Virus record (IMG/VR): IMGVR_UViG_3300032116_000284
Coordinates: 1 to 53,017 of that record
Direction: 5' to 3' (one strand)
Length of the DNA: 53,017 nt
Origin: a virus
Positions 1-53,017 of the stretch are shown in pieces; within the stretch, counting starts at the first letter, position 1, and each line of letters opens with the position of its first letter. The notes beneath the pieces were generated by a model. It was not told the origin of the DNA and made no database searches. It saw only the letters and a list, made by a program, of their open reading frames with translations. The position numbers and the translations under genes are program-made.

Positions 1-10
1 AAGAAGCAGT

Positions 11-706
11 TCAGCGACAAGCCATAGCTCTGGCATGGATAGCTTTCACGGCCATTCTCTGATTCTTGGGAAGGTCTTGATATGTCTGGAGCTTGGAGGT
101 TGTTGCGGCCTTGCTTTCATGGAAGGCGAACGGCCTGTTTCTTACCTTTGTCATGAACTCTGCTGACTTGCCCATATCTAGGTCTCCCACAAGCACACGA
201 TTTCCATGCCCAGGGAACTCTGCCTTGTTCGTTCCCAGCAGGTAAGCGTCAACTCCACCCTTCGAGATTATCAACACGCTGTCTTGGCAGTAAAGCTCTC
301 CAAGCTTCTGTATGTTCGACATGAAGTCTGGGGAATCATTCAAGTTGGAAACAAACAGAGAATCTTCGGACACTTCCACTTGTTGTGGTGTGTTGAAGTT
401 CTCGATGTAACTCCCATCAACGTGAGTTACGCCATATCCCAGTGCTAGCAAGCTAGCCTTGATGTTTCTGTTGGCAAGCTTGTTCAGCAGTTCCGGCTTG
501 TTGGCAGTCTTCGAAAGTTCTTCTTGAGAGAAGGGACTGTCCTGGACAACGCACTTGGAACGATCGTGTTGATTTGCTCTCCAGCCCGTCAGGATAGCGC
601 TGTCGTGTTCGGAGATGTGCTTGAACAGCCTTGAAAGACTTGATTCGGATAGAATGGTGGCCTTGACGATAAGACCGATAACTTCGTTGAGAGGTAGCTT
701 AGCCAT
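11..706 (-). CDS. Conserved phage-type protein of unknown function
   Basis: A 231-residue soluble protein. Two in-frame ATGs exist (706 and 712). I prefer 706 because a TATTTAT element, resembling the late promoter motif seen elsewhere in the window, overlaps the 712 ATG. Visible features are an N-terminal helical part (SRLFKHISEHDSAILTGWR), then LLALGYGVTHVDGSYIENF and EDSLFVSN, then a C-terminal basic tail. The pattern 'ITxxR ... GYGV..V.GSYIEN ... E(D/E)S.FV' recurs, from memory, in phage proteins of unknown function and is loosely like DUF3293. That link is a recollection, not a search result. No catalytic motif is evident. It lies downstream of the SSB gene, from which a terminator hairpin separates it, so it is probably transcribed on its own late in infection. 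Confidence 0.75.
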   Translation of the reverse strand: MAKLPLNEVIGLIVKATILSESSLSRLFKHISEHDSAILTGWRANQHDRSKCVVQDSPFSQEELSKTANKPELLNKLANRNIKASLLALGYGVTHVDGSYIENFNTPQQVEVSEDSLFVSNLNDSPDFMSNIQKLGELYCQDSVLIISKGGVDAYLLGTNKAEFPGHGNRVLVGDLDMGKSAEFMTKVRNRPFAFHESKAATTSKLQTYQDLPKNQRMAVKAIHARAMACR

Positions 707-721
707 GGCCATAAATAGAGA

Positions 722-754
722 AAGGGGCAGAAGATGATTAGTCCTCTGCCCCTT
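722..754 (-). terminator. Intrinsic terminator-like hairpin after the SSB gene
   Basis: A perfect 10-bp inverted repeat (AAGGGGCAGA / TCTGCCCCTT) with a 13-nt loop lies between the SSB stop and the next gene. Read on the minus strand the second arm runs into TTTCTCTATTT, a broken but T-rich tract. It probably ends the SSB transcript. Confidence 0.7.
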
Positions 755-790
755 CCTTACGTCATCAAGGTGTCTTGACTGTCAGCTCAC

Positions 791-1627
791 TCACATGATG
801 CTGCTAAATGCATCATCGAGCTTGTCTTCGTTGGCCTTCGTGGTTGAAGTTGAAGCGGGATTGTGGTCCGTTCCATCTTCATCCGAGGAAGCACCAGCTC
901 CACCGGTTCCTGACACACGGCCAGCGATGTAGTTCTCCATGATTTCGATAAGCTTCTCTGGTGGATAGCAGAACTGCTTCATGGACTCTTCGAGGTTGGG
1001 CATGCCGTCAAGCCAAGCCTTTGCTTGGTTCTTGTCCTTGCTGAGAACCGATGGCTTCTTGCGTGGCTGCAGGCCGTATTCCTTCATTGGATAGCCGTTG
1101 AAGGTCTTTGGCTTGCCGTTCTCAAGAACTGGCGAGATGGTTACCGTGAAGTCATATCCCACTTCTGGCGAGAACATGTCTTCATCCACGTTGTCCTTGT
1201 GCATAAGGATATCGTAGACCTTCTGGCGGATAGCAGGTGTCAGCTCCCAAATCTGTGGACCCTTGTCTTCTTCACCACGAACGATAATGGTGGCGTAGAA
1301 CTTCTCTCTTGGACGAAGGTTCTTTGTGGTGTTCCAGTCCTCTTTCGACTTGGACTTGCGAAGAACAGCGAACTGATCCTTGATTGGGTCAGGCAAGCCA
1401 AAGCAAGATGGGGCGATGAACCTTCGCTCGGTAAGCTTCTCGTAATACTCAACCCGAAGGAAAGGCTCTCCTGTCGTGGTTGGCATTGGAAGGAATCTCA
1501 CATCGTGAGTTCCTAGAGTTGGCTTCCAGTAAACGTTCTTCTTTCCATCTGTCTTCTGGGCTGTTCCCCCGCCCTTCTCTCCCTTGGAAAGTGCTGCCTT
1601 GATAGCGTCTAGGTTGTATGATGCCAT
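791..1627 (-). CDS. 32: Single-stranded DNA-binding protein, T4 gp32-like
   Basis: A 278-residue protein with gp32-type architecture. It has a short basic N-terminal segment (LDAIKAALSKG, the kind used for cooperative binding), a core opening with YWKPTLGTHDVRFLP, and an acidic C-terminal tail ending NEDKLDDAFSSIM that would recruit replication partners. T4 gp32 is about 300 residues, so the length fits. The core keeps aromatic and basic residues but lacks the clear Cys/His zinc ligand set of T4 gp32. Its role would be coating ssDNA during replication and recombination. It follows an HD hydrolase and a DNA polymerase on the same strand. An AAGAAAGAAAC stretch upstream may serve as a weak ribosome site. 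Confidence 0.88.
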   Translation of the reverse strand: MASYNLDAIKAALSKGEKGGGTAQKTDGKKNVYWKPTLGTHDVRFLPMPTTTGEPFLRVEYYEKLTERRFIAPSCFGLPDPIKDQFAVLRKSKSKEDWNTTKNLRPREKFYATIIVRGEEDKGPQIWELTPAIRQKVYDILMHKDNVDEDMFSPEVGYDFTVTISPVLENGKPKTFNGYPMKEYGLQPRKKPSVLSKDKNQAKAWLDGMPNLEESMKQFCYPPEKLIEIMENYIAGRVSGTGGAGASSDEDGTDHNPASTSTTKANEDKLDDAFSSIM

Positions 1628-1742
1628 GATGTTTTGTTGGTTTCTTTCTTGGTTGGACTATTGGTTGCTTGTGAAATGCACACTTTGTGCTTGGAAAAGC
1701 TGTTGTGGTCCAGTCTATAAGTAGGTTGCTGGCCCTGTAAGT

Positions 1743-2381
1743 TCACTGAATCGGTTGAACTTGTGTCTTACCCTTACCTTGAATACAAGCGGCTTTTACT
1801 GCTTGTTGTAGAATCACGGCAAGCCATGGTTCGCCTTGAGTGACTTGATCGTCTCGTTTGTTGGTGTTGTTGATAGTGGAGACAGCGTACCAGACATCGA
1901 TATCAAGTTCAACGTTTAGTTTCGAACTCAGCCACCAGAGACTTATTTGAGTTGGTGGGACGTGCTGGAATCTATCAGCCACGTTGTAGAGAATACCAAG
2001 CTTGTCTCTGTGCCACTGACTGTCGTTGTCGACATAGTAGCTCTTCGTGTCTGTTCCAATCTTGCCAATGTCATGAAACAGGGCGGCAAGGATAAGGTCG
2101 TTTGCTGATACGGTATCCTGAAGGCCATATGCGTTTCTGAGCTTGGCCATGTTCTGCAACACTCTGAGTGAGTGCTCAACGAGCCCTCCTGGGTGGCAAC
2201 AGGTAAAGTCTGTCTTGGTTGATGCTGGAGCTACCATGATTCGGTCAGCTTCATCTTCCAGGAACTTGTCTATTGCTGCGTTGTTGAGTTTTGCCGCTTG
2301 CGTCTTGAACAGGTCGTAGTTCTTGATGATGACTTGCTCTAGTGACTGCTGTTTTGCTGCGCTTGTGGGATTGGTTGCCAT
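1743..2381 (-). CDS. HD-domain phosphohydrolase
   Basis: A 212-residue protein carrying a metal-dependent HD signature: CCHPGGLVEHSL around residues 61-72, giving a first histidine, and ALFHDIGKIG around residues 101-109 with the His-Asp pair. HD proteins of this kind hydrolyse nucleotides or phosphodiesters. In phages they are often found with replication and nucleotide genes. It sits between the DNA polymerase (9-nt gap) and the SSB, so a role in nucleotide supply or processing is likely. The substrate cannot be deduced. It is clearly related to phage 'HD hydrolases' with the GGLxEHS motif. Confidence 0.82.
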   Translation of the reverse strand: MATNPTSAAKQQSLEQVIIKNYDLFKTQAAKLNNAAIDKFLEDEADRIMVAPASTKTDFTCCHPGGLVEHSLRVLQNMAKLRNAYGLQDTVSANDLILAALFHDIGKIGTDTKSYYVDNDSQWHRDKLGILYNVADRFQHVPPTQISLWWLSSKLNVELDIDVWYAVSTINNTNKRDDQVTQGEPWLAVILQQAVKAACIQGKGKTQVQPIQ

Positions 2382-2390
2382 ATGATTGTG

Positions 2391-3635
2391 TTATGCCTTG
2401 AGGTTGAATGACTTGTCGATGGACAGCGGAAACATTGTGGTTTGGTCTGGGAACTTCGGAAACCCAGTTGATGCAACCTTACCGAGACCGGATAACAAGT
2501 TCAACCTATTTGGGTGAACATCCATAATCAAGGCATCGTGAAGGACAAACAGTGGGATGATCTGCTCTGAGAAAGATGGCGGCAAATCTGACATGTACTC
2601 TATCAGATTTTTGAATCCCAGCATGGCTATATCAACGGCTGTGCTTTGGATATAGTGGTTCAGCAGTGTGTGTTGGTGTGTAGTCGTTATGCGTCTGCCA
2701 TAAAACGATGTTATCCAGCGCTGGTTTGACGGTTCAGATATCCATTCTGTCCTGAGTCTTGAGGTTATGCCATCAACGTCGAACATAACCTTCACGTTGT
2801 GGATGAGCAACTCTGCATAACCATGAAGCTCAACAGGTATGCCTTCCTTGATGGTATCCTTGCTGGCTCCATATAGCTGTGCCAACAACACTCCCTTGAT
2901 TACCTTCCGGGTTAGCGCTCCTGTCTCTAGCCCCATGTCCCTTGTAAGCTTATCTACCATCCACATGTATATGTCACTCTTATCTATCCCTATAATGGTA
3001 CCCTCCAACCCCTCTGCAACCCTCTCTGGTAATGTTCCACTGGCTAGAGAAATACCAGGGTGGTTGTTATAGGGCAACTGGAGTAGGGTTAGGGGTTCAA
3101 GGGCACGATAATCAAGAGAGACGATGTGTCCTCCATCCCACCTTGACTCCAGGATGTTTCTATAGCTTCTGGGTAGATGTAGGATGTTGGGACCGGCAAC
3201 AACCTTCAACCTTCCTGTCACTGTATCAAGTCTGCTATATTCAACAGGCATAGCATACCCGTTGTTGTTAGGCTGGAAGGACTGCACGACTCCTAGCTTG
3301 TCCTGAGATACGGCTTCATTCCAAGCGTCACTGTTTATCTTGGCCGGTTGTAGCGCATCAAACACAGACTCCGTGGGAAGATAAATGTCGTGGTAGTAGC
3401 TCAAGTCCAACCCCTGCAGAGCTTCGGCATGCTCTCTAGATAGCCTCTCAGTCTCTCTATACGCCTTATCCGGGCACACAACGTTCCATGGCACACGTTG
3501 GTGCGGCAGGGTTGGTGCAAGCCCCCTATAAGCCTTCAGGTAAGGTTCAGGGGCTAGGGGTGGAGGTTGAAGCAGATAAAGCTTCTCGATAATGGAAGTG
3601 CTGTGTTGTTTCATATGGTACTGGTAAGGTACCAT
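2391..3635 (-). CDS. Family A DNA polymerase, short form (polymerase domain only)
   Basis: 414 residues with the three family A polymerase motifs in order. TGRLKVVAGPNILHLP and then motif A, SLDYRALEP, lie around residues 140-181 (catalytic Asp175). Motif B, RKVIKGVLLAQLYG, spans about residues 243-256 with Arg, Lys and Tyr in place. Motif C, VLHDALIMDV, is near 364-373, with the catalytic Asp367 kept but the usual Glu of HDE replaced by Ala. Pol I enzymes are 600-900 residues. Here only about 130 residues precede the palm, so there is no room for a 3'-5' exonuclease domain. It follows the baseplate genes by 22 nt. An alternative start at 3614 (MKQHSTS) is possible. It is probably the replicative polymerase or a specialised one. 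Confidence 0.85.
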   Translation of the reverse strand: MVPYQYHMKQHSTSIIEKLYLLQPPPLAPEPYLKAYRGLAPTLPHQRVPWNVVCPDKAYRETERLSREHAEALQGLDLSYYHDIYLPTESVFDALQPAKINSDAWNEAVSQDKLGVVQSFQPNNNGYAMPVEYSRLDTVTGRLKVVAGPNILHLPRSYRNILESRWDGGHIVSLDYRALEPLTLLQLPYNNHPGISLASGTLPERVAEGLEGTIIGIDKSDIYMWMVDKLTRDMGLETGALTRKVIKGVLLAQLYGASKDTIKEGIPVELHGYAELLIHNVKVMFDVDGITSRLRTEWISEPSNQRWITSFYGRRITTTHQHTLLNHYIQSTAVDIAMLGFKNLIEYMSDLPPSFSEQIIPLFVLHDALIMDVHPNRLNLLSGLGKVASTGFPKFPDQTTMFPLSIDKSFNLKA

Positions 3636-3657
3636 GCGAATAACTCTAGCTGCTGGA

Positions 3658-6600
3658 TTATCTTCTTGTTCGTCTTGGGGACGGGGCAGAGGTAGGAGTT
3701 GAAGGTGTTGTCGACGTTGACCCTAGGGCTTGGATGGTGGCTCTTGCGGTGTTGAGCTGGCCGATAAGGTTTCTGTACTGCCCAAAAGCATCATTTGCCG
3801 TGAGTTTCAGGGTTGTTTCGAACGTGCCGCCTTCGAACTTGTGGGTAAGACCGGTTACGTAGTAGATGTTGTCAGCCGTTGTGTTGGTGTTGAAGTCAAC
3901 GAACAGTTCTTGGGAGTATCTTACGAACGGGCATCCTAGAGTTGTGATAGAAAGCTGAACAGGATAGATGGACAGAGGCACGCCTCCTGGCTGTTCACCA
4001 TTTGCCAACACGGGGTCGCCATTCAAGCTTCTCTGCATGTTGATGGTTGACATCAACGGATCGCTGTTGCTTGACAGGTTTGCAGACTTGATTGTTGTTC
4101 CCATGCAACCGTAGATGATGTGCGGAACGAACTTCATCACCATCTCTTTCAGTTTCTTCGGTCCACCCTTGAGCCTGTACTGCGTGCTGCTGTTGGGAAG
4201 AGTTTCGATGATTCCATGGGACAGAGCGTGGTTGACCACACTAGTGTGAATCTGTCGCCAGTTGGCAAGCAAGTCACTGTCTGAAGGTGGGGCTTGAATT
4301 CCCGTTGGGTTTTCTTGCCTTCTGATGTTGTTGTTGTCAAGTACAGCTCTGCCTGCACCTTCGTCTCCTGGGAACGCCGAGAGTGTCGACAGAACGTTGT
4401 TGGTTGACAGAGTAAGCAACTCTCTCAACGTGCTGTTGGGAGAACAAGCCTTGTCATACACATGCAACTTTAGAATCGTCTTGGAAGGGTCATAAGCGTA
4501 TGGTACAGCTTCAATGTCAAAGGTGACTTGAGGCATGGTGAAGTCCGGAGACCTGCTTATGTTGTTTTCCGTCATGATGTTGGCCATGCGACGGTTGAAC
4601 TCATCTTGGGAACCGACAATCTCTAGTTCGGAACCTTCAACGTTCTTCTTGTAAAGGTCGTTGATTAGGTAAGCGGGATTCATCGGATCATCAATCATCT
4701 TGTTGGCAAGGAACGAGATGAACTCAGCAACGGACAAGTTGACGGCCCTGCTCGTGTTCTCTAGTCTCAGTCTTGAATACTCCCTTGCAAAGAAGTCCGT
4801 ATATACAGGGAACTGACTGATGTTGCACCTGCTCATCAACGACGCCTTGTTGTTGAAGTTGTAGAAGTATACCTGAACCTCTTCAAACTTAGGCTTGCCG
4901 CTTATGGTGTCCTTCACCTTGGCAAGAGGCTTGGCCACAAAACTCATAACGAGCGTACCAAGAGACAAAACACCTTCAGTGTTAGCAACAGTGCTGGCAA
5001 GTTGATCCCTGTCAGCCCTGGCAACCTGTGTGCCGGAGATTCTTACCGTTTTGTTCCTGAGTCTTTCCTTCGCTGCGGACTGTCTTAGGAATATGTCGTT
5101 GTCAAAGCTGTTGTTCGATGTTCCTTGAACGTTGATTCCTCGAAGAGTGTCTTGAATATCCCTGTTCACAGAACGACGAATAGAACTTACCGAGCCACCG
5201 GTTGTGGTTCTAGAGTTGCCTGTTCCTGGCCCTAGGAGCTCGTCCAGTCGCCTTCTGAGTTGGCTTGCAGCATTCCGTATAGGCTGAGCGTTGTTGCCTC
5301 TAGAACCTGCCCTGGCGGCCAAGGAGCGCCTTAGCTCTGCAAGGTCGGAGAACAACTCTTGAGACAGCACAAGATAGTTGGTTGCATCGCCTGCAGCTGC
5401 CAACATCTGATGGCCTCTTATCTCTTGGCGTTGGTTTCCTTGAGAGCCGTTTGCGCTAGGGCTTCCAAACACTGCCGAAGCAAGGTCGTTGATTTCTCTT
5501 GACAGCGTTTCAACCCTTGCAATCTGTGTGCGAAGCTCAGCTGTGCTCTCTCCTGTTATGGACAGTTCTGTCGTTTCAGCTACACCTCTGGTTACAAGGT
5601 TCAACGTGATGTTGACTTCGCCAACGTCGCCAAAAGAGAAGTTGCTGGTGACGATGCTATAATGTTCCTTGATGCGTGTAAGGTTCAGTAGGTCTGCATA
5701 TGGGTTACCGCTATCAAGAGCATCCGGATGACTCCAACCGTACTCCACTTCGATAAACGAAGAACCATATCTGTCTGGCTTCACGAAGTCAGCAAACTCA
5801 CCAAGTCTCGAACGGTCATGCAACACAAGTTCAAGGCGTGCTGTCTTCGTTGACATCAACCCAACAGTGCTCTTTACGTCAACATCGAAGCTCTTGATGC
5901 TGGCAAGGGGTCGTGATGGATCAATCACCGGCGCCAGATAGTTCGACTCGTTCTTGATAGCTTCACGGTTGATGAGCGTTTGAGGAGTCTTGAACAGCTC
6001 CAGTCCAACAACGCTATAGTTTTGGAACTGCTGTTCTGTGTTGCCAAACAAGCTAGCTGTAACTTGACTTGCCAAGTTCATAGCCGCCAGCGCCTTGTTG
6101 TTTGGATCGACTGTGGCAGCACCCTCCAAGAACTTCTGAATGGTTATAGCTCCAAGCTTCCCATCTTGAAGGACTTGCCTGCTACTATAGAGCTTGATGT
6201 CCAGAACAGGTGTTGCTCTCTGAAGTTCAAGAGTTGGGAATGCGTTGAAAAACACGGACAACAGCTCGGCGTTCTTCTCTCCTGGAATCAGCATGGGATG
6301 TTCCATCCTGAAGGCCACGATTTTCTTCGCTATGTCGAATACGGCTTGAGGTTGCGAACCAAGCTGTCCTCGCTCTTCGGGTTTGAACCCTATCTGCCCC
6401 AAGTCATCGTTCAGCACGTTACCTGAAGATCCTTGCCTCCCGGTTGCTATCGTGTTGCTGCTGTCATAGTGGGCTTTCACACAGCGAGACAGCTTGCGAA
6501 GTTTTGATGCGTCACCGCCAGCTTCTGCCACTCTTGTTGCTAGTTGCTCAAGAATTGAACGCTGGTTGTCGTTGAAGGCTTTCCTTCCACCCTCACCGGT

Positions 6601-6885
6601 GTCGAGAAACAGCTGGAACACTTCGTTGGTCACGGCATCTACATCTCGAATGTTCAGCCGCTCGTCTACAGTCCTGTTGTTTACATCGCCAGGAACAAGC
6701 GTTTCTGAAGTACCTCTGTTGTCGAACTCTCTAGAACGTTGTTCACCGACAGCCTGCGAGAACGCCAGAGCTTGACTCACGGTACCTTTGTCCAGGAAAC
6801 CGAAGTACCTTGCAAGGTCTTTTCTAAGAAGCGCTAGTTTTTGGCTTCTTATCTCTCTCGTCAGCCCTAGGTCTAGTTTCAGCAT
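3658..6885 (-). CDS. Large baseplate/hub-type virion structural protein
   Basis: 1075 residues without a recognisable enzyme motif. It is rich in Asn, Ser and Arg and contains the phrase SSFIEVEYGWSHPDA near residue 380, followed by NLTRIKEHYSIVTSNFSFGDVGEVNITLN split over a beta-rich stretch. This reads like a beta-barrel domain of a baseplate hub or VgrG/gp27-type protein. The C-terminus is a Thr/Ser/Pro/Arg tail. Its position after the tape measure gene and the gp53/LysM-like gene supports a baseplate role. The exact T4 counterpart is not established. The start is the first ATG, 32 nt after the previous gene. Confidence 0.7.
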   Translation of the reverse strand: MLKLDLGLTREIRSQKLALLRKDLARYFGFLDKGTVSQALAFSQAVGEQRSREFDNRGTSETLVPGDVNNRTVDERLNIRDVDAVTNEVFQLFLDTGEGGRKAFNDNQRSILEQLATRVAEAGGDASKLRKLSRCVKAHYDSSNTIATGRQGSSGNVLNDDLGQIGFKPEERGQLGSQPQAVFDIAKKIVAFRMEHPMLIPGEKNAELLSVFFNAFPTLELQRATPVLDIKLYSSRQVLQDGKLGAITIQKFLEGAATVDPNNKALAAMNLASQVTASLFGNTEQQFQNYSVVGLELFKTPQTLINREAIKNESNYLAPVIDPSRPLASIKSFDVDVKSTVGLMSTKTARLELVLHDRSRLGEFADFVKPDRYGSSFIEVEYGWSHPDALDSGNPYADLLNLTRIKEHYSIVTSNFSFGDVGEVNITLNLVTRGVAETTELSITGESTAELRTQIARVETLSREINDLASAVFGSPSANGSQGNQRQEIRGHQMLAAAGDATNYLVLSQELFSDLAELRRSLAARAGSRGNNAQPIRNAASQLRRRLDELLGPGTGNSRTTTGGSVSSIRRSVNRDIQDTLRGINVQGTSNNSFDNDIFLRQSAAKERLRNKTVRISGTQVARADRDQLASTVANTEGVLSLGTLVMSFVAKPLAKVKDTISGKPKFEEVQVYFYNFNNKASLMSRCNISQFPVYTDFFAREYSRLRLENTSRAVNLSVAEFISFLANKMIDDPMNPAYLINDLYKKNVEGSELEIVGSQDEFNRRMANIMTENNISRSPDFTMPQVTFDIEAVPYAYDPSKTILKLHVYDKACSPNSTLRELLTLSTNNVLSTLSAFPGDEGAGRAVLDNNNIRRQENPTGIQAPPSDSDLLANWRQIHTSVVNHALSHGIIETLPNSSTQYRLKGGPKKLKEMVMKFVPHIIYGCMGTTIKSANLSSNSDPLMSTINMQRSLNGDPVLANGEQPGGVPLSIYPVQLSITTLGCPFVRYSQELFVDFNTNTTADNIYYVTGLTHKFEGGTFETTLKLTANDAFGQYRNLIGQLNTARATIQALGSTSTTPSTPTSAPSPRRTRR

Positions 6886-6917
6886 GATGTCTTATAGCTA
6901 TAGAGGGGACTTTTCTA

Positions 6918-7211
6918 CTAGCCCAGGTATCTAAGAGCTTGTTCTAGGTCAGGAATCACGATTCTTGTGTTCACTGGGCACTGCGGAGCCCAGCCTATCG
7001 ATGAGGCTGCAGCTATAAGCCAGTAGTACCTTCCATCACCGTAATACTGCCCCGCCAACACGTCAAGTCGAATGACTTCCTTGAGGTATATCACCGTTGT
7101 CCGGATAGCTCCCGATGCAACAGCTGCTCGTATCTTAGAAACGGACTCGGATGTGCCATATTGCACACCGAAATTCACTCTTGGCGTTGTTGAGTATCTG
7201 CTAACGGCCAT
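6918..7211 (-). CDS. Baseplate protein, gp53/LysM-like
   Basis: A 97-residue protein with the sequence IRLDVLAGQYYGDGRYYWLI (about residues 47-66), followed by GWAPQCPVNTRIVIP. This matches the pattern of phage baseplate wedge gp53 and tail protein X: D-x-L-A-x-x-YYGDG-x-x-W-x-I-A ... G-x-x-I-x-I-P, a LysM-like fold. In contractile tails such proteins join the inner baseplate to the wedge or peptidoglycan side. A ribosome site (GGAAAGG) sits about 8 nt before the ATG. It lies between two very large virion proteins, 3 nt after the stop of the upstream one. Confidence 0.78.
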   Translation of the reverse strand: MAVSRYSTTPRVNFGVQYGTSESVSKIRAAVASGAIRTTVIYLKEVIRLDVLAGQYYGDGRYYWLIAAASSIGWAPQCPVNTRIVIPDLEQALRYLG

Positions 7212-7214
7212 ATA

Positions 7215-10200
7215 TCAGCCTTTCCTGTTCAGCGTTGGGTTTGACAGCGGGTTGAATCTGTTTATGTTTCCTTGAGCAGACACAGACTGAGCGTCGTTGG
7301 CTGTTGGCGGTGTTGTTGTGTTGCCGTTGTTCATGTAGTAGTTCGAGTAAGGGCCAACAGGCCACACAGGAGCCGTCATGATGCCATTAGCGTCCAATCC
7401 TGGTGTAATGTCATGGATTACGGACATTCCAAGGTTTACCGTTACAAACTTCGGAGCTCTGGACTTGGTGCTTCCATCTGTACTCCAGCTGCCCTTAGCT
7501 TCTGAGTAATCCACCTTGAAACTGGTAATGACACCAGCAAGACCCTGTCCGCCAGAAGACTTGAAAGCTTTCAACACCGGGTTCTCTGTTTCAGAAAAGA
7601 ACTGTTGGCCAGTGAGAGATTCAAGCCCTGCTGTGCTTGTGTTTCTCGCTGTGGACACCGAACCACTTGTTGTTGGTTGGCCGGTCACGACTTGTTGTTC
7701 GTCTCTTACCGTTCTGTTCTGAGAACTGTCAATGCGCTTTTGAAGTTCTCTTGCCGTCCTTTGCTGGTCAAGAGCTCTTGCAAACACGTTGCTTGTGTTC
7801 AAGGGCAACTGGAGAGTTGGTGATGTTCCTGCCTGTGCGTTGATTGGCACGGTTGGGTAGCCACCAATGTCGTTGTTCCCAAGAAACGAGCTGCCACCAA
7901 CTCTGATGTCTCGGATGTAGTTCTTTAGTTGCAAGACAACCTTCGAGGTCTGTGAATCTGTTCGAACATATTCGGCAACGATTCTGCTCTCTTGTGTTAT
8001 GAGTTTGGTAAACGGTGTGTTGCTTGCGCTATAGCCACGAAGATACTGAGAAAGAACCTCTGGCTTCAACACAAGCTTGTCTCCGGGCTGGAACAGTTGA
8101 TCCGGTGTAACCACAGGAGACAACCCAACAGCTGTTGCTGCCCTTGCCATAATGGTCAAGTTCTGACTGTTCAGAATGGAAACAGGCCCATACATTAGTG
8201 CGCTGTTTGCACTGGTGCTGTCTGTTGTTGTTGTTGCGCCTGTTGGCACAGAGCCATCCCTGCTCGAAGTTCTACCGTCAGCTGTTGGAGCCACTCTGTT
8301 TCCTTGCACGTTGAAAGTGCTAAGCGTTGTTGCTCCAAACAGTCTTGCAACTGCCATCTTGCTGAAGTTGGTTTTGAACAAGTCCCCGAGTCTTAGTCGG
8401 ACAACAGGAGAAGCTCCTGGAATCTGAGAGAACGGCTGTATGAACCTCACGTTGTCTACGTTTACTTCTCTGCCCTGCGTCCACTGTGGATATATCATGG
8501 TCACTAGCTTGTTGAGCTTGTACCACATGACGGAGTGATCGTCTTCGTTGGTTGCAACCATCTTGAAGGAAACGGTCACCGTTCTTGTTGTGCCTCTGTG
8601 TGTCTGTACCTTATCTTGCCTGCCATAGCCTTCTTGTGCTGTGTATTCCACAGAGAAGTCTTCCCCTACGTCTTCAAGGAAAGCGTGGAACTGAACGATT
8701 TCGTTGGTTCGCAAGTCGTGGATATAGAATGGCATGTAGTCCGACTCTAGGGACTGTTCATACTTCGCAACCATATCGGCTGAGATTCTACCAGAACGAA
8801 CAGCTTGGTTCCTGTCGCCAGCTGTCCTGAAGTTTGGCTGTTCGTTTCCATCGGTGTTTATCACGTCCGGATAACCTTCAACAAGAGACACACCGGCTTC
8901 TCTCAAGTTCCTGTTGGTTCCTGCGCCTGGGTTGTACAGAGAACCAAGAGGAAGAGACAGCATGCTCGTTGTTGACATACCCCACGCCAACTTCCCGTTC
9001 TTGCTCAGTCTGGACTTGGCGATGTAGTTTCTTCGCACATCTGGCAGGCTGTCAATAAAGGACACGGTGCTTCTGCCATCTGTGTTATAGTCTGGATTAC
9101 CGTTATCCGCTGCGTCTTGAACGATGTCCTGGTTCTGGAGAACTCTGTCCCCCAGGTTCATCAGGACGTTTATGAATGACACGAGCTTCAATCTCTTGAG
9201 TCTCTCTAGCAGGGCGCTTGCACCTGCCACAGAAAACCCCTCAGAGGGTATAGCGGCCACATCTGAGAGCAAACCTATGCCACTTCGGAGTATCTCACGG
9301 AGCAGGGTACTGATTCTGCCACTTTCGGTCAATATCTTCGAACTTGCAGTGGCCAGTTGCTGCACAGCCGCCGTGTTGCCTGTGGCGTTGAAGTTTCCAA
9401 GCAGTCGGAAACCAAAAAACTCTTCAAGACCAGCAAACAGACAGTCTCCTCTGTTGTGTTGCACTGTGTCAAACAGAGTCGTGACACCGGATACGTCTCT
9501 CAAGAAGTCCAGTCCAGAAGTAATCTTTCCTTTTGGATAGACCGTAGAAGACTTCAAAACGGAAGTGCCAAGCAGGTCTGCCTTCTCTTGGGTTGACAGC
9601 GACGCATACCCAACAATGGTACCATCACCGGAACCCTGCTGAACCAGAAACCCAACGCTCTCAAGGACAAGGGTGAAGGCAACGACCAACGCTACAGCCA
9701 CAGCGACTTGTCCGGTAGGAACAAGTGTGTTGAACTGGGAGTATGGACTGTAGAACGACCCATATGTCTCCAGACTGTCAGTGTTGTCGATGAAGGTTGT
9801 TCTTGAGCCCTTGTCGATTCCGTAGACTTTCTTGAGTTCTCTTGCCCCAGAGAATCTGCCGAGAGATATCTTCTTGCCAAGCCTTGTTGGTGAAGGTACC
9901 GCCGCTCTTGCTTCTGCTTCAACTGTGTTGTCTTTTGTAACAACGAAGTCGAAGTCCGCTCCACCCTGTGAAGCATCGAACAACGAGTTCAATGCAAGAA
10001 TCTGCATGTCTTCAACAGTTAGTCGTTTTGCTGCAACTGTCTGTCCAGAGATTGTAGGTTGCCCAACATAACTGGTCTTAGCATAGGCACCAAGTTGGTT
10101 GTAGAAGACAGAACCAAGCTCCAGCTTCGTGTCAGGCTGAGTACCATCCCCAGTTGGATTCAAAAACTTATGCTCTTCGTTGAAACCGGTTGTTTCAAGC

Positions 10201-10739
10201 AGCTGTTGGTCGATGAACTTTCCGTGCTTGCCCGAAGATAGATAAGCTTTCAGCGACTTTGTTTTGCCGTTGTCAACCGGAGCTGAAGACCCAAGAACAT
10301 TCTTCTTCGCTCCAAAGTCGGCTTCTGTGTTGCTAAGTCCGACGGCTTCAAATGCTTGTGGGTTCCACATCGTAGCAGGACTGACAAACGGAGTTGGGTC
10401 AATCTTGCTTACGTTTAGTTGCTCGTTCTGGGAGACGTACCTTGGCTGGTTAGCGTCGTCACCAGAAGCAGGACGAATGTTGAACGTTGGTTCCAGAGGA
10501 ATAGCGTTCTGTCCATCAACCGTCATCTGTGTAACGTGAGCTACAAGCTTCCTGAGAACAGGACGTGCCACATCTGTAGAGCCATCAAGAGTAGGAGCGA
10601 CGGCTGGGCCGTCTGTGTTGGGACGCTCGCTACTTTCCACAGCACTGTCATCAGTACGCTGCTGATAGTAGATCGTCAGCTTGCGTGTGGAACCGGTTGA
10701 AGGGTCAGCCGGTGCATTCTGTGGAATAAATCTCGACAT
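7215..10739 (-). CDS. Very large tail/baseplate structural protein
   Basis: 1174 residues. A central block (about residues 680-780) reads YIHDLRTNEIVQFHAFLEDV, then GYGRQDKVQTHRGTTRTVTVSF and NKLVTMIYPQW. I associate this pattern with tail/baseplate proteins of large myoviruses; that is memory, not a search. A hydrophobic stretch (VAVALVVAFTLVLESVGFLV) occurs near residue 350. Long Ser/Thr/Gly/Asn-rich linkers are typical of virion proteins. The TAGTTAT element ends 8 nt before the ATG and includes the stop codon of the preceding 62-residue gene, so a separate late start of transcription here is possible. Confidence 0.72.
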   Translation of the reverse strand: MSRFIPQNAPADPSTGSTRKLTIYYQQRTDDSAVESSERPNTDGPAVAPTLDGSTDVARPVLRKLVAHVTQMTVDGQNAIPLEPTFNIRPASGDDANQPRYVSQNEQLNVSKIDPTPFVSPATMWNPQAFEAVGLSNTEADFGAKKNVLGSSAPVDNGKTKSLKAYLSSGKHGKFIDQQLLETTGFNEEHKFLNPTGDGTQPDTKLELGSVFYNQLGAYAKTSYVGQPTISGQTVAAKRLTVEDMQILALNSLFDASQGGADFDFVVTKDNTVEAEARAAVPSPTRLGKKISLGRFSGARELKKVYGIDKGSRTTFIDNTDSLETYGSFYSPYSQFNTLVPTGQVAVAVALVVAFTLVLESVGFLVQQGSGDGTIVGYASLSTQEKADLLGTSVLKSSTVYPKGKITSGLDFLRDVSGVTTLFDTVQHNRGDCLFAGLEEFFGFRLLGNFNATGNTAAVQQLATASSKILTESGRISTLLREILRSGIGLLSDVAAIPSEGFSVAGASALLERLKRLKLVSFINVLMNLGDRVLQNQDIVQDAADNGNPDYNTDGRSTVSFIDSLPDVRRNYIAKSRLSKNGKLAWGMSTTSMLSLPLGSLYNPGAGTNRNLREAGVSLVEGYPDVINTDGNEQPNFRTAGDRNQAVRSGRISADMVAKYEQSLESDYMPFYIHDLRTNEIVQFHAFLEDVGEDFSVEYTAQEGYGRQDKVQTHRGTTRTVTVSFKMVATNEDDHSVMWYKLNKLVTMIYPQWTQGREVNVDNVRFIQPFSQIPGASPVVRLRLGDLFKTNFSKMAVARLFGATTLSTFNVQGNRVAPTADGRTSSRDGSVPTGATTTTDSTSANSALMYGPVSILNSQNLTIMARAATAVGLSPVVTPDQLFQPGDKLVLKPEVLSQYLRGYSASNTPFTKLITQESRIVAEYVRTDSQTSKVVLQLKNYIRDIRVGGSSFLGNNDIGGYPTVPINAQAGTSPTLQLPLNTSNVFARALDQQRTARELQKRIDSSQNRTVRDEQQVVTGQPTTSGSVSTARNTSTAGLESLTGQQFFSETENPVLKAFKSSGGQGLAGVITSFKVDYSEAKGSWSTDGSTKSRAPKFVTVNLGMSVIHDITPGLDANGIMTAPVWPVGPYSNYYMNNGNTTTPPTANDAQSVSAQGNINRFNPLSNPTLNRKG

Positions 10740-10747
10740 TTGTGTCC

Positions 10748-10754
10748 ATAACTA
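10748..10754 (-). promoter_or_regulatory. Candidate late promoter element TAGTTAT
   Basis: Exact TAGTTAT on the minus strand, 8 nt before the ATG of the 1174-residue structural gene. The TAG doubles as the stop codon of the 62-residue gene. No Shine-Dalgarno lies in between, so a transcript starting here would be nearly leaderless. Confidence 0.5.
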
Positions 10755-10940
10755 CTCCACGTTGTCTTTTGTTGGAACAGCCGTAACGCTAGCTAGCGCT
10801 GTCGGCAGACTCTTCGTCATGGCGGCAACCATTTCCACAATGGTCTTCCTGGCACTGTCTCTGTCAGCTTCAGGCAGAGAATCTAGCAAGTGTTTCACTA
10901 GTGGATGTTCTAGAACTTGGGTGTCTATGGGCTTCGTCAT
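10752..10940 (-). CDS. Small tail-operon protein, unknown
   Basis: A 62-residue acidic/hydrophobic protein squeezed between the tape measure gene and the 1174-residue tail protein gene. It starts 1 nt after the tape measure stop codon. GAGAGG lies about 9 nt before the ATG, a good ribosome site. The sequence is mostly helical (LEHPLVKHLLDSLPEADRDSARKTIVEMVAAM). No family is recognised. Its constant spacing inside the operon argues it is real rather than a chance frame. A structural or assembly accessory role is an inference from position. Confidence 0.68.
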   Translation of the reverse strand: MTKPIDTQVLEHPLVKHLLDSLPEADRDSARKTIVEMVAAMTKSLPTALASVTAVPTKDNVE

Positions 10941-10941
10941 G

Positions 10942-13900
10942 TCACTGGCCTCTCATTGTTCCAACGCTGTTTCGTGTGGAAGGGTTGAAGGACTCAGGTC
11001 TAAGGGCTTCTTCTCTTGTTGGCTTGTCCTTTGCGAACCTATACAGGGCCTTGTTGAACGTCCCAGCTTCGAGAGTGACGTTTACTTCCACGTTCACGTT
11101 TGCTGCAGCTTGTTCGATTCTTGCAATCTTCTTCGCTCCCAACTTGTCGCCCATACGCTCAAGCGTCAAGTCGATGGATGGGATGTTTCCAGCCCTTGCA
11201 AGGTCTCTGGAGAAGTCTTGGTACGCTTGGATCATGTTGAGGAAGTTGGCTCCAAGAGTGCCTTGAAGACTTTCTGTGATAGCTGTAAGCATTCTTGGAA
11301 GGCTTCTGAGTCCGTTGTCTCCTTCGCCACTTAGTTCTCTGATTTCCTTGGCAACGTCAACAAGGCTCTTGATGGCTCCGAACACTCCCTTGACCTTGTT
11401 GATTTGCGCAATGCCTGGAGCTCTGATTTCTCCGATGGCATCGAGAACACCTTGAAGCATGTCTCCATGGCCATCAACGTTTCCGATTCTTCTCTTGGCG
11501 AAGAAGAACGTCATGACTTCCATAACCGGCAAGAACACTTGAGACCATGTGTTCAACATGCCACCGGCACCTAGGCCACCTCGGTCGACTCTCAACGAAC
11601 CAACGATGCTTGTGATGGAGCTTACAAGCTCAAACACGCCCTTGAGGGCAGCGACCTTGGTGTTCAGACCAGGAACAACTGGAATCTCCATCACTTGATT
11701 GATGAATCTAGGCAAGTACGTAGAGAACATATCTCCTAGGCTGTCAGTGATAGACGTAATCATGGAACGAGCAAACCTACCCATGGCTTCAAGCCCAGGA
11801 ATGGTCCTTACGTTTCTTGTTGTCACTTCGAGCGTTGAACTCACTGCCGATATCAAGGGTGCAGTCATCGAAGCAAACGACTTGATAAGTTCTGTCACGA
11901 TGGACAGAGCTTTTATACGCTGTGGATCTGTTGGTAGTCCTGCTACGAGAGTAGCTACGGAACCAACGATACCAGAACGACCGTCTTGCCCAACAATCAG
12001 GTTCTTTAGGGAGCTTGACAGTCGCTGAATGAAGGTCTGTGCTTGGTGAAGTCTTTCGTCGCTCAAGCTGGCAGCTGATCTGCTGGATAGCAGTTGGTTG
12101 AAGCTGTCCATGGCTCCACCAACGCCTTGGTTGCTCATGACAGCAGCGAGAGAGTTCAACGTTGAAGACAAGACAGTCCCTATAGACTCAAGGACCGGCC
12201 CAACAGCCTTGAGAGCGTTGATGTTTCGTACGCCGTTGACAAACTCCAGGACATGTCCAAGCATGGCCTTAGTTGCACCGCTTATGGCTGGAATGAGCTG
12301 CGTAATCATCCCTTCCATGGCCTTGAACTTGGCCACGGCTCCTAGTCCTGATGCAATCAAGCTCAGTGGTCCACCGATGAAGCTGGCAGAGATTTCAAAC
12401 TGGCCAAGGAACTCTCCAACAGCCTTGATCATCGATGCAAGTCCAGTTGAAAGAATACCAAACACCTCTGCCGATGCTTTTAGCTGTGTTGGGGCAATAT
12501 CCATGTTCGATGCCATAGATTCAACACGCTTCAACAGAGCTGTGACAACGCCTGTTTTCGGGTCAGCAAGCATCGATATCACACCCGTCAAACCTTTGGT
12601 TGCTTTCTCGACAACCATGGCGTTTGTCATGTTGACATCGGCGAACAGTCCGCCCGTTACATGCTTGATCAAGTCAACGATAGGAACGATGAGGGAAGCA
12701 AGGCCAGCTGTGATGGTTGAGAACACACCGGCTTTCTCTTTCAACACGCCTACGTCACCCGATATCGAGTTGACAACCGGAACAATCTGCAAAACAGCGA
12801 CCTTGATTCCAGTGATCACTTCCGTCAGTGATTCCAATGGGCTCTTAGCACCAAACAGCTTCGAAGCCACTGTGCCTATAGCAGCAAACGGAGCACTGAA
12901 GGCTAGAGCAGACATAGCCAACGTCATTTGGATTATCAGCTGTGTGAAAGTCATCAGAATTCCGCCAACTTCCTTGGCATAGGCTGCATTCACACCGGCA
13001 CGGTTCATTCCTGTGACGAAGTCGGCGATGGTTACAGTAGCAAGTTTCGTCAAGCCAACGAGAACAACGCCAACAGCAACCATTCCTAGGGCTATAGCAG
13101 CCGCTGCAGTGCCTCCGCTTGAGCTAAGGGCAAGACCAACACCCGCCAACACGAGCATCGATGCTGACACTCCTAGCATCAACAAAACCATGTTGTTCAT
13201 TACACCCATGAAGGTGTTGACGGCTTCCTTGCTTACGTTCTGGAACATCTTAGCCCCAAGGAACACTATGCCGCCAACAGCCAACATGATGGCGCTGATA
13301 GCCAGAAGTCCTATTCCTAGGCCCTTAGCGATGGCTCCAAGGCCCTTCGAAGAATCCCCAAGCCTTTCAACAGCTTGGAAGAAACCTGTCTTGACAAGGC
13401 CAACAAACATAATGGTGACTGCACCAAGAACGCCCGTTATCATGGCCAGGGACTCTGGTTTCACTTGAAGGCTCTGCGCAAGGGCAGCGAGCAAGATGAC
13501 TGAGCCAATAACAGCGCTAGCAGCAGCTGTGAACATCACAACAGAACCAGCTAGCTTACGCATACCCTTGGCACTGTTCTTGATCTGGTCAGCTACTCTC
13601 TCTGGAGAGCTCGCACCCTTCGAAGAAGCTGTGTCTCCAACAGTTGTTCCTGCCTTCGCTGCTCCACCTCTGATCGATGTCATCAACCTTGGCATGTCGC
13701 CAAGGATACCGGCCACAACGGCTCTGAACACAGCCATCACAGTAGCAGGTCCAAACCAGAACACAATGGCACCCATGATTATCTTGTGCATGTGTGGCAT
13801 CACAAACTTGTTGAACATCTCTTTCGCTATGTCAACGAGAGCTGAACCAACGTCCTTCAACACCGGTCCAAGCTCTTTCTTCAAGTGCATGAAACCGGAC

Positions 13901-15861
13901 ACAAGCATTCCAGTAAGACCATCACCGAACTCACTAGCTCCACGCTCTAGAGCAGCAGGGTTCCGTATTGCCCCCAGGATGCCTTTTAGGACATCCTTCA
14001 AACTAGTCAAGGCGTACTTCGCTCCTTGAACGAAGATCGTCCCTACGGTCTTGTAGAAGGTCTTGAGGCCAGTTAGGAACTGGCTTCCTGCTGGCGAACT
14101 AGCAGAGAAGAAGTCGAAGAAGTTCTTCTTCATGTTTGCCATGAAGGTTTTGAACCCGCCTTTAGGATCGGTGCTCAGAACAGCGAACAGTCTTCTGAAC
14201 TCATCAACGATCTTGACTCTTAGAGCCTTGAACCTTGAGGGTTCGAACAGCTTGGAAAGGCCCTTCAAAATGTCCTGGATGCCTGGGAACATCTTGACGA
14301 ACATCCTTCCAACTTCTCTACCGGCAATCAATATCTGATACATTGCACGCTGGAGGTTGGTAACGACTAGTCTAAACTCTCGACTTCTTCGGATTCCTCC
14401 CTCGAAACCCTTCATGAAGGTTTCCAGGAAGCCACCCTTCATCGCTTGCCCTGCCTGAACAAGTCTCTTGATGCTCTCCGATAGCTGTTGCATGGCTTCG
14501 GCTTGACTTACCTGAGTCTTCTGAGCCTTGCGCATCTGGGCATCGAGTTGTGCACCAGACAACGCTCTGTTCTTCTGAGAGAAGGCAAGCCTTGTCTCTT
14601 CGTCGCTCAACCCTGTGAGATCGGACAGCCTTCTACGCTCTGCAATGGACAACTGGTCAACGTTTCTACCGGCCTTGAAAAAGGCTTCACGAAGCAGGTC
14701 CAGTTTCTTGGTTGGATCTTGCTCCTTCATCAGCTTCATTGCATCGATGTTCAAGTTGAACGCTTCAGCAAGCCCTGCAACCTGCTGCGCTGAATCCTCA
14801 AAGTTCAAGGTCTTGTCCATGACCTTCTTTAGAGTTTCCATCGACAGGCCGAGCTTCTTCACATAGACAGAAGCCTTCATCATGTCCCTTGGAACCATGA
14901 TGCCGAACGACGCACTCTCCTTGATCATGAATTCAAGGTCTTTGCCAACCTCTTTCGCAGAGAACCCGAATGTTCTCTCAACCCTTACCAAGTCCTTCAT
15001 GATTCCACGAAGGTTCGACGTGATGTCTTGACCGCTGTTGTTTGCCGTTATCTGCAAACCCTTCATTGCAGCGCCGGTGAAGCTTGTCGCTTTGGTAAGC
15101 ACCATCACTTCGCCTGACATTCTGGCGGTTTGTCTAGCGAACGTGTTGAAGATAGGCCCCATGTCCTGAGCCAGTTTTGTATACTCCCTCAGAACGTTTG
15201 CAAGACCTTCTCTACCATACCCGAACACACGTCCAAGGCTGAGACCGGACTGTTCGAACTGTTTGATGTTTGGCATCATGTCCTGAACAGCACGGCTCGT
15301 GCCTATGCTCAGGTTACCAAAAGCATCCCTAAGCTCTTCCAAAGCCACCCGGAATGGATCTACTCCACTCTGTGCTGCGTCCTGAAAGAAACTCAACAGA
15401 GAACCAGGAAGGGATAGCAGAGACATCCCTATGTTCTTGAGTAATCCGAAGGCAACCCCGCCCATACGCATAATGGTCTTGAACAACTCGGTTGACAAGT
15501 TCAGACCTGCCTTGAACCCTCTTACGAACTCGACAGGAACAGTAAGTTTCTTGAGACCCTTGGTGAGCTTGCCCACAACGCCGTCAAGCTTCTCCGCCTG
15601 TTCGTTGCTGTCTTCAAGCCCTGTTGAGAACTCCTTGGTCTGCTCTTGGGCTTCCCTGAGTCCGTCCGTAATCTCTTTCATCTTGCTCTTGTCGAGCTTA
15701 CCAAAGCACTCTTGCGCCTTGCAGATGGCTTCAACCAACTTGGCCTGAGCTTGATACGCCTCGGTTTGCTTCTCTATGTGAGAAGTAATCTGCTGCATAG
15801 CAGACAACAGCTGTTGCGCAATCTTGAGGTTGTCAACTGTTGGTCCTGTTGTGTCCGCCAT
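10942..15861 (-). CDS. Tail tape measure protein
   Basis: 1639 residues, the longest gene in the window and the head of the tail operon. The N-terminal ~100 residues are coiled-coil-like (ISHIEKQTEAYQAQAKLVEA). Repeated Gly/Ala-rich hydrophobic segments lie between about residues 770 and 1010 (for example VIGSVILLAALAQ, ILMTFTQLIIQMTLAMSALAF), as in tape measure proteins that insert into the host membrane. The usual 1.5 A per residue rule would give a tail near 245 nm. No lytic transglycosylase or peptidase motif is visible. A TAGTTAT element lies 25 nt upstream of the ATG, followed by GCAGGAG, though this ribosome site is a little far from the start. Confidence 0.85.
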   Translation of the reverse strand: MADTTGPTVDNLKIAQQLLSAMQQITSHIEKQTEAYQAQAKLVEAICKAQECFGKLDKSKMKEITDGLREAQEQTKEFSTGLEDSNEQAEKLDGVVGKLTKGLKKLTVPVEFVRGFKAGLNLSTELFKTIMRMGGVAFGLLKNIGMSLLSLPGSLLSFFQDAAQSGVDPFRVALEELRDAFGNLSIGTSRAVQDMMPNIKQFEQSGLSLGRVFGYGREGLANVLREYTKLAQDMGPIFNTFARQTARMSGEVMVLTKATSFTGAAMKGLQITANNSGQDITSNLRGIMKDLVRVERTFGFSAKEVGKDLEFMIKESASFGIMVPRDMMKASVYVKKLGLSMETLKKVMDKTLNFEDSAQQVAGLAEAFNLNIDAMKLMKEQDPTKKLDLLREAFFKAGRNVDQLSIAERRRLSDLTGLSDEETRLAFSQKNRALSGAQLDAQMRKAQKTQVSQAEAMQQLSESIKRLVQAGQAMKGGFLETFMKGFEGGIRRSREFRLVVTNLQRAMYQILIAGREVGRMFVKMFPGIQDILKGLSKLFEPSRFKALRVKIVDEFRRLFAVLSTDPKGGFKTFMANMKKNFFDFFSASSPAGSQFLTGLKTFYKTVGTIFVQGAKYALTSLKDVLKGILGAIRNPAALERGASEFGDGLTGMLVSGFMHLKKELGPVLKDVGSALVDIAKEMFNKFVMPHMHKIIMGAIVFWFGPATVMAVFRAVVAGILGDMPRLMTSIRGGAAKAGTTVGDTASSKGASSPERVADQIKNSAKGMRKLAGSVVMFTAAASAVIGSVILLAALAQSLQVKPESLAMITGVLGAVTIMFVGLVKTGFFQAVERLGDSSKGLGAIAKGLGIGLLAISAIMLAVGGIVFLGAKMFQNVSKEAVNTFMGVMNNMVLLMLGVSASMLVLAGVGLALSSSGGTAAAAIALGMVAVGVVLVGLTKLATVTIADFVTGMNRAGVNAAYAKEVGGILMTFTQLIIQMTLAMSALAFSAPFAAIGTVASKLFGAKSPLESLTEVITGIKVAVLQIVPVVNSISGDVGVLKEKAGVFSTITAGLASLIVPIVDLIKHVTGGLFADVNMTNAMVVEKATKGLTGVISMLADPKTGVVTALLKRVESMASNMDIAPTQLKASAEVFGILSTGLASMIKAVGEFLGQFEISASFIGGPLSLIASGLGAVAKFKAMEGMITQLIPAISGATKAMLGHVLEFVNGVRNINALKAVGPVLESIGTVLSSTLNSLAAVMSNQGVGGAMDSFNQLLSSRSAASLSDERLHQAQTFIQRLSSSLKNLIVGQDGRSGIVGSVATLVAGLPTDPQRIKALSIVTELIKSFASMTAPLISAVSSTLEVTTRNVRTIPGLEAMGRFARSMITSITDSLGDMFSTYLPRFINQVMEIPVVPGLNTKVAALKGVFELVSSITSIVGSLRVDRGGLGAGGMLNTWSQVFLPVMEVMTFFFAKRRIGNVDGHGDMLQGVLDAIGEIRAPGIAQINKVKGVFGAIKSLVDVAKEIRELSGEGDNGLRSLPRMLTAITESLQGTLGANFLNMIQAYQDFSRDLARAGNIPSIDLTLERMGDKLGAKKIARIEQAAANVNVEVNVTLEAGTFNKALYRFAKDKPTREEALRPESFNPSTRNSVGTMRGQ

Positions 15862-15886
15862 GGTAGATGGTTATGCTCCTGCACCC

Positions 15887-15893
15887 ATAACTA
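15887..15893 (-). promoter_or_regulatory. Candidate late promoter element TAGTTAT (tape measure operon)
   Basis: Exact TAGTTAT on the minus strand, 25 nt upstream of the tape measure ATG, with GCAGGAG between them. It heads the whole tail/baseplate operon, which makes it the best-placed example of the motif. Confidence 0.6.
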
Positions 15894-15910
15894 TCAACAG
15901 CGTATTTATC

Positions 15911-16297
15911 ATGTCAAATCCAGAAGAACCATCAACCGAAGAAGACATCATGACGGAACACAAGGCCGAGGAGCTGTTGAAAGAGTATCTCAAGCTTAGC
16001 CCTATTCCAAGTGCCGTTATGATGCCTTTCAAGAACTACAAGATGACAACGTTGGGGAAGTTGTTCTTTTCCAGCCTTGTGGTAAGCATGATGACCGGGC
16101 AAAAGTCTCCGTTCAAGGTCTCTGGAGACAAGAAGAAGATTGACATTCTTGTTCGAGCGGTCCAGAGTTCGAAACGGTTTCAGGATGAAGTGAAACGTCC
16201 TGGTGCCACTGTTGATTCAGTAATCAGAGCCATGGATCTGAAGAACGTTGACTCGAAAAACTTCGAACACGTGTTCGGAGTGCCATTTCCTCTGTAG
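15911..16297 (+). CDS. Small phage protein, unknown
   Basis: A 128-residue protein beginning MSNPEEPSTEEDIM. I chose this start rather than the upstream in-frame ATG at 15824, because the longer version would run antisense into the tape measure start. GTATTTAT, a variant of the proposed late motif, directly precedes the ATG and there is no clear ribosome site. The body is helical and ends FEHVFGVPFPL. It contains MMPFKNYKMTTLGKLFFSSLVVSMMTG, which is moderately hydrophobic. No family is recognised. It converges on the metalloprotease gene with only 3 nt between stops. Confidence 0.68.
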   Translation: MSNPEEPSTEEDIMTEHKAEELLKEYLKLSPIPSAVMMPFKNYKMTTLGKLFFSSLVVSMMTGQKSPFKVSGDKKKIDILVRAVQSSKRFQDEVKRPGATVDSVIRAMDLKNVDSKNFEHVFGVPFPL

Positions 16298-16300
16298 TCT

Positions 16301-16891
16301 TTACCAGGTTCCGTTTGCCCTATAGAATTCATACTTGTCAAGCGCTGAGAACCTCGGGGCTGTATCTGAGTTGACAAACGGGTTCATGATTGCCGCTCCT
16401 CTGCCAACTGGAGAGCAGTCTGTTCTCTGGAGAGCTTCTCTTCCTGTGCATACGTGTTGCATGCCAAGCCAGTGGCCGGTTTCGTGCATAAACACCGACT
16501 GCAATTGGTTTGTCGATTCCATGGAGTCTGCATCGAGTCTTATGAAGCTTGAATGGTATTCATACAAGCCTATATTGCCCGTACTAAGCCCACCATCCCA
16601 ACGCAGCACGTACAGGTTGAACAAGTATATCGAGGCGGTTGTTCGAAGAGTCGGTCTTAGGCCAATTCTCCTGAACTCTGGGTAAGTGGCTTCCATGGCG
16701 AGTCTCTCAGCTTGAGAGAATCTGCTGTCGAACAAGATGTAGATTTCTCTGCGACACAGAAGCTCAGGAGACCGGCCTTCTTGTCTTGCTATATCCAGTG
16801 GATTGGAAGTGGGCAAGCGCTGTGGTCTTGCGCAGTTGAAACTGCCATACACAACCAACAGAACCAACAAGAGCCTGACCAGAACCCTCAT
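16301..16891 (-). CDS. Secreted metzincin-type zinc metalloprotease
   Basis: 196 residues. The full metzincin zinc signature HEXXHXXGXXH is present as HETGHWLGMQH (residues 136-146). The Met-turn follows as AAIMNP (Met169), the layout of matrixin/M10-like proteases. The N-terminus is a hydrophobic signal segment (VLVRLLLVLLVVYGSF) ending in Cys20; the -3 to -1 residues (S-F-N) do not make a good lipobox, so it may be a lipoprotein or a simple exported protein. Four further Cys residues (46, 148, 159 and nearby) suit an oxidising compartment. The likely role is cleavage of an envelope or extracellular protein. Such a protease is unusual for a phage. Confidence 0.85.
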   Translation of the reverse strand: MRVLVRLLLVLLVVYGSFNCARPQRLPTSNPLDIARQEGRSPELLCRREIYILFDSRFSQAERLAMEATYPEFRRIGLRPTLRTTASIYLFNLYVLRWDGGLSTGNIGLYEYHSSFIRLDADSMESTNQLQSVFMHETGHWLGMQHVCTGREALQRTDCSPVGRGAAIMNPFVNSDTAPRFSALDKYEFYRANGTW

Positions 16892-16924
16892 ACAACATAG
16901 TTACATGGTAGAAACACAAGTTCT

Positions 16925-17128
16925 ATGTCAGTAAAGCAGCAACTACCTTCAAGCACCAGGAAGCCAACTGTAGGCATAGGTCCAGAAGCAGCATCCGAGT
17001 TTCGTGTTGATGTTCCTCTTGTTGTGGGAGGGGAAAACATCACCACACTGATTCAGTCGTTGAAAGAACGCATCCGTGTGCTTGAAGAACAGGTAGCTAT
17101 CCTGAGCACAAGAACACAACATATGTGA
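16925..17128 (+). CDS. Small coiled-coil protein, unknown
   Basis: 67 residues. A basic, Pro-rich N-terminus is followed by FRVDVPLVVGGENITTLIQSL and a short coiled coil (KERIRVLEEQVAIL). TAGTTACATGG, close to the late motif, lies upstream. The next gene (17147) has a similar arrangement, V/L-D-x-x-P-x-x-x-G followed by an I-x-QL helix, so the two may be diverged duplicates. No known family. It lies divergently beside the metalloprotease gene. Confidence 0.6.
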   Translation: MSVKQQLPSSTRKPTVGIGPEAASEFRVDVPLVVGGENITTLIQSLKERIRVLEEQVAILSTRTQHM

Positions 17129-17146
17129 CCCAAGGAGTCCTATATA

Positions 17147-17479
17147 ATGAGAGTTACAGTAGACGGAAGAGGGATTACCTCCGAAAATGGCGTACCTGTC
17201 CTGGACATAAAAGTCCCAACGAACATAGCTGGCCGAGACATGCACAGCGTTATTGAACAGCTGAGCACCCTTGTCGAAGCAATCACCAAGATGACAGGTT
17301 CGATTCAAGTTCTCGAAAGCAAGATTGAAGAGCTTGAGAAACACACCTGTACACCCTGCCAGCACACATGTGGGCCAGAACAAGCGCAGCCAACAGCTGC
17401 AGCTGTCGAGAAGCCCGTTGCAGCAAAGAAGCCAGGAAAGGCAGCTGCAGCTGACAGTAAACCCGAAGAGAGCAAATGA
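17147..17479 (+). CDS. Small coiled-coil protein with Ala/Lys/Pro tail
   Basis: 110 residues, well started: AAGGAG lies 9 nt before the ATG. The N-terminal beta-like part (GVPVLDIKVPTNIAGRD) leads into a long coiled coil (residues about 36-68). A Cys/His patch follows (CTPCQHTC) and then a low-complexity tail rich in Ala, Lys and Pro. The CxxCxxxC spacing could bind metal or form disulfides. Its stop overlaps the start of the next gene (ATGA), so the two are translationally coupled. Function unknown; structural or scaffold-like by appearance. Confidence 0.65.
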   Translation: MRVTVDGRGITSENGVPVLDIKVPTNIAGRDMHSVIEQLSTLVEAITKMTGSIQVLESKIEELEKHTCTPCQHTCGPEQAQPTAAAVEKPVAAKKPGKAAAADSKPEESK

Positions 17480-17640
17480 AGATATCGAAAGCAGAACTGC
17501 GAGCTATCATTCTTGAGGCTGTGAAGGAGCTCAAGAGCAAGTTGGAACAAGACAAGCAACGTCAACTCGACCCGAAGGAACCAAAGGATGTCGGGGACAA
17601 GAAGTTGCTTCTAGATGATGACGAGAAGAACGAAGACTAG
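17476..17640 (+). CDS. 54-residue protein with N-terminal LxxxIxEAV motif
   Basis: Short gene read directly from the sequence: MKISKAELRAIILEAVKEL, then a charged tail ending DDDEKNED. Its ATG overlaps the stop of the 110-residue gene (ATGA), which supports translation. The N-terminus closely resembles that of the protein at 51962-52267 (MKITLKQLKQLIKEAVE) and, more loosely, three others in this window. The helix is amphipathic and the tail very acidic. It ends 7 nt before the convergent thymidine kinase stop. No function is known. Confidence 0.65.
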   Translation: MKISKAELRAIILEAVKELKSKLEQDKQRQLDPKEPKDVGDKKLLLDDDEKNED

Positions 17641-17647
17641 TGGCTCT

Positions 17648-18259
17648 TCAAGCCATCCAGCGCTTACGTTCACTCAACCCTTCAAGCCAGTGTTTGTGGC
17701 AGCGAGCCTCATAAGTCTCAGCACCACCAATGAGGACTTGTGAAGTTGATTTGGCGCTCAACTTTCGAAAGGTTCGCTGAGCATCTTCGCCGCACACAAC
17801 GCACTCGCTCTTCATCTTCACAACACGGTCAGCCATGGTCAGCAGCCTTGGCATTGAACCAAACGGTCTGCCTTCGCTATCCATGTCAAGTCCGAAAGCA
17901 ATGACGTTTACACCAGCTACTAGTAAGTCTGGAACCTGAACAAGAGACAAGTCTTCAAAGAACTGTGCCTCATCGATAAGAACAAGAGTTACACCCTGCA
18001 ACTGTTCTTCTGTAACAGTGCCATCAACAGGCAAACACAGCACTGGATGACTCGTGTTCTTCTTTAGAGAGATGCCGTCGTGAGACACAACGTCGTCTTC
18101 CTTGTACCTGTTGTCGATCGTCGGCTTGATAACGAGAACCGTTTCTCCGCAATCCAAGCTCTCTTCCAGCTCTGCGATCAACAAACTGGTCTTGCCTGCA
18201 TACATAGGCCCACAGTAAACCGTGAGGGTACCTGTGGCTGTGAGTTTTTGTTCTGTCAT
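17648..18259 (-). CDS. tdk: Thymidine kinase
   Basis: 203 residues, the normal size for the small (type II, TK1-like) thymidine kinases. Walker A is CGPMYAGKTS (residues 16-25). A Walker B-like strand, TLVLIDEAQFF, follows with the conserved DEAQFF. The zinc-binding CVVC pair lies further on, and a Cys/His element (YEARCHKHW) near the end completes the site. It phosphorylates thymidine to dTMP in the cytoplasm for phage DNA synthesis. I chose the second Met (18259) because AGGAG lies 6 nt before it and it overlaps the stop of the upstream gene (ATGA). Confidence 0.93.
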   Translation of the reverse strand: MTEQKLTATGTLTVYCGPMYAGKTSLLIAELEESLDCGETVLVIKPTIDNRYKEDDVVSHDGISLKKNTSHPVLCLPVDGTVTEEQLQGVTLVLIDEAQFFEDLSLVQVPDLLVAGVNVIAFGLDMDSEGRPFGSMPRLLTMADRVVKMKSECVVCGEDAQRTFRKLSAKSTSQVLIGGAETYEARCHKHWLEGLSERKRWMA

Positions 18260-18564
18260 GTGCAACTCCTATAGGTAAACTCAACCACCATGTCTGGATG
18301 GTGGAGGATATCCTGAATCCTCACATCCCTGTATGTCTTTACTCCAACCAAACTCATTCCCTTGTCGTACTGCCTCACGATGAAAGCAGGGAACCAAGTG
18401 CCGGGGGTCGCATACAGAATGGGATTCTGTGGTAGCAACGGCCTTGTCAAGCACAACGCCAGAGAGTTGCTTGAAGTGACCTTGCACTTCGAAGCGTCTA
18501 GTTCGTACAGCTCCCCTCCAGCCTCCAGCCCAACAGTGAACAGAAAATGTGACTCGTATATCAT
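18256..18564 (-). CDS. Small protein coupled to thymidine kinase, unknown
   Basis: 102 residues, beta-rich in appearance (HFLFTVGLEAGGELYEL, FPAFIVRQYDKGMSLVGVKTYRDV). Its TGA overlaps the thymidine kinase ATG by 4 nt, with AGGAG inside its 3' end. This translational coupling is the main reason to accept this frame over an overlapping one at 18281-18571. No family is recognised, and there is no signal peptide or membrane helix. Confidence 0.6.
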   Translation of the reverse strand: MIYESHFLFTVGLEAGGELYELDASKCKVTSSNSLALCLTRPLLPQNPILYATPGTWFPAFIVRQYDKGMSLVGVKTYRDVRIQDILHHPDMVVEFTYRSCT

Positions 18565-18598
18565 GAACCAACTCTACAACAAGGCGGTAGGAATGTGT

Positions 18599-18802
18599 TC
18601 ATGTGAAACGCTGTGTTTTTCCATTCTGACCGAACTGTTTCGTTTTGCCGGTCATTGCTCTCATTTGTGGGGTGTTGTGCTGTAGTCCCTTGCTGGGGAT
18701 GTCTGCCTTGTTGTCAACAGCCCTGGAAACTTCTTTGTTGATGCGTTCTATAAGCCACTTACGGAAGGCTATGGGGTATTCGTAGTAGGTTTCCCAGGAC
18801 AT
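18599..18802 (-). CDS. Short frame probably expressed as a frameshift extension of the gp26-like gene
   Basis: 67 codons from the only ATG, MSWETYYEYPIAFRKWLIER. The protein-like sequence continues upstream of that ATG without a stop back to the T7 run at 18872-18878: GLTPSDRIDVLLEPFFILGYYFG. The join is therefore more likely a +1 frameshift product of the preceding gene than an independent 67-residue protein. The phrase 'ILGYYFGMSWETYYEYPI..RKWLIERI' resembles short partner proteins of phage tail assembly, as I recall them. No ribosome site precedes the ATG. It lies where tail assembly chaperone extensions normally lie, upstream of the tape measure gene. Confidence 0.6.
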   Translation of the reverse strand: MSWETYYEYPIAFRKWLIERINKEVSRAVDNKADIPSKGLQHNTPQMRAMTGKTKQFGQNGKTQRFT

Positions 18803-18854
18803 GCCGAAGTAGTATCCTAGGATGAAGAACGGCTCCAGGAGAACATCAATTCTG

Positions 18855-19760
18855 TCACTCGGCGTCAGGCCAAAAAAACGAAGCTCCGAGTGGAACCGTT
18901 ATCACCTCCTCGTGATCACAGCTTGAGCACTTGAACTCTGTTCTCATGTCGATGCCCGGTTCTGAACGGTCGATTACGTTTCTGAGGTACAAGCTGTCCC
19001 CGGCTGGCATGTACTGGCAGAACTGGTGAATCTGTCCTCTGTCGGTATGCCCGTCAACCGAAATGATGCAGTTCGACAGCTTGGTTGTGACAAGGTTGTC
19101 CTGAGTAAAACCCTTCTTGCGCTTCGCTTCGATGTCCGCTACGATTCTCTCTTGGTCTCTTGTCGTCAGAAACTTGAAAACAATACGCTTTCCAGACACA
19201 GGAAGCTTTTCAACTTCAAATGCATTCTGGAACTCTCCTACTTGCTTGAGCTTTCCCAAGTCGAGTTCCTTGATGTTGAGCTCGGTCAAGTTGACGTGAT
19301 GCTCTTGCTGTGTCTCACAAGCTGGACACTTGATTTTGAACCCGTAGTCAGCACCGTAGCCTGTAACTCTGATGGCAATAAGCAAGGCCGACAAGTCTCC
19401 ACCAATGAGCTTACCCACATCCAGACTCTTGTTGAGCAAGCAACTCTTGACGAGTTCGGTTGTCGTTGACCCCTTCTTGATGTACGCCTGATTCATCAAG
19501 ATATCTTCGTCCTTGGCTGCCATGTGCCTGATTTCAAGCTCTGTTGCGCCACGGAGCGCTTCATCTTCGTACACAAGCCCAGAGGAAGGGAGTGGTACCG
19601 ATGCAACGGGAATCTGTGCCAGTCCAGCCGCCTGCTGAGCCGCTTGCTGTTGTGACTGCACAGGAATCCCTGTTGTTGGAAGGCCCATTTGATCAGCAGC
19701 CTGCTTTGCTGCAAACACAGAGTTCTTGAGCTCTCGTTTCTCTTCGTCTGTCATCGCCAT
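18855..19760 (-). CDS. T4 gp26/gp51-like baseplate hub assembly / tail assembly protein
   Basis: 301 residues. After a Gln/Ala-rich N-terminus comes PLPSSGLVYEDEALRGATEL and IRHMAAKDEDIL, then DLSALLIAIRVTGYGADYGF and a CPAC knuckle. A second CSSC knuckle lies near the end, followed by VPLGASFFWPDAE. This matches my memory of the T4 base plate family (gp26/gp51), which carries two Cys pairs and ends in FFWP. These proteins act in baseplate hub and tail assembly and are not all virion components. TAGGAG lies about 11 nt before the first ATG. A T7 run sits in the last five codons (see the frameshift site). Confidence 0.75.
   Translation of the reverse strand: MAMTDEEKRELKNSVFAAKQAADQMGLPTTGIPVQSQQQAAQQAAGLAQIPVASVPLPSSGLVYEDEALRGATELEIRHMAAKDEDILMNQAYIKKGSTTTELVKSCLLNKSLDVGKLIGGDLSALLIAIRVTGYGADYGFKIKCPACETQQEHHVNLTELNIKELDLGKLKQVGEFQNAFEVEKLPVSGKRIVFKFLTTRDQERIVADIEAKRKKGFTQDNLVTTKLSNCIISVDGHTDRGQIHQFCQYMPAGDSLYLRNVIDRSEPGIDMRTEFKCSSCDHEEVITVPLGASFFWPDAE
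18872..18878 (-). other. Candidate programmed +1 frameshift site (T7 run)
   Basis: On the minus strand the gp26-like frame reads TCG TTT TTT TGG CCT. Moving forward one base at TTT (P-site Phe-tRNA re-pairs perfectly on TTT) opens a frame that runs through 91 further codons to 18599. The new frame is closed by TAA about 20 nt upstream of the run and the original frame stops at 18855, so the shift must occur in this small window. A homopolymer sequencing error is the main alternative. Confidence 0.5.
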
Positions 19761-19829
19761 TGTATCATGCTCCTAACACCTACGTAGTGTGGTGTTGATT
19801 ATAGAAGCATGATTCGGTGATTGTGTATA

Positions 19830-20894
19830 TCAGGTGCCTTGTAGTGTCAAGGTTGGAAGTTCCTTGGAAACACTAGGAGCTACCGGCTGTGCTTCAGGCT
19901 GTGACTTACCCTTCTTGGGTGTTTCAGGCTCTGGTGGCTTCGAAGACAAGTTCTTCAGCACTTCGCTGGCATGAACAACAGCCTCAATAACCTTGCTGTG
20001 CATGTCCGCCATAGCTTGTGAATACACACGCTGCTCTTCATCCGTTAGTTCGTCTGGATCGATAAGTTCCAGAGTGTCAACCATTGTCTCTTCGAACTTC
20101 ATGGCTGCTTGCTGAGCCTGAATGGTCAATGACCTGATGGCCTGAAACTTCTTTCCCTCTTTTAGCTGCAAAATCTTCTTCTCAACAACGAGGGACACAA
20201 GTCGTTGGAGCTTCTCTTCAGAGATTTGTGGCTTCTTCTTTTTCATCTGTGCTGCTCTACCTTCTTCTTGCTTCCTAAATAGTCGAGTAGCTTCTTGAAT
20301 TGCTGGAGTTGTGCCGGGAACTTGATCTGGGGCTGGTGGTGCTACCGGAGCAGTAGGAGTAGTTACAGCAGGCTGTACTTCAGGCTCTTCTGGTTCCTCT
20401 GGCTCTGGTAGACTGTCTTCGTCTATGTCGAACTGGTCCATAAGCTCCCTCACAACGCTTGTTACCTTCGGTGGAATATCGACAGACTCCTCACCGCCAT
20501 CCCCTGTCTCATCCGACTTGGTATCGTCAAGAACCCAAGCGAAGAACTGAAGAGTTGCATCCTCTTTCTCTCCCTGAAGCCTAGACAGCAATGTCTTCCT
20601 AATATCAGCTTCCTCTTTCTTCTTTAGACGGTCCAGGAGAGCCTTGTTAGGGTCTTTCTCCTCCGGTGGTTCATCCATACCGGCATCGGGCTCAGATAAG
20701 CCTCCTAGAGCGTCTGGAGGCATACCTGGAGGCATACCTCCCATGTCACCAGCTCCTCCTGGTGGAGCTCCGGGTGTTGGCATCATACCTCCCATATCAA
20801 GCTGTTCTAGAACAAGCTTGAGTTCATGGTCAATAAGACGCTTGATTATGCTGAGTTGAGAGGTGGCTGTTATTTGTGGGTGTTTCTTCTTCAT
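19830..20894 (-). CDS. Low-complexity Pro/Glu/Met-rich structural-type protein with duplicated helix motif
   Basis: 354 residues. The N-terminus is MKKKHPQITATSQLSIIKRL. A closely similar block, MKKKKPQISEEKLQRLVSLV, recurs at about residue 217. Between them are a Met/Gly/Pro tract (GGMPPGMPPD), a helical charged segment and an acidic Pro/Glu linker. After the second copy come a coiled coil and a Pro/Gln tail. Such composition is typical of scaffold, prohead core or tail accessory proteins. It lies just upstream of the gp26-like gene in the tail region. AGAGGAAT lies a few bases before the ATG. No enzyme motif is seen. Confidence 0.62.
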   Translation of the reverse strand: MKKKHPQITATSQLSIIKRLIDHELKLVLEQLDMGGMMPTPGAPPGGAGDMGGMPPGMPPDALGGLSEPDAGMDEPPEEKDPNKALLDRLKKKEEADIRKTLLSRLQGEKEDATLQFFAWVLDDTKSDETGDGGEESVDIPPKVTSVVRELMDQFDIDEDSLPEPEEPEEPEVQPAVTTPTAPVAPPAPDQVPGTTPAIQEATRLFRKQEEGRAAQMKKKKPQISEEKLQRLVSLVVEKKILQLKEGKKFQAIRSLTIQAQQAAMKFEETMVDTLELIDPDELTDEEQRVYSQAMADMHSKVIEAVVHASEVLKNLSSKPPEPETPKKGKSQPEAQPVAPSVSKELPTLTLQGT

Positions 20895-20982
20895 AGGGAT
20901 TCCTCTAGCGAGTGGAACATTACCAGAGAGGGAGGGTCGGAGGGGTTGGGAGTAGGGTTATATGCCCCACAAGAGATGGTTG

Positions 20983-21474
20983 TTATGTGGACGGAGCATT
21001 TATGATGCTCTTGATTTTTGCTCCACCGTTCTTGATGAGGGACTGCAGACCGTAATGTTTCTTGGGCATACGAACAAGGTCATCCCAGGACACCCACTCA
21101 TAGTCGATGTTCTCATCGTTGAGGGTTGGCGTGAACTCTTTATCGACAACTCCAAGGAAGTTGAAGTATTTGAACTGGTGATGGTTGGACTTGAACACGA
21201 ACACAAGGAAGTATCTAGCAGCTGGATCTACACCCATCTCTTCGAACACTTCTCTCTTAGCTGTTTCGAACGGTCCTTCACCCGGATCTATCTTGCCACC
21301 TACTCCGCTCCAGGTGTAAGGTTCCTTGACGATGCTGGACCTTCTGAGTACGAGGTACCGAGCTGTGCTCTTGGCATAGAACAGCACTCCAGCGCCAGCC
21401 TTCGTTGGCTTTGGCTTGTCCGTCGTGTCGTTGTACAGAATAGACTGTAGCTTGTTGTCTGTTGGCTTCGGCAT
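20983..21474 (-). CDS. Nudix hydrolase
   Basis: 163 residues with an intact Nudix box. GKIDPGEGPFETAKREVFEE followed by MGV gives G-x5-E-x7-RE-U-xEE-x-G-U exactly. Before it lies a typical beta strand pair (AGAGVLFYAKSTARYLVLRR) and the WSGVGGK approach; after it an NxxDYEWVSWDDL helix end common in MutT-like proteins. It should hydrolyse a nucleoside diphosphate linked to another group, for example oxidised dNTPs or NADH-like substrates. I use the second ATG (21474) because AAGGAAG, inside the preceding gene's end, lies about 10 nt before it. It follows the membrane peptidase gene by 4 nt. Confidence 0.88.
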   Translation of the reverse strand: MPKPTDNKLQSILYNDTTDKPKPTKAGAGVLFYAKSTARYLVLRRSSIVKEPYTWSGVGGKIDPGEGPFETAKREVFEEMGVDPAARYFLVFVFKSNHHQFKYFNFLGVVDKEFTPTLNDENIDYEWVSWDDLVRMPKKHYGLQSLIKNGGAKIKSIINAPST

Positions 21475-21478
21475 ATGG

Positions 21479-22198
21479 TTATTCTTCCTTGGCATGACGA
21501 AGCTTGTATGCAGCCATCAACCGTTCGGTGTTCCCCTTGATTATCCAGACGCTTACCGGTTTGAAGTCTTGTTCAGACATAAACCGCTCATCCTTCAAGT
21601 GCTTCAGAATCATGGTTGGGAACGGCCATGTGAAGTAGTAGAGGCTTGAGCTCAACTGCTTGATTACCCAGTCATACACGCCGTTCATGCTCTCGTCATC
21701 TAGCTTGTCTCTCTTACGAGCAAACAAGACAGCGATTCGATAGGCTCTGAGCTCGAAGAAGTACCTGAACGGGGCTGGTATAGGAGCAAGCGCTAGCAGG
21801 AACAGCAAGCACCATAGGAATTGGATATTCCACACCGCAAAAACGCTTAGCAGCGAGAATACCGCAAGCGACTGAGGGAACAGATACAGGAACTTGAACA
21901 AGGGTCCAGTGAGCCTGTCGCTGTCAAGGATATGGATGCACTCATGAGCTATGACTCTTGTGAGTGTTTCCGGATCGTGGTTAGCAGCTGCACCGACGGG
22001 CAAATAAATGGTGTTGCCTAGTGTGGTGTAGTAGTTCTCCATGAACAGCTTGTTGATGCGAGTTGCCTTTAGAAACCAACCAATAAGCCTCATGAGCTTA
22101 GAGTTCTGTTTCTCCTCGATGCGAACGGTTATTCCATACTTGGCTGCTACTACATCGAGGTAGCTTTGCACTTGTTCAGGCAGGGTTATTTGGTTCAT
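21479..22198 (-). CDS. Membrane-bound M48-like zinc metallopeptidase
   Basis: 239 residues. The zinc motif is VIAHECIHILD (HECIH at residues 85-89). A likely third ligand lies in YFFELRAYRIA (Glu149), after two adjacent hydrophobic segments (about 100-142, for example FPQSLAVFSLLSVFAVW and LWCLLFLLALAPIPAPF). This order, HEXXH then membrane helices then E-x-x-A-x-R, resembles HtpX/M48-type or minigluzincin proteins. An N-terminal YGITVRIEEK strand is also typical. It would sit in the inner membrane facing the cytoplasm. TAGTTAT lies 29 nt upstream. It overlaps the Nudix gene's upstream ATG, so the pair is one unit. Confidence 0.78.
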   Translation of the reverse strand: MNQITLPEQVQSYLDVVAAKYGITVRIEEKQNSKLMRLIGWFLKATRINKLFMENYYTTLGNTIYLPVGAAANHDPETLTRVIAHECIHILDSDRLTGPLFKFLYLFPQSLAVFSLLSVFAVWNIQFLWCLLFLLALAPIPAPFRYFFELRAYRIAVLFARKRDKLDDESMNGVYDWVIKQLSSSLYYFTWPFPTMILKHLKDERFMSEQDFKPVSVWIIKGNTERLMAAYKLRHAKEE

Positions 22199-22227
22199 GT
22201 CGCACCGTGTTCTTTCGGTTGTGAACC

Positions 22228-22234
22228 ATAACTA
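22228..22234 (-). promoter_or_regulatory. Candidate late promoter element TAGTTAT
   Basis: Exact TAGTTAT on the minus strand, 29 nt before the ATG of the membrane metallopeptidase gene, at a gap similar to that at the tape measure gene. Confidence 0.45.
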
Positions 22235-22313
22235 GCCGGGGAAAATGGAACAAGGGCAGCCCCCGGTTATGGGAACTACCCTTGTGTTTCGAACCTAGGC
22301 TGTTGAGGGAGGA

Positions 22314-23651
22314 TTACCGGCGCTTGACGCCTTCCTTCGAAGTCATCTGCACCACAAGGTCTCCGGGTCGAGGCGTTCCCATGTCACCGTGTTCGGTGAT
22401 AACCCACATGACCTTGGTTCCGACGATGGCTCCCATCTTGGGAGCGAAGCCGTCAGTGAACATGATCACCGCCGAATACTTGCCTCGGTTCTTGGTTTCG
22501 TTGAGGTAGCGCTGCACACAATCGAAGTCGGTACCACCGCAGCGGGTACGCTCCCACTTGAATCCTTGACCGTTCTTGACGGTCTTGAAAGAGGAAAGGT
22601 CAACTTCGGTGTCGAAGTTCACGATATCGATTCCCGCTTCCTTGGAACAAGCGAAGGCTTCTGCAAGCCCCTTCTGCACATCGGAATCGGAAACAGAGCC
22701 GGACTGGTCGATTGCCCACAACACGTTGGCAACGGTGCTACGGCGAGCACCAGGAAGCATGTACGGCAGACGCTTGTTGATTCGCTTCATGGTGGAGTGA
22801 CGCTCCATGGAGCGAGCCCGACCTATGAACATACGCAGAACCGCACGCCAGTCAACTTCGTGCTTCAAGAGAGCTTCGATCTGCGCAGCGATGCCCTGGG
22901 GAATCGAGCCCCACGAAGCACGGTTGTGAGCGTTCTTGACGCCCTTCTCGATCAGTCCCTTGACTTGCTCCCGAACGATGTCACGAAGGTCGTCGGGCAT
23001 GTCGCCCCAACCACCGTGGCCGTCGAGAGTCTCGCCGTTCTCGTTTCCAACAGCGATGGTGTATTCGTCGCCGCCGCCCTTGCCCTTGTTCTTCTGCTTG
23101 CTGTATTGCTCAAGCCGAGCCATGTAGTAGTCCGAGCTCTCCAGTTTGGGAAGAGAAAGGAACAACTTCTCAAGGTCCGGATCGTCGGTGATCGGAGCAC
23201 GACCGGGCATCATGCAGAACGTAGGCAACTTGTCTTCGCCGATGATGCTGTTGATTGCAAGGTCCGTGGCAACGTTCCAGAGCTTGTGTCGCTTCTGGTC
23301 CGACACGGAACGGTCCGTGATGTGCATGAACACGCAGTGAAACAGCTCATGCATGATGACGCCCTTCTTTTCCTTCATGGAAAGGGAGCGCATGAAGTCA
23401 GGGTTGTAACCCATCTTGATATTGCCACGTCGGTCACACATGACGTAGGCAGTGTCAACCTTCCAGTCCCGAATCTTGGGAATGTACATCGACATTCCCC
23501 CAAGAAAGGGCTCTTCTTGGAGAAGCTGAATCAGAGCTTGTCCAATCTCGTACTCGTCGGGATCGACGTTGGGGTCAGGCTCGTGGCGGACCTTCAACGG
23601 AGAGATTTTGGTGTTCTTCGTGTCGTTCGGGTCGTTCTGTGTTTCACTCAT
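22314..23651 (-). CDS. VWA-like protein with N-terminal metallopeptidase domain (MoxR partner)
   Basis: 445 residues in two parts. The N-terminal half has VIMHELFHCVFMH (HELFH, residues 101-105) and WNVATDLAIN, the zincin-like domain typical of DUF2201/VWA-like proteins. The C-terminal half is a von Willebrand A fold with a complete metal site: AIDQSGSVSD (Asp315, Ser317, Ser319), GGTDF (Thr374) and FTDG (Asp400). MoxR AAA ATPases work with such proteins to remodel or insert metal into client complexes. The partner ATPase lies divergently across a 438-nt region. Codons are clearly richer in G/C at third positions than in neighbours. The start lies exactly 6 nt after a strong -10 box and has no ribosome site, implying a leaderless mRNA. 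Confidence 0.87.
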   Translation of the reverse strand: MSETQNDPNDTKNTKISPLKVRHEPDPNVDPDEYEIGQALIQLLQEEPFLGGMSMYIPKIRDWKVDTAYVMCDRRGNIKMGYNPDFMRSLSMKEKKGVIMHELFHCVFMHITDRSVSDQKRHKLWNVATDLAINSIIGEDKLPTFCMMPGRAPITDDPDLEKLFLSLPKLESSDYYMARLEQYSKQKNKGKGGGDEYTIAVGNENGETLDGHGGWGDMPDDLRDIVREQVKGLIEKGVKNAHNRASWGSIPQGIAAQIEALLKHEVDWRAVLRMFIGRARSMERHSTMKRINKRLPYMLPGARRSTVANVLWAIDQSGSVSDSDVQKGLAEAFACSKEAGIDIVNFDTEVDLSSFKTVKNGQGFKWERTRCGGTDFDCVQRYLNETKNRGKYSAVIMFTDGFAPKMGAIVGTKVMWVITEHGDMGTPRPGDLVVQMTSKEGVKRR

Positions 23652-23657
23652 ACACCT

Positions 23658-23686
23658 ACTCTACCACCCAGAACGGAATAAGTCAA
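23658..23686 (-). promoter_or_regulatory. Sigma70-like promoter for the VWA gene, leaderless
   Basis: Minus-strand TTGACT, 17-nt spacer ending TGG, TAGAGT, then 6 nt and the ATG. The predicted transcription start falls at about the A of the start codon. Confidence 0.75.
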
Positions 23687-23737
23687 CCCATATTCTGCTA
23701 GCATATTTCCAGTGCAACCACACAACGAAAGAAGAAT

Positions 23738-23806
23738 ATGCTTATTGGCCCTGTGTTTTGCCTAGCCATTTTCACCATGATGCTCTTTGGGAGTTTTCAT
23801 CTATAG
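23738..23806 (+). CDS. Putative 22-residue hydrophobic peptide
   Basis: Micro-ORF in the divergent region: MLIGPVFCLAIFTMMLFGSF and two more residues. It is one hydrophobic stretch long enough to span a membrane. A purine-rich AAAGAAG lies just before the ATG. It is followed within 15 nt by a second micro-ORF with a much stronger ribosome site, and then by a terminator. Reality depends on the surrounding signals; it could be a chance frame. Confidence 0.3.
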   Translation: MLIGPVFCLAIFTMMLFGSFHL

Positions 23807-23838
23807 AAGGGAGGTTTTCTATGACGTGCGAGCACTAG
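23807..23838 (+). promoter_or_regulatory. Strong ribosome site with 5-codon mini-ORF
   Basis: AAGGGAGG, 6 nt, then ATG ACG TGC GAG CAC TAG. The ribosome site is among the best in the window yet opens only five codons. A terminator hairpin begins 27 nt later. This is the layout of a leader peptide or an RNA that merely binds ribosomes. Confidence 0.4.
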
Positions 23839-23865
23839 GTGTGACAGACTGGTTTTCCCTGTAAA

Positions 23866-23897
23866 ACAAGCGAGAAAATGAAAGCGCTTGTATTTTT
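23866..23897 (+). terminator. Intrinsic terminator in the MoxR/VWA divergent region
   Basis: A perfect 7-bp stem, ACAAGCG / CGCTTGT, with a 12-nt loop, followed by ATTTTT. It lies upstream of the MoxR promoter, so it does not end any known long gene; it would end a short plus-strand RNA carrying the two micro-ORFs. The remaining ~80 nt to the promoter hold nothing I recognise. Confidence 0.65.
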
Positions 23898-23976
23898 CCT
23901 AGGGAATTTGCAGGGATTCCGCCCCCGCAACCCTCGCCTCCGATAACGGCCAGGAAATTTCCACACAGAATAATGG

Positions 23977-24005
23977 TTTAGAAAAGGCCATGGGGGTGGT
24001 ATTAT
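23977..24005 (+). promoter_or_regulatory. Promoter for the MoxR gene
   Basis: TTTAGA, 17-nt spacer ending TGG, TATTAT. The -10 and following bases (TGGTATTATAGGTACAT) nearly match those before the DUF6011 gene. Here the start would be about 80 nt upstream of the ATG, leaving a 5' leader with a hairpin. Confidence 0.6.
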
Positions 24006-24028
24006 AGGTACATCAGATGAGGATGACG

Positions 24029-24050
24029 CTCCGGCGGCGGTTCGCCGGAG
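24029..24050 (+). promoter_or_regulatory. GC-rich hairpin in the MoxR 5' leader
   Basis: A perfect 8-bp inverted repeat CTCCGGCG / CGCCGGAG with a 6-nt loop, 39 nt before the MoxR ATG. No T run follows, so it is not a terminator. It may protect the 5' end of the mRNA or be a binding site. Confidence 0.5.
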
Positions 24051-24089
24051 CTAGCAACCAAGGCAATCGATAAAAGGTACAAAGAAAAC

Positions 24090-25415
24090 ATGTCTACTCT
24101 CGCCGTCAATCTCGACATTCGTTCTACCAAGGCTCTTGTCTCTCGCTTCTCGTCGGACCGTGCGGTGATGCTTCGTGGTCGCCACGGCATCGGCAAGTCC
24201 CAGGTGGTCTATCAGATTGCAGGCTCGCTGCGCCACGATCTCTACAAGGACCGTGACTACTGCGTCCGGATGAGTGCGGCACTGGCCAAGGACAGCGGCT
24301 TCCGTAAGATGGTGCGAGCCTTCTGGAAGCGTAACGAGGGCAACCCTGCCTACGAGGGTCACGCTCGGGATGTGTGGCACTACGACATGGGTGTGCCGGT
24401 CATCGAGCGCCGTCTTTCCCAGATGACCGAGGGCGATATCACGGGTATCCCCTTCGAGGGCAACCGAGGCGGAACGGTGTTCCGTGCGGTGGAGTGGCTC
24501 CTGGCTGCGTGCGAGTACCCTTCGGTTCTCTTCCTCGATGAGCTCAACCGAGCGATCAAGGGTGTCGAGCAAGCGACCTTCCAGCTTGCCGATTCCAAGG
24601 CGTTCGACGGCAACCTGCTTCACGAGGGCACTCGGGTGTTCGTGGCGGTCAACGTCGGAGAGCAGTACGATGTGCAGCCGATGGATCCTGCGGCGATCTC
24701 TCGATACGCCACGATCGACCTTGAGCCCACGCTCAAGGATTGGTTGGACTGGGCCAGCGACAACTGCAACCAGGGTCTCGTCGAGTTCATCCGTTCGAAC
24801 GAGAAGTTCTTGGAGTACAAGGACACGTTCGAGGCGAACAAGAAGTACCCGGACCGTCGTGCCTGGGGCAACCTGGATGCGGAGCTGACCCAAGCGGGTC
24901 TCTACGACGAAGTGGAAAACACCCTGTTCTGCCACATGGCTGCATCGATGGTCGGTTTCGAGCCTGCGCTGGCTTACTGGAACTTCATGAAGGAGCGTGA
25001 CGCTGACATCTCGGCAGAAGACGTGCTCTCGGACTGGTCGGCGGTTCTGAAGCGTCTTCCGAAGGACGACACCAAGAAGTACAGCAAGTTCATCGATCTC
25101 ATGGGCAAGCTCGACCACAAGCTGAAGACCCACAACCTCAACGACTCGGAAGCCCGGAACATGGGCGAGTTCATGAAGTCTGCACCGCCCGAGGTGTTCA
25201 TGACTTGCTGGAAGTCGATCAACGTCATCCAGGCGAACATGATCAAGGTCCACAAGACCATTCAGGACTACACCCTGAAGCTTCTCGCCAACAACCAGGG
25301 AATCACGCCTGCGCAGATTCCCGCTCCGGCTCCCGCTGCAGCGGCTCCCGCTGTGACCGCTGCAACCCCTGCCCCGGCTGCTGCCCCGGCTGCCAAGCCC
25401 AAGAAGCGTAAGTGA
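24090..25415 (+). CDS. MoxR-like AAA+ ATPase
   Basis: 441 residues. Walker A is GRHGIGKS (residues 30-37), Walker B SVLFLDELNRA (about 145-155), sensor 1 VAVN near residue 188 and an arginine-finger-like SRYATID near 205, the order expected for the MoxR/RavA clade. The C-terminal half is helical, ending in a low-complexity Ala/Pro tail and KPKKRK. It should form a ring that works with the divergently encoded VWA protein on an unknown client. Codons are strongly G/C-ended, unlike most genes here. A weak AAAGG ribosome site lies about 12 nt before the ATG. A terminator follows the gene. Confidence 0.88.
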   Translation: MSTLAVNLDIRSTKALVSRFSSDRAVMLRGRHGIGKSQVVYQIAGSLRHDLYKDRDYCVRMSAALAKDSGFRKMVRAFWKRNEGNPAYEGHARDVWHYDMGVPVIERRLSQMTEGDITGIPFEGNRGGTVFRAVEWLLAACEYPSVLFLDELNRAIKGVEQATFQLADSKAFDGNLLHEGTRVFVAVNVGEQYDVQPMDPAAISRYATIDLEPTLKDWLDWASDNCNQGLVEFIRSNEKFLEYKDTFEANKKYPDRRAWGNLDAELTQAGLYDEVENTLFCHMAASMVGFEPALAYWNFMKERDADISAEDVLSDWSAVLKRLPKDDTKKYSKFIDLMGKLDHKLKTHNLNDSEARNMGEFMKSAPPEVFMTCWKSINVIQANMIKVHKTIQDYTLKLLANNQGITPAQIPAPAPAAAAPAVTAATPAPAAAPAAKPKKRK

Positions 25416-25499
25416 GAACACCGGGGGGGAATGTGTTCTACGACCTTCAATCCTAGTGGGGGACAGATAAGTCCCGCCGACAACCGATAAAGTGGGCGA

Positions 25500-25530
25500 G
25501 GGAGCAAGATGAAAGTCTTGCTCCCTTTTT
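25500..25530 (+). terminator. Intrinsic terminator after the MoxR gene
   Basis: A perfect 10-bp stem GGGAGCAAGA / TCTTGCTCCC with a 6-nt loop, followed by TTTTT. Classic rho-independent form. Confidence 0.9.
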
Positions 25531-25548
25531 GCATTTCTAGAATTGCAT

Positions 25549-25576
25549 TTGAATTCTGTTGTGTTGTTGCTACCCT
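25549..25576 (+). promoter_or_regulatory. Possible promoter for the dUTPase operon
   Basis: TTGAAT, 16 nt, TACCCT between the terminator and the dUTPase ribosome site. Spacing is one base shorter than in the other promoters of this class, so it is a weaker call. Confidence 0.35.
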
Positions 25577-25600
25577 GTGTCGACAGGAGTACAACACGAC

Positions 25601-26131
25601 ATGAACAACATGCAAATCAAGTTCAAGAAGACACATCCGAACGCCATTCTGCCCAAGCAGGGGAAACTGGGAGACGCAGGGTTCGATCTATTCTGCGTTG
25701 AGGATTTTCGGCTTCGGCCAGGAGAGAGACAGTTGGTTTCTACCGGACTTCAACTGGCAGACATGCCAGCGGGGATCTTCGGCAGTCACTTTTCATTCTT
25801 CCTCCAGATTGAAGGTAGGTCGGGGCTAGCGGCTAAGGGTGTCATACCACTGGGAGGCATCATCGACGCAACATATCGAGGAGAGATAAAGGTTATTCTC
25901 CAGAACTTGAACCAACAACGGCATGGCAGTATTTTTTCGGAAACAGTAGACCGGGATCTTTCAGAGAAAACCGTTTCGTTCAAAGCAGGGGACAGAATAG
26001 CTCAGCTGTTGATTCGAGTGATTGTAACCAGCGATGGCAGAGACCTTGCTGGTGACGTTGAGATGCTCGAAGCTGACGATGTGACAGAAACAGCGAGGGG
26101 AGATGCTGGATTCGGGAGCACGGGGCAATGA
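25601..26131 (+). CDS. dut: dUTPase (deoxyuridine triphosphatase)
   Basis: 176 residues with all five trimeric dUTPase motifs: DAGFDLF (1), GRSGLA (2), GGIIDATYRGEIKV (3), GDRIAQLLI (4) and RGDAGFGSTG (5). It converts dUTP to dUMP and pyrophosphate, keeping uracil out of phage DNA and feeding dTMP synthesis. A serine/phenylalanine-rich insert (GIFGSHFSFFLQIE) lies before motif 2, and an insert with HGSIFSETVDRD before motif 4. AGGAG lies 10 nt before the chosen ATG. Its stop overlaps the next start by 4 nt, so it opens a coupled operon with the next two genes. Confidence 0.93.
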   Translation: MNNMQIKFKKTHPNAILPKQGKLGDAGFDLFCVEDFRLRPGERQLVSTGLQLADMPAGIFGSHFSFFLQIEGRSGLAAKGVIPLGGIIDATYRGEIKVILQNLNQQRHGSIFSETVDRDLSEKTVSFKAGDRIAQLLIRVIVTSDGRDLAGDVEMLEADDVTETARGDAGFGSTGQ

Positions 26132-26625
26132 AACTCGCAGAGTTTCTCAAACTAAAAGCTGGCACTCTGGTGTTAGGGTTCGATACAATTGCGGAGGGGT
26201 CGGGCGTTGCAACTCTTTCTCTTACTGGCTGGGAGTCCTTTGACTCCTCGGAGGAATCAGAGCAGCCGTCATCTAGCCACAGAAGAGATGGTGTTGGAAC
26301 CATATGGTATCCGACACGAACCATCCCAGATGGCACAGTTGTCCGAAACACAGAAAACCTAGACTGGGACAAGACAAAAGCTGGATGGAGGAAACTTGGA
26401 ATACCTGACCCGTGGACCATGTGGCCAGGACAGCTTGTCACGTTTCCGGTTGGAGAAACTGTAGGGCTGATAACAGGAAGGGTTGTTGTTGCCTCTCCTG
26501 ACAAGACAGAAACTCCATATGTTGCGGCTAGACTCTATATTGAATTGCTAGCTTCGGATGGCGAACTTGGTTTCGTGATGCTTCAGACAGATGACATTCT
26601 GAAACGAAAGCTATTCTTGGTATGA
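26128..26625 (+). CDS. KPG-box-type beta-rich protein, unknown
   Basis: 165 residues, coupled on both sides by 4-nt overlaps (dUTPase upstream, exonuclease downstream). The N-terminus EFLKLKAGTLVLGFDT resembles the E-x-x-K-P-G-x-[LV]-V opening of the small proteins at 44.4-46.7 kb. A second such element appears as WMTWPGQLVTFPVGETVGLI, roughly (WTMWPGQLVTFPVG). An acidic, Ser-rich loop (SSEESEQPSSSHRRD) lies in the middle. It appears to be all beta. It may be a longer, two-module member of that family; this is inference from short motifs. No enzyme signature is seen. Confidence 0.65.
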   Translation: MKLAEFLKLKAGTLVLGFDTIAEGSGVATLSLTGWESFDSSEESEQPSSSHRRDGVGTIWYPTRTIPDGTVVRNTENLDWDKTKAGWRKLGIPDPWTMWPGQLVTFPVGETVGLITGRVVVASPDKTETPYVAARLYIELLASDGELGFVMLQTDDILKRKLFLV

Positions 26626-27635
26626 ACACGAACACAATCAAAAAACCTATTCTACTGATCGATGGACTGAACGTCTTCATCAGACATTTTGCGGTGAACG
26701 AATCTGTGACAGCTGGCGGCGACCTTGTTGGTGGCGTTCTAGGCTTCACGAAAGCACTTGGGCACTTGATAGAGCAGTTCAAGCCTGAAGTTGTCTATGT
26801 TGTATGGGAACAAGGTGGTCCGTCTCCTAGGAGGAAGTCCATCTACTCGGAATACAAGGCCAACAGGGCTACGAACAAGCAGCTAAAAGAGATGTATCGC
26901 CAAGATGGAAAGTTCATTGCGGCAAGCGACACACAAAACAAGCTGTTTCAGCTCCAGCTGTTGACGAAGATTCTAGGAGAACTACCTGTTTGCCAGCTGT
27001 TTCTGCAAGACACAGAGTGCGACGACATAATCGCTTATCTTGCGAAGAGGAAGTTCCAAGGCAGAACAGACACGACGAAGATTGTGGTGTCTTCCGACAA
27101 GGACTTTTATCAACTTCTCGAAGACCCAACAGTGAGGATATACGATCCAGGCAAGAAACTGCTTGTTGGAGCAGACGATGTTCTTGAGAGGTTTGGCGTG
27201 CATGTAAGAAACATCACGCTTGCAAGAGCGGTTGTTGGCGACCCTTCCGACAACCTAGATGGCATACCAGGGATAGGGTTCAAAACGCTTACAAGCCGTT
27301 ATCCGGGCATCCGTTCGGGAGAGACAGACTTGGATGCGTCCTGGTTGGAGGAAGCCTCCAGAAAGGCTATAAACGAAAGTGGTGGCAAGAAACTGCCGAA
27401 GTGCTATTCTGATGTTCTACAGCATCTAGATGTAGTGAACAGGAACTGGAGGCTTATGTTTCTTGACACAAGCTGTCTGGCGGCTTCACAGATAGCGAAG
27501 ATAGACTACAAGGTTGATAACTTCGAACCGAAGTACAACAAGATGAACTATCTGAAGATTTTTTCCTCTGCAGGAATCCCTGTGAGCTACGACATAGACA
27601 ACTGTTTCAACGCAACGAGGCTGCTACTTCGTTGA
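26622..27635 (+). CDS. 5'-3' exonuclease / flap endonuclease (T4 RNase H-like)
   Basis: 337 residues of the FEN superfamily. Acidic metal-binding positions are visible in LLIDGLNVFIRHF (residues about 11-23), DTECDDIIAYLAKR, VVSSDKDFYQLL and VVGDPSDNLDGIPGIGFKT, the last being the helix-hairpin-helix DNA contact typical of the family. It would remove RNA primers and 5' flaps during lagging-strand synthesis. T4 RNase H is about 305 residues. The start overlaps the preceding stop by 4 nt. The polymerase of this phage lacks a 5' nuclease domain, so this is the natural partner. Confidence 0.88.
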   Translation: MNTNTIKKPILLIDGLNVFIRHFAVNESVTAGGDLVGGVLGFTKALGHLIEQFKPEVVYVVWEQGGPSPRRKSIYSEYKANRATNKQLKEMYRQDGKFIAASDTQNKLFQLQLLTKILGELPVCQLFLQDTECDDIIAYLAKRKFQGRTDTTKIVVSSDKDFYQLLEDPTVRIYDPGKKLLVGADDVLERFGVHVRNITLARAVVGDPSDNLDGIPGIGFKTLTSRYPGIRSGETDLDASWLEEASRKAINESGGKKLPKCYSDVLQHLDVVNRNWRLMFLDTSCLAASQIAKIDYKVDNFEPKYNKMNYLKIFSSAGIPVSYDIDNCFNATRLLLR

Positions 27636-27794
27636 CCCGGCTGTTGGGGTAGGACAGTCGAGATGGTGGGATAGTTAGCCTCACCCTTGAAACGCTAAAC
27701 TAGTTTCGAACTGCTAAATGGTCGTGTAGAACACTGTTCCACACGGCAAACACACTTCCATCTTTCACACCAACACGTAACACACGAGTACAAA
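27636..27794 (+). promoter_or_regulatory. Leader region before the helicase gene
   Basis: 159 nt without a gene. It contains GAAAC(N)9GTTTC and, at about 27724-27744, an imperfect palindrome GTGTaGAAC-ACT-GTTCcACAC. A -35-like TTGAAA is present but no well-spaced -10 box. The palindrome could be an operator; I cannot assign a promoter. Confidence 0.3.
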
Positions 27795-29252
27795 ATGACA
27801 TCACAAGAACTATTGAGCAACAAGAAACCAGCAGAGCAAAAGGTAGGGTTTGCTGCACTTGGCAAATCGTTTCAAGAGAAAGTGCTTCAAGCACTTCTTA
27901 CGGACAGACTGTGGGCTGCACAGTTTGTCGAAGTTTTCAACGTTGACGAGTGTCTTGAGCCTGCGTACTTGAAGCTGATTGCCAACAAGTACATCGGCTA
28001 CCACACGTCATACAAAGAGTTTCCGACACTAGAACTGCTTATCACTGTCATCAAGGATGCGTTGAGTGCAGATAACGACCTTGTTTTGAGAGAACAGTGC
28101 CATGGGTTCTTGCAGAAGGTTATCCGGAACGAGAGTTTGAATGACCTTCCTTGGGTAAAAGAGAAGGCGTTCGAGTTCTGTCGCCAGCAGCTTATCAAGA
28201 ATGCGCTGCAAGAAAGCGTTGGCTTGATTGTTGCTGGCAAGCACGACAAGGTTGCAGAGGTTATGAAGGCTGCTCTGGCGGCTGGTATGGCTTCGTCTCC
28301 TGGCCATGACTACTTGAACGACATCGATGCAAGGTATTCTGAGACATACAGGCACGCCATCAAGACAGGCATTCCGGAGCTTGACGAGAAGAAAGTGATG
28401 GCTGGCGGCCTTGGCTCTGGAGAGATTGGCATTGTGTGTGCTCCCAGCGGCGTTGGCAAGAGCCATGTCCTTACACACATAGGGGCGCAAGCACTGTTGC
28501 AGCAGAAGAACGTGTTCCACTACACCATGGAGCTCAACGAGAGATATACCGGTATTCGATATGACAGCCACTTGACCGGCATCAACGCTTCGGACTGTTC
28601 GGAAGCGAAAGAGCAGATCAAGGGCTACTTCGAAGCGAACAAGGAACATCTAGGAAGACTCATCATCAAGGAATACCCAGCTAGGTCGATCAGCTGTTCA
28701 AACATCAAGGCACACGTTGAGAAGATGACCTACAAGGGCATCAAGCCTGACATGATCATCATTGACTATGCTGGTATCATTCGGTCAACCGACAGGTACG
28801 ACCTTCCGAGACTTGAAATGCAGAGTGTGATTCAAGAAGTTCGAAGGATGGCAAAAGAGCTGGACCTTCCAGTGTGGACCGCCCTTCAGTCCAACAAGGA
28901 AGGTGCGAAGAGCGACATCGTCGACCTTACAAACCTAGCGGAAAGCTACGGACAAGCTGCAGAAGCGGACTTCGTGATTGGTCTTCAGAGAATGAGCACA
29001 CAGAAGTCAACAGGACTTGGAACCTTGTTCGTTGCCAAGAACCGGTTTGGCATCGATGGGTTGCAGTTCAAGATTCACTTGAACACAGCGCAGAGCAACA
29101 TCAGAGTTCTTACCGCCGATGAAGTTGAGGGCATTCAAGCAGAGATGACATCGGAAGAAGAAAGACTGAACGAGAGCGTCGTTGACAAATTCAAGGCAGC
29201 TCTCAAGCAGACGAAGCAAGCATACAATGTTCAACGAACATACAGCAAGTAA
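27795..29252 (+). CDS. 41: Replicative DNA helicase, DnaB/T4 gp41-like
   Basis: 485 residues. The N-terminal ~180 residues are helical, as in the primase-interacting domain of DnaB/gp41. The RecA-like motor follows: IVCAPSGVGKSHV as Walker A (about residues 214-226), MELNERYTGIRYDSHLTG as motif 1a region, KPDMIIIDYAGIIR as Walker B, WTALQSNKEG and ADFVIGLQR later. It unwinds DNA ahead of the fork as a hexamer and partners the PrimPol at 40449. Length fits gp41 (475). A weak ribosome site precedes it. Confidence 0.88.
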   Translation: MTSQELLSNKKPAEQKVGFAALGKSFQEKVLQALLTDRLWAAQFVEVFNVDECLEPAYLKLIANKYIGYHTSYKEFPTLELLITVIKDALSADNDLVLREQCHGFLQKVIRNESLNDLPWVKEKAFEFCRQQLIKNALQESVGLIVAGKHDKVAEVMKAALAAGMASSPGHDYLNDIDARYSETYRHAIKTGIPELDEKKVMAGGLGSGEIGIVCAPSGVGKSHVLTHIGAQALLQQKNVFHYTMELNERYTGIRYDSHLTGINASDCSEAKEQIKGYFEANKEHLGRLIIKEYPARSISCSNIKAHVEKMTYKGIKPDMIIIDYAGIIRSTDRYDLPRLEMQSVIQEVRRMAKELDLPVWTALQSNKEGAKSDIVDLTNLAESYGQAAEADFVIGLQRMSTQKSTGLGTLFVAKNRFGIDGLQFKIHLNTAQSNIRVLTADEVEGIQAEMTSEEERLNESVVDKFKAALKQTKQAYNVQRTYSK

Positions 29253-29270
29253 ATCACAGGAGAAACAGGA

Positions 29271-32138
29271 ATGTCACTAGTAGACAACAAAGGGTACATC
29301 ATCGATCCATACAGAAACTTCATTCACACGAGTCGATACGCTCGCTGGCTGGATGACAAGGGCCGTAGGGAGACGTGGGCTGAGACGGTAGCCCGTTATG
29401 TTGGGTTCATGCGCAAGCACATGACCACAAACTACGGCTACGCCAAGGATGACCCCAACTTCGACTTGGTTGAGAAGGCCATTCTTGAGCATGAAATCAT
29501 GCCCTCAATGAGAGCGTTGATGGCTGCTGGCCCTGCTATGGAAGCAGATAACATCTGCGCCTATAACTGTCTCGGGAGAGAAACTGAGTTCATTACTCAA
29601 GAAGGAGTGCGCCGATTCTCGGATTTCAAGAGCGGAGACAAGGTTACTGTCCTCACTCACACGGGAGCATGGAAGCCTGCGACCGTGCGCAGTTATGGCG
29701 AACAACGGCTGTACAACATCACAATTTCCCGTGGGCGCTCTGCACATACGGTCAGAGCCACAAAGAATCATCAGTGGATTTTGGCCGATGGGTCACGAAC
29801 AACAAACCTTCAGCCGAAGGACCAGTTGGCCAGACCACCACGAATTGTGGCCGATTGGGATTACTACAACAGTTCGCCAACGGAACGTATCTATTGGGCG
29901 CTGGGGTTCGTGTATGGCGACGGTACTTTGACCAAAAACAAGAGTGGCGAGTACACACACTCGATGGTACGCCTATGTGGTGAAAACAAAATGAGGTTCC
30001 TGGATAGATTCCAAGAGCTCGGCTATTCTGTGAGTTCACCTGCCTCGTGGGGTGGGGATGCGGTTGCCTATACTGGCCACTACCTAAAGGCGCTGCCAAC
30101 AATTGAAGAGGACGGTTTCGAAAAGGTTGTCGCCTTTGTGCGTGGATACCTCGATGCAGATGGCAACAAGAACCTAAACGGGGAATGGCCAAGCCCATTC
30201 AGCGGGATTCAAGCATCCAAGGAAACATCAATAGAGTTCATTCGCAAGATGTTCCCTGCCGTTGGAGCTTACATCACTCAGGAAACGGACCTTACTGGGG
30301 AAGAAACCAACTACGGCATTCGCCCGAAAACATCCACGTTTGGACTCGTTCTAGGTTTTGGCGACTCCAAGAACTCTACATATAGCGTGCAGAATATTCA
30401 AGAATCCACAGTCGAGACTGTGTGGTGTCTTGAAGTAGAAGACGACCACTCATTTGTTCTTCCAAATGGCATTGTTACAGGAAACTGCTCGTTTATCGCT
30501 GTTGACTCGCTCCGTGCCTTCGACGAAGCCATGTACATTCTGATGAATGGAACAGGGGTAGGGTTCTCGGTTGAGCAAGAGCACGTCAAGGAACTGCCTG
30601 TTATCGCTGACGAGTTCGAACAGACAGAAACCACGATTGTTGTTGAGGACAGCAAGATGGGCTGGGCCAAGGCATACAAGGAACTCATATCCTTGCTTGT
30701 GAACGGTCAGATTCCGAACTGGGACACCAGGAAGGTCAGACCAGCTGGAGCAAGACTGAAGACGTTCGGTGGCAGAGCTTCTGGCCCTGAACCACTGAAG
30801 GAACTGTTCAGATTCACCACGCAAGTGTTCAAGAACGCCAAAGGAAGACGACTGAAGTCTATTGAAGCGCATGACATCATGTGCAAAATTGGTGAAGTCG
30901 TTGTTGTTGGTGGTGTGCGCCGAAGCGCCCTTATCTCGTTGTCTAACCTTGATGACTTCGAGATGGCGAAGGCGAAGAGTGGGCAGTGGTGGGAATCACA
31001 GCCACAGCGTGCTCTTGCGAACAACTCTGCTGTGTATGACTCGAAACCAAATACAGCACAGTTCCTTCGTGAGTGGAGAAACCTTTATGAGTCCAAGTCA
31101 GGAGAGCGAGGAATCTACAACGCTGAAAGCGTAAGGAAGCACATTCAGAAGGCAGGCAGGAGAGATGCGTCGAAGGTTCGTGGCACCAATCCTTGTGCAG
31201 AGATTCTGCTGCGTTCACTTCAGTTCTGCAACTTGACAGAGATTGTGATTCGTGCTGAAGACACAGAGGAAGACTTGTTGAGAAAGGTTGAGCTTGCCAC
31301 CATTCTTGGCACATGGCAGTCAACCCTTACCAACTTCAAGTACATCCGTAAGGCATGGAAGAACAACTGCGAAGAAGAGAGACTGTTGGGAGTGAGCTTG
31401 ACCGGAATATTCGGCAACAAACTTACTTCAACGAACGGGCCAGAGCTGGCAGCGCTGCTCAACAGGATGAGAGAGAGAGCCATCGAAGTCAACCAGAAGG
31501 AAGCCGAAGACCTTGGAATCCAAGCGTCGACAGCCATCACCTGCGTCAAGCCATCAGGCACGGTGTCACAGCTTGTTGGTGTGTCTAGCGGCATTCACCC
31601 ATGGCATTCGGAATACTACCTTCGTTCTGTGAGAGCGGACAACAAAGACCCATTGACAACATTCTTGAAGGCTTCAGATGTGCCAAGCGAACCAGAAGCC
31701 TTGAAGCCGGAATCGACAACAGTATTCTCGTTCCCTATCAAGGCGCCAGAGGGCGCTATCGTCAACTCTCATCTCACAGCCGTTCAACACCTTGAGCTAT
31801 GGAAGACATACAGAGAGTGTTGGACAGAACACAACCCGTCGGTAACGATATCTGTTCGTGAAGATGAGTGGATGGATGTTGGTGCGTGGGTATACAAGAA
31901 CTTCGACCACATTGGTGGAGTATCCTTCCTTCCAGCAACCGACCACATCTATCGTCAAGCTCCGTATCAAGAGATAACCAAGGAACAGTACGAGGAAGCA
32001 GTGTCGAAGATGCCTGCCGAAATCTCTTGGAACGACCTGAGCATGTTCGAAACGGAAGACAGCACCTCTGGCACACAAGAACTGGCTTGCAGCGCAGGTG
32101 TGTGCGAAATCGTTGACATCACTTCAACAGCGAAGTGA
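29271..32138 (+). CDS. nrdJ: Class II (B12-dependent) ribonucleotide reductase with an intein
   Basis: 955 codons; removing a 306-residue intein leaves about 649 residues. Extein features are RALMAAGPAM, CSFIAVDSL (first redox Cys, also the +1 residue of the intein), MNGTGVGFSVE, GGVRRSALISLSN, GTNPCAEILLRSLQFCNLTE (active-site NPCAE) and a C-terminal Cys pair in ACSAGVCEIV. These fit adenosylcobalamin-dependent RNR of the monomeric (RTPR) kind: there is no separate radical-generating subunit in the window, and no class I tyrosyl protein. It reduces ribonucleotides to deoxyribonucleotides. CAGGAGAAACAGGA gives a strong ribosome site. It follows the helicase by 18 nt. Confidence 0.88.
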   Translation: MSLVDNKGYIIDPYRNFIHTSRYARWLDDKGRRETWAETVARYVGFMRKHMTTNYGYAKDDPNFDLVEKAILEHEIMPSMRALMAAGPAMEADNICAYNCLGRETEFITQEGVRRFSDFKSGDKVTVLTHTGAWKPATVRSYGEQRLYNITISRGRSAHTVRATKNHQWILADGSRTTNLQPKDQLARPPRIVADWDYYNSSPTERIYWALGFVYGDGTLTKNKSGEYTHSMVRLCGENKMRFLDRFQELGYSVSSPASWGGDAVAYTGHYLKALPTIEEDGFEKVVAFVRGYLDADGNKNLNGEWPSPFSGIQASKETSIEFIRKMFPAVGAYITQETDLTGEETNYGIRPKTSTFGLVLGFGDSKNSTYSVQNIQESTVETVWCLEVEDDHSFVLPNGIVTGNCSFIAVDSLRAFDEAMYILMNGTGVGFSVEQEHVKELPVIADEFEQTETTIVVEDSKMGWAKAYKELISLLVNGQIPNWDTRKVRPAGARLKTFGGRASGPEPLKELFRFTTQVFKNAKGRRLKSIEAHDIMCKIGEVVVVGGVRRSALISLSNLDDFEMAKAKSGQWWESQPQRALANNSAVYDSKPNTAQFLREWRNLYESKSGERGIYNAESVRKHIQKAGRRDASKVRGTNPCAEILLRSLQFCNLTEIVIRAEDTEEDLLRKVELATILGTWQSTLTNFKYIRKAWKNNCEEERLLGVSLTGIFGNKLTSTNGPELAALLNRMRERAIEVNQKEAEDLGIQASTAITCVKPSGTVSQLVGVSSGIHPWHSEYYLRSVRADNKDPLTTFLKASDVPSEPEALKPESTTVFSFPIKAPEGAIVNSHLTAVQHLELWKTYRECWTEHNPSVTISVREDEWMDVGAWVYKNFDHIGGVSFLPATDHIYRQAPYQEITKEQYEEAVSKMPAEISWNDLSMFETEDSTSGTQELACSAGVCEIVDITSTAK
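29568..30485 (+). mobile_element. Intein with LAGLIDADG homing endonuclease inside nrdJ
   Basis: In-frame insertion of 306 residues (100-405). It begins CLGRETEFITQEGVRRFSD (splicing block A), has TKNHQWILADG as the block B His region, YWALGFVYGDGT and VVAFVRGYLDADGNK as the two LAGLIDADG elements, and ends VWCLEVEDDHSFVLPNG then IVTGN directly before Cys. The terminal Asn and +1 Cys are the residues needed for protein splicing. The endonuclease would spread the intein to intein-free nrdJ alleles. Insertion at a catalytic Cys is typical of RNR inteins. Confidence 0.92.
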
Positions 32139-32157
32139 GCCGATATCCCGATATGTG

Positions 32158-32186
32158 TTGAGTGTTGATTATCGTTGACGTAGCAT
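32158..32186 (+). promoter_or_regulatory. Promoter for the BCS1-like AAA gene
   Basis: TTGAGT, 17-nt spacer, TAGCAT. The spacer does not end in TGG, unlike others of the class. The ATG lies 50 nt further on. Confidence 0.5.
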
Positions 32187-32235
32187 AAGCGTAAGCCGAA
32201 CTCTACCAACGAACACACATTCAGCACATATTCAT

Positions 32236-33534
32236 ATGAGCAACGATTCAACTCCTCAAGCTCCGTCTAAGACGAGAAGCCTGATTGTCAACTTGTTCTT
32301 CTACCTTATAGGGGCCGTGGCTCACTATGTCATGAGTCATAAGCTAGGCAAGACGAAGCATAGGCAAAAGATAAAGCATGCCACAGAGCTTCTTGACACT
32401 GTGCCTACGGGCAACGACACATTCTTCACAAGCTTGAAGAAGTCGGGGCAGTTGTTCGAGAAACTCGCATACGCAGAGCATGACGTTTATCCTTCAACAA
32501 AGGAAGCCAAAGAAGCCATCCTGGCAAAAGACCCGAATCTCGTTGTGCATAAAGACAGGACTTTCATTCAGTTGCTGATAGAGCTTGTCACTGACAACGG
32601 CCTGTTCGAACACACTGAGGTTGTTGCGAAGATAGGCAAGAACAACGAAGCTAACATGGTTGTGACTCAGTACACGTTCACTGGGGGACGAGTGCTGTAT
32701 ATCTTCAGGTATTTCTACACGTACGGGGATTTTCTGGAGCCTGAGTACATTTCCAACTTCGACTGCTACAGCCTGTTCGGCGACCTGTTCAAGAAGAGCA
32801 GCCAAGCTGTTATCGTCTCGTATGATGAAGAAAGCCACAAGACGGTCATCGAACCGTTGAGGCACGAGATGTTTTCTGCTGGAGAGCCTGTGACATTTTG
32901 TGGAGCATGCAACACCGACAAGCTTGACAAGCTGGTGAAAGAGTTTCAACAGTATGAAGACCTAGGAGAGCAGCGAACGTATCTGTTGGTTGGAGCTCCA
33001 GGCACAGGGAAGACAACCACCTGCCTCCAGTTGGCGAAACAGATATCTCCCAATGCCATCATCAAGCTTGACTTCTCACTGTTCAAAGCAGCCAACAACG
33101 ACTTTTTGCACTCGCTGTTGGAGTTCTCCGGTGCAAAAGTCGTCATCATCGATGATATTGACCGGACGCTTGGAGACGCCAGCCTCATGCAGAAACTCTT
33201 GTACTGCCTTGAGAGTGCGAAAGGTATCGATACGAAGCCTGTGTTGTTGGCCACTGCAAACAGTGTAGCAGCTATGCCCAAGGCTCTTCTTCGTCCTGGT
33301 AGGTTCGACAAGATTGTGGAGTTCTTGCCCCCAACAGTTGAAGAGAGAATCCAGTGGTTTCTTGAGTGTTCATTGACCGAACCACAGCTGAAAGAACTGG
33401 TCCTTCACACCGAAGGACTTGCGCAGGCACACTTGAAAGAGGTTTCAAAGCAGCTGAAGTGCGGAACACCAGTGGATGATGTCATTGAAGACTTGAAGCT
33501 AAGGAAGAAGTATGAGGAGCAAGCAGTCAAGTAG
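32236..33534 (+). CDS. BCS1-like AAA ATPase with N-terminal membrane segment
   Basis: 432 residues. The N-terminus carries one hydrophobic segment (SLIVNLFFYLIGAVAHYVM, about residues 15-33). A beta-rich middle precedes a classical AAA module: YLLVGAPGTGKTTT (Walker A, about 250-262), KVVIIDDIDRTLGD (Walker B), LLATANSVAAMPKALLRPGR (sensor 1 and the second region of homology, with an arginine finger at RPGR). The order TM, specific middle domain, then AAA is that of BCS1-type translocases. It would act at the inner membrane on folded proteins. It has a sigma70-like promoter but no obvious ribosome site. The 3' end overlaps the convergent 98-residue gene by 8 nt. Confidence 0.82.
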   Translation: MSNDSTPQAPSKTRSLIVNLFFYLIGAVAHYVMSHKLGKTKHRQKIKHATELLDTVPTGNDTFFTSLKKSGQLFEKLAYAEHDVYPSTKEAKEAILAKDPNLVVHKDRTFIQLLIELVTDNGLFEHTEVVAKIGKNNEANMVVTQYTFTGGRVLYIFRYFYTYGDFLEPEYISNFDCYSLFGDLFKKSSQAVIVSYDEESHKTVIEPLRHEMFSAGEPVTFCGACNTDKLDKLVKEFQQYEDLGEQRTYLLVGAPGTGKTTTCLQLAKQISPNAIIKLDFSLFKAANNDFLHSLLEFSGAKVVIIDDIDRTLGDASLMQKLLYCLESAKGIDTKPVLLATANSVAAMPKALLRPGRFDKIVEFLPPTVEERIQWFLECSLTEPQLKELVLHTEGLAQAHLKEVSKQLKCGTPVDDVIEDLKLRKKYEEQAVK

Positions 33535-33823
33535 CCTTCATGTCCCACGCATCGGATACCAACTGGAGCAGTTCTTCTTTTGTGAGTGGTAGGGATGAGC
33601 GTTGTGCATCTGCTGAGATGCGAGCAACCACACTGTTGAGCTTCTCTAGATCCACAGCCAAGTTGTATCCGGGGGTCATGTCGCTGCTGTAGGGGTTTTT
33701 GGACTTGTAGTGCTTCTTGAGTTCGGAAGCTTTCTTGACAAGTGCTGGGGACTGTATTGCCTGAGCGGCCAGAGCCTCTTGTATGAGTTTTCTTATGATG
33801 TATTTGAAGGCTGTGCGGGTCAT
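33527..33823 (-). CDS. 98-residue protein with N-terminal helix motif, unknown
   Basis: Begins MTRTAFKYIIRKLIQEALAAQ, an amphipathic helix similar to the N-termini of the 54- and 101-residue proteins. It is followed by a helical region and a C-terminal LTKEELLQLVSDAW. It starts 8 nt after the chaperonin stop; TAGTTAT spans that stop and ends 4 nt before the ATG, with no ribosome site. The pairing with the chaperonin gene could reflect a client or co-factor relation, but that is inference. Confidence 0.6.
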   Translation of the reverse strand: MTRTAFKYIIRKLIQEALAAQAIQSPALVKKASELKKHYKSKNPYSSDMTPGYNLAVDLEKLNSVVARISADAQRSSLPLTKEELLQLVSDAWDMKAT

Positions 33824-33827
33824 GCAA

Positions 33828-33834
33828 ATAACTA
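33828..33834 (-). promoter_or_regulatory. Candidate late promoter element TAGTTAT
   Basis: Exact TAGTTAT on the minus strand, 4 nt before the ATG of the 98-residue gene; the TAG is the chaperonin stop codon. Confidence 0.4.
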
Positions 33835-35235
33835 TGCTGGCATAACCGCACCGGCAGCTGTGAAGTAGCTACCAGCCAGCTTGCTAGCGAACAACATGGC
33901 CAGATAAAGACTAGCTGTTGGGATGAGCTCTCCTGGCTTGATATCCATTACCAGCTGTTGATGAACGGAACTCCAGGTGTTGTTGAGTTGGGAGGTGTTG
34001 ACGGCCATGGGGTTATAGAACCCGTAAGTCAAGGCCGCTCTCACAGCCCTGATGGCGTTGTCGAGTTTGGGCTTGTTTTTGTTCGATTCCGTCTTGGGTA
34101 TACCAACCTTGACAACGTGTGCCTGCAAGTTCTGGATTCTCTTTATGGTGAGGGAAGACACATCGGACACATCGTGTTTCTCATTCTGCTCCTGTCTCTT
34201 ACCTTCGAGATAGTGCAAGTGTGCACACACTCTTGCTCTAGAGCTGTTGTTGTGGACGGTAAGCACGTTGCTTGTGATGCTTACCTTGTCAACGGTTGGG
34301 AGTAGGTCATAGTCAGCGAACACAAGAGACTCACCCTTCAGCGTGCTCAAGATATCACCGTTGCAAGCTGCAGCTATGTCGATCAAGAAGTTCAGCGTCT
34401 CAAGAGACTGCTCAAGCTTGACGGGAACAACGTCTAGTCTACCAGCTGCAAGGTTCGAATACAGAGTAGCTACAACTTCCTCATCGAATCCTTGTGCGAT
34501 AAGAAGAAGAGGTACCCCAGTGCTTGCGCTCTTTCGAAGCAGGCCGTCAAGCTCGGACACTTTCTCTATCACACCATCCACAAGAAGCACCTTGGCGTTG
34601 AACCGCTCATAGGTGCCAAACTTCGGAACGAAGCCGTTGTAAGGGTTGATAGGGAAGTTGTAGCCATACTGTAGACCAACGCTAAAGGTCGTGTTGTCAG
34701 TCTCCTCTAGGGTTATGGTCCCTTCAAGACCAGCAAGCGTCATAGCTTCCTTGACCACAGTCTCTAGAACGCTGTCGTGACCAACAGCTGTTGACACAAC
34801 ACCGTCTAGGAGTTCCTGTGAGGCTGGAGAGCAGACCTTCAACACCTCAACCCAGTACGTGTCAGCCTGTTTGCCCGAGAGCTCGGATAACCCCTTGTAG
34901 GCGTTGTGTATGTGTTGTTGATAACTCTGGACCGTTTCTGCCTTCAAGTGTTCTTTTGCAAACCCGGCGAACGCCTTCAAGAACATATAACCAGCACCCT
35001 GGCACTTGATGTCAAGCTGATAGGCGGTCTTGAGCAAGTCGCCATAGAGCATCTTCTCAAAAGCGTCCACGGGCTTCAGCAAGTTTACGAGAAGCTGGTA
35101 GGAGCCCTTGTAGAGAACAGTGCCGTTCTGGTTGATGGCAACGGTTACACGAGATAACAGCGAGTCCAGCTTTTCCACCCTTTTCAAGAGTTCTGACTGG
35201 GTTTTCTCTTTATCAACAAATATGCTGGTGTTCAT
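33832..35235 (-). CDS. Divergent GroEL-type chaperonin
   Basis: 467 residues (GroEL has about 548). Chaperonin features are clearest in the apical/intermediate parts: LEGTITLEETDNTTFSVGLQ, GYNFPINPYNGFVPKF, KVLLVDGVIEKVSELDGLL, GVPLLLIAQGFDEEVVATLY and DIAAACNGDILS. The equatorial ATP site is degenerate: the DGTTT loop is not recognisable, and the region matching GroEL Asp398 reads LDNAIRAVRAAL, with Asn393 where the catalytic Asp should be. It may therefore bind but not hydrolyse ATP normally, or work as a specialised folding or scaffold ring. GAGG lies 5 nt before the ATG. Phage chaperonins occur in several jumbo phages. Confidence 0.8.
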   Translation of the reverse strand: MNTSIFVDKEKTQSELLKRVEKLDSLLSRVTVAINQNGTVLYKGSYQLLVNLLKPVDAFEKMLYGDLLKTAYQLDIKCQGAGYMFLKAFAGFAKEHLKAETVQSYQQHIHNAYKGLSELSGKQADTYWVEVLKVCSPASQELLDGVVSTAVGHDSVLETVVKEAMTLAGLEGTITLEETDNTTFSVGLQYGYNFPINPYNGFVPKFGTYERFNAKVLLVDGVIEKVSELDGLLRKSASTGVPLLLIAQGFDEEVVATLYSNLAAGRLDVVPVKLEQSLETLNFLIDIAAACNGDILSTLKGESLVFADYDLLPTVDKVSITSNVLTVHNNSSRARVCAHLHYLEGKRQEQNEKHDVSDVSSLTIKRIQNLQAHVVKVGIPKTESNKNKPKLDNAIRAVRAALTYGFYNPMAVNTSQLNNTWSSVHQQLVMDIKPGELIPTASLYLAMLFASKLAGSYFTAAGAVMPA

Positions 35236-35254
35236 GAGGTACCTCGGATTCTCG

Positions 35255-35265
35255 CATATTTATGT
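35255..35265. promoter_or_regulatory. AT-rich element between divergent chaperonin and coiled-coil genes
   Basis: CATATTTATG reads as TATTTAT on the plus strand (17 nt before the coiled-coil gene, with GAGGTGG between) and as CATAAATATG on the minus strand, towards the chaperonin. It may be a late promoter for one or both genes. Confidence 0.4.
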
Positions 35266-35280
35266 AAGCGAGGTGGTCAA

Positions 35281-35817
35281 ATGCCCAACACGAGAGAGCA
35301 GGAGCTCCTAGAGCTGATAGTACAAAAGTTCAACGATAGTCGGGCGTTGAACGGTGGTTTCGACAAGCTGTGTCTTATGATCGAGCACGTTCAAGCTGAA
35401 CAAGACAAGAACAGTGGGAAGCTGGACAAGGTATCAGACGCTCTCTACGACCCGGACCATGGCTTATTCGCAAGGGTAAAGAAGTTGGAACAGAAGATTG
35501 ATAGCAACCTGGGCGACCTCGATCAGATCGTGAAGGGCATTCCAACTGTTGAGACGAAAGTCACAGCACTAGTGACCAAGGTCGAAAGCCTTGAAAAGAA
35601 GGCAGAGACTCAGACCACGCTCGATAGCGATACAAGGAAGAAGATTCAAGACCTTGAGAAGTTCCATGCGCACATGGAGAAAATTGGTGGTGTTGGCCTC
35701 AACGAGTTTTCTGACATTGTGGCGCTGAAACAAAGGATGTCGAATATTTATTGGGCACTGGCGCTTGCTATCATGATGTTTGTTGGCAAGCTGTTGTTCG
35801 AACTAGCCAAAAGATAG
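35281..35817 (+). CDS. Coiled-coil protein with C-terminal membrane anchor
   Basis: 178 residues. Residues about 40-135 form long heptad-rich coiled coils (KLEQKIDSNLGDLDQIVKG, VTALVTKVESLEKKAETQ). The C-terminus is a single membrane helix (YWALALAIMMFVGKLLFEL) ending AKR, so it is tail-anchored. No spanin lipobox or holin pattern is evident. GAGGTGG lies just before the ATG, after a TATTTAT element. Function unknown; possibilities include lysis regulation or anchoring an assembly at the membrane. Confidence 0.68.
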   Translation: MPNTREQELLELIVQKFNDSRALNGGFDKLCLMIEHVQAEQDKNSGKLDKVSDALYDPDHGLFARVKKLEQKIDSNLGDLDQIVKGIPTVETKVTALVTKVESLEKKAETQTTLDSDTRKKIQDLEKFHAHMEKIGGVGLNEFSDIVALKQRMSNIYWALALAIMMFVGKLLFELAKR

Positions 35818-35899
35818 CTTCTAGGCCCTGTGGAACGTACAACAGCCTATACAACAGTGTCGTGTAGCACAACAGTACAATAACACAGGAGAAACACAA

Positions 35900-36154
35900 A
35901 TGAGTGACGATACAAGACAACATCTGGCGGACGTGTGGGAATCAGTGAAGGCTGCTGTGGCCGAAGTTGAGGAAGACGTGTCGAAGAGCGTGGCTAAGGG
36001 CACGCTCGCTGCCGGAACAAGAACACGCACAGGCACACACCGACTGCGCAAGCTTCTTGCAGAAGTGGTGAAGGCTTCGAGGGCACACGATGCTGCAGTG
36101 AAGGCTGAGCGCAAGGCTGTTCAAGAGTCTGTGCCTGTCGCTGTTGAAGTTTGA
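35900..36154 (+). CDS. Small basic histone H1/Hc1-like protein
   Basis: 84 residues. After an acidic helical N-terminus comes a basic stretch, AAGTRTRTGTHRLRKLLAEV, then AVKAERKAVQES. The 'AGTR.R..(L)..L..(hydrophobic)..R' pattern resembles small bacterial and phage histone H1-like proteins as I remember them. It may bind phage or host DNA. CACAGGAGAAACAC gives a strong ribosome site, almost the same leader as that of nrdJ. It precedes a strong terminator. Codons are richer in G/C than in its neighbours. Confidence 0.5.
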   Translation: MSDDTRQHLADVWESVKAAVAEVEEDVSKSVAKGTLAAGTRTRTGTHRLRKLLAEVVKASRAHDAAVKAERKAVQESVPVAVEV

Positions 36155-36214
36155 ACAGTAGCTTGTTCCGAGTAGTTTCGGAACACAGTGAAGATTCATA
36201 GGTGAAACCTAGAG

Positions 36215-36246
36215 AAAGGGCAACCAACCGGTTGCCCTTTTGTTTT
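36215..36246 (+). terminator. Intrinsic terminator after the histone-like gene
   Basis: An 8-bp perfect stem GGGCAACC / GGTTGCCC with a 4-nt loop, extended by AAA/TTT pairs and followed by TTTTGTTTT. Strong rho-independent form. Confidence 0.92.
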
Positions 36247-36269
36247 GGACTAGTTAGGACTGGAGACTC

Positions 36270-37628
36270 ATGACAAAAAACACATACATTCTCGACACCA
36301 ACGTCCTCCTGTCAGATAGCAACTCCCTGTTTGGGTTCAAGGAACACAACGTCGTTCTGCCGTTGATTGTTCTGGAAGAGCTCGACAGACACAAGGACAG
36401 GCAAGATGAAGTGGGTCGCAACGCAAGAGATTTCGTTAGGAAGCTCAGCGAGCTCACGAAGGAGAACCAGGACTTCAAGAAAGGCATTTCCATTGGAAAC
36501 AACATGGGAACGCTTCGCATCCTCGCCATTTCCGACCTTATGCAAGAGGCGGAAGCTATCGAACAGCTACCATTCGAACTTCAGGACAAGAAGACCGGAG
36601 ACAACACGATTGCTCAGTTCTGTGTGAACTACATTCACAAGCACAAGGACGAGACGGTGGTGTTGATTACAAGAGACACCATCTTGAGGTTGAAGGCCAA
36701 GGCGCTTGGCATTGTGGTTGAAGACTATAAGAAGTTCAACGTTGTCACGAGTGTGAGTGCGTTGTATTCTGGCGTGGAGCTGCTTGAAGACGTTGACGGC
36801 GTTGACGTGAATGACTTCTACGAGTGCGGTGATGCAGGGTATGTGTTGCCAAAGGAAATTGAAGAGAAGCTCTATCCTAACCAGTTTGTCATTATCAAGT
36901 GCGGGCAGCAGAGCGGCGTTGCTAGGTTCATCGCTCCAGGGAAACCACTCAGGAAGATGGCTAAGAACCCAGGCAAGCTGTCCGCAAGAAACAAGGAACA
37001 GGAATTTGCAAGAGAACTTCTGTTCGACAACGATGTGAAACTGGTAACGCTCGCAGGGCAAGCCGGTACGGGCAAGACCTTGCTTTCTATCGATGCCGGT
37101 ATCGAACAGGTGTTGAATGGCAAGCGTTATCGTTCGCTTGTCATTTGTCGTCCAGTGATGCCTGTTGGCAGAGACATTGGGTTTCTCCCTGGAGACTTGA
37201 ACGAGAAGCTTGAGCCATGGCTAGCTCCCATCAAGGACAACTTGAGGTTTCTGTTGAGTGAGTTTGGCAAGAAGAGCAAGTTCGATGAGCAGGTTCTTCA
37301 GAGCTACTTCGAAGAAGGCATTATCGAAGTTCAAGCCATGACCTTCATCAGAGGCAGAAGCATTGCCAATGCTTTCGTAATCATTGATGAAGCTCAGAAC
37401 ACCAACCTTCACGAGATGAAGACCATCTTGACAAGAGTTGGAGAGAACACGAAGATTGTGCTCACTGGAGACATTGAGCAGATTGACAACACTTACGTTG
37501 ACTCGGTTAGCAACGGTCTATCCATTGCTATCGAGAGATTCAAGTCGCAGCCTATCGCTGGGCATGTGACGTTCAAGAAGGGCGAGCGTTCTCAGTTGGC
37601 TACAATTGCTGCTGAGATTCTTCGCTGA
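36270..37628 (+). CDS. phoH: PIN-PhoH fusion (PhoH2-type RNA helicase/nuclease)
   Basis: 452 residues in two domains. Residues 1-150 are a PIN nuclease: YILDTNVLL with the first Asp, LEELDRHKD, TGDNTIAQFC and VLITRDTILRLKA supplying acidic residues. From about residue 245 comes the PhoH ATPase: LAGQAGTGKTLLS (Walker A), AFVIIDEAQNTNLHEMKTIL (Walker B) and LTGDIEQIDNTYVD. Such PhoH2 proteins unwind and cleave RNA; in phages PhoH is common and of unclear role. A GGAG ribosome site lies 4 nt before the ATG, directly after the terminator, so a promoter in the terminator's 3' side may exist. Confidence 0.9.
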   Translation: MTKNTYILDTNVLLSDSNSLFGFKEHNVVLPLIVLEELDRHKDRQDEVGRNARDFVRKLSELTKENQDFKKGISIGNNMGTLRILAISDLMQEAEAIEQLPFELQDKKTGDNTIAQFCVNYIHKHKDETVVLITRDTILRLKAKALGIVVEDYKKFNVVTSVSALYSGVELLEDVDGVDVNDFYECGDAGYVLPKEIEEKLYPNQFVIIKCGQQSGVARFIAPGKPLRKMAKNPGKLSARNKEQEFARELLFDNDVKLVTLAGQAGTGKTLLSIDAGIEQVLNGKRYRSLVICRPVMPVGRDIGFLPGDLNEKLEPWLAPIKDNLRFLLSEFGKKSKFDEQVLQSYFEEGIIEVQAMTFIRGRSIANAFVIIDEAQNTNLHEMKTILTRVGENTKIVLTGDIEQIDNTYVDSVSNGLSIAIERFKSQPIAGHVTFKKGERSQLATIAAEILR

Positions 37629-37667
37629 GAACAACGTGCTGGGTATAACCCAGTGTTTCGGGTGTCC

Positions 37668-37674
37668 TAGTTAT
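37668..37674 (+). promoter_or_regulatory. Candidate late promoter element TAGTTAT
   Basis: Exact TAGTTAT on the plus strand, 10 nt before the ATG of the tail-fibre-type gene. A CTGGGT-ATA-ACCCAG hairpin lies about 20 nt upstream and may end the PhoH transcript. Confidence 0.55.
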
Positions 37675-37684
37675 CAGCAACAAG

Positions 37685-38374
37685 ATGCCCGAGTTCAACC
37701 CGAGACGAAAGAAGAAGGTATATACCTTTGGACGTAGCCAACCTCAACAGGTTGTTCGTTCTGGGGAAGAATACTTCGATCTAGCCCGAACGGAACAAGC
37801 GTACCCTTTCTATGGGCTGTTCGGTCCTAACGCTGCGTTCCCCACAGGCAGTGCCATTGTTGTTACTGGCGAGTACGACGAGAGCACTGTTACGTTTGCA
37901 AACACCGACACAGCGAACATCACGTTCAACGTAACATTCACAAGCACTCCTGTTGTTGCTGTGAGTCTTATACCAAACGGAAATGGTCTTGAGAACGTGG
38001 CGGCAACAATTGCTAGCGTGACAACCACGGGCTGCACGGTGAACTTGTCTGCACCTTTTGGCGGCAAGCTTCTGTACAGAGCGATTTACGCTGCTGTTTA
38101 CCCTGCTATCGTCGAGAGGGTTACGGTTAGCGCATCGTTCTACTACACCGCATCTGCAGGAACAAGTGACCTTTCGATTGGAGACAACTTCCTGGCGTCA
38201 TATACGTCCTTGGGGGCAACTCCTACCGACATGTTCATCACTGTTGAAGACAGAAACGTCTCTGGTGATGCTGTGGTTGCTGTTGTTGAAACAGGGAGCT
38301 ATGGGCTGACAAGCACTCAGGTGAGCTTGTCGGCACCGATAACGGATAGAGTTCACTACATCGTTGTGAAGTAG
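37685..38374 (+). CDS. Beta-rich tail fibre/appendage protein, H-type lectin-like
   Basis: 229 residues. A basic start (MPEFNPRRKKKVYTF) is followed by ANITFNVTFTSTPVVAVSLI and CTVNLSAPFGGKLLYRAIYA. This is the F-x-x-x-F-x-x-x-P-V-V-A-V-S ... G-C-x-V-x-x-S-A-P-F pattern of H-type-lectin-like domains in phage fibres. A second, similar beta unit follows (LGATPTDMFITVEDRNVSGD to VSLSAPITDRVHYIVVK). It likely binds host surface sugars or decorates a fibre. It has no ribosome site but a TAGTTAT element 10 nt upstream. It is followed by the large fibre gene. Confidence 0.72.
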   Translation: MPEFNPRRKKKVYTFGRSQPQQVVRSGEEYFDLARTEQAYPFYGLFGPNAAFPTGSAIVVTGEYDESTVTFANTDTANITFNVTFTSTPVVAVSLIPNGNGLENVAATIASVTTTGCTVNLSAPFGGKLLYRAIYAAVYPAIVERVTVSASFYYTASAGTSDLSIGDNFLASYTSLGATPTDMFITVEDRNVSGDAVVAVVETGSYGLTSTQVSLSAPITDRVHYIVVK

Positions 38375-38406
38375 TTCGTGAATACCTAAGACGGAGAGAA
38401 TATACA

Positions 38407-40341
38407 ATGGCGAATGACTTTCGAGCACAACAAGCAAGAGTGAGCAAGATTATCGGTTCTGGGTCTTCCATCATGGTGTACCCTTCCGGTAGCGCTTCTG
38501 ATTTTGCTGGGAACGTAACGTTCTCTTCCGGTTCAGTTGGAACAGATGTGTTCCTGTTTATCTCAGGCAGTTCAACGGCAAAAACCTTGTTCGGTGGAGA
38601 CACTCATACGTCCGGTGCTGCAACCGTTGGTGGAGCATTTACCGTCAATGGTGCTACAAGCCTCAACGGGACAGTTGGCCTTGGTGATGCAGCTGCAGAC
38701 GTTGTGACCATCACAGGGCAGCTGACAGCCTCACAGGGGCTTAGCGCATCCCTTCCAGTGATAGGTGGCACGGCTAGATTCAACTTCCTTTCGGGTACAC
38801 TTCAAAAAACAGCTGCAGGTGCCAACTTCCTTGTTGGAAGCAACCTCACCGTGAACTACAACAGCTCTGGTCAATGGGAACTGTCTGGCTCTGCTGCGGC
38901 TTCCGTTGCCTTCCTTTCTGGTGCTGTTGCTTATTCTGGCTCTTCAGGCATTACTGGCTCTTCTGCTCTTGGGTTCAACGACAACACGAAGACGTTGACC
39001 TTGGGAGGGCCTCTGAGCGCCTCCCTTGTCGATGCCATAACGTCGAACAGTTCTAGCGTTGCAACCTTCACACACAACGCTGGTACTGGTTCTGCTGGCA
39101 TCGGGGCTGACATCACCTTCAGAGTGAGCAACGGCTCTGGTGTTCTCACGGATGCTGCTGCTATCGGTGGTATGTTGCTCACGACAACCAATGGTGCTGA
39201 ATCAGGTTCTCTCGATATCAAGACAAGAGCTGCAGGCGGCGCTCTTCGAAGAGCTATGAGAGTGTATGGCTCCGGTGGCATATCAATTGGCACGGACGCA
39301 ACTATTGTCTCTGACCCAGGAAACGGTGGAATCTGCTTACCAATCAACTCGGGACTCTACGTCAACAGCGGCGGATCCAGCTATGCGTGTGCAGGTGTGT
39401 TCGGTGGTTCCACTATGGTTTTCGGTTCTGGTGCATGGAACGTACAGCTCAACGCCTACTCATTGTCCATCTCTGCTGGGCAGGGAATGGGATTGAGCAA
39501 CGGGTGGTTCTCGCTCGCCGCTGCGGCTGGGTTCCGAAGAGTGAAGCTCGATGTAAACAACACCAACAAAACCGGTGCGTTGGCCGAGAACATGGTCAAC
39601 ATGATTTCGATGTCAGCTCCTAGAACTGTTACACTGCCTGCCGCTACAGACGGTGTTGTCTACCGTGTGAACGGCAGCCAGTTCGCTTCGCCAACGAACT
39701 ACATTGCCATCACTGGTTCAACGAACGCCAAGATAAACGGCAGGCGTGATATGCCTGTATACCTGACACAGCCATATAGCTCAGTAGAACTGTGGAGCGA
39801 TGGTGAAGGTTGGCAGGTTCACAACAGAACGCCCAACACAACCAACGAAAGCTCCATTGACTTCGCCATAGCCAGAAACGCTGCAGGTCCAGTTGAATCG
39901 GCAGGCGACTACTCCTACGGCATCAACTTCTCGGTAGCTACCGGCTCACTCTGCACGGGTTTCAGACTGCTGTGGTCTGGATCATCGCCAAGGGACTTCA
40001 TGGTCAAGTTGTGGTCGGGTTCCGTGGCCATTGCATCACAGTCTGTTGCGCTGACAGGATCGAACGACTATCGTGGTGTGTGGACAGCACCGGTTGTTAT
40101 GACAAGGTACAACAACTACTACATAAGCTTCCGAGAGATAACCGGTACCTACTACTACCCCACAACTGTGACGGATATCGCTGATTTTGGCGGTGGTAGC
40201 GGTCAGACGCCGGTGAGGTTCGGACGAAACAACGTTCTCATCGGGAAGTTCTTCAACAACGTTGGAGCCGGTGATACTTTCCCCAACAGTGAGAGCTTCG
40301 GTTCGAAGATAGCAACCATCGAACCTGATGTTTTCTTCTGA
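38407..40341 (+). CDS. Tail fibre protein
   Basis: 644 residues, very rich in Ser, Gly, Ala and Thr, with little charge. The opening FRAQQARVSKIIGSGSSIMV and then YPSGSASDFAGNVTF is a common N-terminus of fibre proteins in marine-type phages. The middle has repeated short beta units (GAATVGGAFTVNGATSLNG, the trimeric fibre shaft pattern). The C-terminal ~150 residues (FAIARNAAGPVESAGDYSYG to the end) look like a separate beta-sandwich, probably the receptor-binding tip. GGAGAG lies about 11 nt before the ATG. It follows the lectin-like gene by 32 nt. No chaperone domain is visible. Confidence 0.82.
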   Translation: MANDFRAQQARVSKIIGSGSSIMVYPSGSASDFAGNVTFSSGSVGTDVFLFISGSSTAKTLFGGDTHTSGAATVGGAFTVNGATSLNGTVGLGDAAADVVTITGQLTASQGLSASLPVIGGTARFNFLSGTLQKTAAGANFLVGSNLTVNYNSSGQWELSGSAAASVAFLSGAVAYSGSSGITGSSALGFNDNTKTLTLGGPLSASLVDAITSNSSSVATFTHNAGTGSAGIGADITFRVSNGSGVLTDAAAIGGMLLTTTNGAESGSLDIKTRAAGGALRRAMRVYGSGGISIGTDATIVSDPGNGGICLPINSGLYVNSGGSSYACAGVFGGSTMVFGSGAWNVQLNAYSLSISAGQGMGLSNGWFSLAAAAGFRRVKLDVNNTNKTGALAENMVNMISMSAPRTVTLPAATDGVVYRVNGSQFASPTNYIAITGSTNAKINGRRDMPVYLTQPYSSVELWSDGEGWQVHNRTPNTTNESSIDFAIARNAAGPVESAGDYSYGINFSVATGSLCTGFRLLWSGSSPRDFMVKLWSGSVAIASQSVALTGSNDYRGVWTAPVVMTRYNNYYISFREITGTYYYPTTVTDIADFGGGSGQTPVRFGRNNVLIGKFFNNVGAGDTFPNSESFGSKIATIEPDVFF

Positions 40342-40346
40342 TATCC

Positions 40347-40383
40347 AGAACCAGTTGACACCTTGATACTGGTTCTGTACCAT
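40347..40383 (+). promoter_or_regulatory. Promoter overlapped by an inverted repeat, before PrimPol gene
   Basis: TTGACA (40355-40360), 17-nt spacer, TACCAT (40378-40383). A perfect 9-bp repeat AGAACCAGT / ACTGGTTCT (40347-40355 and 40368-40376) covers the -35 edge and spacer. A second hairpin GGGTTG-ATAA-CAACCC then TTT follows. The first may be an operator, or both may end the fibre transcript. Confidence 0.6.
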
Positions 40384-40448
40384 GCTGGGTTGATAACAAC
40401 CCTTTACTGCAAACAACCAAGACTCACCGTGATATCTAGAGAACGCTG

Positions 40449-43118
40449 ATGACGACCACTTCCCTTCTATACAGCTCCAAACAGCTCTTCAGCTCGAAGA
40501 AGCTCAACAAGAAAAAGAAGAGTGAGAAGCAGGCTGGTGACGAGCCTAGGGCCAAACACAACAAGCAGTTGGTGTTCAGTCATCATGAGTGGAGAGACTC
40601 GACGGTTGAAATAATCTCAAAGGTCATCCTTGAGAACAGGCTGCCTGTCATCGAGTTGTTCAGTGTAGGGACGGCTGTTGATGATGGCGAGAGGTATTGC
40701 AGCTGTGGATACTTGAACTGTCCAAAGCCAGGGAAGCACCCATCAAACTGGCGAAACTGGACCAGGGCCTTGATTCCTAGTGCTGAGTATCTTGCAAAGA
40801 TGCTTCAGAAGAAGAACCGAAACTATGCCATCGTTGCTGGCAGGCGCTCACCGAAGAACGGTAAGTGTCTTATCGTTGTTGACGTTGACCAGTTCGACCA
40901 TCCATACCTCAACTCGCTGAAGGACAGCAACACGTTCTACTACAGAACGGGTGGAGGAGGTTATCACTTCTGGTTCTGGACAACAGAATATCTCTCCAAA
41001 AACTCCATATCACTTCTGGCTAAGTCTCTTGACACAAGAGGAGCAAACGGCTATGCCATTATTCCTCCAAGCGAACACTTGAAGGGTTCTTACCACGAAC
41101 TAGTCGGGAACACCATCCAGGACTTACCAGAATGGCTTGCAGTCGAGTTGCGTGAGAAGATCAAGGCCAAGGCTGCTGAGAGACGTGAAGCCGCTGGTAA
41201 GGCTAATAGACACACTACAGCGCTCGTGCAAAACTTGATTGACTCACTCGGGCAAGAACCTACAGAGACGAAGAAGACTTTCAGTCAAGGGTTCTGGGCT
41301 ACAGCTACTGTTGTGCAAATAAGAAGAGCGTTGGCACTGCCGGGAGAGCTTGTTCCTATCGGCACAAGGAACAACGTCATGTTCAAGTTGTTGTCGGCCA
41401 AGAGGGTTCTTGGTGCTTCCGAGACAGAGTTGTGCGCTGAAGCACAAAAGGTGTTGAGCAGGTTTGAGAACCCGATTGCATTCTCCGAAGAGATTCCTGG
41501 CATAGTTTCCAGCGTGTTGAAGTACAAGTCTTACGACACGTCCTACGACAAGGTAAACGTCAACTACATCTTGTGGCTTATGAAGAACACGAAGTTCTCG
41601 TTCACAAGGGAGACTCCCGAAGAGAGACTCACACGGCTTGAGGAAGCCGACAGGGCATTCTTCGCTGGCCTTGAGGTTGTAGAGAACCCAGGCGAGGATG
41701 AAGAACCAGGAGTAAGCTTGACTCAGATATCCGACATGAGGGCCGAATACCTTCAACGAGAACTGGGATGCAAGGGGTCCGTCTATAAGCCTCAACATCT
41801 AGCACGGAAACTTGTGGCCTTGGGATATAAGCGGTTTAGGACCGCTAAGAGAAATTATTGGAACATTCGTTTTACCCAGTGTATACTCAAGCCAGTGGAA
41901 CATTACCAGAGAGGGTCTTCCTCTGCCTGCCCTATGCCACCACAAGAGCGTATAAAGGACACAGTGAAGGAACATAAACAGAGGATGGCTGTCATTGTTC
42001 AAGAGAGACAGAAGCCCGAGATAGAGTTGGGCCGTGTGTACACCTCAGATGACACAGGGAAAGAGTATGCTCTATATGAACCCAGGCTTGTTGTTCCTAC
42101 CAGTGATGGTAAGCAGTACGTGTCGAACTTCCAGTTGCTTGAAGATGCAACCGGCACAAGGGACTACATCTGGATAGCACCCAAGCAGCTGTTTCTCGTT
42201 CTGGAAGCACAGAAGAACACGATGCTTGGAATGGGCGAGGACATGCTCTGGCTGCGTGTTATCGCTGGCTCAAAAGAGAACGTTTCCCCGATATGGAAAA
42301 ACGTTGACGTTGCTCCCGAAGGAACTGTTGCTTGGATTCTTGCAGACCCGGCACACCTTGTTCCTGTTGGGCCACCGACACAGAAGCGTCAACAGAGCAG
42401 GAAAGAACACAAGACCATGAACATGACGAACAAAGCTGAAGGGAACAAGAGCGAGGTTGTTGCTCTGCATTTCTCGGACTTGCATTCAAGGTTGCACTTG
42501 TTGAACGAGCACCTTCAGTCATTGAAGGACATGAAGTTCGACTGTTGGATCAACACGGGAGACTTCTTCCCAAACCTGCCACATGGAGGTTTGGTTGAGA
42601 ACGAGCGGAGATACCAAGAGGGTTGGTTCCTGCAAGTCAAGGAATACTTGTTCGAGCTGCTTGACGGCAAGCCTGTGATAACGGTTGACGGGAACCACGA
42701 CTTCATTTCGCTGGCTGACATGCTGGTCAAGCATGGGTATCCAGGAGAGGTCTACAAGATAGAACAAGGGAAGACGTTGGAGTTCATGGGTTTGAAGTTC
42801 AAGGGATTCCAGCACATTCCATGGTGCGGTGGATTCTGGAACCATGAGGTTGATGTTTCCTCCATGGAAAAGATCGTAAGACAGACGTTCGATGGTGCGG
42901 AGGATGTAGATGTGCTGCTTACGCACACTCCTCCACAGGACATCCTAGCTTGTCAGTGGGGCGTTCCAGCGCTGAGAGACAAGCTGCTGTTCACGACCCA
43001 TGGGTTTAGGTACCACATGTTTGGTCATGTGCATGAAAGCCCAGGACAACACGAACAAAACTACATCAAGTTCTTCAACTCGGCTGGTATTGTTCAGCGT
43101 GTTGTGATGACGAAGTAA
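40449..43118 (+). CDS. Primase-polymerase (AEP) fused to a calcineurin-like metallophosphoesterase
   Basis: 889 residues. The N-terminal half is a PrimPol: CSCGYLNCPKPGKHP metal patch, LIVVDVDQ (Asp145, Asp147), GGGGYHFWF (His173) and LDTRGANGYAIIPPSEH (Asp195). A PriCT-like helical region follows (VPIGTRNNVMFKLL, FSEEIPGIVSSVLKY). From about residue 669 comes a metallophosphoesterase: HFSDLHS, NTGDFF, DGNHDF, LLTHTPP and FGHVHES, all metal ligands kept. PrimPol makes primers for the gp41-like helicase. The phosphoesterase could act on DNA ends or nucleotides. Met657 (42417) has AGGAAAG about 10 nt before it, so the second domain might also be made alone. Confidence 0.85.
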   Translation: MTTTSLLYSSKQLFSSKKLNKKKKSEKQAGDEPRAKHNKQLVFSHHEWRDSTVEIISKVILENRLPVIELFSVGTAVDDGERYCSCGYLNCPKPGKHPSNWRNWTRALIPSAEYLAKMLQKKNRNYAIVAGRRSPKNGKCLIVVDVDQFDHPYLNSLKDSNTFYYRTGGGGYHFWFWTTEYLSKNSISLLAKSLDTRGANGYAIIPPSEHLKGSYHELVGNTIQDLPEWLAVELREKIKAKAAERREAAGKANRHTTALVQNLIDSLGQEPTETKKTFSQGFWATATVVQIRRALALPGELVPIGTRNNVMFKLLSAKRVLGASETELCAEAQKVLSRFENPIAFSEEIPGIVSSVLKYKSYDTSYDKVNVNYILWLMKNTKFSFTRETPEERLTRLEEADRAFFAGLEVVENPGEDEEPGVSLTQISDMRAEYLQRELGCKGSVYKPQHLARKLVALGYKRFRTAKRNYWNIRFTQCILKPVEHYQRGSSSACPMPPQERIKDTVKEHKQRMAVIVQERQKPEIELGRVYTSDDTGKEYALYEPRLVVPTSDGKQYVSNFQLLEDATGTRDYIWIAPKQLFLVLEAQKNTMLGMGEDMLWLRVIAGSKENVSPIWKNVDVAPEGTVAWILADPAHLVPVGPPTQKRQQSRKEHKTMNMTNKAEGNKSEVVALHFSDLHSRLHLLNEHLQSLKDMKFDCWINTGDFFPNLPHGGLVENERRYQEGWFLQVKEYLFELLDGKPVITVDGNHDFISLADMLVKHGYPGEVYKIEQGKTLEFMGLKFKGFQHIPWCGGFWNHEVDVSSMEKIVRQTFDGAEDVDVLLTHTPPQDILACQWGVPALRDKLLFTTHGFRYHMFGHVHESPGQHEQNYIKFFNSAGIVQRVVMTK

Positions 43119-43146
43119 TAATACCCAGGAAATTCCCTGGTATTAT
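43118..43146 (+). promoter_or_regulatory. AT-rich inverted repeat before the DUF6011 promoter
   Basis: ATAATACC / GGTATTAT arms plus AGG/CCT with one bulged C and a 6-nt loop, starting at the PrimPol stop codon and ending 6 nt before the -35 box. No T run follows. A comparable palindrome precedes the promoter at 45534, so an operator is possible. Confidence 0.45.
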
Positions 43147-43151
43147 ATTCG

Positions 43152-43180
43152 TTGAGTTTTCGTGTTCCTTATGGTATTCT
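43152..43180 (+). promoter_or_regulatory. Sigma70-like promoter for the DUF6011 gene, leaderless
   Basis: TTGAGT, 17-nt spacer ending TGG, TATTCT, then 6 nt and ATG. ATATTC(G) lies directly before the -35 box, as at 45534. Confidence 0.75.
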
Positions 43181-43186
43181 TGGTAC

Positions 43187-44296
43187 ATGAAGACGACGAC
43201 GGACTCCAGGCTGTACAAGTTGGTGGCATCCCTCGGTGGACTTTCTAGGTCTCATAACGAAAAAAGGAAGTGTTCTCGCTGCGGATTGGGCTTGGAAGAT
43301 CCGGCCAGCTTCGAACGTGGCCAAGGGCCGGTGTGTGCCAAGAAGGACACGCACTTGTTCGCCAAGACGATTCCGGCCAACTTCCCCATGGCGACGATGA
43401 ACGCTATGAGCGTGAACGTGGAGCTTCTTGCCGAGACGGTTCGTCCTGTGTGGCGCTCGGTGATTGAGCTGTTGACGTTCAAGTCTTCGAGGGCTCTTGC
43501 TGCTGCGAACCTTGACACGCTGGTGTTTCACGCTTCGGGTGAAGACTGCCGGTTGATTGTCAAGGTGATCGACTGGATGTTGTCTTTCGAGACTCGTGGA
43601 GACCAGAAGAACCTGCTGATTCAGACGGTCAAGAATCTTGGATATCCTGGCCTTGCTGGTGTTCTTGCTGGCCAGTCTTCGACGGGCGAGGCTGTTCTTG
43701 CCTTCGATGACGTGAAGGGAGTTCTCACGCTCAAGGGTTCCAGCAACAAGGCTGGTTTCTTGGCGATGCGCAAGATTCCGGGGATTGTTGTTCCCCGGTA
43801 CCGGTCGCAGGGAGTCTACGAGGCTCCTGCTTCCCAGCATGAGAAGTTCATCGCTGCGGTGATGGAGTTCTGGCCTTGCTTCTCTGGTGAAGTGGAGGCT
43901 ATCACGGCGAAGGCGAATGCGTGGTGTGCTGCTCACCCTGTCAAGGTTGCTGCACAGGCGAAGGCTGCGCAGGTTGACAACCGTCCCAAGGCCAAGGTCG
44001 TGACCCAAGCCAACAGCATCGTGGTGTCCTTCGCTTGGGACAAGAGCTTCACTCCGAGGGTTGTGGAGGATATCAAGACGATCAACTGGAAGGAACGCTC
44101 GTACAACCCCAACGATCGTACTTGGAAGGTGAACCTCGCTCACAAGGACAAGGTTCTTGGCATCCTGAAGGCTCACTACGCCGTCGAAGAGGTTTCCGGC
44201 GACAGCACCACCGCCACTCCTGCTGCTGCCTCCTATAAGCCGTATAGGGGCTCCTACGGACGCAGTGGCCGGAACTGCAACAACCGGGCTTACTGA
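43187..44296 (+). CDS. DUF6011-type zinc-knuckle protein with HARP-like C-terminal module
   Basis: 369 residues. Near the N-terminus KCSRCGLGLEDPASFERGQG then PVCAKK gives C-x2-C...G-x-GP-x-C, the DUF6011 pattern. The middle has no recognised domain. Around residues 285-335, SIVVSFAWDKSFTPRVVEDI followed by W..RSYNPNDRTWKVNL resembles the HARP-like segment that often precedes SNF2 helicases, here without a helicase. The tail is Tyr/Arg/Gly-rich (YKPYRGSYGRSGRNCNNRAY), as in nucleic-acid-binding proteins. Codons are strongly G/C-ended. There is no ribosome site: the promoter puts the start of the mRNA at the ATG. High early expression is likely; function unknown. Confidence 0.78.
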   Translation: MKTTTDSRLYKLVASLGGLSRSHNEKRKCSRCGLGLEDPASFERGQGPVCAKKDTHLFAKTIPANFPMATMNAMSVNVELLAETVRPVWRSVIELLTFKSSRALAAANLDTLVFHASGEDCRLIVKVIDWMLSFETRGDQKNLLIQTVKNLGYPGLAGVLAGQSSTGEAVLAFDDVKGVLTLKGSSNKAGFLAMRKIPGIVVPRYRSQGVYEAPASQHEKFIAAVMEFWPCFSGEVEAITAKANAWCAAHPVKVAAQAKAAQVDNRPKAKVVTQANSIVVSFAWDKSFTPRVVEDIKTINWKERSYNPNDRTWKVNLAHKDKVLGILKAHYAVEEVSGDSTTATPAAASYKPYRGSYGRSGRNCNNRAY

Positions 44297-44305
44297 GTCA
44301 GGGAG

Positions 44306-44333
44306 TTGCGGTAAACGCTCTGGCTTGTACATA
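44306..44333 (+). promoter_or_regulatory. Possible promoter for the KPG-box cluster
   Basis: TTGCGG, 16 nt, TACATA (or 17 nt and ACATAT) directly after the DUF6011 gene. Spacing and -10 box are less regular than for neighbouring promoters. Confidence 0.35.
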
Positions 44334-44367
44334 TAGGTGTGGTTTGCCCCATGGTGAATACACCATA

Positions 44368-44850
44368 ATGGCAAAGAGAAAACACACAAAACAAGTAATC
44401 ACCGAGGTAAACGAGCACACTGCGGGGATGTCCCTGGCGAGGGGCATCAAGGTTGGAGACTTGTGCTACCTTGACGGAAGCATGGTTGGAATATTCAGCA
44501 GTCCTGGGATTGCACCGATAACCGAGATAGGTTTCTTGGGTGAAGATGAGCCCTTCCAGCTAGCTGACTACAAGTCCGACCCTGACAACAGCGACTACTG
44601 CTACGTTGGAGTTATTCCTTCTGACTTGGTTAGCTGTCCTTCGGGATGGATGAGGGTGCCTACAGAGTTCTTCGACTTCTACACCGTGAAGAAAGTAAAA
44701 GTCAAGAAACCGAAGGCCACCAAGCAGAACACCAGAGTCCAACAAGAAACAACAGCCCCGGAACATACCAACACAACCGCCCTGTACAAGAAGGATAACC
44801 TCGAACAACTGTTCTCTGATTATCTGACAAGAGACAGCGCAGATACTTAG
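44368..44850 (+). CDS. KPG-box cluster protein 1, unknown
   Basis: 160 residues, starting MAKRKHTKQVITEV. I chose this ATG over an upstream in-frame TTG. The core has GIKVGDLCYLDGSMVGIFSS, a VG-for-PG version of the motif that marks this cluster, then YCYVGVIPSDL and GWMRVPTEFFDFY, suggesting a small beta barrel. The C-terminus is Lys-rich then polar. There is no clear ribosome site. It opens a run of seven short plus-strand genes with related openings. Confidence 0.62.
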   Translation: MAKRKHTKQVITEVNEHTAGMSLARGIKVGDLCYLDGSMVGIFSSPGIAPITEIGFLGEDEPFQLADYKSDPDNSDYCYVGVIPSDLVSCPSGWMRVPTEFFDFYTVKKVKVKKPKATKQNTRVQQETTAPEHTNTTALYKKDNLEQLFSDYLTRDSADT

Positions 44851-44862
44851 CGAACAGCCGTC

Positions 44863-45201
44863 ATGAGCCAGCAGAGTTCCACCAGCAACAACTATCTCCA
44901 CATTACTGTAGTAGAGAATCCGCTCATAAAAGAGATGAACCGGTTCGAACCTGGGAAGCTGTTCAGGAACACTGGTCTGGATCGGGCGATGTTCAGGAAC
45001 TTCAGGGGTGATGAATTCCCGGCGCAGGACGTTGGCACTCTTGACAACATGAAGATTGGCCAGAACTACTTGATTCTAGAACGGGTGAGGGAAGGCTACT
45101 ACACCTGCTACCTCAAGGTTCTCACCGAGAATGGTATCGTTGGCTGGCTGTATGCTGAACTGCGTGAGTTCGGTTCGAAACTAGTCCTTGTGGATCCATA
45201 A
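44863..45201 (+). CDS. KPG-box cluster protein 2, unknown
   Basis: 112 residues. The opening helix is followed by NRFEPGKLFRNTG (an EPG version of the motif) and, later, KIGQNYLILERVREGYYTCY and KVLTENGIVGWLYAEL. 'V-L-x-x-[DN]-G-x-x-G-x-[LM]' is shared with clusters 3 and 7. The end, GSKLVLVDP, resembles the FEPV(N/D) endings of those members. Probably an SH3-like beta barrel. It starts 12 nt after the previous gene without an obvious ribosome site. Confidence 0.62.
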   Translation: MSQQSSTSNNYLHITVVENPLIKEMNRFEPGKLFRNTGLDRAMFRNFRGDEFPAQDVGTLDNMKIGQNYLILERVREGYYTCYLKVLTENGIVGWLYAELREFGSKLVLVDP

Positions 45202-45206
45202 AGAAC

Positions 45207-45503
45207 ATGAACAACAGGAAGTTTCTAGAGCGGACGAAACCAGGAGACCTGTGGGTTGCGGTGGGGTACTACATGGAGCACATGGCCGTTCTGAGAACAG
45301 TGACGGAGGAGTCCAGTCCACTGCCAAGCCACTGCAGCCACTGCATTGTGAACGGCAGCGTTTACATGTTTCTCGGATACGACGAAGAGCGACATTTTGG
45401 CAGTTTCGTTGTTCATGTTCTCATGAGTGACGGAATGAAGGCCACTATGTACGTGTCGACAGCCGGTGTGCTGCTTGCAAGCAGATTCGAGCCCGTCAAT
45501 TAA
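45207..45503 (+). CDS. KPG-box cluster protein 3, unknown
   Basis: 98 residues: KFLERTKPGDLWVAVGYY at the N-terminus, VYMFLGYDEERHFGSFVV in the middle, VLMSDGMKATMYVS and a terminal RFEPVN. Its closest relative is cluster protein 7, which has the same order: KPG, strand, [ER]ER-x-x-x-G, a strand, DG, then FEPVD. A small Cys/His patch (HCSHC) is specific to this member. It starts 5 nt after the preceding stop. Confidence 0.65.
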   Translation: MNNRKFLERTKPGDLWVAVGYYMEHMAVLRTVTEESSPLPSHCSHCIVNGSVYMFLGYDEERHFGSFVVHVLMSDGMKATMYVSTAGVLLASRFEPVN

Positions 45504-45507
45504 ACTC

Positions 45508-45521
45508 CTGGTAATTACCAG
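45508..45521 (+). promoter_or_regulatory. Perfect 14-bp palindrome
   Basis: CTGGTAATTACCAG, 12 nt before the -35 box of the promoter at 45534. Compare the CTGGTATTAT element before the DUF6011 promoter. Candidate repressor site. Confidence 0.5.
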
Positions 45522-45533
45522 CCAGAATATTCG

Positions 45534-45562
45534 TTGAAGAAACGGCTTGATTCTGGTATATT
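45534..45562 (+). promoter_or_regulatory. Sigma70-like promoter within the KPG-box cluster, leaderless
   Basis: TTGAAG, 17-nt spacer ending TGG, TATATT, then 6 nt and ATG. AATATTC(G) directly precedes the -35 box, as at 43152. Confidence 0.75.
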
Positions 45563-45568
45563 GATCAT

Positions 45569-45856
45569 ATGCGGGACAGTGCAGATATCTTCGGAACACT
45601 ACGGCATCAGTCGTACAAGCCGTTTCTGGAGTCCATCAAGCCCGGAACGATTCTGTTCCGGAAAGACACCTACACGGCGAAAGCACACTGCTCCTGGAAA
45701 AGCGCTGTTGTTCTGGAGTTTGACTACAGCCTCGACTTCCACACAGCAGGAATCCGGACAAAGGTTCTTTTGCCTGAGTTCGAACGAACTTGCTGTTTTA
45801 GTTTGGGTCTCGACAACTTCGTTGAATGGATCACGACAACTCCTCCCAAGGGCTAG
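45569..45856 (+). CDS. KPG-box cluster protein 4, unknown
   Basis: 95 residues: FLESIKPGTILFRKDTY, then KSAVVLEFDYSLDF, CCFSLGLDNFVEWITTTPP. It aligns along its length with cluster protein 6 (RLEAITPGMLLYRRFTS, FVLEFDYNELF, RCSFEEVF, DAWTTDP), so these two are clear paralogs sharing VLEFDY. The ATG lies 6 nt after a -10 box, so the mRNA should be leaderless. No signal peptide, membrane helix or enzyme motif. Confidence 0.68.
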   Translation: MRDSADIFGTLRHQSYKPFLESIKPGTILFRKDTYTAKAHCSWKSAVVLEFDYSLDFHTAGIRTKVLLPEFERTCCFSLGLDNFVEWITTTPPKG

Positions 45857-45862
45857 ACGCAC

Positions 45863-46168
45863 ATGATCATGCCAAGGATGACCAATGAAGAGTTTGCAAA
45901 AGAACTCAAACCGGGGCAACTGGTTCGTGTTCGGTCGGTACCGGGCTGGGGGCGTAGGCAGCTGTATTTCCCGGACAGCGGTACGTTTGTGGAGTGTGAA
46001 AAAACTGAGGACGGTGAGTTGCTCACGTTCTTGTACGGTGAAGCGAAATCTGCGTTTCGGAACACGCTCTCGCTGTACTTTCTAAACAAGGCGGGCATGG
46101 TCGTGTGTGTGCTTGACGTGTTCAAACAGACAAACGATCTGGTACATCAACTCCAACCTGTCGAGTAA
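45863..46168 (+). CDS. KPG-box cluster protein 5, unknown
   Basis: 101 residues: EEFAKELKPGQLVRVRSVPG, then RRQLYFPDSGTFVE, LLTFLYGEAKSAF, VVCVLDVF and a terminal LQPVE, comparable with FEPVN/FEPVD of members 3 and 7. AAGGG lies about 10 nt before the first ATG, within the end of the previous gene. An alternative start two codons later is possible. Function unknown. Confidence 0.65.
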   Translation: MIMPRMTNEEFAKELKPGQLVRVRSVPGWGRRQLYFPDSGTFVECEKTEDGELLTFLYGEAKSAFRNTLSLYFLNKAGMVVCVLDVFKQTNDLVHQLQPVE

Positions 46169-46173
46169 AGGCC

Positions 46174-46443
46174 ATGAAAACCAAACACAAAACTCGACTG
46201 ACTGCGCACACGTTACAACGTCTAGAAGCTATCACTCCTGGAATGCTGCTGTACAGAAGATTTACGAGCGAGTTTTACAAAACGTTGTTCGTTCTAGAGT
46301 TCGACTATAACGAACTTTTTGTGAAGTTCGTTGCTTGGGATATTGAGCGGGGCGTGCGGTGTAGTTTCGAAGAAGTGTTCGTAACGGCTTTCCTCGACGC
46401 CTGGACAACGGACCCGAGCAAGGTTTGCTCACATGAAGAATGA
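46174..46443 (+). CDS. KPG-box cluster protein 6, unknown
   Basis: 89 residues: LQRLEAITPGMLLYRRFTSE, KTLFVLEFDYNELFVKF, CSFEEVFVTAFLDAWTTDPS. Paralog of cluster protein 4 (same VLEFDY, same C-terminal W-x-TTxP). TPG replaces KPG. AAAGG lies only 2 nt before the ATG, a tight spacing. The 3' end overlaps the next gene by 11 nt. Confidence 0.66.
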   Translation: MKTKHKTRLTAHTLQRLEAITPGMLLYRRFTSEFYKTLFVLEFDYNELFVKFVAWDIERGVRCSFEEVFVTAFLDAWTTDPSKVCSHEE

Positions 46444-46711
46444 ACTGATCTTTCAGAACTACAAACCAGGAACCATGGTTCGGGCGAAGTTCAGCCATGC
46501 ATCACTGTTTTTTGTTGTTGGGAGCAAGCCATATCGATATCTCGACGTAGCCAAGAATGATATTGTCATGGTTCTGAGCGTGAGAAAAGAACGAACCAAC
46601 CTCGGATTTCTCTGGGCTCTGACTTTTCTTTTGCTCGATGGCAATATTGGAGAGCTGCGAATGCGTGGTGCTTCAGACTCGTTTTCGTATTACTTCGAAC
46701 CGGTGGACTGA
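46433..46711 (+). CDS. KPG-box cluster protein 7, unknown
   Basis: 92 residues: IFQNYKPGTMVRAKFSHASL, FFVVGSKPYRYLDV, VLSVRKERTNLGFLWALTFL, LDGNIGELRM and terminal YYFEPVD. Paralog of cluster protein 3. It overlaps the end of member 6, with AAGG about 9 nt before the ATG. Last gene of the cluster; a convergent hairpin follows. Confidence 0.66.
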   Translation: MKNELIFQNYKPGTMVRAKFSHASLFFVVGSKPYRYLDVAKNDIVMVLSVRKERTNLGFLWALTFLLLDGNIGELRMRGASDSFSYYFEPVD

Positions 46712-46713
46712 GC

Positions 46714-46751
46714 GTTCCTGTATCGCCCCCGACAGGAACAACTTCGAAGTT
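46714..46751. terminator. Inverted repeats between convergent operons
   Basis: GTTCCTGT / ACAGGAAC (8 bp, 10-nt loop, 46714-46739), followed at once by the palindrome AACTTCGAAGTT (46740-46751). No T run on either strand. Probably a bidirectional stop or a roadblock between the KPG-box cluster and the minus-strand DnaJ region. Confidence 0.5.
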
Positions 46752-46756
46752 GAGAG

Positions 46757-47020
46757 CTAGTTACCAGTGGACCCTAGAGGCTTGTTGGTCTCTGGGGTCT
46801 CGGACGTTCTGAGGTCTTCGATTTCCTTGAGCATCTTATCGATGCTGCGGTCGAAGTATTCCTTGTAGTCTTCGGACATAACGACCTTGCCATCTTCGCC
46901 TACGGTTACTCTGAGCATTCTCATGTTGTCAACAACATGGGTGCCTGTGAGGATAGCCAGCTGTAGAAGCTTGGCGATTTGTCCGATGAGTTCGTCACTT
47001 AGTTGATGTTGTGTTGACAT
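46757..47020 (-). CDS. Small conserved phage protein, unknown
   Basis: 87 residues: LSDELIGQIAKLLQLAILTG THVVDNMRML is the core (split here for length), an all-helical start followed by a charged C-terminal helix (YFDRSIDKMLKEIEDL). The phrase LTGT-x-V-V-D-x-M-R-M I recall from phage small proteins of unknown function. It overlaps the end of dnaJ by 26 nt, so the two are co-translated. No function known. Confidence 0.65.
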   Translation of the reverse strand: MSTQHQLSDELIGQIAKLLQLAILTGTHVVDNMRMLRVTVGEDGKVVMSEDYKEYFDRSIDKMLKEIEDLRTSETPETNKPLGSTGN

Positions 47021-48014
47021 TTGGGTTTTCCTTGTTGTACAAGCTAGCGAGTTGTTCGATTATTGTCTTGTGTTCTTCGCTGATAGGTTCTGAAGGCAGG
47101 GCTACAACGGGAACAACGTACATGTCTCCCCGTTCCTTGCTTGCTACTGAAGCGTATACTCCCTTACCTTTCACACGAAGCATCTGCCCGTTGGACAGCT
47201 TGGGAAAGTTGACGCTTACGGTAGAGCCATCAACGGTAGGAATGGAGTAGGCACCACCTAGCACAGCTATGTGATATGGGACGTACGTCTCCATAATAAC
47301 CCTGCCATCGGTTCCCAGTTGAACGTTGTCTGGAACTTGTACATGTACTCTTGTGAGCACTTCATTGTTTTCATCGATGGTCGTGTGCAAGGTTGTGTCG
47401 AAGATAACTCCTCTTGGGATGTTCACCCGAACTTCTTTTTGCTCTATCGTTACACCTTGGCCGTTGCAAGCCTCGCACTTTGGATATGTGAACCCTGCCA
47501 CACACTCACCACAGGTTTTGTCCTTGTCTGTTGGGTGCTTGCCGGAGCCGTTGCAGGATGTGCATTGCCGCCTCTGTGAGCCTTGTCTGTGGCAGGTGGA
47601 ACAGTTGATGCGTGTTGGTACGGTGACAACCCTTTCCTGCCCCTGCAACGTCTCCTGGAGAGAAAGACCCATATCCACAACGTAGCGGTTCTTGGGGGCT
47701 TGGCGAGGGCGATGGGCGTCCACCTTGCCGTTGAACCCGAAGAAGCTGTGGAATATGTCTTCCGGTGATACGTGCATGTTGTTGCCGAACGGGAAAGGGA
47801 AACCACTGGACTGTGGAGCGTCATAAGCTTTACGCTTGTCTTCGTTTCCTAGGACTTCGTAAGCCTCAGTAACTTCCTTGAACTTATGTTCAGCTTCCTT
47901 GTTGCCTTGATTCCTGTCTGGATGGTAGTCGAAGGCGAGCTTGCGGTAAGCCTTCTTGATGTCATCCTGTGAGGCAGTCTTGTCAACGCCCAAAGTCGAG
48001 TAGTGGTCTTTCAT
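46995..48014 (-). CDS. dnaJ: DnaJ/Hsp40 co-chaperone
   Basis: 339 residues. The J domain has DHYSTLGVDKTASQDDIKKA and the HPD motif in FDYHPDRNQG (about residues 30-35). The Gly/Phe linker is short (SSGFPFPFGNN). Four zinc-finger repeats follow: CSTCHRQG, CTSCNGSG, CGECVAGF and CEACNGQG, then the substrate-binding beta domains (VRVNIPRGVIFDTTL). It would recruit host DnaK; no phage DnaK is in the window. It is shorter than E. coli DnaJ (376), with the C-terminus trimmed. Its start abuts the stop of the preceding gene (TAATG). Confidence 0.92.
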   Translation of the reverse strand: MKDHYSTLGVDKTASQDDIKKAYRKLAFDYHPDRNQGNKEAEHKFKEVTEAYEVLGNEDKRKAYDAPQSSGFPFPFGNNMHVSPEDIFHSFFGFNGKVDAHRPRQAPKNRYVVDMGLSLQETLQGQERVVTVPTRINCSTCHRQGSQRRQCTSCNGSGKHPTDKDKTCGECVAGFTYPKCEACNGQGVTIEQKEVRVNIPRGVIFDTTLHTTIDENNEVLTRVHVQVPDNVQLGTDGRVIMETYVPYHIAVLGGAYSIPTVDGSTVSVNFPKLSNGQMLRVKGKGVYASVASKERGDMYVVPVVALPSEPISEEHKTIIEQLASLYNKENPNVNTTSTK

Positions 48015-48244
48015 TATTGAGGCTTCTTGTAGAGGTTCTCTTGTGCGTAGTCAGCTAGAGCCTTGTGGAACTGTGCTAGTTCCTCAAGGGTGAATCCAAC
48101 GTCGTCTGTTATCCCTGGCTGCTTGTCAAGGATGAGCTCTGGCCTGTTGAATCGTCCTTGCTCTCTGGTCCAGTATTCAACGTGTCTTACCTTGACAACC
48201 CAAGCTCCTCTTGTGCCAACAACCTTTTCGTGTAGAACTCTCAT
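48014..48244 (-). CDS. 76-residue protein upstream of dnaJ, unknown
   Basis: Compact protein: MRVLHEKVVGTRGAWVVKVR, a beta start with conserved-looking aromatic residues, then GFTLEELAQFHKALADYAQE, helical. It overlaps the DHFR-fusion stop by 4 nt and dnaJ's ATG by 1 nt, so it is embedded in a coupled three-gene unit. No family is recognised; there is no signal peptide. The coupling on both sides makes it a solid gene call. Confidence 0.65.
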   Translation of the reverse strand: MRVLHEKVVGTRGAWVVKVRHVEYWTREQGRFNRPELILDKQPGITDDVGFTLEELAQFHKALADYAQENLYKKPQ

Positions 48245-49278
48245 TTGTTTCCCTTGTTCATCTTGGCTCTCCTGAGTCCCAGGAGACCATAGCCTGTGAT
48301 GTCGCTGTAAGCATCCTCAAGCCCCTCTTGAGTGCCATTGTCATTGGTGCTGATTCTCATGAGCTTGTCGAATATTCTGACAACACAGAGCATGTCACCA
48401 AACTGTTCTGGCTTTACTCCGTTCGGGTAGAGAACACGAAGGAACTGGTCAGCCTTGTCAAAAGCAGAACCGTACGCCTTGTTCTTGCTGGATACAAGCT
48501 TGCCAATGTCTCCAGCTAGCTCTTCGAAGGTTGGGACATCTGTTGATCGAGCCCCAATGGTCCACGACGCTGGCACGAAACGCTCTTGTGCGCAAGGGCC
48601 TTCAGGAAACGAGGGAATGCCATCGGTCACGTCAGGCACAAACTCGGGCACTTTTATTTGTGCCTCTGCAACTTTGTCCTTCGGTTCCCAGGTTTCGATT
48701 GTGAAAGTGCCTTCCATGTCGGCGACGGCCTTGGTTATCACTCTGTCGGTTGTGGCAAGAATCTGGAACTCAAACGGCAAGAAAGTGAAACGCTTATCCT
48801 TCTTGGATATAGGATCCAGCTCTGTGGCGTTGAGCAACCGAAACACGTCATGGTTACATAGTCCCAAAGATATCCGTGTGAAGTAGACCTTGTTGTTCAC
48901 AAGGTGAACGGCACTTTGATACAGCTTGGCTCCACCGGCAATGAACACTTCTCCATATGGATGTTCAGCAGCATACTCCAGAGCTGCCTCAACCGATCGA
49001 AACACGAACTGTTCGGTTTCGATTCCTGGGGTGGGACGCCAGATGCGCTCTTCTGGACAGGCTGACACTGTCAGCACTCTCCTGCCCGGAAGAGATGGGA
49101 GCTTCATGTAGGTTTTACGGCCAACAATCAGTGTGTGACCTGTTGTAACATCTTTGAAGTGCGCAAGGTCATCTGCACAGTGCCATGGTAGCCCTGTCTT
49201 CGACTGGTCGTCCCCAATAAGAAGGCCGTGTGGTGTTGGGCACGCAGCCAGAATCATGTTTACTTTTTGCTCAGTCAT
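48241..49278 (-). CDS. folA: Dihydrofolate reductase fused to a nucleotide-associated helical domain
   Basis: 345 residues. The N-terminal ~190 residues are DHFR: MILAACPTPHGLLIGDD, LPWHCADDLAHFKDVTTGHT, LIVGRKTYMKLPSLPGRRVL, and GEVFIAGGAKLYQSAV. A Pro-rich linker follows. From about residue 251 an all-helical domain has LVSSKNKAYGSAFDKADQFL, VVRIFDKLMRISTN and LEDAYSDITGYGLLGL. This is the K..YG..(F) ... R-x-x-DK-x-x-R ... D-x-x-GY layout of DUF1599-like/MazG-like nucleotide proteins. DHFR supplies tetrahydrofolate for dTMP synthesis; the second part may act on nucleotides. AGGAG is present upstream. Confidence 0.82.
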   Translation of the reverse strand: MTEQKVNMILAACPTPHGLLIGDDQSKTGLPWHCADDLAHFKDVTTGHTLIVGRKTYMKLPSLPGRRVLTVSACPEERIWRPTPGIETEQFVFRSVEAALEYAAEHPYGEVFIAGGAKLYQSAVHLVNNKVYFTRISLGLCNHDVFRLLNATELDPISKKDKRFTFLPFEFQILATTDRVITKAVADMEGTFTIETWEPKDKVAEAQIKVPEFVPDVTDGIPSFPEGPCAQERFVPASWTIGARSTDVPTFEELAGDIGKLVSSKNKAYGSAFDKADQFLRVLYPNGVKPEQFGDMLCVVRIFDKLMRISTNDNGTQEGLEDAYSDITGYGLLGLRRAKMNKGNK

Positions 49279-49303
49279 CCGTGTATGTTCTCCTGTGAGG
49301 GAG

Positions 49304-49332
49304 ATAATGACACGGGATTATCTGGTTGTCAA
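49304..49332 (-). promoter_or_regulatory. Promoter for the DHFR-dnaJ operon
   Basis: Minus-strand TTGACA, 17-nt spacer, CATTAT, then CACAGGAG and the DHFR ATG. The TTGACA overlaps the clpP stop codon. Confidence 0.72.
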
Positions 49333-49958
49333 CCGAATGTCATCTGCACGTCGAAGGTGACTTCAATCTTCGGGAGCTTGATATGGTTGACAAGGCCGTG
49401 CTTCTTGGCTTCCTCGGCATCCAGAAACAAATCAGCATGACCGTTCTCATGAACGAGCTTCGAGAAGTAGTCGGCGGGCTGACCAGCGCCAATAGCCATC
49501 ATCTTGAAGATAATCTTGTTGAGACGGTCGACTTCCTTGGCTTCCGCCTTGATTTCTTCAACCTTGCCCATGGCAGCAGAAGCTACGTCATGGATCATGA
49601 CCGTGCCTGTGGGTGCCATGTACCGATGTCCTTCAGCACCACATGCCAACAGAACCGCCCCACATGACATAGCCTTGCCCATGCAGATGGTTGCAACAGT
49701 CATCTTGCTTGCCTTGATGACATCAACCATCTTGAGAAGAGAATATACCTCACCGCCATACGAGTCGATGATGACAGGGACAATCTCCTGTCCCGTGTTC
49801 TGTGCGTTGATCATTCCCTCAAGAAAGTCCTTGGCGCTATCCTCGGTGAACTTGTTCACGTAGATGATGTGTGGAGACTTGTACTTGACAGCCAGATCCC
49901 CACTGTCCGGAATATCCACCTTCGTTAGTCCTGGGTTTCTCACTTTTACTTCGAACAT
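49329..49958 (-). CDS. clpP: ClpP-like serine protease
   Basis: 209 residues, close to the 207 of E. coli ClpP. The catalytic Ser98 lies in MGKAMSCGAVLLACG, His123 in VMIHDVAS, and Asp176 in HADLFLDAEEAKKHG. The oxyanion strand SYGGEVYS replaces the usual SPGG. The head region DIPDSGDLAV and handle helix KEVDRLNKIIFKMM are as in ClpP. It should form tetradecameric chambers with a host ATPase such as ClpX, or process phage prohead proteins, as ClpP-fold proteases do in some phages. It opens an operon with its own sigma70-like promoter. AGGAG lies 11 nt before the ATG. Confidence 0.9.
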   Translation of the reverse strand: MFEVKVRNPGLTKVDIPDSGDLAVKYKSPHIIYVNKFTEDSAKDFLEGMINAQNTGQEIVPVIIDSYGGEVYSLLKMVDVIKASKMTVATICMGKAMSCGAVLLACGAEGHRYMAPTGTVMIHDVASAAMGKVEEIKAEAKEVDRLNKIIFKMMAIGAGQPADYFSKLVHENGHADLFLDAEEAKKHGLVNHIKLPKIEVTFDVQMTFG

Positions 49959-50008
49959 ATATTGGGTCGCTCCTGTGTGGGGTTATAGTGAAAGCTAGCA
50001 CGCTTATC

Positions 50009-50037
50009 AGACTACCAGCATGATAATCCGATATCAA
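50009..50037 (-). promoter_or_regulatory. Promoter for clpP
   Basis: Minus-strand TTGATA, 17-nt spacer ending TGG, TAGTCT. The start would be about 45 nt before the clpP ATG, leaving a leader with CACAGGAG. An alternative -10 (TATAAC) lies closer to the gene. Confidence 0.55.
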
Positions 50038-50046
50038 CGCCTACTA

Positions 50047-50439
50047 TTATTTCGGTATCATACCTGTGTTCACCACTTGATAGATAAGCTCCACTTCGTG
50101 TTCTAGGACGGTATACTCTCTTCGAACACCTACAGTATCCGTTTCCGGAATAACACCGACTAGCTCAACGTACTTCCAGTCCATTCCTGGCTGCTGGTAC
50201 ACAGCCTTCACAAGCCCTAGAACATATCCACGGCGAAGGCTATATTCGTCATATCTGGGTGTGGGCGTGCCAGTTGACAACCGAGCTTGACATATGTCAG
50301 GTCTAAGCTTCAGCGTTACGAAGTTTCCTGGCTTGAGGCAAGAAAAACCAGAACCACCCACCGTTTCTATAGCCGCTTTCTTTACGTTCTTGTTGCTGGA
50401 CAACTTGTTTCGAAACCAACTCCAGATAGATTCACTCAT
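50047..50439 (-). CDS. KPG-box-type protein, unknown
   Basis: 130 residues. A helical, basic start (IWSWFRNKLSSNKNVKKAA) is followed by FSCLKPGNFVTLKLR, the same opening as the 44.4-46.7 kb cluster. Beta strands come next (RRGYVLGLVKAVYQQPGMDW, YVELVGVIPETDTVGV) and a last strand (EVELIYQVVNTG). It is the only clear family member on the minus strand and far from the cluster, so the family is dispersed. CCTAGAG lies before the ATG. It is divergent from the DUF192 gene with 10 nt between starts. Confidence 0.62.
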   Translation of the reverse strand: MSESIWSWFRNKLSSNKNVKKAAIETVGGSGFSCLKPGNFVTLKLRPDICQARLSTGTPTPRYDEYSLRRGYVLGLVKAVYQQPGMDWKYVELVGVIPETDTVGVRREYTVLEHEVELIYQVVNTGMIPK

Positions 50440-50449
50440 ACCTAGAGTT

Positions 50450-50824
50450 ATGCGAAGACGGATAAAGGTTGGTCATGTGCCGGTTGTCGTGAAAGTGCTT
50501 GTCTCTCCTGAAGACAAGAGAAACGGTTTCATGGGTTGGAAACACTGTCCAGAGAACTTCGGCATGCTGTTCATCAACCATGCAGCCAAGAAACAGAGTT
50601 TCTGGATGCCTGACGTTCCTTTTGACCTTGAAGCTCTGGGCTTCGATGACAACAACATACTTGTTCAAGTGCTTGCCTTGAAAGCCATGGACAGAACGTC
50701 TAGGAGCTTCAGCAGAGCCGTCAAGCACGTTGTTGAGATGCCAGCCGGTTGGTGTAAGAAGAATGGAATAGAACCGGGTTGTAGCTTGACTGTGAGCCAA
50801 CACCAGCCAGAGGCCAACCGGTAG
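50450..50824 (+). CDS. DUF192-family protein
   Basis: 124 residues: RNGFMGWKHCPENFGMLFIN gives the R-x-G-F/L-M ... G-M-L-F signature, then KKQSFWMPDVPFDLEALGFD (FWM and D-L), and VVEMPAGWCKKNGIEPGCSL, the V-E-x-P-A-G ... G-x-x-x-G end. These three blocks define DUF192, a small beta-barrel family of unknown biochemical role found in bacteria, archaea and phages. I chose ATG 50450 over the longer frame from 50294 because that would run antisense through the KPG-type gene. TAGAGTTATG spans the start region. It converges on the next gene with 3 nt between stops. Confidence 0.82.
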   Translation: MRRRIKVGHVPVVVKVLVSPEDKRNGFMGWKHCPENFGMLFINHAAKKQSFWMPDVPFDLEALGFDDNNILVQVLALKAMDRTSRSFSRAVKHVVEMPAGWCKKNGIEPGCSLTVSQHQPEANR

Positions 50825-50827
50825 AGA

Positions 50828-51082
50828 CTACTTCTTGCCGTGAAGAGCTGGGGATGCTGTCTTTACTGCCTTGTTTGCATCGTCTTGCCAGAACCCACGT
50901 TCCTTCTTCTTGTCCTTGTTCATGGCGGCTGTGCCTATTGGTGCTGTGTATCCAACAACGCCACCAGCTCCAAGTGCGTTTACTTCCTCAAGGTCGGCTT
51001 CGTCTTCTTGCTCTGGTTCTTCTGTGTCAAACAGCAGTCCTGAAAGAGAAACAGAGTCTTTGTCTTCGGGTTTTGTAGTCAT
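50828..51082 (-). CDS. Small acidic phage protein, unknown
   Basis: 84 residues. An acidic N-terminal half (EEPEQEDEADLEEVNALGAG) is followed by GGVVGYTAPIGTAAM and a basic C-terminus. 'DLEEVNALGAGGV-GY-AP' I recall from T4-related phages as a small protein near virion genes. TAGTTAT ends 8 nt before the ATG and there is no strong ribosome site. No function known; a virion-associated or prohead role would fit its regulatory motif. Confidence 0.65.
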   Translation of the reverse strand: MTTKPEDKDSVSLSGLLFDTEEPEQEDEADLEEVNALGAGGVVGYTAPIGTAAMNKDKKKERGFWQDDANKAVKTASPALHGKK

Positions 51083-51090
51083 AGCACAGG

Positions 51091-51097
51091 ATAACTA
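51091..51097 (-). promoter_or_regulatory. Candidate late promoter element TAGTTAT
   Basis: Exact TAGTTAT on the minus strand, 8 nt before the ATG of the 84-residue acidic protein gene. Confidence 0.5.
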
Positions 51098-51129
51098 GAA
51101 ACGACCGGCAGCTAGCCAACAAGAACTGC

Positions 51130-51136
51130 TAGTTAT
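51130..51136 (+). promoter_or_regulatory. Candidate late promoter element TAGTTAT
   Basis: Exact TAGTTAT on the plus strand, 29 nt before the GTG of the 259-residue gene, with CGGAGA between. It is back to back with the minus-strand copy 32 nt away. Confidence 0.5.
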
Positions 51137-51165
51137 TGGCACTACTTCAACACGGAGACTTCCAA

Positions 51166-51945
51166 GTGACGAAACTACCCATGAAAGAACTGGTAAAGAT
51201 GGTTATGGAGCAAGTCCAAGCCCAACAGCCAGCAGTACCACAAGACGCTATCGAGAAGCTTGTTTCCGATGTCATCAACGCCTTGATGGCAAAACCTGAA
51301 TTCAAGGCTGCCTTGAAGCAAGGAAAACAAGGATTGAGCCCACTGTCTCCAGCTGAATCATCATCAAAACTTGTCAACGCCATCAAAAACAAGTTGTCAG
51401 CTGCAATCAAGTCTCCTCCTCCAACCGAGATGCCAGCGGCTCCCGGCGCAGCTAGCGGCACAGCACCAACACAGATGGCTCAGCAGCCTCAACAAGCTCC
51501 AGTAGCAAGAGATGCAGGTACAGTAGCTCCACCCAGAAGAGCTGGCGCTGATAAAGCTACAGTGGCTCCTGGTGCCAAGCCTGCGAAGCCACAGGCCATG
51601 ATTCGTTCCTACGAAGAGCTTGAACAGTTTGCAAGCACTAGATCAGGTCTAGGAGCCATTCTCAAGCTTCACGAACAAGAGCCAACAGTGTTTCCGAAGG
51701 AAACCATCGTGGCCATGGTCAACGGTGACAAGGCAGCCCTTCAACACTTCATCGAACAGACGAAACTAGCTAGCCAGGGAACAGACAAGTACAAGGCTCA
51801 GACCATGGCAAATGCACTTATTGGTCTGGAGTCCTACGGTGTTCGTGGCTTCACAAGAGAGTTCACCGACAACTTCGTCAGATACCTCAAGAAGAAGGGC
51901 TTGATGGAAAGCGTTTCCCCCACGCTTTCATCCATCTTGTTCTGA
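51166..51945 (+). CDS. Structural-type protein with Pro/Ala linker, unknown
   Basis: 259 residues. I start it at GTG 51166 (V/M-TKLPMKELVKMVMEQ) because CGGAGA lies 7 nt upstream; an in-frame TTG at 51136 lacks a ribosome site. Domains: an N-terminal helical region, an Ala/Pro/Thr-rich linker (about residues 85-140), and a C-terminal helical domain (EELEQFASTRSGLGAILKLH ... GVRGFTREFTDNFVRYL). The N-terminal helix resembles the LxxxIxEAV motif of other small proteins here. It is likely a virion or scaffold component judging by composition and late motif. Confidence 0.62.
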   Translation: MTKLPMKELVKMVMEQVQAQQPAVPQDAIEKLVSDVINALMAKPEFKAALKQGKQGLSPLSPAESSSKLVNAIKNKLSAAIKSPPPTEMPAAPGAASGTAPTQMAQQPQQAPVARDAGTVAPPRRAGADKATVAPGAKPAKPQAMIRSYEELEQFASTRSGLGAILKLHEQEPTVFPKETIVAMVNGDKAALQHFIEQTKLASQGTDKYKAQTMANALIGLESYGVRGFTREFTDNFVRYLKKKGLMESVSPTLSSILF

Positions 51946-51961
51946 GTTGAAGAGAAACCGT

Positions 51962-52267
51962 TCAGGTTCTTGGCTTGCCCCACTGGGGTTTCTGGCCCTG
52001 TTGTTGTGGTTGTGCTGGTTGCTGTGGTTGCAGAACAGCTAGAAGAGCCATTCGAATCTTCTCCTTCATCTTCGGATCGGAAGCGGCAAGCTCCCCTCCA
52101 CCTTGAATAGAAGCTCTACCGGACATAGCTGCAAGATCAGAGGCTACCTTCTCAACGTAGTTCTGCAGTTCTTTGGCCTTCACAATGTCCTCTTGCTGGC
52201 CTTCCTTGAGGGTTGATTCAACAGCTTCCTTGATGAGCTGCTTGAGTTGCTTGAGCGTGATTTTCAT
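51962..52267 (-). CDS. 101-residue protein with N-terminal LxxxIxEAV motif, Gln/Pro tail
   Basis: Begins MKITLKQLKQLIKEAVESTL, the best example of the N-terminal helix motif, then a helical middle and a low-complexity Gln/Pro tail (LQPQQPAQPQQQGQKPQ). I use ATG 52267 since AAGGAAC lies 6 nt upstream; the longer frame would overlap the preceding gene. TAGTTAC, close to the late motif, lies about 20 nt before the start. MKITxxQLKxLIKEE/A starts are frequent in T4-like phage proteins, as I recall, with no known role. Confidence 0.68.
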   Translation of the reverse strand: MKITLKQLKQLIKEAVESTLKEGQQEDIVKAKELQNYVEKVASDLAAMSGRASIQGGGELAASDPKMKEKIRMALLAVLQPQQPAQPQQQGQKPQWGKPRT

Positions 52268-52298
52268 GGTTGTTCCTTGCTGAGTAACTAGCTGAATA

Positions 52299-52916
52299 TC
52301 AGAGCAGCTGCTTGGCGATTTCGGTATGGGTCTTGCTGGACACATAGACCTTTATGGCAGGCATACCTTCGCAGAGAGCCTTCACCGTGTCGAGCTTCAC
52401 GTCTGCAAGCTGCTCGGCAAGAATCTTGCACAACGGCTCTACTTCGCCTTCCATGAGGTTTACTGTGTTGGCCTTCAGTAGACAGAACTCCAGGAGCTTC
52501 GAAGCGTCTGTCTTGTTGTATTGCTGAGCCAAACTCTTGGAACCGTCAAGCTTGTTGCCTGTCATGATTCTGTAGATGGCTGGTCCTAGGCATGTTCTGA
52601 AACTCTCCGAGATGAACCCATAGCTCAACAGAGCACGCTCCATTGCTGGTGTTGAGCTCTTGCCCTCAAGCAGAACGTCGGAGGTTCTCTTCACAAGCAT
52701 GTAAAGTGTAGGCACAGAACTCTTGTGCTGCTCTGCTAGCTGTTCCAGCTGTTCCACTTGTTCGGCAAGCAGAACCGTTTCCGTGTGTTCCTTCAAGAAC
52801 ACGTCCGTTGGATAAACGTTCTGTTGCAGCAGGCTCACCTTGGCTTCGAACAGCTTGTTCTGCTGGAATGCCTTGTAAGCTGTCTCTAGTGTCTGATTAC
52901 TCTTGGTTGTTGTCAC
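52299..52916 (-). CDS. Helical phage protein, unknown
   Basis: 205 residues from a GTG start. AGGGAG lies 7 nt before the GTG. The longer frame from ATG 52970 has no ribosome site. The protein is almost entirely helical (TLETAYKAFQQNKLFEAKVS, VLLAEQVEQLEQLAEQHKSS), rich in Leu, Gln and Lys, and ends YVSSKTHTEIAKQLL. No family, signal peptide or catalytic motif is recognised. TAGTTAT lies 27 nt upstream, so it is probably late. Its stop is 31 nt before the next gene's start. Confidence 0.65.
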   Translation of the reverse strand: MTTTKSNQTLETAYKAFQQNKLFEAKVSLLQQNVYPTDVFLKEHTETVLLAEQVEQLEQLAEQHKSSVPTLYMLVKRTSDVLLEGKSSTPAMERALLSYGFISESFRTCLGPAIYRIMTGNKLDGSKSLAQQYNKTDASKLLEFCLLKANTVNLMEGEVEPLCKILAEQLADVKLDTVKALCEGMPAIKVYVSSKTHTEIAKQLL

Positions 52917-52984
52917 TGTGACACTCCCTGTGTATGTGTGAGCATAACTAGGAATCCATGTGGCAAACATAAACGTGTTGTCAT
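52913..52984 (-). CDS. Putative 23-residue leader ORF
   Basis: Very strong ribosome site AGGAGG, 9 nt, ATG, then 23 codons whose TGA overlaps the GTG of the 205-residue gene (GTGA). Coupling would let a transcript from outside the window reach the second gene. The peptide (MTTRLCLPHGFLVMLTHTQG...) has no known family. Confidence 0.35.
   Translation of the reverse strand: MTTRLCLPHGFLVMLTHTQGVSQ
52944..52950 (-). promoter_or_regulatory. Candidate late promoter element TAGTTAT
   Basis: Exact TAGTTAT on the minus strand, 27 nt before the GTG start of the 205-residue gene and inside the small leader ORF. Confidence 0.5.
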
Positions 52985-53017
52985 TTCGATAATCCTCCTG
53001 TATTATTGGTCTTGAAC

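Follow-up and report, generated by a model that had tools for sequence, protein, structure and literature searches.

Six consecutive short open reading frames (ORFs) of a virus, designated here m2 to m7, form a real but very diverged protein family, predicted to share an SH3-like barrel. They occupy positions 44863-46711 of a 53,017-base IMG/VR virus record (the window, i.e. the whole stretch of DNA that was analysed), the source of which looks like a large tailed phage. The window encodes SSB, a family-A-like DNA polymerase, DnaB helicase, an exonuclease, PhoH, RNR, DHFR, ClpP and DnaJ. The explanation that we favour, which has about an even chance of being correct, is that m2-m7 are tandem-duplicated and fast-diverging single-domain SH3-like barrels, each copy being a cytoplasmic binder of a different host or phage protein.

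A previous sequence-only reading of this DNA had delineated a run of seven consecutive short ORFs on the plus strand (44368-46711) encoding proteins of 89-160 aa, and both the coordinates and the lengths are correct. The run consists of m1 (160 aa; 44368..44850), m2 (112 aa; 44863..45201), m3 (98 aa; 45207..45503), m4 (95 aa; 45569..45856), m5 (101 aa; 45863..46168), m6 (89 aa; 46174..46443) and m7 (92 aa; 46433..46711), tightly packed with intergenic gaps of 12, 5, 65, 6, 5 and -11 nt. To the left, on the same strand, lies the gene of a DUF6011-containing protein (43187..44296) that is conserved in the relatives compared, while on the right a convergent group on the minus strand (46757..49958) comprises a small conserved gene, DnaJ, another small conserved gene, a DHFR fusion and ClpP. 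A gene resembling phage structural proteins is found near the run, at 38407. The isoelectric points of five of m2-m7 are between 5.8 and 7.7, m7 alone being basic (9.3), and neither an N-terminal hydrophobic segment nor, by eye, an export signal was seen in m1-m7. A leaderless promoter had been thought to drive m4 onward and a promoter-like site does exist on the plus strand 6 nt before the ATG of m4 (TTGAAG-17-TATATT with a TG; 45534..45562), but two such sites were found when 1.6 are expected by chance.

All seven proteins had been described as opening with a KPG-type box, with VG and EPG as variants. A P-G-x-[LIMF]-hydrophobic box is present in m2-m7 (EPG, KPG, KPG, KPG, TPG and KPG, respectively), and m1 has KVG. 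The looser pattern [PAVI]G-x-[LIMF]-hydrophobic occurs in 7/7 ORFs of the cluster versus 2/15 other small ORFs of the window (Fisher p 2e-4). Beyond the box, the sole BLAST link among run members is between m4 and m6, which align over 78 aa with an E of 2e-5 (shuffle z 7.0), and the suspected kinship of m3 and m7 is borne out by a shuffle z of 5.1, with m5/m7 and m3/m5 at 3.8 and 3.4. On the other hand, the related ends attributed to m2 and m5 are at noise level (z 0.7), and no test places m1 in the family (shuffle z of at most 1.2 to m2-m7, profile rank of about 100-220). When jackknife (leave-one-out) profiles were run against all the untrained ORFs of the window, the rank of the left-out protein was 1 for m3, m4 and m7, 2 for m5, 7 for m6 and 10 for m2. 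Together with the shuffle scores and the outside profiles discussed below, this supports expansion by duplication for m2-m7. The alternation along the run of two subgroups, {m3, m5, m7} and {m4, m6}, fits the duplication of a two-gene unit.

Relatives of the window were not readily found with the small proteins themselves. A tblastn search with m5 and m6 in 50,697 phage records returned noise or nothing, i.e. no kin among annotated phages, and scans with m7, PrimPol or DnaJ as single proteins found no kin either. An IMG/VR match of m4 (L002) was an exact YKPFLESI within a different protein and was rejected as a chance seed match. In a scan with RNR, 79/80 loci had the RNR gene alone in common with the window and one (L003) was a true relative, while an alignment of PhoH proteins, used as the query, led to a clade of mostly large contigs, the main records being G001 (241 kb), G017 (260 kb), G006 (119 kb), G019 and G021. 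G001 is collinear with the window over PhoH-PrimPol-DUF6011-[cluster]-DnaJ-DHFR-ClpP and has ten small ORFs between DUF6011 and DnaJ, most with a PG-x-L-like box and all ten encoding acidic proteins (pI 4.1-6.1). Whereas the flanking genes of G001 are 35-61% identical to those of the window, no BLAST match was found for the cluster ORFs. No such cluster is present at the DUF6011-DnaJ site in G006, G017, G019 and G021, although these are the closer relatives (DUF6011 identity to the window of 55-56%, versus 45% for G001), which indicates that the block is dispensable there. Judging from this distribution, the block would be either ancestral and lost or the product of repeated insertion at this site.

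An independent test of the family is offered by profiles trained on other genomes. With a profile built exclusively from 40 G017 proteins and run on 236 ORFs of the window, m2, the clearest member, ranked first (E 4.7e-6), m7 second (E 6e-5), m3 fifth and m5 sixth, and the chance of finding these four in the top six is 2e-6 (hypergeometric). Since it is the C-terminal strands that match (in m2, m7, m5 and the more distant ORF r1, see below), this result is independent of the box that was used to choose the set. With a profile built from the syntenic block of G001 and run on the same 236 ORFs, m6, m7, m2, m4 and m5 took positions 1, 2, 4, 5 and 7 (chance 2e-8), although the box may contribute to these ranks because both sets were chosen by it. 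In profile-profile comparisons, {m2, m3, m5, m7} matched the G017 family with a probability of 91% (E 1e-6), while unrelated controls reached at most 1.6%, m1 6.5% and m4/m6 4%; the G001 block and the G017 members showed no link by this method. Matches to the family alignment numbered 5 in the window, 17 in G001, 39 in G017 and one each in G010 and G023, part of the training set being drawn from the first three, and there was none in 18 other records, several of which exceed 100 kb. An unsupervised iterative profile over all the genomes kept growing and its counts were discarded as likely drift. The G017 members are clustered in arrays (49-54 and 107-131 kb), close relatives of which were found nowhere but in G017 itself when IMG/VR and bacterial and archaeal genomes were searched.

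The sequence-only reading had named two further relatives outside the run, which fared differently. The first, r1 (165 aa; 26128..26625, plus strand), lies between the genes of a dUTPase and a 5'-3' exonuclease, an interval in which the site is conserved in five phages (the window, L003, G001, G017 and G019). Its kinship is weak but plausible (z 3.7 to m2, third of 236 ORFs with the G017-only profile at E 0.04, profile-profile probability of 51%). The orthologues in G017 and G019 carry LKPGTFIKG and, given these site orthologues and the C-terminal match to the family, r1 is probably a long member. The second, r2 (130 aa; 50047..50439, minus strand), is a conserved phage gene with orthologues in G001, G006, G010, G017 and G019, but what it shares with the family is the KPG box (shuffle z of at most 2.3 versus anything, profile-profile probability of 0.5%), and its membership is unproven. 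The r1 site also illustrates how rapidly these proteins diverge, as had been suspected: the window and L003 share 25% identity in r1, versus 42% and 62% in the two adjacent genes and 76% in the next one, much as the block of G001 is unrecognizable by BLAST between conserved flanks.

That the proteins are SH3-like barrels, as had been guessed, is supported for m2-m7 as a fold-level call. Among the nine proteins named in the sequence-only reading, m2 and m4 were modelled and both are predicted SH3-like barrels, while no member reaches a trusted score with any known family. The AF2 model of m2 (pLDDT 86.6) has strands at residues 33-36, 42-44, 59-62, 68-76, 81-88, 93-99 and 107-109 and a short helix at 100-106, in the strand order of SH3 domains (a, RT loop, b, c, d, 3-10 turn, e). 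In our reading of this model, the variable stretch of m2 falls at the RT loop. The model of m4 (pLDDT 70.3) has its elements in the same order, although this common topology is not independent evidence since both AF2 alignments included the family itself. Foldseek matched m2 with SH3b domains of NlpC/P60 enzymes, SH3 domains, PetP and FeoA (probability 0.90-1.00, E of at least 0.04); in PDB and BFVD, the SH3b domains of NlpC/P60 enzymes and endolysins are among its best neighbours, and the 13.8-kDa protein of the T4 motB-dexA region (P39415) is another neighbour. For m4, the matches were mostly Tudor, KOW and SH3 barrels, with lower probability than for m2. Since Foldseek E-values were never below 0.008 and no family score was trusted, the assignment of the fold depends on topology and many weak matches.

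Searches with single sequences point in the same direction, with weak matches to SH3_2 in four members (best E 0.012), SH3_3 in two (best 0.013) and TIGR04211 in two (best 0.002), as well as to the Pex13 SH3 domain. The curated cut-offs of Pfam SH3_3 and SH3_2 were not reached among 32 members (best E 0.012-0.013), and no window protein matched either up to E 1. No run member had a trusted-score match in Pfam, PHROGs or NCBIfam, and these general libraries gave no match to a curated anti-defence family at a trusted score. The family consensus reads G-x-L-Y/V, a variable stretch, GD-x-hVhLE, hKVL-x-x-x-G-x-x-G and finally E-x-V. An SH3-like barrel is accepted at fold level, and membership in any curated family is rejected.

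Hypervariability at the RT-loop position was observed in G017. About 20 of its members have, where they align with the RT loop of SH3, a hypervariable segment of about 70% GC, in contrast to a flanking framework of 33-35% GC. In 15 of these, framework DNA identity is 82% upstream and 79% downstream of a segment of 42-84 nt (70% GC), the mean identity of which is 55%, versus 49% for shuffled sequences. Four genes at 121.4-122.7 kb make up a second subfamily, with C-ending, GC-rich segments of its own. The 260-kb contig has 24 GC-rich patches, most at the RT-loop position, against a genome-wide frequency of 0.6% for 60-nt windows with at least 65% GC. A diversity-generating retroelement was considered for these arrays and rejected: no second copy of the variable segments that could act as a template was found in the contig, and no RVT_1 reverse transcriptase in G000, G001, G006 or G017. 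The members of the window itself have no GC-rich segment.

In the scenario that we favour, repeated tandem duplication, probably including that of a two-gene unit, would have taken place in a lineage of large phages along with fast divergence, m2-m7 being part of a larger paralogue family that forms arrays in relatives. A barrel core is kept, consisting of the PG-x-L strand, the G-x-x-hVhLE strand, the hKVLxxxGxxG hairpin and the terminal E/F-x-V strand, while variation is greatest between the first strand and the VLE strand, in a region that would correspond to the RT loop of SH3 domains. Each copy would have its own partner, a host (or phage) protein the activity of which it changes, the array thus being a repertoire of binders. 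Protein-binding modulators are the simplest reading because these small, mostly acidic proteins stand alone, lack an evident export signal and exist in many copies that differ at the ligand-binding loop. Acidity and the lack of a visible export signal suggest a ligand that is a protein rather than nucleic acid or the cell wall; the targets would probably be host proteins, and early expression and a role in host takeover or counter-defence are conceivable extensions. A protein-binding role seems likeliest, counter-defence being one of several possible uses. Phage precedents for SH3-like proteins are Nip, MotB and a protein of Drexlerviridae (see below), none of which tells what the genes of the window do. 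A bolder version, which we consider rather unlikely, is an expandable repertoire of SH3-fold binders that is enlarged by tandem duplication and has its ligand-binding RT loop rewritten either by a targeted process or by strong selection, an antibody-like diversification against changing host targets or defences. In G017 this would have taken the form of in-frame, GC-rich, seemingly untemplated segments within an AT-rich framework, and the block of the window would be a diverged example.

Other explanations deserve to be weighed. KOW-like binders of nucleic acid, RNA polymerase or ribosome that regulate host expression, comparable to the predicted KOW of T4 MotB, would account for the KOW-bearing ribosomal proteins, Tudor domains and CarD listed by Foldseek, and MotB is indeed an early DNA-binding phage protein with an N-terminus predicted to be SH3-like (PMC7827196). 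We nevertheless find this doubtful, as the isoelectric points of five of m2-m7 and of the ten G001 members would be unusual for DNA or RNA binders, and neither window proteins nor family members match a Pfam KOW. It seems improbable that these are SH3b-type proteins accessory to cell-wall binding or lysis: this would fit the structural neighbours of m2 and the standalone SH3 genes that adjoin the lysis cassette in Drexlerviridae (PMC13164509), but no lysis gene was recognized next to the run (DUF6011, DnaJ, DHFR and ClpP), an N-terminal hydrophobic segment was not seen, and 39 copies per genome are hard to account for by lysis.

Large phages package many small paralogous proteins, so that virion or ejected accessory proteins should also be considered, all the more as the structural-like gene at 38407 is nearby. 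The chances of this are small, since four close relatives have no block at the site, the family arrays of another are found elsewhere, and the flanks are genes for nucleotide metabolism and chaperones. Just as little probability is given to mostly non-adaptive arrays of duplication-prone genes that drift with little function. Extreme divergence and absence from close relatives at the site are what drift would produce, but open frames and barrel-forming residues are kept, and in G017 the frameworks retain 79-82% identity around a single segment that varies in frame. Finally, a chance collection of unrelated small ORFs would explain why most pairs have no BLAST similarity, PG-x-L being a common turn-strand motif, yet it is very hard to credit, given that the members come out on top with profiles from other genomes, in the training of which no window sequence was used.

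How do these proteins compare with known systems? Bacterial SH3 domains (SH3_3 PF08239, SH3_2 PF07653, and the SH3b of NlpC/P60 enzymes and endolysins) are alike in predicted fold and strand order, and the patterns L-x-x-G-D-x-x-V-L-E and W/Y-K-V-x-x-x-x-G-x-x-G-W/Y also occur in the family, which differs in being sub-threshold (best E 0.012), single-domain, arranged in tandem arrays and not fused to enzymes. Nip of Bacillus phage phi3T, a counter-defence protein against SpbK that forms a complex with the defence protein and its phage trigger, is likewise a phage protein with predicted SH3-like domains; however, it has 279 aa, with two such domains and an HU-like domain, and no sequence kinship to the family is claimed (PMC11984713). 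The standalone SH3 protein of Drexlerviridae (DUF7244) is also small, but it is encoded by a single gene beside the lysis cassette and is a proposed lysis helper (PMC13164509). T4 MotB, small and with an SH3-like/KOW prediction, differs in binding DNA, in having an OB-fold domain and in not forming an array (PMC7827196). Lineage-specific multiplication of one family is known from giant viruses and Borgs, in which multicopy gene families (the 'genomic accordion') are read as host adaptation, although the proteins and the classes of virus or element are different (PMC12660748).

Neither phage arrays of many standalone SH3-like paralogues nor a hypervariable RT-loop position in such a family are described in the full-text literature searched, which omits most subscription journals and bioRxiv. 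While the fold is known, an array-forming, divergent, standalone family with, in one phage, a hypervariable RT position looks new. The block of the window is in itself moderately interesting, and its kin more so. Taken together, they offer a testable picture of how small genes are created in large phages. If the copies do bind different host proteins, the arrays would amount to a ready-made catalogue of phage effectors and a natural library for SH3 display, and would indicate which host proteins it is most important for large phages to control.

Some 20 small SH3-like paralogs are arranged in tandem in the 260-kb relative G017 (49.8-50.8, 110.1-111.4, 115.5-118.7, 121.4-122.7 and 130.2-130.9 kb; loci L173, L174 and L170). 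Their framework is AT-rich and almost invariant, and the RT-loop position, between the first strand and the VLE strand of the predicted barrel, is occupied by an in-frame hypervariable segment of 62-81% GC. The two subfamilies differ in the base that predominates at codon position 3 of this segment, one favouring G and the other C. A template for these segments was looked for in the G017 contig and none was found. In the 241-kb relative G001, small genes form long runs with larger enzyme genes interspersed (14-61 kb; L086-L089), and many of these small genes display a PG-x-L box and SH3-like scores.

Prim-Pol and a calcineurin-like phosphoesterase are fused in the window (40449-43118) and are two genes 100 kb apart in G001. 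Dihydrofolate reductase is fused to a conserved C-terminal domain (48241-49278), as it is in G001, the two being encoded separately in the related contigs G006, G017, G019 and G021. The adenosylcobalamin-dependent ribonucleotide reductase (29271-32138) is interrupted by ~280 residues (119-398) bearing intein splicing signatures; this insert is absent from relatives L003 and G001, and the enzyme of locus L004 is likewise long.

The sequence CTAGTTATNG occurs twice in the window (22226-22235, minus strand; 51129-51138, plus strand) versus 0.07 copies expected, and TAGTTAT variants lie upstream of several other genes. This type of sequence is possibly a phage promoter element.

Finally, a GroEL-like gene, a small gene and a PINc-PhoH gene (33832-37628) are found together in dozens of IMG/VR contigs of up to 370 kb (L099-L152), making this trio a handy marker for a group of large phages that has so far been little described.
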